Assembly (NCBI GenBank): GCA_037447655.1
Contig: JBBHKE010000159.1
Span: 610,974-674,973, forward strand
Length of the DNA: 64,000 nt
Direction of reading: 5' to 3'
Source of the DNA: Zygnema cylindricum
Lineage: Eukaryota > Streptophyta > Zygnematophyceae > Zygnematales > Zygnemataceae
Shown: in pieces, positions 1-64,000 of the stretch
Layout: each line of letters begins with the position of its first letter
Position numbering within the stretch: the first letter of the stretch is position 1
Notes under the pieces: model-generated
What the model saw: only the letters and a program-made list of their open reading frames with translations
Told to the model about the DNA's origin: nothing
Databases searched by the model: none
Position numbers and translations under genes: made by a program

Positions 1-6265
<6,265 letters not shown>

Positions 6266-6640
6266 CTCTCGAAATGACATTCATTCTTAAGTTGAGAAGA
6301 TCACACTCAACATCTGTCTATATTGTTGGTACTTTTGTAATTTGATAGGAGTAAGCCTTACTTCTCATAACCTTCCAGTCTGTACAGGGGATATTTCTTC
6401 CACTTGGGCAATAATTTAGGAAAGGGAGAGAGGGGAATCCTTGAGTTTCAACATTTGAGGATTGTTAGTGGAGTTTGGGAAAACCGTGTCGACGAATAGA
6501 TTCTCGATTCAGTTCCAATCTATCATTTATGGATTAGTGGGTGCAAATTTTGAAGCATATGCTGCCTCGCTGACAGCTGTGTCCAATCCAATAATTTCAC
6601 CCTGGTAGAGGCTACGTTCATTTAATGTAAATAAAGAAAG
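6266..6640 (+). other. ATG9 3' UTR with candidate poly(A) signal
   Basis: Non-coding sequence after the ATG9 stop. An AATAAA hexamer occurs at about 6629-6634 and is the best candidate polyadenylation signal. The true end cannot be fixed without transcripts. Confidence 0.5.
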
Positions 6641-8796
6641 TAAATACCGTTTTTTATAGGCTCGCAAAACAAGGCCAAGGTATGACATTTGTAGAATAAA
6701 TAGAAGCAGCGGTTGCTCTGATGAGCATTATTTTTTTTGCTTGGCTTTGTTTGCTTTCTTAATAGGGTTTTTTTTTTTAATTTTGTATGTATTTTTCGCT
6801 TGTTTGATTGCTGTTCATGTGTTTGTTTTAGTGACATTGTCGGGCTTTTCGGACATTGAGCAGCCTTACTTGGCAATGTTTAATGTTGTGGAATGCTTGT
6901 GAAACTTGTTTTCTTAGAATATTTATGGTTACATTGGTGTGGAAGCAAAATAACATTATTTTAAATGTTTGGTTTTTGGGTTTCGGACCGGTGACGATTA
7001 AATGTGGGACCTATTTAATTGACTAAGGCTGTATGCCCATGAACTGTAACTTAGCAAAGTAACTTTGTTAGTAGTGAAGGTTTTTCGGTTTTCGACTATT
7101 TTTTATGTGTTCCAATGTCCGATAAAAAAAACTTTGCTTAATTCTGTTGTAAACGCTACTTAATTTTTGAAGATTCAATATTGTAGCATCAATTTTTTTG
7201 TGACATTGTAGATGTTTAGGCTTTTGTGACATTGTGATGTCATCCTTACTTGTGACGGCATTGACGTCACTTAACTTATACTCTACGCAATGGCTTCTCA
7301 ATTCTGTTTTTTGTTTTTTCTCACTCGAACTGTCACCAGACTATGCCTGAAAATAGCCAAAAAACTATTTTTTAGGGCCTGGTCATTTCATGCCAATTTT
7401 GTTGTGTTTGACGTGTCATATGTGAAGATTTTCTTTTCCAATAAACATGTGTTTAAACGTGTACGTTACAGTTTTAGTAAATTGATATTGTTACATCAAA
7501 CTTGGTGTTATTAACACTAACAACGATTATCGGTGTACACTAACAATGAAGGCAAGTTAAGGCATGAATTGGACGGCCAACAAAAAAAGTTTGCCACCCA
7601 AAAAGTAAATTAGTAAAGTGACCAGCCAGGAAAAGTTTGTCGGCACAGCCTTTAAATCCGTTCAACCAACTATAAACGTTTTGAAACAGTCGGGCCATCT
7701 ATTAACATAATATCGCGTTGAAAATAGGACAGTAACAAACATGAGTGTTGGAAATAATCACACACTTTTTAGAGTGGACTCCATTAGTGAAAAAGTAGGG
7801 TTATCTACTGGATAAGTTACGTTTTCGTACCATTCCGTACATTTTTTTTTTTTTTAATAAAACATGTTTACTAGAGATATGAGAAAGTCGCTTGCATCAA
7901 TGGACGGTAGAAATCGCTCAATCGAATAAGTTTGTTTGATCCAGCGAGGTGTGTGTCATCTCGATAATGTTGCAATGTCTGTGAGTTGAGAGCATCGAAT
8001 CCATTAGGCGGTGCCAATAATTTAACGACGTTTTTTGGTGGTAATGGTTTACGCAATCCTCCATTTGGTCATGCTACTTAATAGCCTCCCCACTCGTGAT
8101 TACTTTGGTTGACACCACGTAGGCTAGAGTTTATATGTTGAAAATTGTCCAAAATTATTCAAGCGCAAAATATGAATGTAGTATTTGTACGAGCAAGCGA
8201 AAATGAAAATTTGTAAAAGCAAAGTAGAATGTCATGTGTACGTCGTATATCATTGTACGGATTGTGTTGTAATGTTTACAACCCAAAATACGTTGAAGAG
8301 AGGTCAATGGATGACAAAAGGGGAACTTCAGAAAAATCCTCTGGTGAAGATTTTCTCTTCGCTTTTGGCAGATATGTGTGCAAACGTCAATATCGTCTAC
8401 AATATGGGAATGTGTATCCAAATAGTCTTAGATGTGTAAATTAGCGATAATTTTGTGGGAGGTAGGCCATAAATCCCAAAATAGAATTAATAACATTATT
8501 TATTTATTTACTCCAATAATCTCTTTACATTAAAGGTAATATTTAATCAACTGAATAGTGAGGCTGTTTACTGAAAGCCGTACGTTCTTGAAACCAACTC
8601 GTATTTTTTTTTTGTTACTAAACATGTTTACTAAAGATATACCAAATCTGCAATCTTATGAACGACAACTTTAACCTCTGATTTTTTGACATTTCACATC
8701 CGCAATGCAATCGCTCATTATCCAATTTTTGGCTAGTGTCATTAAAAACACTAGCCACAAACTGGACGTATACTATTGGTACACTTGAAAAAAAGC
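6641..8796. other. Intergenic, AT-rich, no gene recognised
   Basis: No ORF resembles a known protein and no splice-consistent series is seen. A short dispersed motif, poly(T) then an AAACATGTTTACTA core then AGATAT, occurs near 7850-7880 and again near 8610-8640. At 8731-8756 is a perfect 9-bp inverted repeat (GGCTAGTGT / ACACTAGCC, 8-base loop). Confidence 0.7.
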
Positions 8797-9062
8797 AGAT
8801 ATGATGTCGAGCGTGCTTGGGAAACAGAGGAGAAGGGCCCACCACCAGAAATAGAGTGCATTGGGGTCTTGGAAACCAGGAGGTTTAGGGGAGATGTCCG
8901 AGAAGGTGTGCATAGAAGACCTGCAATCCACCCCAAATGCTGATGCGGTTCCGGATGCATGACCATGCCCTTCTCTGTCCCTCTCTTCCCCAGGGATATG
9001 CATGGGTAATAATAAGGGAGCAAGTGAAAAGAGGAAAAAGTACCCCGTACCCCCCCAAATTT
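8797..9062. repeat. Direct repeat A, copy 1 (outside the left LTR)
   Basis: About 266 bases beginning near GTCGAGCGTGC and ending in a run of C then AAAT. It is clearly homologous, same orientation, to 10243-10503 on the other side of the left LTR. Probably a retrotransposon fragment; it has no gene. Confidence 0.8.
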
Positions 9063-10242
9063 TGTGATGATCCACCGGAAGCCCACTAAATGCTACACTC
9101 CTAAATACTATCCCAAGGATGGAAAGGGAATGTTGGTCATCTAATGCGGCCCACAAGAACTCCGGACAGAAACCAAGGACGACCACAACAATGCGCAAAT
9201 AACTCCCACGCATAAATATATAAACAATAAATATCGGCTCTTTAGATTAAACAATATCACCTTGCCCCAGAAAATAGAAATAAAGATAGAAATCAATGAA
9301 AATGGTGAAGCAAGCTCACATACCCCGGAGTGCAACGAAAACAAAGCTTAGAAGAAGAAACCTCTCCAAATTGCCCCGAAGACTGATATGATTCTCCCTC
9401 AACCCTCGGTTCCGCTGTACGGATCCGACCAGACCTTCTAAGTTTCAAATAGCGAAAGTCGAAACCGCCCAAAGAGAGGATAGTGCCAACCACCCACTCG
9501 AGCTACGATTTCCACAAAAGACAATCCAAAACAAAGATGGCAATAGAGTCCACGACACAATGCAACATTTCTCAAAAAAAAATGATTGAATTCTCTGGGG
9601 GTTTTCTCAAGAGACAGTACTGAAAAAGCAACCTGTCTCCTTCGGCCCTAAGTGCCTTATACCAGCAAAGTTTGTCCTACTGCAAGTGCCAAAGTCAAAG
9701 CATTATCGTACGAACATAAGACAAAACAGGCTTTACTATTCTTAGGGCAAAAAGTTAGGCGACTAGCTCCGGGTGGATTTGAAGCCAAATGTCCTCTTAT
9801 GATACACTCATGAGCCACAAAGTCCTGAATTGACGTGAAACGCCTAACTTTGACCCAAAGTAATAAATGCTCTGCCCGTCTGGTGGACCTGAACTAACAT
9901 CCTACTGACACCCAACAACAAAATCTCATCCTACTGACACCCAACAACAAAATCTACAGGTCTATCCCAAAAGTTACGTGGCGTTCCATAATGTACCCCC
10001 TCCAGGGACAGGTGGAAACTGGTCGTATGTAACAGAATCGAAATCTTTGATGCGAAATAAATCCGTCGTCCGACCTCCGTTATGCGCGAAATAAAGTGCG
10101 TTCCGCTCAATTTGGTAAATTGAAGGATTTTGTCCAACGGGGTGCACTCACTCATCCATACTTTGAGGACCGTACCGGTTTAAAAGGGTTCGGAAATCCT
10201 TGGTGATATAAAGGTGTGCCGGAAACGCACACGAGCCTGATA
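9063..10242 (-). repeat. Left LTR of the outer retrotransposon (3' LTR in element sense)
   Basis: About 1180 bases matching 28081-29267 along their whole length, with many substitutions and small indels. In element sense it ends in CACA; its outer start is altered (TATCAGG against TGTCAGG in the other LTR). It contains a private tandem duplication of about 28 bases near 9899-9957 (CATCCTACTGACACCCAACA unit) that is single in the other LTR, so this arose after insertion. Confidence 0.85.
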
Positions 10243-10503
10243 GCTGTCGAGCGTGCCTGGGAAACATAAGAGAAGGGCCCACCGCCATAAGTAGAGTACA
10301 TTGAGGTCTTGGTAACCAAGAGGTTTAGGGGAGATGTCTGAGAAGGTGTGCATAGAAGACCTTCAATCCACCCCAAATGCTAATGCGGTTCCGGATGCGT
10401 GACCATACCCTTCTCTGTCCCTCTGTTTCCCGAGGATATGCATGGGTAATAATAAGGGAACGAGTGAAAAGAGGAAAAAGTACCCAGTACCCCCCGAAAT
10501 TCC
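10243..10503. repeat. Direct repeat A, copy 2 (inside the left LTR)
   Basis: Homologous to 8797-9062 in the same orientation, so the left LTR is sandwiched between two copies of the same about 260-base segment. This may be a second, truncated LTR-like unit or a recombination product. Confidence 0.8.
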
Positions 10504-10514
10504 CCCTCGCTCTT

Positions 10515-10603
10515 AGTCCCGTGTGACTGAGAGGTTAAGACAAATTTGTCGTCGAAATTGTAGTCCCCACATAACTACGAATTTGCGGTTAGAGAGCGGG
10601 ACT
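10515..10603 (+). other. Class II tRNA-like sequence, degenerate
   Basis: 89 bases that fold like a long-variable-arm (Ser/Leu class) tRNA. A perfect 7-bp acceptor stem (AGTCCCG with CGGGACT), an A-box-like TGACTGAGAGG, a 5-bp anticodon-type stem (AATTT/AAATT) with a 7-base loop, and a 5-bp variable arm (GTAGT/ACTAC). The T arm and B box are not canonical, so it is probably a tRNA-derived relic, not a working gene. It lies where the PHD-like reading frame of the opposite strand breaks off. Confidence 0.35.
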
Positions 10604-11225
10604 CCCAAATCGGCGGCAGGCAGAATTCATGCCACCGTTGATGACAGCGATCACACATTGACAAGAAGCCGTGCAAAGAAGACACATTGCAGGCACATGA
10701 ACAGAAGGGTGGATCTACAAAGTAAGTGAGGTGGAAAGTGGGTTCGTCCTCTAGCCATTGTAGATGGCAAGGAGCCACATTGATCTGGTTCTCTTTAATT
10801 TTGCGGCCTTCCTTTCCTTCCAAGTTCAAAACCCCTTTGTTAGAGACCTCCACTGCTTTTAGAATCACCCGTCCTGCCGAAATGTCCAAAGTGTCCTTCT
10901 ACTGTTGCATGCGATACACGAAATCCCCAGGCATGAATCGCCGTTGCCGAGGGACATAATTGCCGCTCCTGCGTTGGGAATACCAAAGCTGATCCATGTG
11001 CTGAGCAGCTTGTTAATTGCCCATAACCAGAGGCATTTCCCGGTGAAATACCTTGGCCCTGTCGGCAATCAGCTTGCTTCTCCACAGTCCCCCGGTTGTC
11101 CATCTCCGGAAGTATAACCCAACTCCAGGAAGGATGGGATGTCGGCCGAAGAGAATGAAGTAAGGGCTATAGGAATGGAGGGAGGACTGCCTACTGAATC
11201 TGTATCCCATTGCAATCCAATGCAC
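10575..11225 (-). pseudogene. Integrase C-terminal part with PHD-finger-like module
   Basis: Minus-strand continuation of the outer element's polyprotein after the integrase core, broken by stops. It contains the beta-rich tail of Ty3 integrases (GDFVYR near 10930, then a VLNLEGKEGRKIKENQ segment and VAPCHLQ). Then comes a Cys-rich block at about 10705-10612: CSCACN, a nine-residue spacer, then CDRCHQRWHEFCLPP. The spacing Cx2Cx4Hx2C, with Trp before His and Leu-Pro-Pro after the last Cys, is typical of the central part of PHD fingers. The final Cys pair is absent because the frame ends in the tRNA-like segment. PHD fingers usually read histone H3 tails; here this would suit targeting of integration (inference). 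Confidence 0.7.
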
Positions 11226-11408
11226 CCGTTTGTCCCATTCCCCTAAATCCTCTTCACTGCATATTTTCGTCGTTCAGCCGAAGAGAATGAAGTAAGGGCT
11301 ATAGGAATGGAGGGAGGCCTGCCTACTGAATATGTATCCCATGGCAATCGAAGGCACCCGTTTATCCCATTGCCCTAAATCCTCTTCCACTGCATATTTC
11401 CGTAGTGA
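11145..11408. repeat. Tandem duplication, about 132-base unit, in the integrase tail
   Basis: Two adjacent copies beginning GCCGAAGAGAATGAAGTAAG at 11145 and 11277. The duplication lies within the decayed integrase region and must post-date loss of function of this copy. Confidence 0.9.
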
Positions 11409-11413
11409 CCGCT

Positions 11414-11968
11414 TCACTGTTTGTACGCACCTTTCACCAAACCGTCGGCTTGGGGGTGGTCTAGACTGGTCAACCGGTGGTCAATGAGGCACTTCTCCAA
11501 AAGGTTAGAAATTTCTCTGGCAAACTCGGACCGCTGATCAGTCAGAACTTCGGCCGGTGCTCCAAATTGGGACAGCACCCTCAACAAGAAGTCGTCCGCG
11601 ATTGCTTTCGATTCCTTCCAAAGGAGAACCACTAGTTCGATCCATTTGGAGAAGTGTTCAATCATTACCAATACAAAACAGTTTCCCCTTCGGCTAGTGG
11701 TAAGTGGTCCCAATAGATCTAATGACTATCTGTAAAACATCCCCTGGATGTGGAGGGAGTGAAGTTCAGTTCCACCCTTTTTGTCAAAAGCAGTTTTCAC
11801 CCGGTCACAAGAAAGACACGTCTGTACCACACGATTAACCTGGGCCCGCAACCCATGCCACCAATACAACCCTGTGACCAGTGAGGTGGGCCGTTTCTGT
11901 CCGAAATGCTCGCATTGCTGGTGAAGATGAACAATGAGGGTTTCACGATCTGCCAGACGAGGAACCAC
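11414..11968 (-). pseudogene. Integrase of the outer retrotransposon
   Basis: Two minus-strand ORFs separated by one stop near 11725. The first holds the zinc-binding HHCC region (HLHQQCEH then TCLSCDR). The second holds the catalytic core: LDLLGPL with the first Asp just beside the stop, LTDQRSEF with the second Asp, then LDHPQADGLVKG where the catalytic Glu expected after the Gly-Leu-Val is Lys. Together with the stop this copy cannot be active. The family is clear from the HPQADG block, typical of Ty3 integrases. Confidence 0.85.
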
Positions 11969-12370
11969 TTTCTTCGTACCATCGGCCCATTTTTAGAGAA
12001 GAATGCCTCGGTCCCATTCATACGCCGCCATCTAGGAATGAACCCGGCACAAGTGAATTCCGACCAGGTGGTGAAGAGGGGAACCTTTCTCGATAGACCT
12101 AAGGGAATCGTGGTCATTCCAAATATCCTTGCGGCAGGCTCCAAAGGGAGCCTGCCCCTCCACGTCTGCAGCAAAAGTTGACAGTTCCTTTTCAGCTCGA
12201 GCGTGCCAAATAAAGGCAAAGGAAGCCTTGATAAGTCCCAGGCTGAGCTCGGGGTCTTCATCGTGGCGCGCCCTTCTAGAGTCCCTGGTGGAAGGGTCTG
12301 GATTTCTGTTGAGTTTGTCTGCATTCCCATGGATCTCCAGGTCTCGGTGGATAATGCTGAAGTCGTATTC

Positions 12371-12721
12371 CTACAAGATGAGAACCCATCTGGCCAGCTT
12401 GCCGGTCAACTTACAGTTCTCCATTATCCATTTGAGGGGCTGGTGATCCGTAATAAAGGTGAAGTGTACTCCATAGAGGTAAGGTCTGAAATGCTCGATG
12501 GCCCATACCGCCGCAAGTAATTCTTCATGGTAACTGCTGTAATTCCCCTCGGCGCTGTTGTTACTCCGGCTTGCGTAGGTCACTACGTAGTTAGCCCCTA
12601 CATTGTCCAATTGAGCCAAAATTGCTCCCAATCCGAACCTGCTCCAATCAGTATAAAGGGAGAAAGGCCGCTGGTGATCTGGCATCCGAAGCACAAGATG
12701 CTGCTTCAGGGAATCTTTCAA
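12371..12721 (-). pseudogene. RNase H domain of the outer retrotransposon
   Basis: ORF with the Ty3 RNase H signatures LYTDWSRFGLGAIL (normally TDAS), YASRSNNSAEGNYSSYHEE, ELLAAVWAIEHFRPYLYG, and TDHQPLKWIM. It lies directly downstream of RT in element sense and is out of frame with it. Confidence 0.85.
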
Positions 12722-12881
12722 GAATTGAAAAGCAGTCTACTGTTCTTCCGCCCACTGCCACTCCTGGTCCTTTTGCAATAATTAGTTCAATGGCTGGGCG
12801 TGGCTATTGAATTCGGGAATAAACCTCCGAAATTAGTTGGCTAGTCCCACGAAAGTGGGAAGGGCTTAAATATCTTGCGGG

Positions 12882-12985
12882 GGTGGAAGGCCGTCAAGCG
12901 CTGCACCTTAACTATGTGGGGACCCACTGCGGAGGTGGAAGGGCGTCAAGGGCTGCACCTTAACCATGTGGGGACCCATTATCTT
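12882..12985. repeat. Tandem duplication, about 52-base unit, at the RT/RNase H junction
   Basis: The block starting GGTGGAAGG and running through GTCAAG, CTGCACCTTAA and ATGTGGGGACC occurs twice in a row. A local decay event in the outer element. Confidence 0.85.
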
Positions 12986-14041
12986 AGGAGTCACCTCATG
13001 ACCTTGATAAATGATTTTCTGCACCCCAAAAATGCCTTTCCCCGGGTGACACTTCAAGCCCGCTGCTAAGAGAGCCCGTAAAACGATCTGTATATGCTTT
13101 GAGTGTTCCTCGAATGTCTTGAAGAAAATAATCACATCGTCGATGTAACACCGTGCGCAATCGATTCCCCGGAGGGCCTCGTCCATGGCCCGTTGAAATT
13201 TGGCATGTGCATTTTTAAGACCAAATGGCATGTACAACCATTCATACAACCTGGATCCGGCCAAAAAAGCGGTCCACTCTCGGTGCTTCGGTTCCATTCC
13301 AATCTGGTGGAACCCATTCTTCATATCCAACGTAGATTAAATGTTGGCCCGAGCAAAAGAAATAAAGATCTCTTCCGGGGTTGGCATGGGATAACGGTAG
13401 GAGACAGTTGCATCGTTGAGCATCCGATAGTTTCCACACATCCGAAAATCTACCGTTTTCTCAGATGAGTCTTTCTTTGGAGGGAGCTCTGTTGGAGAGC
13501 CAAACCCATGTAACCCTGTACTTTCGTGCACCAGCCCCACGTCCACCAAAGTCTGCACCTTTGCGGTGATAAACTCCTTCTCTTTGAAGCTGAGAGGGTA
13601 TTGTTTCTTCAAAACAGTTGCCGTCTCGTCGGTCAGGTCAATGCGAAAAGGGGTTCCCTTATAGATCTCTACATCTGTGTTAGACCAAGAGAACACATGC
13701 TTGTTCTCCTCTAACAGCTTGGAGAGCCGCGCCTTTTGTTGTGGGTCTAGCTGTTCCCCTAAAGTCCAGTCTATCTTCCTGGGTTCAACTATCGCCAAGG
13801 CTTCCGGTGGTCGACACCAAAGTGAGATGTGGAATTCCAGTTCTACCTGTGGATCTGTCCCTTGCTCAGCTGCTAAAACGCTACTACAGACAACTTCCCC
13901 TAAGCTGCCCTGTTCTGAGCCACCGCTCCCCCCCACAGAGAAAACTCCTGGATTCAGTGTTCTCTTTGAATGTAATATGCTGATTTTTTCCCTTCTTGCC
14001 TCTCTCCCCCTCAAGCTGTGACTTACTTGCATAGCCAACAA
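12908..14041 (-). pseudogene. Reverse transcriptase of the outer retrotransposon
   Basis: Two ORFs (14041-13337 and 13330-12908) split by a stop at about 13337. They contain the RT blocks LPPKKDSSEKTVDFRM, RMCGNYRMLND, LDMKNGFHQIGM, MPFGLKNAHAKFQRAMDEAL and the catalytic YIDD box (bases 13136-13147), with VIIFFKTFEEH after it. Upstream, IDLTDETATVLKKQYPLSF is the usual lead-in to Ty3 RT. Catalytic Asp pair intact; the reading frame is not. Confidence 0.9.
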
Positions 14042-14079
14042 CTGTGGAGCTTGAAGGTATGTTGCCCGTGACTATGAAG

Positions 14080-15065
14080 ACTAGAGGCTAGAGAATGCCA
14101 GAGAATGTTGCAGCACCCATGAAATTGCATTCAAATCGATACTTTGCCTGATTAAGATGCACCTATATGGGCCGAGACCCCTGGTGATGCTGTGGTTGCC
14201 AGTCGAAATCCCATTGTTTGTTCCTGTTCCTCAATACGTGGTGCCGTCCAAGTAGCGGTCGTTTAGTCAAAGATCATTCATGGTGCACATTTCCGGTAAG
14301 CGTGGGTGTTAGGGAAAGATACCAGGGTTGGTAGGGCCTTTCGTGGATTCCCAGGTTTATTACAACCGAAAAAGGGTGTTCGATCGGCTGTGGCCATTCG
14401 CCCTGGTCCGAGAATTTGTTGAACTGTGATGTTGGGATCCGGAACTTGTATTTTCAAAAGTTGTTGGAGGACGGGAAGTGTAGCCAAGTTGGTCCAATAA
14501 GCCCGAACTCGGTGGGCTTTGGATCCGACATGAGCTGCATCAAACACTATGGGAGTCCTTAGAACCTTGGTCACTTTGTTCATGCTGTTGACTCCCTGTT
14601 TCCTTTTATCATTTGTGGGGTGAACATTTTCCAAGACGTACCCCACTGGTGTGTCTTGGCGTTCTTGTAACCCTGTTATTAGTCGTGTCATTTGAAAAAA
14701 ATGTTTTGCTACGGACATTCGGTGTCCTCTGCTTTGTCCCGCTAACGAATACCCCTAGCAAGGCCATCCAGCGATTACTTAGTCTACCCTTCCAAGCTTC
14801 TCCAAATGTAAATTTGTGATGTTGTCTACATTTTGTGGAAGCGTACAGTAAGAGTTAGAAATGGCGGGCACTGGGAGTTACTGTGGATAAAGTTCGTGTA
14901 GCTGTTCCAGTCGATACTCACTGACTGCACGGGCGTCCGGGTCAATCTCGACTGCCGAGTACGTTTCTACTGGGTATAATGCCAGAAATTAGCGAGAGAA
15001 TCCGGAGTCAGGACGGCTTCTAGGTCGGAACTAATGTCGAAAAATAACGAGATAATCCGGAGTCT
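14080..15065 (-). pseudogene. Cytosine-5 DNA methyltransferase domain in the retrotransposon polyprotein
   Basis: Transfers methyl from SAM to cytosine C5 in DNA. Conserved motifs appear in the right order on the minus strand: I, ISLFFDISSDLEAVL (about 15060-15010, one frame off the rest); II, YSAVEIDPDARAV (14961-14926); IV, VIAGWPC with the catalytic Cys codon at 14760-14758, followed by a TAG where Gln is expected and then GYSLAG; VI, LENVHP (ENV at 14631-14623); VIII, AHRVRAYWTNL (14520-14485); IX, RIEEQEQTMGFR (about 14237-14203); X, QSIDLNAISW (about 14145-14115, shifted frame). The segment sits between protease and RT, where Ty3 elements normally have no such domain. At least five in-frame stops and two frameshifts make this copy dead. 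Charophyte and dinoflagellate retrotransposons with captured methyltransferases have been described, which fits the position and the host. Confidence 0.88.
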
Positions 15066-15565
15066 TGAGGGCGGGATCTCCAATGACACCAATTGTAGGT
15101 TGAATTCCTTCCTAGGTTAGGAACAGTTGGGAAATCGGGCCGGATGAACCTTGTTGTCCCAGATGATATGGCGGCAAAGCTCATGTCCACTCCCCGCCGA
15201 AGGGTGGCCATTTGTACCAATCTGCTTTGATACTCTCTTTCCCACCGCTTGGAAATGGGGAATTGCTAGATGGAATTCCCGATATCGGTGGAATCTTTGA
15301 ACAACTCTAAAGGTGTGGATGCAGAGTACACCGGATAGCATCTAGCCACAAAAACAGTCGTTTTCCCTGGGTTCTATAAATCCAAGGGGACCACCACTTT
15401 GGTGCCCTCGGGATCTTCCGGGTCTGAAATTGTAACTTGTTCTTTCTAGATGCTCAACTCCATGTTCAACCTTGTCCACGTAGCCATACCCAACAGAATT
15501 TCAAATTGCTTACCTTCCACCACGAGGAATGGGAGTTAAAGGAAGAGGGGTTAAATTTGTACGTG

Positions 15566-16237
15566 TTAACCTGCGTCATCTGGGAATTTAGTTTCCATAG
15601 CTTTAATGATGCCATATACTGGTTGGCTCCCACAGCTGACCGTACTCAGGCATATTTCACTGGGACTGATTTTTGGCTTGATTTCCTCGAGCATTTTCTG
15701 TAATGTTGAGGTGGTTATGACGTTAGGGAGGGCTCGGGTATCCACCACTGTATCTAGATACCCGCTCTATTCTTTAATTTTAAAATTACCTGTCCTGTTA
15801 AGAATAAGCGCCACCGACAAGGCATTATAATCTCTATTCGCAATAGAAGTTTTCGGTTCTGCCGACATGAAGAATATCTTAGGTGGTTCAGCCAACGGAA
15901 CCGTTTCCCTCTGGGTGTGAATCTGTTCCCCTATTGCTTGAATGAGAATCTCTTTGGGCAAATTGTAGGAGGAAGCTAGCGTTTTGGCGTAGGTAAAGGC
16001 GTAGGGCATCTGGTGTCGTACTAACTTAAATGCCGGTTTGGAAGGAGAAGGGTAAGTTTTGGGCGATGAAATGGGTGAGTCCTCGTCTGCCAATTTCTCA
16101 TGTTTTCCCCCCCTTGCTTTCTTCATCTTTTGCGTCAGATTTCCCTGTTGGATGTGTAATTGGTGGATCTGTTGTTGGTCTTTTAGACAAGTATCAGTCG
16201 AACCATTCCTGACCTGTTTCAATGGTTGAAACATCAT
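15566..16237 (-). pseudogene. Protease region of the outer retrotransposon
   Basis: A 156-residue ORF (16237-15767) runs into a second (15748-15566) across a stop. At the junction lies a retropepsin-type core, VVDTRALPNVI, where the active-site triad expected as Asp-Thr-Gly reads Asp-Thr-Arg. Then a hydrophobic/polar stretch TTSTLQKMLEEI. The upstream ORF is Lys/Pro/Gln-rich linker. The Gly to Arg change would be expected to abolish activity. Confidence 0.7.
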
Positions 16238-16339
16238 TTTCTGGCTGGGGTTTCTTCTAAACCTAGAAACCGGGAGGAAGTTTCTTTAGAGCCGGAGGAG
16301 GCGGATGGGTCGGTTTTAGGCCCAGCCCAATGTCACTAT

Positions 16340-16750
16340 TCAGCAAGACAGCTCGCGGTGTGAAGGATAAAAACCGGTGGCTTTGCAGCTGTGGTCCTTT
16401 AGTTCCATCGACTGTTTGTCCTTTCTCTGTGAAGACGTGGTAGAGCGGAGTTGCCTGCGATTGTCCCTCATTTCAACGTTCCAGGTTCCAGACAGAAATG
16501 TCTGAGCATGATGAGCCTTTGGAGGCTCCATGTCCCAACCCATGAGGTCATCATCATCTCCACCCACATAGGTCTGCTGTTCCAGTTCCACTAGTTTTTG
16601 TAGCACTTCTTGTTTTTGTTTATGCAGTTTGTGAGCGTGCGTTAGAGGTGGAGGTGTGCATGCCTTTGATCCCAAGCAGAGAGCGGCCAATTTTGCTGCC
16701 ATGGCGGCCAATTGAGTGCTTAGATGCTGAATGATGTCTTCCGGTGTCAT
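16340..16750 (-). pseudogene. Gag/linker ORF of the outer retrotransposon
   Basis: 136 residues with a predicted helical start (IIQHLSTQLAAMAAKLAAL), then HKQKQEVLQKLVELEQQ coiled-coil-like sequence and an acidic GGDDDDLMGWD stretch. It lies upstream of protease and downstream of the nested element. No specific family recognised; placed in gag-pol by context. Confidence 0.5.
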
Positions 16751-17095
16751 GTTAGTTGGTCATGGTTCATCTGGAGAACGACGTTCCCAAGGATACAAAA
16801 GTTGCAATGGCAGAGGATTATGCAATTCTGTGTCCTCCATTGGACCACAGAATACAGGAAGCCTCTAGATAGTATTTAACTAACCCACTTTAAGCCACAA
16901 CCACTGCTGCCCAAGAAGGCAAACTGACAATTTGACTGCACCCCTCAGTGGTTTACTTCCCTCTTAACTAATTAGAGATCTGAGCATTATCAAATTTAGG
17001 AGGTCTGACTTGTCTTAACTGGGATTGAGAAATTTTAGGGGTTTCGGAGCGGGGAGTAGGTTTTATAAGTTTCTTTTGTGATCGGCGTGCGGTCT

Positions 17096-18052
17096 TGTAA
17101 CAGTAATAGCGGATCGAACTTGGTTATAAAAGGGTATTTAGGTGTTATGATTATAGAGTACTAAATTTGGTAGACGTCCGCGAAAGAATCACGCTATTTG
17201 GAGTTATATTTTAAAAGTTACAGGGATGGGTGTATTTAGGTGACAGCGTGGGGTCTAAATAACAAGTGGGTATCATTGAAACGGGTTGAGGGTCAAATCA
17301 GTACCGAAATAACGCGTGTACGTTTCATAAAGTTATAATGAAACGTTTAGTATGCACGGTGGTTCGTTTCTTACAAATTTTAGTACGAACATCACTTTCA
17401 CTTAAGGGAATTTCGTAGGAAGTTTCGCGTGCAAAATTTGTTACGCACGATCGTGCGAAGTCGCGTTTTGTTTGGCGCGCACTTTTGCACGTAAAAGTTA
17501 CGTAGTGAAACGTAACGTTTGATTGGTTAGTAAAGTGCTAATTAGTTAGTAAGAGATTTCACACGTTTTTGCATTGGTAAGTCTGAGTCCTTGCTGATCA
17601 ATGATTAGCCCACGTAAAAGCTTGTTAAAACGGCCTGGCGAGTCCAGGGTGATGATGGATAAATAGTGAAATGTAAGAGGAGAGTAGACATCTTTTTCTT
17701 TGGAAAAGTTTGTGGAAATTCCGGTTGATCTTGGTGCTGAGCGATTAATACCAAATTGGAGAAAAGGCATTTTTGAATTGAAATCTCTTCCTAACTAATT
17801 AGTGTTTTAGTAGTTAGGAGATAGAATTATTAAGAGTGGAGAGTAGTGGAAAACACTTTAATAAGAAGGGTGAAGCCATGAGGGCAAGAGACCAAGCTAA
17901 TGTTATGTGGACAGAAGCTTCTTCTAATTTAAAGTTTATCCTTATGTGAGTGTGGTCCAATGCGGATGTGTATTTTCCAATGTGTGGAATGTGTGGTTGG
18001 GATTGTTTGTAGTAATGGGAGTTTTTTCTGAGAAAAAGGAGATCCTGTTAGA
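17096..18052 (+). repeat. Left (5') LTR of nested element
   Basis: Begins TGTAACAGTAATAGCGGATC and ends GATCCTGTTAGA; aligns along its length with 23874-24840 with scattered substitutions and small indels. A rich set of ACGCAC/GTGCG and CGTAACG-type motifs near 17400-17520 probably holds the LTR promoter region (inference). Confidence 0.95.
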
Positions 18053-18054
18053 TA

Positions 18055-18068
18055 TGGTATCGGAGCTT
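18055..18068 (+). promoter_or_regulatory. Primer-binding site matching initiator tRNA-Met
   Basis: TGGTATCGGAGC follows the left LTR after two bases. The usual plant PBS is TGGTATCAGAGC, so one mismatch. Marks the start of minus-strand synthesis. Confidence 0.9.
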
Positions 18069-18861
18069 TGGTTAGAAACCAGGGAGAAGTTTGCTCACTC
18101 GAATATCGACTGCCGCGACCGGTGAGGGTGCTCTAATATGTGTTAGTAGAACCACAATGTGAAGTGGTAGGGGATTGGAGGGAAACCGAGTGATCACACT
18201 GCCAACGGGCGCTGGTTAGATGTGGGGCGTGCTCAGATCTTAAAGACTATGGCGGGGTGGGCAGTGTAGCCACCGCTGAAACTCACTCTAACTACCTAGA
18301 GGCCAAACAAACTTGCCTTCTCCTAGCAATGATTCATGTGTAGAGGGAGGGCTTGAAGTCATGAAAGGTGAGGATGTGAGAATTAAAGAGTAAAAGATCT
18401 TGATGTAGTGGGAAGTGGGAAGTGGGAAATTTGCTAATGGAGGAGAAAGAAAGTGGAGTACTTCACTTTTTCAAGAGCAAAGGAGTCCAGGAATGTCTCA
18501 AAACATTTCAAACCCTATATTGTTACCTTTGATTGCTTTCAATCTTGCTGTTGCAATATTTGTGGTTAAATATTACCTTTGAGAGCTTTCAATTTTGCTG
18601 TTTCAAAATTTGTGGGGAAATTCTTACCTTTTGTTTCAATGTTGGGAAATTGAAGTTTGAATTTGCACTAAATTACTGTCAATGTTTTTTTTATTTCTCA
18701 AATTTTGACATTTTCAAAGGATTCGTTAAGGAGAATAAGTCTTAGATTGGAACAATCTTAGGACTTCAAATCTGCAGCAAATTTTTTTGGGAAATTATAT
18801 TTTTTCTTTTCTTTTGCTTGATTTCATTGTGTGTTAATGACAAATTTTGCATGGAAACGTG

Positions 18862-20074
18862 AAATGGAGAATGCTTAGAATGTGTTGAAGAAGTTTACTA
18901 TGAAATTGGTCAAATGATTTAATAATCATGCTGCCGCTGAAGATGAAACCATTTCCGAATTGAAAAGTGAATTGAAAGTTGTTAAAGAAAATGGAAATGT
19001 TTCAAATGAGAAATTAGATGTACTTATTAACTTATTTCAGACCAAAATGATATTAATGACCAAAAGGGTGAAAGTAGTAAAAGGAATGTCAGTTTTACGG
19101 AGGATGATCATGATAGACCTAAGAAGATAAGAGATCTGAAATTGTCTATTAGTGAGGCACCATCGTTTTATGGTAAGAAGATTGATCAGTTGGATGCTTG
19201 GATTTTTCATATGGAGTATTAGTTGGAATATAGAAATTGTGATCGTGATGATTACACTTCTTTTGCTGTTAGCTGTTTGAAAGGCGATGCTCAGATTTGG
19301 TATTACACTCAAAGAATGTCTAAATTGATTCCTGATTATGCTAATTGGGAAAATTTTAAAACCGCGATCAAATCGCGATTCTTGTCTATCACTTTTAAAT
19401 CCAGAATGGAAGAAAAGTGGTTGAACTGTATGCAGACTTGATCTGTGAAGGATTACATTGTGGAATTTGACTCATCTAGCATTCACGTCATAGATTTGAC
19501 TGATGAAATGGCTAAGTTGCATTTCTTAAATTATCTAAACCCTATACTCAAATCAGAATTGAAACATCAAAAATTTAATAATTTGAAAGAATTACAAGAT
19601 AAAGCATTGGAATTAGAGGATCATTTGGGGTGTAATCGGAAAACTAGATGACTTATGAGTAATTTGAATGAAGTATCAGAGTGGGATGAGGGGGAATTTG
19701 TGGCTGAGGGTCTGAATGCTAGTTTGGTCAGTAGGCAAAATATTTTCAGGGGAAATCAGAAGGGTGGACAGAGTGTTAATGCAGGAAACAAATTTAACAA
19801 TAGAGGGGGATACATTAAAATTCATAAACCAAGCATTAATGCTCAGAAGCCTAACCTTATCATCCCCACATGCACTATTTGTCAGAAAAAGGGTCATAGA
19901 GCATTTGAGTGTGCACAACTGAAAAAGATTAACTGTTATAACTGTGGAGAGGAGGGACATTTTAGTAGAGAGTGCACAAAACCCAAAAAGAAAGTCACTT
20001 GTTTCAAATGCGGAGGTCCAGATCATTACACTAAAAACTGTACAGATAAAGGTTCTCTTAAACAATCGATGTAA
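18862..20074 (+). pseudogene. Gag of nested element, three CCHC zinc knuckles
   Basis: Nucleocapsid and capsid protein, broken by stops at about 19220, 19441 and 19649. Capsid-type sequence: LDAWIFHMEY, SCLKGDAQIWYY, NWENFKTAIKSRF, then EFDSSSIHVIDLTDEMAKLH. The C-terminal part holds three CX2CX4HX4C knuckles: CTICQKKGHRAFEC (from 19870), CYNCGEEGHFSREC (from 19933), CFKCGGPDHYTKNC (from 20000). Start not determinable because of stops. Confidence 0.88.
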
Positions 20075-20164
20075 ATGAAGGTCTCCAAGAGGATATTGCA
20101 TATACCTAGTTGAGCAAGAAGCCCAAGAGGTGGGAAACGGAAAGGACTAACTGAAAGTCCTCAG

Positions 20165-20670
20165 TTGAGTCAACCGGATCCAGAAGTTAAAGAGTTAACT
20201 CAGGAGGGCAAATTAATGAATGGAAAAGTTAAGATAACTGAATTTATTATGATTCTCGATACACTGCATAGTTTAAAGAATCCTTCTGATAAAATTCTCA
20301 ACAACAAACCTATGTTAGGACAGTTAAGTAATGATGACACCAGACACAATTTGATTAGATTCGAGTCATTAGTGGAAAGAAAACCGTTGAGAGTAATGGT
20401 ATATTCAGGTGCCACACATAGTTTTATTTCACATAGTTTGTAGAGGAAAATAAAATTCCTACTATCATAATGGGAAAGCCTTAACATGTTCAAGTGGTAA
20501 ATGGTAATAAGTCCACATTAGACTTACAAACTGACACGATAGAAGTTGATATCCAGGGTCATAAAATGAAAGTTGTGTGTGGAATAATGAATTTAGGAAG
20601 TGAAGAACTAATTTTGGGAAAGCATTGGTTAATTGAACACAATCCTTAAATTAATTAGGAAATTAACACC
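20165..20670 (+). pseudogene. Aspartic protease region of nested element
   Basis: A retropepsin-like core reads VMVYSGATHSFISH: the active-site Asp before Ser-Gly-Ala is Tyr, and a stop follows. Downstream, GSEELILGKHWLIEHNP is the usual second conserved protease block (normally LGMDWL). Family clear, activity lost. Confidence 0.8.
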
Positions 20671-22340
20671 TTGAAAGTGAAGTCTGATAACGGTTGGAAG
20701 GTTTTGCAAGCATTATCTCCTAACAAATTGCATAGGAATCATATAAATAACATAACCGGATTGGGAGTGGGAGGTATGATATGTGCTAAACAATTTAAAA
20801 AGCACCTAAATGATAAAACAAATCATGCTTTCTTGTTATTAGTAACTGAGGCAGTTACTAATGAAAAGGGGGGAGAAAACATTAACATTGATGTCATCCC
20901 TAAATCAGACACCACTAAAACTCTCGAAGAACTAAAATCTGATTTTGAAACTGACATTAAAACATCTGATGTTGCTGTTAAAGATTTGATTTTTGAAATT
21001 TCAAGATGTTTTTCCAAGTAATTTACCCTCAGAAAAGGCCACCTTCCCGAGATGTGGAACATATTATTAACCTTGAACCAGGATGCAACCCTTCCGTCAC
21101 AAGAATTTATAAGCACAGTTTATTTGAGCAAGAGAAATTAAAGAAACACATCAAAGAACTCCTACAGAAAAGACATATTAAGTCCAGCAAATCACCGTAC
21201 AGAGCACCAGTTCTCTTCGTCAAAAAGAAGGACGGAACGTTGAGAATGTGTGTCGATTATCGTAGTCTGAAAAATATTACAGTGAAGGATAAGTATCCGT
21301 TACTTTTAATTTCTGATATGATAGATCATTTAAAAGGTGCTAAAGTATTTTTGTTGATTGACCTGCGTAGTGGCTTTAATCAGGTGCCAATTAGAATTGA
21401 AGATGTTGATAAAACTGCTTTCAAGACTAGGGTGGGTCATTTCGAATAGATAGTGATGCCATTCGGCTTAACGAATGCACCGCCTACTTACCAAAGATTA
21501 ATGAACCAAACCTTTTCAGATTACATAGATGAGTTTGTCCAAGTGTTTATAGATGATATTTTAGTTTTCAGTGAATCTAAAGAACAACATGTAATTCATT
21601 TAAGAAGAGTGTTAGAAAGGTTAAGAGAAAGAAAATTACATGGAAAATTGTCAAAATCCACCTTTCTTAAAAGTGAACAATTATTTTTGGGACATATAGT
21701 TAGTGGGGAAGGTGTTAAAACAGATCCATCCAAAATTTTAGCAATCCAAAATTGGAAACAACCTACTAATGTCACAGAAGTTAGATCGTTTTTGGGATTG
21801 GCCATTTATTACACGAAATTTATCAAGAACCTCCGAATGATCGTTGCACCTTTGACGGATTTACTTCGGGAGAGGGAGACGTTTGTGTGGGGAGCTGATC
21901 ATGAGAGAGCATTCGAGGAACTAAAAGGGAAGTTGACCTCTGCCCCTACACCGGTGTATCCTGACCTTGCTGGGGAATTTGAAGTTTTGATCACTACAGA
22001 TGCATCTGATAAAGGTCTAGGTGCAGTTATAAGTCAAAAAGTCGGCAAACACGCTCATCCTATGCTTTTGAGTCCAAAAAATTCAATGATGGTGAAAACA
22101 ACTATACAGCACAGGTGCATTGGTGAAATGGCGTTGTTATATGCATAATAAAGAATTTACAGTTCACTGTGATAATAAAACACTCTTTTATTTACAAAGA
22201 TTAAGTGATGCACAGATTATGACTGGCAGACAGGTTAGGTGGATGCAAAAATTAGCATATTTCAAATTTAATGTCAAACATATTCCTGGGAAGACAAATG
22301 TAGTCGCAGATCGTATAAGTAGATATTTTGAAATAAGTGT
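20671..22340 (+). pseudogene. Reverse transcriptase and RNase H of nested element
   Basis: RT blocks: [65 protein letters not shown], and FIDD (21548-21559), the Phe variant of YIDD. Then LFLGHIVSGEGVKTDPSK and RSFLGLAIYYTKFIKN. RNase H: TTDASDKGLGAVISQ, then in another frame FTVHCDNKTLFYL and KHIPGKTNVVADRISR. Defects: a stop at about 21448 just before MPFGL (TAG where Trp is expected) and a frameshift near 22110. Confidence 0.93.
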
Positions 22341-22529
22341 TATGGTTCAGGATGAATTGTTTTTAGATACTGTTAGAAATGGTTATGATAAAGATCATTA
22401 TTTTGCTGTGATTTGCATGAATATTTCGAGAGGGAATTCTGAACCATTGAATGAGAGGCATGTCAAAAACTTTAGACTAAAGGATGGTTTACTGTATTTG
22501 CAGATTGGGGATAGATTATGCATTCCTGA

Positions 22530-23586
22530 AATGGGAGACTTAAGAAAACAAATTTTATGGGAAGCTCATGAGCATTTATGACATCTAGGTCGAGGTAAAA
22601 CTCTTAGTCGATTGCAAAGTAGATAATTTTAGCCTGGGATGGCAAACGAGGTGTCAAAACATGTGGAAAGTTGTGTCTTTTGCCAACAAAGTAAACCTAG
22701 TACCCAAAAACCTAAAGGTCTCTTAAAACCTTTGGATATCTCTGAAAGACCGTGGGAATCTATCAATATGGATTTTATTGTCAAGTTGCTTGCTACATCT
22801 AAAAGGAATGACAATATCATGGTCGTAGTCGATAGGTTCACTAAAATGGCAATCTTTATCCCTTACAAAACCACTCATTCAGTTATAGATATTGCAAAGT
22901 TATATTTTGACAACGTGGTCAGACATCAGGAAGTCCCTCTATCTATAGTCAGTGATAGAGATTCTAAATTTACGTATACTTTTTGGAAAGAATTACAACA
23001 AAATTTAGGCTTTGAATTGAAAATGAGTACCGCTTATCATCATCTGACAGATGGACAGACAGAAAGGATGAACCGTACACTAGAGGAAATGCTTAGGACT
23101 GTTTGTAGTGGAATTCAGAACACATGGGAATCTAAACTGCCATTAATGGAATTTGCATACAATTCATGTAAACACGCTAGTACAGGATTCTCACCATTTA
23201 AAGTTGCATACAGATACCAACCTAGAGAATCATTAGACTTAATAACAGGGGTCACTCAAGAGAATATAGGTTATGGAATAGAGTTTTGGGAATATGTTCA
23301 AACAATTTGGAAAACTGTCCGAGATGCATTAGTGGAGGCACAAAGGAGGCAAGAATTAAATGCTAACCGCAAACGAGGTGATTGGGTGTTACGCACAGGT
23401 GACAAGGTTTGGCTTTCTAAAACTCATTACAGGTGCAAGATTGAGGGACAATTGGATCCTACGGGGAAATTTGCTCCTAAGTACATTGGACCATTTACTG
23501 TAATCGAGATGATATTGTTAGTTGTTGCAAATTGGACTTTCCGCCTTCAACAAAAATTAATCCAGGGATACACATCAGCCAATTGA
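22530..23586 (+). pseudogene. Integrase of nested element
   Basis: HHCC zinc region HEHL then H then CVFCQQSK (with two stops between 22580 and 22625). The catalytic core follows in a 315-residue open frame: first Asp in INMDFIVKL, VVDRFTKMAIFIP, second Asp in SIVSDRDSKFT, third residue Glu in LTDGQTERMNRTLEEML, then WESKLPLMEFAYN. C-terminal GDKVWLSKTHYR and KYIGPFTVIEM. All three catalytic residues are present. Confidence 0.93.
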
Positions 23587-23589
23587 AAC

Positions 23590-23810
23590 CAACGAAGCTT
23601 CGACCAACTGAAGGAGAATTGGAATTGGATCCCTCAATAAATATAGGACCTGAAGTCCACAAATGGGTAATAGATTAGGTTGGTCAACGATTCAAAGTCG
23701 GCGATACTATATTCTGGCAAATGCATTATCTAGGAAGGCCTGAGGATGAGTTGACTTTAGAGGATAAAAATTTTGAGTTTTTACAAGGTATTGGAGGGAT
23801 AATAATATAG
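23590..23810 (+). pseudogene. Chromodomain-like tail of nested integrase
   Basis: After a frame break the sequence KPTKLRPTEGELELDP precedes a stretch reading FKVGDTIFWQMHYLGRPEDE then LTLEDKNFEFLQG. Aromatic and acidic positions resemble the chromodomain of chromoviruses (YLVKWxGxPxxExTWE type). Divergent, so a tentative call; it would place the element among chromoviruses. Confidence 0.5.
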
Positions 23811-23860
23811 AAGTCTCGTCTTGAGAATTAAAGGTGTTTTAACTGAGGTCAATTAAAAAT

Positions 23861-23870
23861 AAGGAGGGGA
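23861..23870 (+). promoter_or_regulatory. Polypurine tract of nested element
   Basis: AAGGAGGGGA three bases before the right LTR start (TGTAACA at 23874). Primer for plus-strand synthesis. Confidence 0.85.
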
Positions 23871-23873
23871 TGA

Positions 23874-24840
23874 TGTAACATTAATAGCGGATCGAACTTG
23901 TTTATTAAAGGGTATTTAGGTGTTAAGATTATAGAGTACTAAAATTGGTAGACGTCCGCGAAAGAATCACGCTATTTGGAGTTATATTTTAAAAGTTATA
24001 GCGATGGGTGTATTTAGGTGACAGCGTGGAGTCTAAATAACAAGTGGGTATCATTGAAACGGGTTAAGGGTCAAATCAGTACCGAAATTACGCGTGTACG
24101 TTTCATAAAGTTCTAACGAAACGTTTAGTATGCACGGTGGTTCGTTTCGTACAAATTTTAGAATGAAACGTCACTTTTACTTGAGTGAATTTCGTGGGAA
24201 GTTTCGCGTGCGAAATTTGTTACGCACGATCGTGCGAAGTCGCGTTTTTTTTGGCGAGCACTTTTGCACGTAAATATTACGTAGTGAAACGTAATGTTTG
24301 ATTGGTTAGTAAAATGCTAAGTAGTTAGTAAGAGATTTCGCACGTTTTTGCATTGGACATTGTGAGTCCTTGCTGATCAATGACTGGCCTAGGTAAAAGC
24401 CTGTTGAAGCGGATCGTTGAATCAGGTCTGGCGAGTCAGGGCGATGATGGATAAATAGTTAAGTGTAACAAGAGAGTAGACATCTTTTCATTTGGAAAAG
24501 TTTGTGGAAATTTCGTCTGATCTTGGTCCTAAGCGATTAATACCAAATTGGAGAAAAGGCATTTTTGCATTGAAATCTCTTATTAACTAAATATTGTTTT
24601 GGTAGTAAGGAGATAGAATTATTAAGAGTGGAGAGTAGTGTAAAACACTTTAATAAAAGGGTTGAGCCACGAGGGCAAGAGACCAAGCTAATGTTACGTG
24701 GACAGAAGCTTCTTCTAATTTAAAGTTTATCCTTATATGAGTGTGGTCCAATGTGGATGTGTATTTTCCAATGCATGGAGTGTGTGGTTGGGATTTTTTG
24801 TAGTAATGAGATTTTCTGAGAAGAAGGAGATCCTGTTACA
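23874..24840 (+). repeat. Right (3') LTR of nested element
   Basis: 967 bases, TGTAACA...TGTTACA termini forming the short inverted TG...CA ends. Differs from the left copy by point changes and small indels, so the insertion is not recent but clearly younger than the outer element. Confidence 0.95.
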
Positions 24841-24870
24841 GGTCCCCTCCCCCTTCTCGTTCCTTGCGTT

Positions 24871-25077
24871 TCAGCTGCTTCCGTGTTCTTTCGGCACATT
24901 CTTTCTCAAACTCCTTTTGCTTGATAGCGAGTTCCGCGTTGATCTTCCGGGGCATCGTTTCCAACCGTGACCGGTTTGGTTGCAGTTCACGCAGTTGTAC
25001 ATGTATACTTTTTCAACCGCAGCTATTGCATGTTGCAATCTCGTCTCAACTTCTTGTTTCCCCTTATTATTCCGCAA
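24871..25077 (-). pseudogene. Gag nucleocapsid of the outer retrotransposon, one zinc knuckle
   Basis: Minus-strand ORF with a single CCHC knuckle, CVNCNQTGHGWKRCP, preceded by QHAIAAVEKVYMYN. The nested element interrupts the polyprotein about 30 codons downstream of it. Confidence 0.75.
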
Positions 25078-25430
25078 AACCTAGAGTTCTGTTTGTTCCT
25101 CTTGGTTATAAGAGGATTCCCCCGTGAATCCTGCGAAGTTGGCTCGCACTTTGCTGGTAACAATTTTTTTTTTGGCCTCGCTGTTTACAAATAATCATAT
25201 AACTTCATTGCAGCCAATGAAATATCTTGCGCCGTGTGATTCCTGTCGTGGATTGCATGACTCGCACTCTTATTGTCAAGAGCTGCCTGTCTTGTTGGTC
25301 CGAACGAATTTCGAACAACGGCATAATATTTCATGGCCATGGCTGGTGTGTCAATGGTAGACAACTTGGTCTTATGACAAAGGCTCGGGAGGCGCTAGAA
25401 CAACGTATGCGGGGTTTCATTTTTCAAACA

Positions 25431-26413
25431 TCAGAACTCCGTCAATTCCTTAATTGCACTTTCGTTCTTATTGGTACAAAGGAGGCTCCAGGCGTCTAGC
25501 TGAGTGGTGCAAAGAGTTGGGTTGGCCACCATCCGGGTAGCTGCCTCAGCGTCCTGTACAACCTGCAGATGGTTAACAAAGGCTTTTTCTTGGGCTTGGA
25601 GTTTCATGTCCATAGTGAAAGTGGCGGTAACGAGACTGCTGCGGCGGCAGCCAAGTCGGTGGCTGCGTCAAGGGCTTCGGCGTCAAGCGCCGAATTTGAG
25701 ATTTTGATGTTAAGAGCCATCAAAGAGGGTAGACGCTCCTTATAGTCGGCCAAAGCTCCTCCAGCTAGATAGTTTGCCATCATAGGAAAAAGAGTGGTCT
25801 CACAATCCCCTAGGATGGCCCCTCCCCTGTATTTGTTAATTTCGGACTGCGTGAAGGATTTCCACAACATTTCAAAATTTGAAAAAACGATCTCCGAGCT
25901 TTCTCCCGTAAAGATCGTTATATCCCCCATTACTTTCTCCTCCCCAGCAAGGTTGGTGAACTATGGAAAGGTTGGTTTGGTGGGGCTGACAAACTGAGGT
26001 TGGTTTGGTGGGGCTGACAAACTGAGCCAGTGAAATTGCTTCGGGATCTCCCCCTTCTATATCCAAACCTTTTTCTCCTCCGGGTGTAACAGCTGGGATC
26101 CTCCCCCCCCCATTGATGATGGTTTTGCTGTCAAAGGAGGTGTGGAATTTCTTGCTCCTCTATATTCATGAGTGTATTGTTCCTCTCTTAGAACTGTCTC
26201 TACCGATGGGATGTGGAGACGAGGATTGTTCAAAGGCCTTTGTGGAACAGACGGTGGCGGAGACGGAGACGTAGACTGTTGGGGCTCGGTAGGATGAGGA
26301 GTCTGTCTCCTGGTTCGCCTCTTGGATGTCTCAAGAGGTAAAGTTCCTGAGATGGTACAAGGAGAACGCCGGTGAGGAGGAGAATAGGCAAAGACATCGT
26401 ATTTGTAGGGCAA
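25431..26413 (-). pseudogene. Gag capsid region of the outer retrotransposon
   Basis: Three minus-strand pieces. 26413-26057 is Pro/Ser/Thr-rich. 25930-25604 contains FSNFEMLWKSFTQSEINKY and CETTLFPMMANYLAGGALADY, a capsid-like helical stretch. 25613-25431 contains MKLQAQEKAFVNHLQVVQDA. Homology to known gag is weak by eye; the assignment rests on position just upstream of the knuckle. A 29-base tandem duplication (GGTTGGTTTGGTGGGGCTGA) lies at about 25970-26026. Confidence 0.6.
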
Positions 26414-26826
26414 AACAAGCGAGTCCGTTGACCCACGGATTGCCGCAGCAGGAGAAATAGATGGTGAAGGAGAAGAGGTAAGAGCACGGGATTGTGGAGA
26501 TTGTCCAGCTGGAGAAAAGGGAGGAGTGAATGCCTTTAAGGGAATGTGAGCCCTTTCGTCCGGTCATAATTCCACCAAGGCTTCTACTGCGAAAGCGTCT
26601 TCCACCGAAACAACAGTTGACACTCCTAGAAAAGAAGCAGCAATGTCGGAAGTATATCTACACCCAAACCCTTCCCATTAGGTCTTCTGGTTCCACCCCC
26701 TTCAGGTTGAAGATGGGTATCTTGGTTAGTCTCCGAAGGAGGCATCCCTAGTGGCGTTTATGAGATAGATGTGGGTTTCTGAACCGGTGTTCTGGGGTAT
26801 GATCTTGTCCAAGGAGAAGTGAGCCT

Positions 26827-27630
26827 TTACACGGTGAGAAGTCCACCGGACCTACGCCTCGCTTCCTGTATAAAGTTCAACGCTTTTTTCCATAAAGCCC
26901 GTCTTCCCTTTTCTAAAGCCTCCCAATCCACCCTAACTAGTCCACCCCCCGTTGGCGCCGGATCCTGTGCTTTCACTATTTCCACCAACTCTTGAGTCGT
27001 GCTAACCACCTTAGTCAGATCTGCAATCCCCATGCCTAGAACTTCCGGATCTTTTTCCCTGATACTCCACAATTCTCTCGGAGGTCGAACGATTGAGGCA
27101 AGTGGAGGAGGTTTCATTGGTGCGGTTGGCCAAGTAGGAGGTAACGTTTCTTCCTTAACTACCGGTGTGAACCTGCCTTTAGTGTCACGGTGGTCGAACC
27201 GGTGCACTCTCTTGGGATCTGGTGACCCCCGCTTGCTGGTTCCTTCTCTGGCCCGGGCGCGAGATGTCGCCCTGCCCCTCGACAGTCTACTGGTTGCAGT
27301 GTCTTGAGATCGGGTGGGCTGCTGGTGTGAAGTCGATGACCTCCCCTGTTGCTCCAGGATTGAGGTTGAAGAGTCACTCTTTGATGAACTACTCAATATT
27401 TCTACTACACCTCCCACTGGGCGTACGATCCTGGCTCGATCAGACCTGGCTACCCGCTGCACCAACTCCTTCTTAACCTTCAACTCATGGAGATTGTGGA
27501 GGGTTAAGATTTCTTTGCGACTTGGCCGGTTAGGACCCGCCAAAATTTTGGGATCCATGTATATCTCAGCTATCAAAGCCTTAGATCTCGTATGGCGTCC
27601 TACTTCGAAGGGTGACGGGGGACCGCTCAC
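26827..27630 (-). CDS. 267-residue ORF of unknown function at the 5' end of the outer retrotransposon
   Basis: Longest uninterrupted ORF of the outer element, between the 5' LTR and gag. The N-terminus has EVGRHTRSKALIAEIYM and a basic/Leu-rich stretch; the middle is Ser/Thr/Arg-rich low complexity (SSSSKSDSSTSI, then many Arg); the C-terminal third is more ordered, with WSIREKDPEVLGMGIADL and VDWEALEKGRRALWKKAL. I recognise no family. It may be the N-terminal matrix-like part of gag or a separate accessory ORF. Being open in a copy where everything else is broken is notable but could be chance in Ser/Pro-rich sequence. Confidence 0.5.
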   Translation of the reverse strand: MSGPPSPFEVGRHTRSKALIAEIYMDPKILAGPNRPSRKEILTLHNLHELKVKKELVQRVARSDRARIVRPVGGVVEILSSSSKSDSSTSILEQQGRSSTSHQQPTRSQDTATSRLSRGRATSRARAREGTSKRGSPDPKRVHRFDHRDTKGRFTPVVKEETLPPTWPTAPMKPPPLASIVRPPRELWSIREKDPEVLGMGIADLTKVVSTTQELVEIVKAQDPAPTGGGLVRVDWEALEKGRRALWKKALNFIQEARRRSGGLLTV

Positions 27631-28080
27631 TTATGTGCCAAGCCCTTCCTACGTGATTTAGGGGATAATGTAGGTCTCTCCACCTTCCCCGCGGCCCTAG
27701 ATCTGGCATCCTCGCACAAAGTTGGGAAATTCTTAGGAGAAAAGACAAGTAGAGATGGAGGAGAGGGTTGCCTCACTGGCTATTTTGGAGGAGTCTCAAC
27801 GGTAACAGCCTCTGGCATTATTCCCTGAAAAAATTGCTCTATGTTTCAAGTTGAGGCAAAGGGAACTGATGCCTCGGGCATGTGGGACTCTTCCTCGTGT
27901 GCTACTGCTTCTTGCCTCTCTTGCTTTTCCGGTCTGACACGTGAAAGATCCCGATCCGTATCCTGAACTTCTCCTCCTCCCATAGCTGACAGGAACAGAG
28001 GAGCTAAATCCCTTTATGAAAGTACTCTGCCCTAACACCTATCCTCTTTAACCTAAAGAGATAGGTTGCTTTTTCAATAC
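27631..28080 (-). other. Untranslated leader between 5' LTR and first ORF of the outer element
   Basis: About 450 bases. No match to the standard tRNA-Met primer-binding site is visible next to the LTR edge at 28080, so the primer of this element is unknown. Confidence 0.5.
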
Positions 28081-29267
28081 TGTGCTGATCCGCCGCAAGC
28101 CCACTAAATGCTACACTCTTTAATACTATCCCAAAGATGGAAAGGGAATGTTGGTCGTCAAATTCGACCCACAAGAACTCCGGACAGAAACGAAGGACGA
28201 CCACAACAGTGCGCAAATAACTCCCACGCAGAAATATAGAAACAATAAATATCGGCTTTTTCAGATTAAACAATATCACCCTTCCCGTGAAAATAGAAAT
28301 AAAGATATAAATCAATGAAAATGGTGAAGCAAGCTCACATACCCTAGAGTGCAAGGAAGACAAAAATTAGAAGAAGAAACCTCTCCAAATTGCCTTGAAG
28401 ACTGATATGATTCTCCTTCAACCCTCGGTTTCGCTGTACGGATCCAATTAGACTCTTCTAAGTTTCAAATAGCGAAAGTCCAAACCGCCCAAAGAGAGGA
28501 TAGTGCCAACCACCCACCCGAGCTACGATTTCCACAAAAGACAATCCAAAACAAAGATGGCAATAGAGTCCAGGACACAATGCAACAGTTCTCCAACAGA
28601 AAGATTGATTGAATTCTCTGGGGGTTTTCTCAGGAGACATTACTGAAAAAACAACCTGTATCGTTCGACCAAAAGTGCCTTAAACCAGCAAAGTTTGTCC
28701 TACTACAAGTGCCAAAGTCAAGCAATACCAGAAGCCAATCAGCGGCCAGAAATTGTTATCGTACAGACATAAGATAAAACAGGTTGTACTACACTTAGGG
28801 CAAAAAGCTAGGCGACTAGCTCCGGGTGGATTTGAAGCCAAATGTCCTCCTATGATACACTCATGAGCCACAAAGTCCTGAATTAACGTGAAACGCCTAA
28901 CTTTGATCCAAAGTAATAAATGCTTTGCCCGTCTGGTGGACCTGAACTAACATCCTACTGTCACCGAACAGCAAAATCTATAGGTCTATCCCAAAAGTTA
29001 CGTGGCGTTCCACAATGTACCCCCCACAAAGACAGGTGGAAACTGGTCGCATGTAGCAGAATGGAAATCTTTGAAGCGAAATAACTCCGTCTTCCGACCT
29101 CCGTTAGGGGCGAAATAAAGTGCGTTCCGCTCAGTTTGGTAAATAAAAGATTTTTTTTCCGGTAGGGTGCACTCACTCCTCCGTACTTTGAGGACCGTAC
29201 CGGTTCAAAAGGGTTCGGAAATCCTTGGTGATATAAATGTGTGCCGGAAACGCACACGAGCCTGACA
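28081..29267 (-). repeat. Right LTR of the outer retrotransposon (5' LTR in element sense)
   Basis: 1187 bases; starts TGTCAGGCTCGTGTG and ends GATCAGCACA in element sense. Homologous to 9063-10242. Carries about 30 extra bases near 28717-28755 absent from the other copy. Confidence 0.88.
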
Positions 29268-30065
29268 ATGATCCAAAATAGACGGATATAACAACCTCAC
29301 ATGTGGCATAGGCGATGGGCCATTGGACAAAGTGGAATAAGTCCACCGAAAACCATCAAAATCTTTGTTAAATAATATCCTATCAGATCTGCTTTATTGT
29401 CCATTGACATTCATAGTCTCCCGCGCTTTTCATTTTTTAAATTGTAATTTGTAACCAATTATTATGACTATTAAAAAATTACAAATATTTATTTCAACTA
29501 CTGCCATTTTTAAAATTCAATGCCTATAATCACACGCATATAAAAATAGAGAACACTATAAAAGAAAACAAGTTAGGTTTTTTTTTAATGTGCGACTATC
29601 AAGTAGTCGTCTGCTTTGTCTTCATTTTTTACAATTGGATGTCTTTTTAACAAGTTTAGCTTTAACCCCTTCGCTTTATTCGGAGATTGTTACCTCATCC
29701 TATGTCTTTTAGTTTTGCGAATATAGTTTATTTGTCAAAAAATGACATCAATACTATAATCAGCCTACTCCACCCTTTAAGACATTGAGGACCACACATA
29801 ATGTTGTAAACTATTAATGTGTTTGTCGAAAAAAAGCGAGCAAAACAATGACCATTTTACACTCTTGAAAAGAAGAGGCTTCGGTGGCAACAATATACCT
29901 GAAACAAATGTCGTCTTTTCCTGGATACTAAAGAATATGATGTAAAGATTGCACTGAAAAGATAAGTCGAGTCAAAATGCACAATACTTAAAATTAAAAA
30001 CTGTATTTAACTTATGATTAACAATTGCACATTGTCACCATGAACTATATATTTCCATTGTGAAA
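29268..30065. other. AT-rich intergenic, nothing recognised
   Basis: No ORF or repeat family identified between the LTR and the inverted-repeat element. Confidence 0.6.
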
Positions 30066-31984
30066 GAAACTTCAAGCAACAAAATAATAAGTTAAACCAG
30101 ATACAAACCCTAAACTACCAACCTTTAATAATTACACAACGTGAATCCTCACCAATGACGAAACAAAGAATGTAAAAAATAATCTAGAACTAAGGGTAAC
30201 CTGTTTTTCAAACTAAAAGTAAGAAAGAAACTTCAAGTTTTTTAATATAACAAAGCTACCACTACTAAAAAACTTCATAGAATTGATTATTTAAGTTGAA
30301 AAACAACATTTTCTACTCTAAGAGAAATTATGAACAACAAAATAAATGTTAAACTAAATAAACACCTTAATTTGCTTACCGACACGAGGTGGACATTTGA
30401 AACAGTCCCTTCCAACAAAAAATAAACGAGTATAATTAGTGGTCAAAAAGTGATAAAAACGGGAAGAAAGAAAAAAAAGCCAATAAAAAAAAAGCAAAAA
30501 ACGAAAAATGAAGAGTTTGACGATATTGGTGTAAGCTCTCAATCCACAAATGACAAATGGACCGAAAGCGAGGCATTGATGCTGATTTCTTCTAAAGTGG
30601 ATGAGATGTAAAAGGAAAAGATGAATGGGTTGCAAACCACGCATCGCTCCGCGGAATAAGTGAAGATTATTAAGTCTTCAATTGGAAAGAGTTAATGTGT
30701 TGAAAACTTATAAAGAATGTAGACAAAAGTAAGAGAATGTTCCAAAAGACTACAAAAAGGTAAAAGATTGGCTGACAAAAATCGCAAGTTGGAATAAAGA
30801 TTATTAGGTAATAACTAAGTATAATAGGACAGATAGAAAATTGCCCGGTAGTTTTGGGGGACGATTGTAACCACCAATAGATGAAACAATAGGTGGTAAT
30901 GAAAATATTACACCAACACATGTATGAGATACATTCATGCTTAACTTAGACTGGTCATACACGGTTGAAGAAAATAACGGTGCAATGACAAATAACTCTT
31001 TCTATGAGACACCAACTAATAGTCCTTTGCTCGAAAACAACTACAATAACAGTAGCAGGAAAAAACGAAAATTGAAAACAACGAGTTTTTAGAAAAATGT
31101 TTTCTCTTGTAAATATTTTTGTTAAAATCATAAAAGAATAAACGAATTGTTATCGCTAACATTTAATTGTTTACTAGTATTAGTTTGCCCACGATATCAA
31201 AAGTGGACGTAATATAAATAATCTTGACAACACAGAAAAAAAAAATAGAAAAACTTTGATTAGGCCTCAATAATCAGAAATCTAACATAAAATAAAGAAA
31301 AAAAGAAAAAAACCTAGTGAATAAAAAAAAAAAACAACAATGAGTTTTAAGTACTTTTAAAATTTTAGGTTTTATCGGAAAAAAAAACTGAAGCCTTCAT
31401 TCGCGCAAACATACACACGGCATTAATTAAACATTTTTTTTTCAGTCTTTATCCATACGTCGATCAATCTTTTCCAATTTATTATGAAAAATATTCTGAT
31501 CTGGTTGAGCGGTCAAAAGTGTTTCGTGCTTGCACCCATGTTTTCCCAACATTCATTTCATGGATTTCCATGGCTATTTTTCGAAAGTAATCGTGATCAA
31601 ATAGTCATACTGTGTTTGAATATATTTCATGTAGTTGTTGCTTTGTTTTTTTTACCTGTTTTTGACCCACCAAGTGTTGATTTTATATGCGATTATGGGC
31701 AATATCAGGTACTGCTGATTTTGTGTGACCGCCGTCACATCGTGGAACAGTACCATATATACTGATGGACGTCAGGATTTGGACGACGTGGAGTTATATC
31801 ATTATTACAATCATGCAGTTGTACATATTCAGGTTCAAACGAACAAGCATGCGAAGGCATCTTTTCATTGGACCACATTAGAGAGTGTTTTATTCAGGTA
31901 GACAGCATTGGAATACAAAAGGCACTCAGAAGAGACAAGAAGCATAACCTTCATCCATTAATGTCAGAGCAAGCAGTACAGACA

Positions 31985-32115
31985 TAGTTAAGTAGACAAA
32001 AATAGAGTTTGGCTTTATTAGAAAGTCATTTGTAATACTTTGTCCTGACATAGTCAAGTAGACAAGAATAGAGTTCGGCTTTATTAGAAAGTCATTTGTA
32101 ACACTTTGTCTTGAG
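31985..32115. repeat. Tandem duplication, about 66-base unit
   Basis: The block TAGT(T/C)AAGTAGACAA.AATAGAGTT followed by GGCTTTATTAGAAAGTCATT occurs twice in a row inside the central part of the inverted-repeat element. Confidence 0.85.
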
Positions 32116-33150
32116 AGGACCATTTATTAAAGCTACGGCTTTCCTACAATTCTACTTTGTCTATTTGTCTACTTTATCTGTTTGCTACAAATATCTTTCC
32201 GTACTCTTGCCTATCTTTTATGTCTAACTATTTCTTGTGACTCCCCAAGCCCCTCTGCATGTTTTGACCTGTGGCCGGTGTGGCCGGTCCAAGCTGTCTG
32301 TGGCTACGGAAAACTCTTCTTGCTACCTCAGATGACCGACCAGCGCAACACCAAGGTTAAACATAAATGCGTCTTGTATATTCGTTGGTATAATATTTTT
32401 TATTACCACCTATTTTTTCATCTATTGTTGCATAGAAACGTTCCGCAAAACTACCATCAATTTTTTTCTCTAACTTATTAAACATAGACATCACCCAATA
32501 ATTTTTATTCCCGTATGAGATTTTTACCTACCAATCCTCTACTTTTTAGTAGGTTTTTACAACGTTTTTTCACTTTTACCAACATTTTAAATGTGAAACA
32601 CACCGTTTTTTTTTAAATGAAAACTTATCATTTTTTTCTTTTTTTCTACGGGATGGTACGTTGCCATTTATCTTCTCTCACGAATCTCATACACTTTACA
32701 AAAAAATGCCTCTGTTTTGTCATATGTAGATGGAGAGTTTACACGAATATCGTCTCGTTTTCATTCTTTTTTTCCTTTTTTGGTCCTTTTTCATTTTCTC
32801 TTCCCCACTTTTCACCACCAATTAGATTCGTTTATTTCTTGGCTAAAGGCATATGATAGAGAGCTTACACCAATATTTTCTCCATTTTTCTTTTCAAATC
32901 ATATCTTTTTGTATTTCTATCTCGTTTTTTTTTTTCCCTTCTTCTCCACTCTTTGACCACCAATTGGACTCGTTTGTTTTTAGGCTAAAGCGGACTGTTT
33001 CGAATATCCACTTCCTTCCTTCATTCGAGCGACCACTTTGTTTTGAATGGCCACCTTTTGTCCTTGTAGTTTCTTCAAGAAGAACTCATCGACCTATAAA
33101 AAACACATATTTGTTGGAACACAATTATTAGCATAAAGTTGGCAGACACT

Positions 33151-34205
33151 GGTAGACTAGGTTTTGTCTTTAGTTTCGCATTCATTTTGATATTTTTAGT
33201 TTCTTTTAAAGTAAAAATTATTGTTTTTCACTACTAATTATCAATTCTACAAAACTTTTAGCTAGTTTTAACTTTGTCACATTAAAAAACCTAAATTTAT
33301 TATGCTTTTAGTTTGATAGATAGATTATCTTTACATTCTTTACTTCGTCTTAAGTGAGGATTTATAGTTTGTAATCAGAAAAGGTCGGTAGATAAATGTT
33401 TGTATTTAGTTTAACGTTTATTTCGATTGTATTAATTTAATATTTATTTTGCTGTTCAAAGTTTATGGAAATTACTGTTTTTCACAATGAATAATCAATT
33501 CTATGAAGTTTTAACTTTGTTACATTATTTTTTTTTGTTACTTTCAATTTAATAGACACATTACCTTTAGTTTTAAAATTTTTCCAACATTTTTTACTTC
33601 TTTATACGTGTGGATTTATAGTTTTCAATTAGTAAAAGTCGGTAGATTAGGGTTTGTATTTAGTTTCACATTCATTTTGTTGATCATAGTTTCTTGTAGA
33701 GTGGAAATTGGTATTTTCCACCATTAATAATCAATTCTATGAAATTTTTAGCTAGGTTATACCTTTGTTAAAATAAAAATTTTTAAATTCATTCCCATTT
33801 TTATTTGATAGACAGATTAACTTTAGTTTTAGATTTTTTTTTACATACTTCGTCATAAGTGAGGATTTAATGTTTGTAATTAGTGGAGGTTGGTAGATTA
33901 GGGTTTGTATTTAATTTAACATTACTTTTTCTGTTCATAATTACTTTTAAAGTGGAAAATGTTGTTTTTCACTTTTAATAATCAATTTTATGAAGTTTGT
34001 AACGGTTTTACCGTGTCATATTAAACAATCTGAAATTCACTACTATTTTTAGTTCGATAGACGGATTACCTTTTGTTTAAATTATTTTTTACATTTTTTA
34101 CTTCGTCATAGGTGAGGATTTAATGTTGTGTTATTAGTACAGGTTGGTAGATTAGGGTTTGTATTTAGTTTACCTTATTATTTGTTGTTTATAGTTTTTT
34201 TCCAT
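33151..34205. repeat. Tandem repeat, about 250-base unit, a little over four copies
   Basis: Unit starts (GGTAGATTAGGGTTTGTATT and variants) at 33151, 33387, 33641, 33892 and 34146, spacings 236, 254, 251 and 254. Each unit has the order TTCACATTCATTTTG, GTTTTTCAC, AATCAATTCTATGAA, TTTGATAGACAGATTA, TACTTCGTCATAAGTGAGGA. The same unit occurs once, inverted, at about 30085-30350. Confidence 0.85.
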
Positions 34206-34314
34206 TGAAACAACTTACAATTCAATAACTTAACCAAAACTTGGGTAAAAAAAGGGCGTCAAACATTGAAAATTACTGTGGTGGATGGTGAAGTAGGCGT
34301 AAAGAGATTATTAA

Positions 34315-34688
34315 TGTTGGGTATCGGGTAAATTCATATCGCGATAATTGCGATATTCGATATATTGAATATCGATCGAGCAGATTCCTCGATATATCGT
34401 ACCGGGACCAACATAAATCATCGCGATATATATCGCAAAAAAATGGGTTTCCGTACAGTCATAGTACGGAAAATCGTACGGAAATTTACCTTGGGGGGGG
34501 GGGGGGTTGAAAAAAAAAATGAAAATTTTCATTTTTTTTATGGTTCGATATATCGGCGATACGATATCGGCAATATATTGCCAATATATCGCGACGATTT
34601 TGTTTTCGTTATATCGAAGAAATATATCGAATATCGGTACCTGAAATTCGATATATATTGAATATCGGCAAAGGGTCCTCGATACCCA
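34315..34688. mobile_element. MITE-like element rich in CGATAT palindromes
   Basis: Ends TGTTGGGTATCG on the left and CGATACCCAACA on the right (12-bp perfect terminal inverted repeat). The interior is dominated by CGATATATCG-type self-complementary words, interrupted by a short GTACGG-rich segment and a G run at 34494-34506. No target duplication found. Confidence 0.6.
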
Positions 34689-34691
34689 ACA

Positions 34692-34896
34692 CTACACCGT
34701 GAATCGCTATTAGCGTACATGACGCTAATTGGGGTACCCCTTTTTTTGGGGCAAATTCTCAAATAGAATTTACAAATTAGAGTACATGATAAATTAGCAT
34801 CATGGTGTACCCGAAAAAACACAATTTACCGTAAAGTACGCTAATTGTTTCATTACGCTATATTTTTTATTACGCTAATAGCGATTCACGGTGTAG
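34692..34896. mobile_element. MITE with 26-bp terminal inverted repeats and TA flanks
   Basis: Left end CTACACCGTGAATCGCTATT then AGCGTA, right end its exact reverse complement. Taking CACCGTG...CACGGTG as the element, both sides have TA, the target preference of Tc1/mariner-type transposases. No coding capacity. Confidence 0.85.
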
Positions 34897-35266
34897 AGAT
34901 TATCCTTTAATGGTTCGGAGATTTTTTTTTTGTCGTGGCTATCGGTGGATTTAAATACACCCTATCTCTAAAAGGCACATGACCCACGCCACGTGTAAGG
35001 TTTTTATTTACCGTCCATCGCGAATCGTATCTAACTTTTCCAAAGGACCAATGGTACACGTCCACTTCATAGAATGAGCGATTGCGTCGTGGATTTGAAA
35101 AATAATAATATCGGACGGGCAAAGTTGTCACACGTAAGCTTGGAGAATCTCTGCATACTTTAGTAAGCATGTTTGATTAAATAAAATAATAATAGTACGG
35201 ATTAAAATAAAAGAGTACGGATTTTGGTAAACAACCTCACTTTTCGGCTGATGGTATATTACTGTA

Positions 35267-35805
35267 CACCGCCAATCGTTATTAGCGTTGTGTACACTAA
35301 TTCCGTCCCGCTTTTTTTTTTTTTATTCTCCATTAGTGTAGTTCATTCTATTTTTTTCTTTATTCTATTTAGAGTTATTTTCAGTAAGTTGTCTCTTAAA
35401 TAGAGCTGTGTACGGTCAGTGTCAGACCGTACATAAATGTACCTTTTTAAGTTAAAAATTACAATAAATTAGTTTTAGTAACCGCAGACGCATGAGAATG
35501 TGCGTTCTAAAAAGGAAAAAAAACCAGGTCGTAAAAAATCCCGTTCCCACATATTCGTCCGACAGCCGCGTTTCGACCGTGTGAATGTACAATTTGTGTA
35601 CGATTTGTCAAATTTTGTACGGAGACCTATATTAGTGTAAGCATGTTTGCGACCGACATTTTTTTTTTCAAAGATCCAAATTACCATAATCAAACAATTA
35701 GAATGTATGATTTTTTCCAAAATTTTCAAATTGTTAAATAGCGTACACCACTGTAATTATTATTATACGCTAATCAAACTCCCACGCTAATAACGATTGG
35801 CGGTG
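35267..35805. mobile_element. Related MITE-like element, 539 bp, TA-flanked
   Basis: CACCGCCAATCGTTATTAGC at the left and GCTAATAACGATTGGCGGTG at the right, flanked by TA on both sides. Same terminal pattern as 34692-34896 but a different, longer interior. A partial end of the same type (TAATAACGATTCCGGGTGTA) follows at about 35824-35843. Confidence 0.8.
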
Positions 35806-35849
35806 TAGTATATTGCAGTACCTTAATAACGATTCCGGGTGTACTGTAC

Positions 35850-36383
35850 TTTTAGTACTCAAATTTAAACTTTGATTTAAATTTCGTGCGGCAATAAACC
35901 CCTCATTCTTAATTCAATAATTTCATTAATTTGATAACAATGTAAAAAGTTAAAAACGTATTGATACTTTACACGAGTGTACGGATGTACTTTTGACCTG
36001 TCGAGTCTCTCAATGACCTAATCTTATTTCGGGAAGTGTCACGGCTTTATTTTATGAGTACTGTACGGACTGTACGGACTGTACGGAACATCCAAGATCT
36101 TGGAATTGAACCAGTATCTGCTAAAGCTTTTCCCAAACGAAGTTTCTGAGAAGCTGCGGTTCACAAGGAGAAAGTTACTCCGAAAGAGTTTAAGAAAACC
36201 TAAAAAACCTAAATGAATAGGACAAAAAGAGTGGATATGTGAATTGTGAAGGATTATATTTTAATTTCTTGAAAACTAGCAGTTTTTTTTTTTTTTTTTT
36301 TTCGAAGTAGATAAGTAGAAACAAGCGCCAGTAGACAAAAAAGTTTAAGGTTTCGAGTAAGGTTTTTTAGGGTTAAGGGTATT

Positions 36384-36423
<40 letters not shown>

Positions 36424-36426
36424 AGT
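35850..36426. other. Upstream region of the CS/ankyrin/TPR gene
   Basis: AT-rich; a GTACGGACT triple repeat at about 36062-36087; two poly(T) runs (36283-36302 and 36390-36419) just before the start codon. No TATA position can be argued with confidence. Confidence 0.5.
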
Positions 36427-39400
36427 ATGGCAGAAAAGATGTTTGAAGATTCGGAAGGAGAAGTGGAGGTCCGTTTGTCGCTTCCGGAAAATATTTTAGT
36501 TTCAGAGGCAATTCAAAACCTGATTGTGGAGTGTCATCCGACTTCTTTGAAGGTGAGAGGGAGGGGAGGGAGAGGAAGGGGAGGGAGAGGAAGGGGAGGG
36601 AGAGGAAGGGGAGGGAGAGGAAGGGGAGGGAGAGGGAGGGGAGGGAGAGGAAGGGGAGGGAGAGGGAGAGGGAGAGGGAGGGAGAGGGAGAGGGAGGGGA
36701 GGGAGAGGGAGAGGGAGGGGAGGGAGAGGGAGAGGGAGGGGAGGGAGAGGGAGAGGGGGAGGGGGGGGGAGGGGAGGGAGAGGGAGGGAAGGGGGAGGGA
36801 GAGGGAGGGGAGGGAGAGGGAGGGAGAGGGAGGGAGAGGGAGGGAGAGGGAGGGAGAGGGAGGGAGAGGGAGGGGAGGGAGAGGGAGGGGAGGGAGAGGG
36901 AAGGGAGGGAGAGGGAGGGGAGGGAGAGGGAGGGGAGGGAGAGGGAGGGGAGGGAGAGGGAGGGGAGGGAGAGGGAGGGGATGGAGAGGGAGGGGATGGA
37001 GAGGGAGGGGATGGAGGGGGAGGGGGAGGGGGAGGGGGAGGGGGAGGGGGAGGGGGAGGGGGAGGGGGAGGGGGAGGGGGAGGGGGAGGGGGAGGGGGAG
37101 GGGGAGGGGGAGGGGGAGGGGGAGGGGGAGGGGGAGGGGGAGGGGGAGGGGGAGGGGGAGGGGGAGGGGGAGGGGGGGGAGGGGGAGGGGGAGGGGGAGG
37201 GGGGGGGGGGGAGGGGGAGGGGGAGGGGGAGGGGGAGGGGGAGGGGGAGGGGGAGGGGGAGGGGGAGGGGGAGGGGGAGGGGGAGGGGGAGGGGGAGGGG
37301 GAGGGGGAGGGGGAGGGGGAGGGGGAGGGGGAGGGGGAGGGGGAGGGGGAGGGGGAGGGGGAGGGGGAGGGGGAGGGGGAGGGGGAGGGGGAGGGGGAAG
37401 GGGAGGGAGAGAAAGGGAAGTGGGGGGTGGAGAGGAGGAGAGTGAGCGGAAGGGGAAAGAGGTTTCCAGAAAATGTTTCCGTTTCAGTTTCCATTCAAAT
37501 TTTGATTGTAGAATGTCCTCCTACTTCGTTAAAGTAGAGGGAGGGGAGGAGAAGCGGAGGTGGAGGGGGGAAGAGGGGACAGGAGCGAGGGAAAGAGTGA
37601 GAGAGGGATAGAGTGAGAGAGGGATAGAGGCAAGAAGTTTTGGGGTTTACCTGTTTTATTAAATTGACATGTCTCTTTATTTACACCAAAATGACGTTTG
37701 TTTCTGCTCAAAAATTACAATTTTTATTTCAAATTTTCTGTTTTATGTGGATGTTCACATTTTGTTTTGTCCTACATGTTCCATGTGTCTTATTTTTATT
37801 TCTGTTTGCTGATCACTGTTTCATAAAGTAACTGAAAATATTAACTGGTATTGGAGTTGATAGAACCAGTACGGAGGATATAGAGGATATTTATTTATTT
37901 TTAGTATCGTTTTATCTGCAAGACTCTGACGAATTATTCTATGAGGTGAAAAAAATGGACTGAAATAGTGTTTTTTAAAAAATAATTGCAATCAACGGTG
38001 TATTTTTTGTTTTGAATGTTATCCCATTTTACTTTCTTTGTATTGCAGCCAATAGTTTTTTTTTTTGGAGAAATGCCAAATTCTGCTTCTTTACAAGTCT
38101 TAACTTTTTTATTTTATTTTCTTTTGATTGGTTGAAAGCAGAATACGCCTATATTTTGAATCTGTTTCTTAATCTATTTTTGTTAACTTAATTGGTTCGC
38201 ACAAATGATGTTATTCGGGTGCCAGGAATGGAAGTCATTCAAAGTCCTTTAGTATGTTTTATTTTTTTTCACGGATGTTAATGTCGATCATTTTAGCGGC
38301 AATCTCTTTTTTTTGTGTTTGGATAAGACTCGTCTGATTGGTCCATGAAAGCCTGATTGGATTAATGTTATGTGACTCTGTAAATTTTTTATAAAACTTG
38401 TAAAATTTATGAAATCCTGTCAGAAAATTTTCTCACAACTCGCGCAAAACTTGTTACCCGGTTGTATTTAGAAATTTATAAATTTCTTATCATTTCACAT
38501 TTTTTTGGGTAAAATGCCCCACATTGTGTGCTGACTTATGTTTTTGCAAATTTTACATAAAAAAAGTTGTCTATATAGACTCGAGGCAACAATGTCTTGA
38601 CTAATTTTTGCTGTTTAGCCTTCTAGACAAAGGTTGTATTTGGACTCGGATTGTTCGCATAATAAATAATCTATTCCCCGATTTTATATAGATTTTGAAT
38701 ATGACCCCAAATATAATATAGATTTTGAATTTGACCCCGAATATAATATAGATTTGGAGAATTTGAATGTTTTTGTTTGCAGGTGATGTGGAAAAGTGGA
38801 GGACTTCCACTTTTGGATGCGTCTCCTTTATACGAAAAAGTACGGTCAGCCGACATGGCATGGTATGTAGAGGACAGACAGGTGGTTATCACTTTGCAAA
38901 AATTAGTTAATCGGAAATGGCCTGCTTTGACTGACAAAGAAGCCCTGGAAAAGCGGTTTGGACCCTTTAATCTCCCACCGATAAAAAAGAAACCGGCCGC
39001 GAAAGATGGGGCAGGAGCCATGGAGGCGAGAAGTAAAGTTGATCGGTTTCTTAAAGCGGCTCAAAGTGGGGATTTAGAAGGTTTTAAAGAGGCAGCGAAA
39101 TCGTTAAGTGAAGGAAAAACCTTAAGTGGAGGAGAAGCGGTAGAGAAAGGAAAAGCGTTTGAAGATGGAAAAGAAGAGGAGAGGGAGATAGCAGAGTGTG
39201 TGTCAGAGGTAAAGGATGGACATGGGAGAGGAGCTCTCCATTTTGCCGCTCATAAAGGACGATTAAATATCGTCAAATATATACTTGATACGCTGAAATT
39301 GCCGGCGGACCCACGAGATGAAGAAGGAGAGACTCCGTTGATGTTAGCGGCGAGAGAAGGAAATTTAGAAATTTCTGAAAGTCTTTTGGAAAGTGGGGCG

Positions 39401-42400
39401 GATCCGAATGCTGTGGTGGAAGCAACCGGAGCCCAAGCGATTCATCACGCGGCTGGTCACGGTGAGACTTTTTTTCGTTTTTTTTTTTTTTTATGTGTGT
39501 TGATCGAATTTTCCATTTTTCCCTCGGAAATTTGATTTTCATTTGAAACATGATTTCCATTTTCTCTCGGAATCTGATTTACCTTAGTCTCTGAAGCACA
39601 GTTCAGTGTACGTTTCGTGTGTGGTTTTTTTTCGATGGGACTATTTTGGCGAGATAAATTTGAGGGAGATAATTTTGAGGAAGATAAATTTGAGGGAGAT
39701 AAATTTGAAGGAGATCAATTTGAGGGAGATAATTTTGAGGGAGAAAATTCGAGGGAGATGAATTAAATTTGCGGGAGATAAATTTGAGGGAGATAAATTC
39801 GAGGAAGATAAATTCGAGGGAGATAAATTCGAGGGAGATAAATTTGAGGGAGATAAATTTGAGGGAGATGAATATGAGGGAGATAAATTCAAGGGAGATA
39901 AATTTGAAGGAGATAAATTTGAGGTAGATAAATTTGAGATTAAATCGAGGGATATAAATTTGAGGGAGATAATTTCTAGGGAGATAAATTTGAAGGAGAT
40001 AAATTTGCGGGAGATAAATTCGAGGGGTATGAATTTGAGGGAGATAAGTTTGAGAGAGATGAATTAAATTTGAGGGAGATAAAATTCATGGGAGATTAAT
40101 TTGAGGGAGATAAATATGGGGGAGATGAATTTGAGGGAGGTGAATTTGAGGGAGATAAATTTCAGGGTGATAAATTTGAGGGAGATAAATTCGAGGGAGA
40201 TAAATTTGAGGGAGATAAATTCGAGGGAGATAAATTCGAGGGAGAAAATTCGAGGGAGATAATTTCGAGGGAGAAAAATTTGAGAGAGATAAATTGGAGA
40301 GAGATTAAATGCCCAGGAGCTGTGGAGTGGGTGAATGGTTTAACAAGAGGGAGAGGTTTTCTTATTTGCTCTGTCTTTTTTTACAAAGCTTTCACATAGC
40401 CTGGCGTCATTTTGGTGCTATGGGTATTTGAGTAGTTATTTCATCAAAACGGATAGAAACTGCTGTCGAGTATTAAGTAAAAGGCTTTGTCGGAATCAAT
40501 GCTATTATAGATTTTACAATTACGGTATAAAACGACAAAGCATTTTTGGTCCAACCGGCCTTTCTTTTCCTTTTGATGGTAAAATGTTGTCCTAGTGGAA
40601 TTGGAGAGAAATATACTGTCCCAGAGCTGTGGAGTTGGTGAAACCGTTGGTATAAAAACGAGCTAATAGTGTTTTTGTTTTTTTACTTTTGTCGATGGTA
40701 AAATGTTGTTTAAGTGAAATTTGGTTGGTATGTAAACAAGCAAATAACTTTTTTTTTACACTTTTTTCGATTTTAAAATGTCGTTCAAGTAGAAGTTGGT
40801 GGATATAACTGAATTCAATGGATAAAATTGTGCAGGAGCGGTGGAGTTGGTGAAACTGTTGGTTAAAAAAGGAGCAGACGTGAACGCGCAAAGTGATGCT
40901 GGTCCTCCTCTTCTTTGGGCTTGTGGCCATGGCCGAAAAGATGTCGTTAATGCGCTTCTAACTTTTGGGGCTGATCCTAGCATGGCAAATGAAGATGGTG
41001 TGACGTCACTCCTCACAGCAGCAGCTGCGAAAGAAACGGACATCATGGAAATTCTCGTCAAGGTAACGTTCGAGTCGCCTTTTATGGTTTTTTTCGGGGT
41101 GTATGCTTCGTTTTCGTTTTTTTTTTTTTTTTGTTTTTCCCTTTTCTGGTTTACGTGCCCGTTTTTTCGTTTGAATTGATATTTTATTTTCTTTTATGTG
41201 GTTTGTATCAGAATGGGGCTGATGTGAATTCGGCAGCGGGAGCCGGAGTTACTCCCCTTTTTGTGGCGGCCAATGAGGGCAATTTGCGAGCCGTCGATAT
41301 TCTTCTCTCAGCTGGAGCCGATCCAAATGCTTTAGACGAGGTTAGATTGTTACTTTCTATAATTGTCACTTTCGATGGTTGAGACTTTTGTTTTATATGG
41401 TTGTCATGCTTTATATGTTTGTCATGCTTTATATGTTTGTCATGCTTTATATGTTTGTCATGCTTTATATGTTTGTCAAGGAGTAGAGTCCGAATGCTTT
41501 AGACGAGGTTAAGACTTTTACTTTATGTAATTGTCATGCTTCATATATTTGTCAAAAGTTCAAATTCATCGATATTGGTTTGGCTCATGTTTGTTTTGTG
41601 CCCATCGTCTCCTCTTCGTTTCTGTATGCATATTGCCGATGTCTATAATTATTAATGGTTTTAAGGCATTTGATGCATGCTACTTTTTTTTCTGCCGATA
41701 AATCACGCATCGGTTAATTTATCCTTTGTTTTTAGTTTTGGTCTTTGTTTACCCCTAGGTATGCTTTATTTGTCGACTCTCCTCTCCCCCCACACTCCCT
41801 TTCCCTTTTTTTTGTACTCTTAGAAACCACACTCTCCCTCTCTCCCTCTCTCTCTCCCTCCTCTCTCTCTCTCCCCCCCCCTCTCTCTCTCTATCACCCA
41901 TTTATAAAACCTATTTCTATTGTGTGTGTATTTTCTGAGACTGGACTTTGGTTTCAAACTAGGAAAAAAAAATGGAGGTCAGCCTTTGTTACCGACCTAA
42001 CAAAGAACTCGTGTTTGTTTTTCTTTCGGGGCTATCTTTATGACCCATTTGTTATCTTTAATTTACAGTAGAATAAAGTACTGGGAGTCAACAAACAAAC
42101 TTCAACAAATAAACAAACAACAAATATTAACAAATATCTCATGTTTTTTTGGAGCAGGAAGGAGCCACTCCAATTATGGCTGCTGCTTCTCAAGGTCATA
42201 TAGAAGTAGTCAACCGACTTCTTTTGGTTACTACTCCGGATAAAAATATGAAAGAATGGTCTGTTGAGGCATTATTAGAGAAGGCAGAACATCCGGCTTC
42301 TCTTCAAAAAAGCGAAATGGGACCCAAAGAAGTACGCTGAAGGGAAACTCTTCATTTTTCTTTTTTTGTTTTTTCCTTTTTTTGCCATTGTTTTTCGATA

Positions 42401-44182
42401 GGCTATTGGTCTTGCTTTAGGAATTAAGTCTCGTTGTTACTCTCGATGTGCAATTATATGATATGCTGACCGTAATTTCCTTTCTTTTTCTGTTTGTCTT
42501 TTTCTTTACCTTCTATACCTTTATTGCTTTCTTTTCCTTTCACTTCCTTTTTAAATATCCCATCTTCCAACAGGCAGAAAGAATCCATTCCAATAGTTTT
42601 CACGGAAGATTTTCTAAAGTACTTTTTAAAAGGTGCAAGTTACGTTACATACACGGTGTATAAATTACTTTTTAGGGTATAGATGGTATTTATGCTTTAT
42701 AAAGTTTTTCTTAAGGTATAGGGACTATTTACTCCTTTTAAAGTACTTTTAAGATGCAGATTTTTAAAGGACCTTTTAGGCCACAAGCAGTATTTCTGCT
42801 TTTTTTAAAAACTTTTTAAGGCAAAGGTGGTGTTTCCGCTTTTTGAAGTACTATTGAAGGCACAGGTGGTATTTACTCTTTCTAAAGTACTATTTAATAT
42901 TTTCGCTTTGTAAAGTACTTTTTAAGTTACAAGTGGTATTTATTTAAAAAAAAATACTTCTTAAGGTGCAGGTAATTTACGCGTTTGAAAATTCTTTTCG
43001 AGGTATAATTTTTATTGTACTCTGTAAGGTACATTTTTGAAGTGTTTTTTTTTGCGGTACACTTTTTAACATACTTTTCGAAGGTACATTTTCTGAAGTA
43101 CTTTTTAAGGTGCAGGTGGTTTTTACAGAGAACAGTGAACTTCTGACAGGTGGCGGGAGACCGTTGGTCGAGAAGAAAGCTGGCGGCAGAAAAGACGAAA
43201 AAGAAGTACGATTGGAAGCTTCCGAGGCCAAAGCTCACGCGTAAAAACATATCGTTTAGATTATCTTGGAGAGGGGAAGGAGAGGGGAAGAAAAGGGGGA
43301 AGGAAAGAGGAAGGAATGGGCCAGGGGAGGCAGAGGGAGTAGAAGCTAGATCAAGAACCGAATCGGAAGATCAGGGTTTAGTGTTTTTTACGGGAAGGAG
43401 AGGAGGGGGAAAAGAGCTCAAGAAGGGTGGGGGAGGAGGGAGAGGGGGACATGGGGGGAAAAAGAATAGAGATGCGAAAGATAGAGGGAAGGTGGGCCCG
43501 TTTGCCTGGCAAAGAAGTGATCCCTTTTTCAGCAACTAAGGATTTTTCATTCACAAAGGTTTTCATCTCTCTATAAATGCATTTTTAAAGACTTACATAT
43601 TACAATTTGGGTTTTTTTTGGGTTTTCGTGAATTGTCATTTGCAAATGCCATTTCGTTTGTTTCTTTGTTTATATACGCTAATTCTTCATTATTTTATTC
43701 ATTTGCTTCTTCATTATTTTATTCATTTCCTTCTTCATTATTTTATTCATTTCCTTCTTCATTATTTTATTCATTTCCTTCTTCGTTATTTTATTCATTT
43801 GCTTCTTCATTATTTTATTCATTTCCTTCTTCATTATTTTATTCATTTCCTTCTTCATTATTTTATTCATTTCCTTCTTCGTTATTTTATTCATTTCCTT
43901 CTTCATCATTTTATTCATTTGTGTCTTCATTCATGTTATTATTCTTTTTGTTTTTTTTGGGCCGCGAGTGAAAATAGTCGCTCGGCTTTGATCCAAAAAA
44001 TGCGGCGATTTTGTCGAATCGAAGTCTTTGTTGGATGAGAGTCGGCCAATCAGAGCAAGCCTTGATGGATGCAAGGGAAGCCCGAAAGCTGCGACCGGAT
44101 TGGTCGAAAGCATGCTATAGAGAAGGAGCCGCACTTCGGCTGATGGAGGTATGATGGTTTTTGGAGAGATTTTTGACCGTTG

Positions 44183-44238
<56 letters not shown>

Positions 44239-45641
44239 CTCCCTCCCCCTCTCTCCCCTTCTCTCCCTTTCCCCCTCCCCCATTCTCTCTCACACTCCCT
44301 CTATCTCGCTGTCCCTCTTCCTCACCTCTCTCTCCTCTCCCCCCTCTCCCCCCTCTCCCCTCTCTCCCTCTCCCCTCTCTCCTCTCTCCTCTCTCCCTCT
44401 CTCGCTTGCTAGATTGATCGCTTTCTGTTCATTTTGTTTTTTTTTTTTTTTTTTTTGAAAAACATGTTTACGTAGTCCAGAAAACATAAAAATAAAACAA
44501 ATTCCTGATGCTGTTTTTTTTTTTTTTGGGCAGAGATACGAAGAAGCTGCGGTGGCCTTTTTTGAAGGAGTTCAGATGGACCCTAGCAACTTGGAGCTCA
44601 CAACCGCCTTTCAGTAAGAGAGAGGGAGAGGGAGAGGGAGGAGGAGAGAAGTTGAGGGGAGAGGGAGAGGTTGGTGGAGGCGGAGTGAGAGGAGAGAGAG
44701 AGGGAGAGGGTGGGGGAGGAGGAGCGAGGGGAGAGGGAGAGGGAGAGGGAGTGGGAGAGAGAGGGTTGAGGGGAGGGGGAGGCGGAGGGGAAATCTAAAA
44801 AATCCATTTGTCGTTTATCCTGTTTCCAACAATTTTAGTCACCCGATTTCTTAATTATTGAAACCCCAAAAAACTTTTATGAATTAATTACCAAAGGTTG
44901 GAAGAAATAGATAACCTTGTCTTTTTTTCAAGGAAACAATTTGATCACCTGAACTGGTAGTAATAGAAAGACTTTCATCTTGACTTGTCCCAAATACTTC
45001 AAAGAATTTTTCGCAAAGAAGTTGACGAAAGTCAATTGGTCCCATTATTTTTTTGAAAGATTTTGGGCTATATCACGATTACCTTTTTATTTGGAGATCG
45101 ATGAAAAATCTAATAACAAATCTTGGGATAAGATGAAGTAACTTTACAAACTTACAATCTTTGATAAAGGCAAAGTAACTTTACAACCTTAAAAGCAAAT
45201 CTTAGGATAAGACAAATTAACTAACAAAGGTCAAAATAAATTTTAGGACGAGAGGAAGGAGCTTTTGAAACTTAAATCTTAGGAGAAGGCGAAGTATTCT
45301 TACAAATGTAAAAGGAAACGTAGGATAAGACGAATAATCTTATGGTCTAAAATGTAAAACTATAAGGCAAGTTATCTCCCTTGTCCAGTCTATGAGATGT
45401 TTCTCTTCTTAAGTTTTCTCCTTATCTTAGTTTCTGTAATTGTTTCGCTGTTTTTTTTTTTTCTCAGTCTATGTCAGTTTCAGAGCTGTTGGATAGTGTG
45501 ATGATTGTCTTTGTTTTCTCATATTTTTTTTCTTACATTGGTTTTTTTTGTGTTTTTTTTTTTCTTGCTTACAATAGGGAAGCTGTTAAGGCGGGTCGAG
45601 AAGCCCATCAGAAGAACAATCCGGCGAAAATGGAAACTTAG
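36427..45641 (+). CDS. CS-domain / ankyrin / TPR protein (co-chaperone-like)
   Basis: Exons placed: 36427-36552, 38783-39461, 40836-41062, 41212-41340, 42158-42331, 43131-43240, 43978-44148, 44534-44613, 45578-45641. Exon 1 plus the start of exon 2 gives a CS (p23/NudC-like) domain: VEVRLSLPENI then GGLPLLDASPLYEKV and DMAWYVEDRQVVITLQKL. Exons 2-5 give ankyrin repeats (GRGALHFAAHKGRLNIVKYI, DEEGETPLMLAAREGNLEIS, EGATPIMAAASQGHIEVV). The last exons give a TPR unit (LSNRSLCWMRVGQSEQALMD, KACYREGAALRL, YEEAAVAFFEGV) ending AGREAHQKNNPAKMET. This closely resembles Arabidopsis TPR10-type ankyrin-TPR proteins, with a CS domain added. Likely Hsp90/Hsp70-linked (inference). Not resolved: the exon for the first TPR helix (exon 43240 ends in phase 2, the next placed exon starts in phase 0), and possibly a small exon near 42574. 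Confidence 0.85.
36553..37440 (+). repeat. 888-base pure-purine GGGAGA/GGGGGA tract in intron 1
   Basis: Starts at the donor site (AAG then GTGAGA) and is almost entirely G and A on the plus strand. The first half is GGGAGA/GGGGA mixtures; 37015-37400 is nearly perfect GGGGGA hexamer with two interruptions (around 37172 and 37200). It opens long false ORFs on both strands, none of them genes. Strong G-quadruplex and triplex potential. Confidence 0.97.
37459..37545 (+). repeat. Duplicate of the end of exon 1 beyond the purine tract
   Basis: Repeats the sequence of about 36480-36565: TTCC(A/G)GAAAAT, TTTCAG, CATTCAAA, TTGATTGT then AATGTCCTCCTACTTCG, then GAGGGAGGGG. Translated it gives ILIVECPPTSLK against NLIVECHPTSLK in exon 1. 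The donor has changed from AAGGTGAGA to AAAGTAGAG. Probably a by-product of tract expansion; could act as an alternative or decoy exon. Confidence 0.85.
39655..40310. repeat. Minisatellite, about 15-base unit GAGGGAGATAAATTT
   Basis: Dozens of imperfect copies in the intron between exons 38783-39461 and 40836-41062. No coding role. Confidence 0.95.
41400..41479. repeat. 18-base tandem repeat TTTGTCATGCTTTATATG
   Basis: About four to five copies directly after exon 41212-41340. It separates that exon's end from a second copy of the exon end (41488-41537). Confidence 0.9.
42600..43125. repeat. Degenerate tandem repeat around AAGTACTTTTTAAGG...GGTGGTATTTAC
   Basis: Roughly 50-base units with much drift fill the intron before exon 43131-43240. 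The last unit contains that exon's own acceptor region. Confidence 0.75.
43690..43930. repeat. 24-base tandem repeat TTCATTATTTTATTCATTTC..
   Basis: About ten nearly perfect copies in the intron before exon 43978-44148. Because 24 is a multiple of three it opens ORFs in several frames; none is a gene. Confidence 0.95.
44184..44450. repeat. (TC)n and CT-rich intron tract
   Basis: Pure TC repeat 44184-44234, then degenerate CTCC-rich sequence ending in a poly(T) run at about 44437-44455. Confidence 0.95.
44620..44795. repeat. GA-rich tract after exon 44534-44613
   Basis: GAGAGGGAGAGGG-type purine repeat starting at the donor site, as in intron 1. Confidence 0.9.
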
Positions 45642-46975
45642 GAAAGATGAAAAAAAGAACTTAATAATTTTCTGGAAGGTTTTTGTTTAAGGTTTGGTTT
45701 TTCTTTTTAATAGGCTTCTGATTTATCATTCGGTGAGTACAATTCCATTTTTTTTAACCCTTTTAATAGGAAATTGGAGAATGTTCAAATCAACTGCAGT
45801 TTCTACCTGGAAGAGTGAGGGGGGGAGTAGAGATAGGTTTTTAAGTATGAGGAGCAATAAATTTTCTTACTAGGTAATTTTGCGCGTTAAGAATTTTTAT
45901 GAAGGTGTTGTAATATCTCTTCGACTTTAGTTGGGGAGATTTTAAGGAAAAAAAAAAGCTTATTTTATGGTTCGACTCTTGTTCTTTCCTTTTCTGTCCT
46001 TGATCAAGAAGTGAACAAAGAGTTAGATGAGAAGCAGAAAATCATTAACATGACATTTTGTTTTCGCGGATTTTTTGTTTCATTTCTCCTGTGTAATTGA
46101 ACTTCAGTTGAGGCACACACTTTCTAAAAACAGCCTCCATTAACTCAGGATTGATTTTGGATTTGAATATTCAAACCTTGTTAGTTTACTTGGGTTGAAA
46201 ACCAATCATTTTGGGGATTGTCTCGACTCGTCTTTTTCTTCCCACAACTTCCGTCACTCAGGAAATAATTTTTTTTTACTTTTCAGTTAACTTTAGTAAG
46301 GTAAGTGGGCTATATACTGAAGTAGCTCATCCACTTTTTCCGAGTTTTACTTGGAATAATATTTTTAGTGTTTCAAAGAGATATGGCATAACAACACTGT
46401 AAATGCAAATGTTAAGTATCCTAAAAATTTAAGTATGCTTTTGGGATAGATGTTAGGATTCACACGAATATGTTTTATGAGGAGCAACTCACTCCCATAC
46501 ATAGTTAGAGGTAATCATGTGTACAGTTACCAAGTTGTAGAATTGCTTATTAATGAAATATTGGCTAACTTGCAATTTTTTGTCCTTTCAATTGGCTGGT
46601 CATCTTTTTCTGAATAAACATGTAACGGGTCAAAACAAGGTCCTAGAGATGCTTGCAAAAGATTTCTGAAAACTAAAAGCTTCATTACATCTAAGATGAC
46701 ATCTAAAATGAGAATTAAAAGATTCGTTACATCTACGACGACACCTAAAATGGGCATAAGTATTCAAGATGTCTACCCAAATTCCGTCTCGACAATTCTG
46801 TGCTGCAAATCAACGGTATCTGCGGTTGTTACAGATTCCATGCTCCATAGTAAAACATGCATCTGAGCATTTACGGACGACCGGTCTTGACAATTACACT
46901 TCCAATCTGAAACGGATTATTGCGAGGTATGTACAATCTGCCTTATTGCTATCTTGTTTACGGTACATTCATATG
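45642..46975. other. Intergenic space between two convergent genes
   Basis: Holds the 3' UTRs of the CS/ankyrin/TPR gene and of the TBL gene. An imperfect duplication of a CATTACATCTAAGATGACA-type block lies at about 46683-46752. No further gene seen. Confidence 0.6.
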
Positions 46976-48981
46976 TCAAGGCTCATTTCCTGATCCTATC
47001 AAGTGAGCAAAGACCAACTCGTTCCAAATATCGGGAACACCTGGCATACACCAATGTAAACAATCTTGACCTCCTTTAAGTCGAGGGTCCCAGTTCGACG
47101 GGTGAGCTTCACCTCGAAATTGCGACATATAAGTCACATTAAGCAAACGGACAAGTGTATTGTTAACTGCGATCTCAACGGACATATCTCTCACTGGTCG
47201 AATAGCCACTTGTTCAGGAGTTAACATTTTCTGTGTATAAAAAAAAAAAACCAACCCAAAGAGGTTGACAATTAAGATTATTAAGAGGATTTATGAAAAA
47301 TGTTCTTCAAAAAAAGATATAGATCTGTCGCCACAGAAATGATTAATGATCAACACAACAGCTATTTTGTGCTTTTCTGCTGTCTTCACACACGTTATAA
47401 CGAAATTGACGAATGGAACATCAGAGGGTTTGCAAAAAAGTAGGACTTGAACAGCCATTTTTTTTTTTCCTATTGCCCACAGAAAGAAGGGTGTCACAAG
47501 CATCATGCGCACACCTCCTCTGTAATACTAATTATTTGTCGATCAAATAAGGAAAAAATAGACAAAATCTGGGACCAAAGATTATTGGGAAATACATGCC
47601 CACCTGGAGGTGATCACAACGTCCTCCAGAATTCCACTCGCCATCCATAAAATGCCTTGTGGAGAGAGTACGAGAAAAGACCATCGGCCTTCCCTCGTCC
47701 GATTTTGCATGAAGCAAATCATCTATCCAATTCATGACTGTATTCATAGTCAACTGATTAGCTTGAGAAAGAGTCATCGCCTTTTTGGACTTTTGTACCA
47801 CAGGATTGCCATTCACATAGAATTCCCAGCCATTCAACTTCATTTTCTCTCTGCAAGAACATGGAAAAAATTCATTATCTGGCACCAAAAATGGGAACAT
47901 GAAGACATGCAGGTCTATCAATTAAAAAGTAAAATAACCACAATCGGCTGAACCACTATAATGTTAATATTAAAATATATATAATATGTATATATATATG
48001 TATATATATGTTAATCAGCTTATATATATAATCAGCTTTCATTTCAGAAGACTTTCAATTTACCTGTTCCAATGATGCCCAGTATTGAGGACAATTACAT
48101 CAAATTGGTCAAAATACTTCTTCAAATACGTGTCCGGCCGGTCGAGATGCATAGCCACTACAGGCTTTTTTTTCCCCTTTTCTTCCTTAGGTTCCTTTCC
48201 TTCAAGTTCACAGAGACAAGACGACCACTTATAAAGAACTGTGGTGTTTGTTTCAATAAAGAGATAAGCATACCCAGAAGGTCTTGCCTCCCCAGGAGCC
48301 TTAATGAGCTCATAATTTTTTCCTACATCCTCAACTTTTATGTCTTCCTGGTCACCCCAGAGAAGACACATCATTGACTGGAATTGCTGTTGTCCCAAGG
48401 AGTCGCCAATGAAAGCGAGAGTCTTATGTTGCATCCTGTGGAAGAAACCCCGCCAATTTTGCTTTATAATCGAAAACAACATTTCCCATTTTCAAAGTTT
48501 CCTCTTTTTCTCATTACCCATTTTTGACACTGTTTCCCCATTTCACCTCACCTCTGAGGATGAACTGTACATCCTCATCAACTGAATCTAACCTCGTCAG
48601 TAACGAAGCTATCAAACAGATATTGAAGTAAAAAATCTCACCTTTGAAAAAATTCTCGGCGATCAAAAAGAGGTAGATCGCAATCGTCAGGTTTCCAACT
48701 CCATTGTTCATAGTCAAAAGAAGGGCGCTGACTCCGTCTACAAGCCCAATGGGGCGCAAGATACGTGCAATTTTGTCCACTGTATAAAGGACGCCGAGAG
48801 TCCCGAACCCACTTTCCTTGAGAAAAGTCACAACTTTTTGTTGTGTCTGAGAACAACTACCAAGACAAATCACCCCACACTTTGTGAGGAACCCAAATTT
48901 GGGTGTATTTCTGTTTGATAAACAAAAAAAGGATTTCAAAGAAGAGAAGGCAACTAGGGGGGGGAGAGGGAGGGAGGGAGA

Positions 48982-49049
<68 letters not shown>

Positions 49050-50482
49050 CAAATTATCTGTGGGACAATACAGAATATTTTTGAACATCTCACCTTTAAC
49101 TTTCTACCATAGACTTGTCCGTTCATATTGGTTCACTTGCTCATCTTCTATCAACTACCCTCACTCTCCTTTATATTCCCGTATCATTCTTGATCCTTAC
49201 ATTTTCCCCTTTACATATCCATCTTTAAAAGCTTAAATTCATCTATAGTCCACCATATTATAGACAAGGACCAGTCTTCTATTCACCTGAAATTTTTTCG
49301 GGTAGGACTGGGGCTCCTAAGATGCTGTCAGTCTTCAGAGATGGGATGTCTCTTGAAATTCCATGCGTAAAAAGCCAAAAAGAAAGAGCCATCATAATTG
49401 CCATGAAAATAAGTCCAATTGCTGGTTCCCATACTCGAGGAAACTTCCCACTGGTAAAAACATTTTTTAAACGCGGTCTACCAGGAGACTGTTCGACAAC
49501 AGGTCCAGGTCCACCTGATACAAAGGAGAGACGGTACAATTTTCCAGATTTTCAAAAAGAGGACAAGTAAGCAGAATATCCAAATACCAATGAGGTGGAT
49601 AGATGTCAAAAAGATCAAAAGAACCAACAGGGTGGTTTGGTTATCCACCGTGTTAATAAAGGATGGAGGTGAGGAAAGATCATGTGTAGAGAGGCAAAGG
49701 ATAGAATTGGTGTTCGAGACACTTCAAAACATTAGAAAACAAAAGGTTTCTAATAGCGTAAAAAGTACATGTTTGTGAACACATTTCTGACATGTTGCTC
49801 CTGGTAAAGATTATTTAGAAGAATAACTTTGCATAAAGCTTTACAAGATAACGGTCATTTCACTATTAACTCTTCAGGTGCACTATTTTCTTTAGAAAAA
49901 CAATGGAAAAACAAACCTGCAAGTTTTCAGGAAAATACAAGGTTGGAAATAACTGCAATTGTGTCATCAATACCGTTGCAATTAAGGTCCGGCAAATAAC
50001 TCAGTCTTCAACATCAATTCCATAACCGAAGGTGTAGTTGTTTCTGTCTTTAAATTATTCATCCTCAAATCTTACCACTCAAAGCAAAAACAGGCTAACA
50101 ATGTGGAAACAAAAAGTACCAGAAATGTCTGACATACATGCTTTGATCCTGGAAATTTTACAGTGTTCGCCGCACCAGAAGGTACTTCAAATCTATTTAG
50201 AGTGTGAGAACAAAAACAACAAAAAGTACATCGACTCCTAGGAACACAGCCCAGGTGAAAACAATCTCAACAACTTCAAATCACATTGCACAAAGCGTAC
50301 CAATGCAGTGGAAACCAACACAAAGTCTGGTGTGATGAAAAAGGAAACATGAGACATGTATGAAACAATGTTTAATATTATGAAGGATGGAGGAAGAAGG
50401 AATGTGATGTAAAAGAAGTGGAGTGGAAGAGGATATATATATATGAGAGTGGAGGGAGGGAGGGAGGGAGGAGGAGGGAGGG

Positions 50483-50563
<81 letters not shown>

Positions 50564-51181
50564 AAAGAGAAAATTCACAGGAGTGTGCCAGACATATCCG
50601 AGGACCATCCATTGGGAGAGACAAATGAGAGGGAGCCAACAATAATGTTTGTATGAGAGAGAGAGAAAGTGAGATGGAGAGAGACCTCAACACATAAGCA
50701 AGGCATACGCCCATACACAAACACAAATAAATAATGAAGTAACGAACCCAGACACAACAACATTATTATCCGCCCATAGTTATTGCATAACACAAATTTC
50801 CTGAGTAAATTACACCAATTACAATGCTGCATTACATGTGCAATTTCATCAAAATGCCAATCGTAAACAATGCACAAGTGATGCAAATATTTCAATTCAA
50901 TCTACAATTGCTGTTATCATCCTAGACTATATCTCAAACAAAGCACAGATTATAAAAACCTAAGTTCATATAAAAACTTAAATTCAGATAAAAAAAAAGA
51001 GAAAACAAAAACCACACACTTAAAACGAATTTTGAAACGAAACGAATTCGAATTCGAATTTTCACTTACCGGCTAGTCTAGCCCTAGCTGGAGAGGGTCC
51101 ATTTGTAATCTGAGTCGTTGCCACTTCAGAAGCATTTGAATTCCCTCGTGCCCTTGCAGGACTTTGATAAGTTTCCGACAT
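46976..51181 (-). CDS. Trichome birefringence-like (TBL/PMR5) polysaccharide O-acetyltransferase
   Basis: TBL proteins acetylate cell-wall polysaccharides in the Golgi. Exons (transcription order): 51181-51070, 49514-49287, 48846-48642, 48435-48064, 47850-47604, 47230-46976; total 1419 bases, 472 residues plus TGA, all phases closing and all introns GT-AG. The N-terminus (MSETYQSPARARGNSN) is cytosolic, then one membrane anchor (IGLIFMAIMMALSFWLF) gives a type II topology. PMR5N domain: CDFSQGKWVRDSRRPLYSG, NCTYLAPHWACRR, WSWKPDDCDLPLFD. Catalytic motifs: GDS in AFIGDSLGQQQFQ and DxxH in GGQDCLHWCMPGVPDIWNE. Convergent with the CS/ankyrin/TPR gene. Substrate (xylan, mannan, pectin) cannot be told from sequence. 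Confidence 0.94.
48985..49044. repeat. (GA)n microsatellite in a TBL intron
   Basis: About 60 bases of perfect AG repeat between exons 49287 and 48846. Confidence 0.97.
50486..50572. repeat. (GA)n microsatellite in TBL intron 1
   Basis: AG repeat with GGGAG-rich lead-in (50447-50485), in the 1.55-kb first intron. Confidence 0.97.
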
Positions 51182-51232
51182 GACACGTGTCAATACCGCA
51201 GCAAGTGCCACGTGACACAAGTGCCACGTCAC
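51182..51232 (-). promoter_or_regulatory. Cluster of ACGT-core boxes next to the TBL start codon
   Basis: Three elements within 51 bases of the ATG: GACACGTGTC (51182-51191, palindromic), GCCACGTGAC (51207-51216), GCCACGTCAC (51223-51232). These are G-box/ABRE-type sites for bZIP or bHLH factors. They may lie in the 5' UTR or core promoter; function is inferred. Confidence 0.5.
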
Positions 51233-51723
51233 TCAAGTTGCAAGTGCTAAGGGATAATGAAAAACCAAATCTAAGCCAAAACTTATGCAATCAATGGCGA
51301 TACTCGCAAGGAATCACTATAATAGTACAGAAGACTGTACTAGTTCTACAAAATCGTACAGCTTTCCGTACAGATTTCCGTACAGCTATTATGATTACTG
51401 TTCCAGTATTATCGGCAGGTACAGGACTCGTATAATTCCCCTGTATTATAAACTCTTGCTAACACAGCGATCAGCAGGCGGTAAGGATTTACTATTCCAA
51501 AAAGACTGTGTACGGAAATGTGTACGGATCTTGAGGTATTGGTTGTAAAAATGTGATCTTACCGCCAAATGAGGTCAGGAATGGGCGCCATGGATACCTT
51601 CTCCATCAGTGGACAAGCTTTGCCAAGAAACTATTTGTGAAGTCTTTTTAATCAAAGTTGCACGAGTGATTTTTAAACTTTCATATGGTACAACCGTACA
51701 TTTCGTCATTGGAGAGTACAGTA

Positions 51724-51922
51724 CACCTTGAATCGTTATTAGCATATAGAAATTATTAGTGTAAAGAAAAAATTAGCGTCATTCATTCTAATTTAGTGTC
51801 AGGAGACGTGGTAGATTATGGTCCAAGTTCTTAAATAGTGTAATTTATTTTATTTAAGATATCAATGTCAAAATTTTGGGGTGCCGATATAGCGTACATA
51901 AGGCTAATAACGATTCACGGTG
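51724..51922 (+). mobile_element. MITE copy 1 of a three-copy array
   Basis: CACCTTGAATCGTTATTAGC at left, CTAATAACGATTCACGGTG at right, flanked by GTA/TAC. 199 bp, no coding capacity. Belongs to the same terminal-repeat family as 34692-34896. Confidence 0.88.
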
Positions 51923-51929
51923 TACAGTA

Positions 51930-52128
51930 CACCTTGAATCGTTATTAGCGTATAGAAATTATTAGTGTCAAGAAAAAATTAGCGTCATTCATTCTAGTTT
52001 AGTGTCAGGAGACGTGGCAGATTATGGTCCACGTCCTTAAATAGTGTAATTTATTACATTTAAGGTATCAATGTCAAAATTTTGGGGTGCCGATATAGCG
52101 TACATAAGGCTAATAACGATTCACGGTG
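51930..52128 (+). mobile_element. MITE copy 2, direct
   Basis: Nearly identical to copy 1, same orientation, separated only by TACAGTA. Confidence 0.88.
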
Positions 52129-52135
52129 TACTGTA

Positions 52136-52317
52136 CACCGTGAATCGTTATTAGCCTTATGTACGCTATATCGGCACGCCAAAATTTTGACGTTGATACC
52201 TTAAATGTAATAAATTACACTATTTAAGGACGTGGATCATAATCTGCCACGTCTCCTAAAACTAAATTAGAATGAATGACGCTAATTTTTTCTTTACACT
52301 AATAACGATTCAAGGTG
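52136..52317 (-). mobile_element. MITE copy 3, inverted
   Basis: Reverse complement of copies 1 and 2 (CACCGTGAATCG start, CGATTCAAGGTG end), separated from copy 2 by TACTGTA; slightly shorter (182 bp). Copies 2 and 3 form an inverted repeat of about 190-bp arms. Confidence 0.88.
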
Positions 52318-52862
52318 TACTGTAGAGTTTCAAAACACACTGTACGATTTCGTACGAAAAATTGACTGTTGCTGGTTGACTTCTGGCCGTGGGGGCTTCG
52401 GCTACCAGTTTTACTGTATAATCCACTTGCCCATCGCTATTAGATTAGCCACTCTAGTTGAGGAGCGTATTATTTTTAACTATTTAATTAAGTGGCTCAT
52501 AATGAGCCACGTGACATTTTCTAATATGTGGTGGTGATTCGAACAAAATGTTAACGGTAATGAAAATGATTAGTACGACTCTATTAAGAAAGCATGAACC
52601 ATCTGAATACATGTGGAAAAAAAACTAAAGGCAGTTCACTTGATATGCGTGGTTCACACTTGGAAAAATGGGAAAACGATGTCATAAATTTTGGGATCCG
52701 TACGCCAAATTTCATAAAATGACAAAAAACGCGGCGGTGACGGTTGGGACGGTCGGTTTCGACCGTTTTGGAGCGTAGCGGCGGGAAAAAAATGCAGTTT
52801 TAAGCGTCAAAACTTGACAGCTGCGAATACCGAACAGCAACTGCCGTCCGCCATCGGACATC

Positions 52863-52977
52863 ATGTTCGGAATGCACTTTTTCGTTTTTGAAGAATTACG
52901 AAACGAAGCGCAAGGACGTAAACCGTACAAGATATTTTTACCTCGCAAACTTATGAACAAACTAGACGACCAATCAG
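52863..52977 (+). CDS. Possible first exon of an unknown gene
   Basis: An ATG-initiated open stretch (MFGMHFFVFEELRNEAQG then KPYKIFLPRKLMNKLDD, QSG) ends at CAATCAG followed by GTAAGA, a good donor. Composition is more coding-like than its AT-rich surroundings and the upstream 150 bases are GC-richer. No domain recognised and no following exon found; the assembly gap at 53409 lies downstream. Could be chance. Confidence 0.3.
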
Positions 52978-53408
52978 GTAAGAGAACATGTAATGTAAAA
53001 AAAAAAAAAAATACCGATGGAAAAAAAATAATAATACAAACTAATAAATGTTCTAAACTTCTAATACTAATAACCGTGTTAATACTAATTAAACACTATT
53101 AATAACTGTACTAACACTACACCGTCGATCGTATTTAGCGTGTAGAAATTATTAGAGTGTAGAATAACTTAGTGTCATGTACACTAGTTTTGACTTAGAA
53201 AATTTTCGAAAAAAAAGCACTAATTTTTCAACGAACGCCAATATGGGTACAGCTGATTTGTCGAGAGGATATTCACAGTAAAATAGGTAAAAGCATAAAC
53301 TCTGAAAATTCGTACACTGTCGCATACTTTCACTCTAATTAATTCCTAACTCTAATTTCGGTTTTTTAGGGTGTAGGCAATACGCGACAAATAAATGTAC
53401 ACTAAAAC

Positions 53409-53418
53409 NNNNNNNNNN
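53409..53418. other. Assembly gap (10 N)
   Basis: Ten N bases immediately before a purine-rich repeat, so the true gap length is unknown. Confidence 1.
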
Positions 53419-53640
53419 GGAGGGGAAGAGGGGAAGAGGGGAAGAGGGGAAGAGGGGAAGAGGGGAAGAGGGGAAGAGGGGAAGAGGGGAAGAGGGGAAG
53501 AGGGAGAGAAAGAGAGGAGAGCGGGAGAGATGGAGAGAGGGGAAAGGGTGAAAGGGCGAGGGAGAGGGAGGGGGAGTGGAGGGAGAAAAGGAGGGGGGGG
53601 CAGGAGGGAGGAGAACGAGGTAGGACGGGACCGAAAGGGC
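53419..53640. repeat. GGGGAAGA tandem repeat and GA-rich tract
   Basis: At least nine GAAGAGGG-type 8-base units followed by GA-rich low complexity. Opens false ORFs on both strands. The repeat explains the assembly gap beside it. Confidence 0.95.
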
Positions 53641-55740
53641 GAGCCGGAACCCGCATCAGGAATTTGAATGAAACCCACATCGGGATAATGAGTTTATCCT
53701 GATTTTTATTGCATTCGGATTTTGGAATTTCCGCAGGAATTTTAATTTCATCAGGATTTTGAACTCAACCAGGAGTTGAACTCCAAACAGGAGTTTAAAC
53801 TCTATCAAGAATATGAACTGAATCCATCATGATTTTGGACTAGATTCTATCACGATATTGAACCTGATCAAAGATTTGAACCTCATCAACATTTCAATCC
53901 CATGGGAACTTTCAGATTTCGGCTTCATCTGGTTTTTTCACCCGATGAGGATTGGATCTCTGTCAAAATTCTGAGCCCAACCAGGTCAGTTTTTACACAT
54001 CGGGTTGTGAACCAATCATCTATTTCTTCACCCGTTTAAGATATCGAAACCCAAAGAAATAAGCATTTTAACAATTTCATAAGCTCATCAGGATTTATAC
54101 TCCAAAAGGAATGGTTGGCCGGCCATCAGGCGATTACAACAAGCAAGCAAATTCAACATTGGTCAACGCAAGTAAAGAAAGTAAAGTAAAGTTCAAAGTC
54201 AAAGTCAAAGTCAAGTCCAGGTCCAAGTCAAGTGAGGTTGCCTCTAACTAACTCAAATAAGCTCAAAATCAACTAAGGTAGGCTCAGCTTAACTCAGGTC
54301 AAGTCAGGTCAAAACAGGTCAAGTCAAGTCAAAATTGCTCAGAATATCTCAGGATAACCCAGATCCACTTATATTAGCTCAGGATTACTAAGGGAATTCA
54401 GATTTACTATACTCATCCCATCAGGTTAGCCCTGGTCAACATTGGTCAACATTGGTCAACACCAAAAGAAACACAGATTTTTTTTTGTCATTCAAAAGAT
54501 GCCATTTACAGGTAAATCAGACGTATCAAATATGAAAAAAAGTATATATAATGAAATTTAATTGCATAACATGCAGGTCAAAACAATATGCTAGTGTCAA
54601 CCTCAGTTAGAGGAGGTCAAAAAGGGTCCAGTGAATCTAATTTAACAAGGATCAATACAAGCTGGGAGAAGTCAATGAAGGTCAATGGAAATCAGTAGCA
54701 GCCAATCGTGGTACATATCCCTCTCCCTCTCCCTCTCCGTCTTCCTCCTCCACTCCTCTCCCTAAGAAATTTTACTTCGTTTTAAATAATTAATTTTCGA
54801 TGACCAGCCAAAAACCAGTCCAAAGAAAGTCGCCTCAAATCCAGCAATATTCGAAGCTCCCTTATTCGACTACCTTTCTGAACCTCTCTTCAAAAATAGA
54901 ATATTATCAACCTACATAGTTGCAATTTTTATGTTTGTACACTAACTATTAAATAAACATTAATTTACTTTTTTCTGTCGCCCAGAATCTGCATATTCCA
55001 TATTAATGGTCTTCGGAGTTTTTAGAATGTTGGGCATTTGTGTATTTGAGAATTAAGTAATATTTGAGAAAATTATATATTATATTATAAGAATCAAGCA
55101 ATATTTTATTATATTGAGTAATATTTGAGAATTTCAATGATTGACTAATTGACTTATTGGGTAAATAAGAAATTTGAGAATTTCAATATTTAGGTGTTTG
55201 AATATTTGTATATTTGGATAGTTGGGTGTTCAGATCTTAGGATAAATATAATATTTTGAGCATTTGACATTTCGGAATTCAATTATTGGGGTATTTATAT
55301 AAATATATATAATAATATAATATCTGGGTGTTAAATATTAGAATGTGCAATTAAATCTTTGGGTGTTTAAAATTTGGTTAATCAAACATTTCACCTTTCG
55401 GGTATTTGAGGACTCAAAGTACATCATTTAGGTGTTTGGGAAAATATGGGTACTAAAATTTGATTGGTTCCTTAAATTTGAGTGTTTAGGGCACTCCTTG
55501 ATTTTTTCTTAAATAATTAGATTTTATACAGCTGTTTAAAAAATTAGTGATTTTAAGTATTTGGGCTTTTTCCGGAGCTTCTAATGGGTTCCAGAGTTGT
55601 CTCAATTTTTACTATTTGGCTATTAAACTAATTACTAAATAGTGATTTGGGTATAAGAGTATTTGCATATTTGGTTATTTGATTTTTCCCAAAATCTTCT
55701 TATGGGGTTCTCCAGAAATAGTTCAATTTTTATTAGCCTT
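53641..55740. other. AT-rich intergenic with degenerate short repeats
   Basis: 53690-53960 repeats ATCAGGATTTTGAACTCA-like phrases; 54170-54360 repeats GTCAAGTCAGGTCAA-like phrases; 55000-55700 repeats ATTTGGGTATTTG-like phrases. No gene seen. Confidence 0.6.
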
Positions 55741-55980
55741 TTAGAGTAATTGGTAAAATGGGTATTTGGGTAATTAGGGTATTTAAGTAATTGGGTATTT
55801 GGGTAATTAAGTAATTGGGGTATTTAAGTAATTGGGTATTTGGGTAATTAAGTAATTGGGGTATTTAAGTAATTGGGTATTTGGGTAATTAAGTAATTGG
55901 GGTCTTTAAGTAATTGGGTATTTGGGTATTTAACTAATTGGGTATTTGAGTATTTGGGTAATTGGATGTTTGGGTATATT
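55741..55980. repeat. Minisatellite of GGGTATTTGGGTAATTAAGT-type units
   Basis: Imperfect tandem units of about 20-40 bases, ending just beside the DOG1-type exon. Confidence 0.9.
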
Positions 55981-55985
55981 CCGAA

Positions 55986-56248
55986 CCTTCTAAAGGGGTT
56001 CTCCAGAGTCCGGCCGCCACCGAGGCGGTGTCCTCCGTGGCTGCCCGGATTTTGCGGTCGTGGTACACCTGGATGTGCGTCATCATTTTGTCCACTAGCG
56101 CCTTGAATTTGTCCTGGTCTGGCGGCTGCTCGGATTCTGACGTGGCATTGAGGTGGCCGCGAATCTCGCAGAGAATCTCTTGCTGCTGATTGGACCACGT
56201 GTCATAAAAGCGCCTGAAAGGGGGGACGCTCATTACTGCGGCGTCCAT
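55986..56248 (-). CDS. DOG1-domain exon (TGA-bZIP or DOG1-like protein), rest not found
   Basis: Minus-strand frame from an ATG at 56248: [18 protein letters not shown], then [46 protein letters not shown]. The F..FY..W start, the LV......Y..Y/H..K spacing and W(R/K)TP(L/A)E match the DOG1 domain found in plant TGA-type bZIP factors and dormancy proteins. The usual following WxGGWRPS block is missing: a donor at about 55989 (GAAG then GTTCGG) may lead to a further exon beyond the minisatellite, which I cannot locate. No bZIP region is seen upstream. May be a gene fragment. Confidence 0.6.
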
Positions 56249-56265
56249 CACGGGGCCATGGGGGG

Positions 56266-56366
<101 letters not shown>

Positions 56367-56586
56367 GGAGGGGAGGGTGTTACACACGCGCTTGCTTCTT
56401 AAGTATCGACTTTTTAATCCTTTTTTTCTAAATTATTATTACTGTATATAATGGAGATTTTGGAGAAATTAAAGAGGAGTAACTCTTTTATATTCAAAAA
56501 AAAAAATGACTGTAGTGAATCTGAGAGGGAAGTTAAAGGACGGAGGAAGGTTTCCTGGAACGATTATAAGCTAAAAAGGGGGTAGA

Positions 56587-56588
<2 letters not shown>

Positions 56589-56677
<89 letters not shown>

Positions 56678-56885
56678 CCAAAAAATGAACAGGACAAAAA
56701 AAAGATTGCACAAAAAACTAAATAGAGCAACCCATTTTCTTTCCCATCGAGGGAAGGGAAGGGAAGGGAAGGGAAGGGAAGGGAAGGGATGGAAAGGGAA
56801 GGAGTGTAAGAAACTAAATAGAGCAACCCATTTTCTTTCCCATCGAGGGAAGGGAAGCGAAGGGAAGGGAAGGGATGGAAAGGGA
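56589..56885. repeat. (GA)n followed by duplicated AAGGG-repeat blocks
   Basis: AG repeat 56589-56675, then a block (AAACTAAATAGAGCAACCCA, TTTTCTTTCCCATCGAGGG, then GAAGG units) present twice, at about 56716-56808 and 56809-56885. Confidence 0.93.
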
Positions 56886-56889
56886 AAGA

Positions 56890-59800
56890 GTGTAAGAAAA
56901 GACATTTCCCTCTGCCCGGAAGTTAGTTTAAAGAAACAAACATAGAATTAGTATTCCGCAAAGATTCCCCTTCGCCTGAATTCCTAGTGGTTTCGTGTTG
57001 CGGAGTACTGCTTCTCACCTCCGTATTTCTGTTCGCCTGCGTGTTTTTGTCTCCCAGAAGACCTTTGTACGCGGAGCGCACCACGAAGCAGACAACGTCA
57101 AAAGACGACAAAGCTGCGGTCGCTAGAGGACAAAAACGGTCCCCTTAATAGTTCCGCCATCCATTGTTTTGATTTGTTTTGTCTTTTTTTTCGTTGTTTT
57201 CGCCTCAGCCAACGAGCAGAAAAAGTGGTACATATGCATGAGCTGGAGAAATCGGATCTGATAAGATTTGCAAGATTTGCCGGCCGCATGGTTTTGGCTG
57301 TTTGTCATGCTAAAAAGATTCTCTTTGTAAAGTCACTGACGTGTATACCTCCTATTGAGAAACGTGGCTCCTCCCGACGAAGGGATGGCACGGTAGGACA
57401 ATTTTTTTGTTTTTTTGGAGCGCACGATATGGCAGCCTGAAGCAGAGTACAGCACAGACGGTTTCAACGGTTCTGGACGCATACTACAGTACAGGACAGT
57501 ACAGTACTGTACTGTACTGTATCGTACGAAATTTAAAACACGAGGATTAAATTATGCAAAACCGTAAACACTACAGTACAGTACAGTACAGTACAGTACA
57601 GTACAGTACAGCACTACGAAGTATGAAAAGGACTAGAAACAAATAAATGATAAAAATATCGAAATGGTACGAGCCAAAAAAGTACACATACGATAAGTCG
57701 TAGACGACAGACATGACGGCAACGACGTTATTTGTCAATAACATTTTTGATCCTCGAAAGTACAGATCGCCATCTTGCGGTGTACTTTTTTAGGAAAAAC
57801 TTTTCGCAAAGGCTATTTTAGCTTAGCCTAGTGTTCACGTCAGCAAGCATGAAAGGTACAGAAATTCGTACAATCGTGTTACCTTATAGTACCCTGATTC
57901 TCCAAAATCAAACTGTTTGCCTGACGACCGCCGCCGATCTAGCCCGCGCCTTCCAGCTGAACTGTAACTGCAACAGTGCATTGTAGCTTCGACATAGAAC
58001 CTATAAAGTACATCGTTTGTACCACTTCTTCGCAACTCCTTTGGTTCTATGATTTAATTCAGTCGCTTGTGCGCTGAACTGAATCTTTTCGATTATATCT
58101 TGCAGTTGCAGGTCCTCGCGCATTTATATCTCTTTGTTTCTATTCTTCAGTTCAGTTATTTTCATTGGTACAGCGGAAGCTGCCTCTTATTTTTCCTCTC
58201 CGTGTTCAGTTTCTAGGGTTTGCTGATTTGGCACTACAAGAGCCGGCTAGACCTAGATTCGGTGGCAGCCGGTCGGGAGGTACAGGTACAGTACAGTAGA
58301 CAGTATTTGAAAAGTCAGTTGTTGTGGTCAATAAGGTACCATTTTTGTACGATTTTTTCGTACTTTATAGTACATCCTAATGTAAAAGAAAAGTACACAA
58401 ATCGTTCTTGCGGATATGTTTTTGCCTGCACGAGCGGATACTGCGCCGCGAGGTCTGTTTTGTTTAGGGAAGCAGACTTCGCTGGCACCATTTTTTCTCC
58501 GAGCAAGCGCTCACGGAAGGAAGTACATATCCGTACAAAACCTGTACAGAATTTGTACGATCTGACCGCAAAAGAATACTGCATCATTCTCACGGAATCT
58601 GGAATTACAACTGGATCATAGAACATGTATAGCTCTTAATACGACAAGAGCAAGACGTGCCAGCGTTGATTTCTTGTTCTATGTTGTTTGAGTAAGACTA
58701 TAACAGCGATAAAAAAACTGAGCCATTCTAACCGCATCATAGAAACAAAAAAGATCAGCGCAGTCGCGTCTTGCTCTCGCCCAATTATGAGCGTCGAGTT
58801 TTACTTGTCGTTTTCTAAGCACAAGTGGTAAATAATTCCGTCAGTTCGTACCAAGCCAGTACATAATTCGTACAATTTTGTACTTGATGACGTAAGCTCT
58901 TGTGCGAAGGAAATATCGTGCTCGCGATGTATTTCCCTTTTGTTTATCGATTCTTGTTTCACAATTTTTCCATACATATCTAGAATATAGTATGTATGAT
59001 TATAAGACGAATATAATATATAAGAGAATCGTATAATATATTACTGAGACAAGGAGAATTACGGCTGCTGTTCGTTGCTTGTTTTGTCTTTTCGGCTGCT
59101 GTTCGATGCTTGTTTTGTCTTTTTACCTGTTGGCTGTTAGCGCGAAAAGCAACATGTAGCCCTGTAACCGCGGGCCTGTAACCGCGGGCGGCAGACGGCC
59201 AGCATGAGGAAATCCTATTGGCGGAGTACGACGGACCGACCATGGTTGGGGGTCAGCTCTCTGCTTCCGCAAGCGCGATTGGCCCCTCGCTCACACCCAC
59301 AGCTGGGCTGGACAAAAACGGCAGACGTGTACTACGGATCATTGCTGTATATTAATTTGCAGACCGATATTGACTATGTTGTTCTTTCCGACAAATAAAC
59401 TTCCAAAAAAAAAAAAATCGCGTCCTGTCGACCAAGCCAAAGCCAGCACCTGACAAGATATCGGCTGAGAATCGTACGGAAAAATGCCGCACGCTACGGA
59501 GTTCATGTGCGGGGACTTGAGTTGCACATCGATCGATAGAGAATTAAACGACATGTCTAAATTTTGAAAAAAAAAAAATCTGTGAGTTTTGAGGTAATTT
59601 TTATTTAAACCGTCAGATTTAGACGATCGGACGGTCGCTGATCAAAGTAGGCGATTTAAAAAGATCACATGAATAGCCCATAACACAACTTACGAAAGGA
59701 CAATCTGTCATGTTAGCGTCTGCAATTTTGAGGGCCACACTAAATAAAGCCTCAAATTGACCAACCAGGCAGTATGGGACGATAAAAAAAAAAAACCATA

Positions 59801-60796
59801 CTGCCAACAAAATTACCAAAACCTACGGACCAACCCCGTTGGTGGCTGCAAATTACTCAACCCTGTTCCTATTTTATTTCATTTTGTGGCCAATACAATA
59901 TGGGTCTTAAGGGCATATTGTATGTTTTGCGTACAATAGGCATATTGTATGGGCGTACGGTCACCTACTTTTGAACTATGGTACAGAATATCATTCTGTA
60001 CGGACGATTAGCCGTACTTGTTTTTTTTCAATGCAGTGTGCATTGAATAATACCAGGCTTATGGATCTCCACGTTTCGAAATAGTTTCGGAAAAAGCAGA
60101 TGTATGGACGAAATCATGAAATCCAAGTGTGGTTCAAACATACGAAAGCACAGATGGATATAATATAATATGCTTTTATGTAATATACGCATTCTACTAC
60201 ACGAATATTCATACGAAATGAAAATACGACGTACAAGCTGGATGTTTTTTTTTTTAACCATTGCTTTCGCACTTTTGAACGACGAATCCGAGCCAATCTG
60301 ATCCACACTAATAGTGGGAGTACGTTTTGAAATTTGAATGGTTGTGGGGAAACGAGCCCCAGAAACATTGTTGGTCCATTCGCACATTTCGCACGAAACG
60401 AACGAGCGAATAAGACTTACGATTCGCATCTACGAATAAATAAAAATCCGTACGAACTGAACGTCTATGCCTAGAAATAGATGTACAGACTGCAAGCTAC
60501 TCGAAGAAACCATGTCGCTTTTTGTTTTCGTTTTTGTTTTTGGGTAAGATTGCTTAAAAATACACCCAAAACGACGAGATTTGCTACAATCTTTAGGAAA
60601 TGATAGGTGACAAGAAAAGAGAAAAGTAGAAGAAAATAAGAAAAAAGGGAAAAAGAGGAAAAAAAACTGCACTGGTAACGATGGCGTTAAAACTACCAAC
60701 AGAATAAAACATAAGAAAAACAAATAAAAAACAAATAAAAAACAAATAAAAAACAGACAAAACAAACAAACAAAGAAACAAACAAAGTGGAAAGAA
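56890..60796. other. Intergenic, no gene recognised
   Basis: Contains GTAC-rich DNA (below), a 32-base tandem duplication at about 59059-59122 (CGGCTGCTGTTCG unit), a CCTGTAACCGCGGG repeat at 59160-59188, and many isolated ORFs under 135 residues without family resemblance or splice context. Promoter elements of the MraY gene should lie at its right end. Confidence 0.55.
57486..57612. repeat. Palindromic and tandem CAGTA/GTACT repeat
   Basis: 57486-57524 holds a self-complementary ACAGTACAGTACTGTACTGT; 57573-57612 is eight tandem CAGTA units. Confidence 0.95.
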
Positions 60797-63700
60797 ATGG
60801 CACTGCGGCGGTTCCTGCAGCCCAGTCCCATCCACGTGGAAAAGAATGGCCGCGTGGCGTTTCCAGCAGGGATTCAGCATCATAAGAGATGCCACGTGTC
60901 CCATTCCCTTGAAGTGCTTCGCATGACAGCTGGTACTGCCACGTGTCAGCTCAACCGCCCGGGTGAGAAAATCTCTCTCTCACATACACACACACACATT
61001 GTTAGTTTTACCTCTTTTCATTTTCTTTCCTTCTTCACTATTTTTTTTTCTAATCTCCCGCTCCCTCCCTCTCCGTCTCTTCCCCCCCCTCTCTCCCTTT
61101 CTCTCTCTCCTGTCCTCTCTCATGTTTTATCTCTCTTTTTTCACTTTTTAAGTTTCTCCCTCCTATATCCTCCTCTCTTCTCTGTCTCTCTCTCCCTCCC
61201 TCTCCGTTCCTCTCTTTTTTTGCCCGCCCCCTCTCTCTCTCCTCTTCTTTCCTCTCTCTCCCTTCACTTATTATATTAATTCAAATTTTTCGTTTTTCCC
61301 TCCTCTCTCCTCCACTTGTCTTTCTCTCCCCTTCACCCCCCCTCTCTCTCTCTCCCTCTCTATACTGCATGGAACATCTTCTTTTCTCTGCTTTACCCCT
61401 TTGTGCCTCACATTGTCCATCTCTTATCATCACTCATTCCAACATCAAAAAATTAAGCGACAACCTCAACCTCTCTCCGCTCTACAATATTCCTCTCTCC
61501 CCCTCTCCCCCTCTCCCTCTCTTCCTCTCTCCCTCCTCTTCCTCTCTCCCTCCTCTTCCTCTCTCCCTCCTCTTCCTCTCTTCCGCTCACCTTCTGTCAC
61601 TCTCTCCCACCCTTCTCCCTTTCCTCTCCTCTCTCTCCCCCTTCCCAGGCTTTGTACGGGAATTTTGTCTCTCTCCACCGGCATTTCTGCTTCGCCGGAA
61701 TTTTTGTTGCAAAGTAATTCTCACCTCTTTGTCTTGAAGTCAAGAAATAAAAAAAATTTAAGTAGGGAAAATTTATAGAAATGTAGAATAGAATGGATAA
61801 ATAAAAGTAGACTCGAATACCAGAATGTTTTGTTTTCCACATTAAATTTGTGGTTTTTTTTTATTTATGATATTTTAGCTGTCAATGTATGATGCTGATA
61901 AATCTATCCATTCACAAAACCCCATTTTATAAAGTCATTTTGGTGAGGATCAAAGTGTATTTTTTCAAACCTTTTTAGTGTGGATCCAACAGGTGTTTTC
62001 TATTTATTAATTTTTTTTCCCCTTTTTTTGAAAATATTCAGGCTTTTTTTATGTAATATGTAGATCTGGCTTTCTGATAAGTCCACTTTATTTCCTGTGT
62101 AGCTCATTAAATCCTCAAACACAAAATGTTAAAAAAGAAGAAATGGGAAAAACAAAACAGAAAAAAAAAAGTACGAAAAAAAGTAAAAAAAATAACATTT
62201 TTTTCCAGGTGTCAGAACACACATTTTCCGGAAGTATTTCGGACAGCGATGACGAATCGAATGGGTATATATCGGAAGATGACTGGAAGCTTCCTGCGTC
62301 AAAGAAAGTAAACACAGAATATCCGATTTTTTCAAAAAATTTGGACAACATTCCAGATGAGACGAATCCACCCGATTTTATCCCAATAAAATCTCCACCA
62401 GAGGGCAAGTGAGGTTCATTTTTATTTTTTTTTTTTTTTTTTTTTTTTTTTTGTCCTTTTTTTTTCCTGCCCGAGAAAATGTGGGATCGATTTTTTGACG
62501 GACAAATATAGGAAAGGCTCGAGTTAAGAAAACAGTTATTACAGTAAAAATTGTAAAATGGGAAAATATAATGACTTATTTTTTTTTGTATTATTGATGT
62601 TTTCGGGCACCCGAAAAAAAAAATACGAACTTGAATTGTTGGTGCAATACTAAACTCTCCAATTTTTTTTTTTAAAAGATCCCAGCATCCCAACTCTCCC
62701 TCCCTCCTCTCTCCACCTCCACCTCCCTCCGCACCGTCCATTCCATTCCCAACGCAACGGCACCTGCACCAACCTTCCACCAGAACTAACCTCCCCTTTT
62801 GACGCACCACCAACGTCACCGCTGACGCCAATCTGCAATCCGTCAGCTCTTCGCCGTTTCTACTCTCTCCCTCTCCTCCTACCTCGGCTTCCTCTCCCTC
62901 CCCCTCCTCCAGAAACTCAAAACCGGTCAGATAATCCGAAAAGACGGTCCACAGGGACACCTGTCGAAGGGAGGGACTCCCACGATGGGCGGTTTGTTTT
63001 TTGTGCCAGCTGGCATTTTGGTTTCCTGGTTCGTGATTGGCTACGGGGCGGAGGAAGTCAAAGGAGTCATTTTGACCACTCTTTTATGTGGGGCGATTGG
63101 GGTTTTGGACGACACACTAATTCTGGTGAGGAGGAAGAACGACGGGCTGCCCGGGAAGGTGAAGCTGGCGATGCAGGTGAGGGAGGGAGGAGGAGGGGGA
63201 TTGAGGGAGAGGGAGGGAAGGGGTTCTGAAGGTGGAAGGAGAGGGAGAGTGTTTGTTTGTTTTTTTGGGGGAGAGGGGAGGAGGGGAGGAGAGGGTAAAG
63301 GTTATGGATTTTGCGTGTAATGGAGGGATCTTTTGCATGGGAGGACTGCCAGGTGGCAGTTGGGCTGTGGCTGTATTTCTGGCTGGAGGCAGCGCCACTA
63401 CCTTCTCCCTATATCACGTGAGTCTTCTCTCTCTCTTCCTCCCTCCCCCTCCCCCCGTCCTCCTTGCCCTTATTCTCTTCACTCCCTCTTCCTCTCCCTC
63501 TATGTGAGGAAATCCATATCTTAAAATACTTTTGTAGTTCCTACCTCCACTCTTTACAATCCACACTAATAATGGTGAAAGCTAGGACCTTAAAAATGCA
63601 ATTTCCTTGACAAATCTTTTACCCAAATTGAATTCAAGAGTATATATCCAAATTATAAGCAGATTATACCCACACCATTCCTAAATTACATTCAGAAAAA

Positions 63701-63972
63701 TACTACCAAATGTACCTTTTATTATACCCAAAAACGTCAATCAACCTTTCCCTCCCCCTCCCCCTCCACTCCCCCCAGCAAGCTCCTCCTCCCTCTCCCT
63801 CCCCCCTTCGTCTGGCTCTGCGGCGGCCCCCTCTACCTCCCCCTCACTGTCCTTACCCTCGCCTCCCTCTCCAACGGCGTGAATCTGACGGACGGTTTGG
63901 ACGGACTTGCCGCCGGTACGGCCGCTTTGTGTTTTGTGGCCATGGCGGTGGCCGTCATGCCGGTGTATCCCA
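60797..63972 (+). CDS. mraY: Plastid-type MraY (phospho-N-acetylmuramoyl-pentapeptide transferase), 5' part
   Basis: MraY makes lipid I for peptidoglycan; in streptophytes it acts in the plastid. Exons: 60797-60962, 61649-61713, 62209-62408, 62847-63176, 63353-63417, 63779-63972, then the window ends. The first three splice in phase and encode a Ser/Arg-rich, transit-peptide-like N-terminus plus an acidic stretch (SDSDDESNGYISEDDW). Core signatures: QKLKTGQIIRKDGPQGH, GGTPTMGGLFFVP, GAIGVLDDTL (catalytic Asp pair), GLPGKVKLAMQ, VAVGLWLYFWLE, NGVNLTDGLDGLAAG (further essential Asp). At least three membrane helices. The junction between 62408 (phase 2) and 62847 (phase 0) does not close, so a small exon or alternative donor (for example at 62309) remains to be found. 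Later exons lie outside. Confidence 0.9.
60832..60945 (+). promoter_or_regulatory. Three CACGTG boxes inside MraY exon 1
   Basis: CACGTG at about 60833-60838, 60893-60898 and 60940-60945, the last two as GCCACGTGTC. They lie in coding sequence, so a regulatory role is only a possibility. Confidence 0.35.
61037..61646. repeat. CT-rich low-complexity intron
   Basis: CTCTCC/TCCCTC-rich sequence fills most of MraY intron 1 up to the acceptor at 61648. ORFs across it are artefacts. Confidence 0.95.
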
Positions 63973-64000
63973 GTGAGTGGAGGGGGGGGGGAGGAGAGGA

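Follow-up and report, generated by a model that had tools for sequence, protein, structure and literature searches.

A probable DNMT3-type methyltransferase in a Ty3/Gypsy retrotransposon family with DIRS-like repeats and a C-terminal PHD finger in the streptophyte alga Zygnema cylindricum

Hosts silence transposons by cytosine methylation, so a transposon that conserves a methyltransferase of its own presents a paradox. In the literature examined, this paradox has rested so far on one streptophyte alga and on dinoflagellates. KnitGypsy-Dnmt3 of Klebsormidium nitens is a Gypsy element with a Dnmt3 domain in Pol, and a figure legend in its description gives its repeats a DIRS structure (PMC5890265). 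In the portions of that paper available to us, yeast assays show CG methylation by the domains of SymbioDIRS-Dnmt3 and none by the Gypsy domain of Klebsormidium, a negative that the authors call “inconclusive” (PMC5890265). For streptophytes and dinoflagellates, a 2025 paper citing the 2018 work speaks of DNMT3 in retrotransposons that it calls “LTR Copia and DIRS” (PMC12344493, seen in part), and a 2019 opinion paper, likewise seen in part, holds that land plants lack transposon methylases (PMC6338049). The first-pass annotation of the locus described here had named such captures (de Mendoza 2018), and the precedent proved correct and close, KnitGypsy-Dnmt3 being the case in point (PMC5890265, in part).

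That annotation placed a cytosine-5 methyltransferase on the minus strand of the window (the whole 64,000-nucleotide stretch of Zygnema cylindricum DNA that we analyzed), between the retropepsin and the reverse transcriptase (RT) of one Ty3-type element, with its conserved motifs in the correct order and in a copy that is now dead. Each of these points held. PF00145 matched the minus-strand frame across 14077-15084 (stops read as X) at an E-value of 3.1e-8 and 33.9 bits, against a cut-off of 22 bits, and did so in the correct frame only, the two other minus frames giving no Pfam match. Motifs I, II, IV (GWPC), VI (LENV) and VIII (AHRVR) follow in that order. Motif I, from about 15062, lies in a different frame from motifs II to VIII, and comparison with the open copy L013 puts the C-terminal part of the domain (about 14140-14084) in the frame of the RT open reading frame. 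With nine stops in the 336 codons of the main frame and at least two frame changes, the copy is dead. Remnants located by tblastn on either side confirm the position between retropepsin and RT (Table 1); the decayed retropepsin piece itself gave no Pfam match, and the active site DTGA is present in the retropepsin of L013. Among solved structures, the window domain is closest to DNMT3A (1.2e-9), DNMT3C (5.6e-8) and DNMT3B (5.7e-7), and all PDB matches up to an E-value of 0.001 are to these three proteins exclusively (1.2e-9 to 5.5e-6). The first other family is M.HhaI at 0.022, and chains of DRM, CMT or DNMT1/MET1 are absent from the matches up to an E-value of 10. Chance similarity was considered for this domain and is ruled out by the Pfam and PDB E-values. 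We put at roughly 80% the probability that 14080-15065 is a decayed DNMT3-type methyltransferase within a Ty3/Gypsy element that belongs to a large family.

The family was sought in the alga's own genome (G000, 352.8 Mb in 2,689 contigs). PF00145 gave 782 first-look candidates, a count that includes host genes and chance candidates and is not an element copy number; 123 of them were scored, and all 123 exceeded the cut-off. Seven of eight loci returned by this search match the element family. The eighth, L007:1498-1797, is a host exon whose closest structure is 4fsx (E-value of 4e-29), which we take to be the maize chromomethylase ZMET2; the host has its own predicted chromomethylase-like, non-DNMT3 methyltransferase. 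Twenty loci were then fetched, chosen mainly for long open frames, so that the sample is biased toward these, and mapped by tblastn with the domains of two reference copies, L013 for subfamily 1, which is that of the window, and L009 for subfamily 2. This assigned nine loci to subfamily 1 and the other 11 to subfamily 2. All 20 carry the methyltransferase, for which they were picked, and in 18 of them RT and RNase H come after it in the same orientation; the exceptions are L023 and L024, where the methyltransferase is present and RT was not found in the stretch fetched. Retropepsin lies upstream of the methyltransferase in all nine subfamily 1 loci and was located in two loci of subfamily 2, in L018 by Pfam and in L009 as DTGA. 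By tblastn, a PHD finger is present in 15 of the 20 loci and was not found in L016 or L021-L024.

The longest open frames of family copies reach 2,395 amino acids, and the order retropepsin, methyltransferase, RT, RNase H, integrase recurs in copies with long open frames, in line with the proposed Ty3-type capture. When seven open frames were scanned with Pfam, DNA_methylase was matched in three (L009, L013 and L018; 8e-13 to 2e-11), and RVT_1, RNase H, H2C2, rve and PHD in four; weak matches below cut-off were to aspartyl protease in two and to CCHC in two, and the gag frame of L013 had no Pfam match. Both reference copies have a DTG protease and an IDD RT, and the D-D-E residues of the integrase were read by eye. 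The order of retropepsin, RT, RNase H and integrase, together with the DDE integrase, is that of Ty3/Gypsy elements (Pfam, tblastn and residues), and the polyprotein order of the family is gag-PR-DNMT3-RT-RNaseH-IN-PHD. That a methyltransferase fragment landed by chance in one dead element can be set aside as having next to no probability: the degenerate window copy by itself would allow it, but the methyltransferase precedes RT in 18 of the 20 other loci, these loci fall into two subfamilies whose reference copies are only 38% (methyltransferase) and 53% (RT) alike, and retropepsin lies upstream throughout subfamily 1, which refutes a lone accident and excludes that the segment is present only here. 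Scans with methyltransferase and RT pieces confirmed no relatives in viral contigs.

The open domains of the reference copies (METHYLTRANSFERASE) bear out the DNMT3 affinity, which the first-pass annotation had left to a comparison with MET1, CMT, DRM and DNMT3. In the PDB search, DNMT3A was matched at 1.1e-14 by L013 and at 8.6e-11 by L009. L013 also reached DRM2 at 0.08 and, at 0.034, 4onj, an entry named only DNA methyltransferase that is presumably tobacco DRM; L009 matched no DRM up to an E-value of 1, and DNMT1-type chains were absent from the PDB matches of both. The two domains are thus closest to DNMT3, and their motif order is unrearranged. An origin from MET1, CMT or DRM was considered and rejected, since the nearest PDB neighbors of the window, L013 and L009 domains are DNMT3.

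The PHD finger forms the C-terminus of Pol. It exceeded the Pfam cut-off in L009 (1.5e-9) and L018 (3.5e-10) and fell below it in L028 (4.3e-5, 23.9 bits against 24) and L013 (0.0044); the C4HC3 zinc-binding pattern was read by eye in L009 and L013. The nearest solved relatives of the L009 finger are those of PHF12, BAZ2B, WSTF, KDM5-type proteins and PHF21A, several of which bind unmodified histone H3 tails. Among the literature matches listed, judged by titles and abstract starts, none joins a PHD finger to Ty3/Gypsy or to an integrase.

Between L013 and L009, identity is 38% in the methyltransferase, 41% in the PHD finger, 53% in RT, 64% in RNase H and 55% in the integrase. None of the 13 aligned copies has lost the catalytic Cys; motif IV reads GWPCQG (Pro-Cys) in six of six aligned subfamily 1 copies and G(W/S)ECQG (Glu-Cys) in seven of seven from subfamily 2. 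The two subfamilies separate in both FastTree trees, one of the methyltransferase and one of RT, each built from the window and 13 loci. Within subfamily 1, L028 and then L022 are outermost in both trees, with a differing and weakly supported inner order; within subfamily 2, both trees pair L011 with L026 and group L009, L010, L015 and L027. Distances in the two domains correlate at 0.87 overall, at 0.87 within subfamily 1 and at 0.32 within subfamily 2, the last figure including the decayed RT of L027 (63% identity). The simplest reading would be a single capture of the methyltransferase before the subfamilies split. A divergent branch of subfamily 1, L019 and L028, is 81-86% identical to L013 in RT, 51-60% in the methyltransferase and 44-45% in the PHD finger, which suggests either fast evolution or domain exchange.

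Ratios of dN/dS were taken from full-length single matches only (6 + 7 of the 20 loci for the methyltransferase; L016 has one stop), and most methyltransferase pairs were saturated at synonymous sites and set aside. For the methyltransferase, dN/dS was 0.13-0.41 in subfamily 1 (median of 0.27; 6 of 15 pairs unsaturated) and 0.17-0.25 in subfamily 2 (median of 0.24; 5 of 21). Medians for subfamilies 1 and 2 were 0.06 (seven pairs) and 0.10 (four pairs) in RT, 0.13 (two pairs) and 0.18 (three pairs) in the integrase, and 0.18 (four pairs) and 0.08 (nine pairs) in the PHD finger. From these few pairs, in a sample biased toward open frames, the methyltransferase looks to be under purifying selection in both subfamilies, weaker than that on RT.

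In the window, the methyltransferase element spans 29267 to 8805 on the minus strand and is interrupted by an ordinary Ty3 element; by subtraction it measures about 12.7 kb without the insertion (Table 1). The Ty3-type identity given by the first-pass annotation stood; the element is larger than reported there, and the PHD remnant and the gag region beyond the nested element had been missed. Because gag matches flank 17096-24840 on both sides, and because of the boundaries, one element is nested in another. Self-comparison revealed two nested direct-repeat pairs; a first reading of the four repeat blocks as mismatched LTRs of two elements was rejected. The nested Ty3 element has a target duplication with four of five bases alike (GGTCT/GGTCC), and eight pieces of it scanned with Pfam contained CCHC, RVP_2, RT, RNase H and integrase and no methyltransferase. 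Its LTRs are 92.2% identical outside gaps, against 92.2% for the A repeats and 90.4% for the B repeats; these identities are similar, so the insertion order is known from the nesting and not from dating. A tandem duplication at 11142-11403 touches the 3′ part of the integrase. The gag open reading frames of the window had no Pfam match, and Rfam and ARAGORN found nothing on the window.

Table 1. Features of the methyltransferase element and of the element nested in it, in window coordinates
Feature	Position	Strand	Evidence or remark
4-bp target site duplication, right copy (ATGA on +)	29268..29271	.	Identical to 8801-8804
Repeat A1, 5′ element end, begins TGTC	28081..29267	-	92.2% identity to A2 outside gaps, 87% with gaps
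gag region, 5′ part, decayed	24860..26674	-	Four tblastn matches to L013 gag, 48-73% identity
Ordinary Ty3 element nested in gag	17096..24840	+	LTRs 17096-18052 and 23874-24840
gag continuation beyond nested element	16941..17075	-	78% identity to L013 gag
Retropepsin (PR) remnant	15461..15820	-	78% identity to L013 PR (tblastn)
Probable DNMT3-type cytosine methyltransferase, decayed	14080..15065	-	Pfam, PDB, tblastn, alignment
Reverse transcriptase	12971..13495	-	RVT_1 2.9e-20 on 12911-13336; 87% identity to L013
RNase H	12350..12754	-	PF17917 1.4e-33 on 12374-12736 (Pfam); tblastn
Integrase, H2C2 zinc finger and rve core, decayed	11364..11974	-	Pfam 2.8e-11 and 4.4e-10; tblastn
C-terminal PHD finger remnant	10554..10742	-	62% identity to L013 PHD (tblastn)
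Repeat B1, directly after G-rich tract	10245..10502	-	90.4% identity to B2 (outside gaps)
2-bp spacer GC between B1 and A2	10243..10244	-	Boundary read
Repeat A2	9063..10242	-	Self-comparison with A1
Repeat B2, 3′ element end, ends GACA	8805..9062	-	Self-comparison with B1
4-bp target site duplication, left copy (ATGA on +)	8801..8804	.	Identical to 29268-29271

Elsewhere in the window, a GAGGGG hexamer array of 857 bp (36555-37411) has an extreme GC skew and is open in several frames on both strands, an array of 15-bp units (660 bp; 39651-40310) lies between ankyrin-repeat exons at 38747-39532 and 40993-41379, and a 206-bp tandem repeat (51716-52305) has an inverted further copy. Exons with an MraY signature and glycosyl transferase 4, of peptidoglycan synthesis type, occupy 62826-63998 on this plant-lineage contig. 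Together with PC-esterase and DOG1-domain exons and the chromomethylase-like exon, they are host genes of streptophyte type.

Flanks were read for the window element and for 13 of the 20 loci (all except L016, L019, L021, L022, L023, L024 and L028). Split direct repeats in the DIRS-like order A-coding-B-A-B were found in eight of these 14 elements, namely, that of the window and those on contigs C1344, C829, C1915, C704, C1042, C449 and C2602 (the stretch read on C2602 does not reach the start of A1), and no plain LTR-internal-LTR copy was recognized among the 14 in the stretches read. Some insertions are recent, for A1 matches A2 at 100% identity along 931 bp in C1344 and at 99% or more in C829 and C1915. 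At the B1|A2 junction, C1344, C829, C1915, C1042, C449, C2602 and C1407 carry GACA-GC-TGTC, and the window and C704 carry a form of it decayed by one base. The step from A2 to B2 is flush, or nearly so (to about 2 bases), in the window, C1344, C829, C1915, C449 and C2602; in C704 it is blurred by a 60-bp duplication. The outer ends are TGTC and GACA, with one base decayed in A1 of C1042 and with the ends of C704 set by the terminal motif, at most 2 bases from the BLAST edge. Seven A-B-A-B copies had both ends read, and five of them (window, C1344, C829, C1915 and C704) have an exact 4-bp target duplication, identical 4-mers at two random window places having a chance of 0.0054; in C449, three of four bases are alike, and in C1042 no duplication was found at the outer ends. 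Four copies have A-coding-B only (C2053, C783, C1374 and C2577), of which C2053, whose B was recognized by the terminal motif alone, has an exact duplication (GTGG), and the other three have none. C1407 has B-A-B without a recognized A1, and an A2 was not seen in the part of C544 that was read. A G-rich tract precedes B1 in six of six copies printed, and the 18 bases after A1 hold no TGG-type primer site. On C1042, a further A-like copy lies beyond B2 (280839-281387, L033), perhaps a tandem or second insertion.

This anatomy suggests how such an element might integrate. An RNA running from A1 to A2 would be copied in the usual LTR way, the repeat made by RT then being B-GC-A; given the G-rich tract directly before B1 and the coding region after A1, ordinary reverse transcription would yield B-GC-A at both ends. 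The linear product would close to a circle with the end of A against the start of B, and the DDE integrase would cut one internal GACA-GC-TGTC junction, dropping the 2-bp spacer as in retroviral 3′ processing. Insertion of the opened circle would leave A-coding-BA-B flanked by a 4-bp duplication. From the end products, we judge the odds that the integrase cuts a circle at its internal junction and inserts the opened circle to be about even; the full repeat set is missing in six of 14 elements, which counts against this route. The same repeat order could instead arise by recombination between tandem or neighboring LTR elements, a reading suggested by the copies that lack target duplications or have a single B, and recombination between B1 and B2 would explain the A-coding-B copy C2053 with its kept duplication. 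We nevertheless regard recombination as distinctly unlikely, because copies that have diverged still share the B|A boundary with its GC spacer and an A|B boundary that is flush or nearly so, and because exact duplications flank the outer ends of A1 and B2 in five of seven copies, which products of recombination should lack. Four-base-pair target duplications are a trait of DDE integrases. Such duplications, and the Pfam scan of seven open frames, which found an rve integrase and no tyrosine recombinase, make it most improbable that the element is a DIRS-type retrotransposon integrating by tyrosine recombinase, even though its repeat order equals the DIRS order as described in the available portions of PMC5890265.

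For the circle that integrase cutting presupposes, minicircles of IS3-family elements, with abutted ends, are an analogue. Precedent for circle cutting comes from spumavirus integrase, a retroviral-type enzyme that likewise cleaves a palindrome of joined ends, at the junction of 2-LTR circles (PMC1180852, seen in part); that junction consists of ordinary LTR ends, whereas the joined site of the element described here lies inside the repeat expected from its reverse transcription. A circle-integration model for a retrotransposon with a DDE integrase was not among the open-licence literature matches listed.

What the captured domains do may be approached through base composition. In coding regions, the observed/expected ratio of CpG is 0.63-0.70 in eight loci of the Pro-Cys subfamily 1, with 0.65 and 0.67 for the two stretches of the window copy; the 11 loci of the Glu-Cys subfamily 2 give 0.82-0.94, without overlap (L009-L022 and L024-L028; L023 left out). 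The GpC ratio differs less, at 0.79-0.86 versus 0.89-1.00. This CpG contrast, a single one between two lineages, would be the pattern expected if the Pro-Cys enzyme methylated its own element and the Glu-Cys one had ceased to do so. The nested Ty3 element, which has no methyltransferase, has a CpG ratio of 0.49, so CpG depletion is not specific; other stretches of the window range from 0.68 to 1.19. CpG-type transitions account for 8 of 49 in the A pair and 6 of 17 in the B pair of the window copy, no strong sign of CpG decay since its insertion.

Borne on the polyprotein, the DNMT3 domain would act on the fresh DNA copy of the element, methylating it at CG while reverse transcription proceeds or once it is complete; the PHD finger, at the integrase end, would bind histone H3, steering insertion or methylation to a chromatin type. 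We hold this combined role to be a little short of an even chance. Somewhat unlikely, in our estimate, is that the captured domain no longer methylates element DNA and instead binds nucleic acid, methylates RNA or acts to slow transposition. Subfamily 2, with Glu in place of the motif IV Pro in every aligned copy, little CpG depletion and low dN/dS, speaks for such a change of function, and both RNA methylation (for a LINE family) and slowed transposition are raised in the available parts of PMC5890265; the Pro-Cys pair kept throughout the CpG-depleted subfamily 1 and the catalytic Cys kept in both subfamilies speak against it. With a second streptophyte host, many copies, a histone reader and subfamilies with and without canonical motif IV, the question raised by the paradox becomes testable: does the domain methylate the element, and does loss of the Pro change that? 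The repeat anatomy likewise suggests a testable route by which a retroelement with a DDE integrase could integrate from circles. As a tentative overall picture, to which we give less weight than to the integration route or the combined domain role, this would be a lineage with its own chromatin program, in which DNMT3 writes methylation, the PHD finger reads H3 and circles integrate through a paired-end site inside the terminal repeat, with one subfamily having moved from Pro-Cys to Glu-Cys under selection.

Chromoviruses are Ty3 elements with a C-terminal chromodomain on the integrase. They resemble the family described here in that their polyprotein closes at its integrase end with a histone reader, and differ from it in that the reader is a chromodomain and not a PHD finger, the LTRs are ordinary and there is no methyltransferase. 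Phalaenopsis Gypsy elements with AlkB have likewise captured a nucleic-acid-modifying enzyme, in that case an RNA demethylase in an additional open reading frame, and the abstract describing them mentions no DNA methyltransferase (PMC9289625, in part). SymbioDIRS-Dnmt3 of Symbiodinium shares Dnmt3 in Pol and A-coding-B-A-B repeats with our family but has a tyrosine recombinase and other domain orders where ours has a DDE integrase (PMC5890265, in part). Among the open-licence literature matches listed, by titles and abstract starts, there was neither a second streptophyte case nor one bearing a PHD finger. The closest relative in kind is KnitGypsy-Dnmt3, which, likened by description, has in common with the Zygnema family a Dnmt3 inside a Gypsy Pol and DIRS-like repeats, and for which purifying selection on the methyltransferase is reported as well (PMC5890265, in part). 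Its host differs, the K. nitens assembly measuring 104 Mb in 1,814 scaffolds (PMC11096116, in part) against the 352.8 Mb and 2,689 contigs here. The PHD finger and the Glu-Cys subfamily set our family apart from it: the main text of PMC5890265 nowhere contains the string “phd”, and the portions available to us make no mention of target duplications or a GC-spaced junction for KnitGypsy-Dnmt3. A methyltransferase-bearing Gypsy element with DIRS-like repeats is thus a kind already known since KnitGypsy-Dnmt3 in 2018 (PMC5890265, in part); what the Zygnema family adds is a second host, a PHD finger, a Glu-Cys subfamily and the anatomy of integration.
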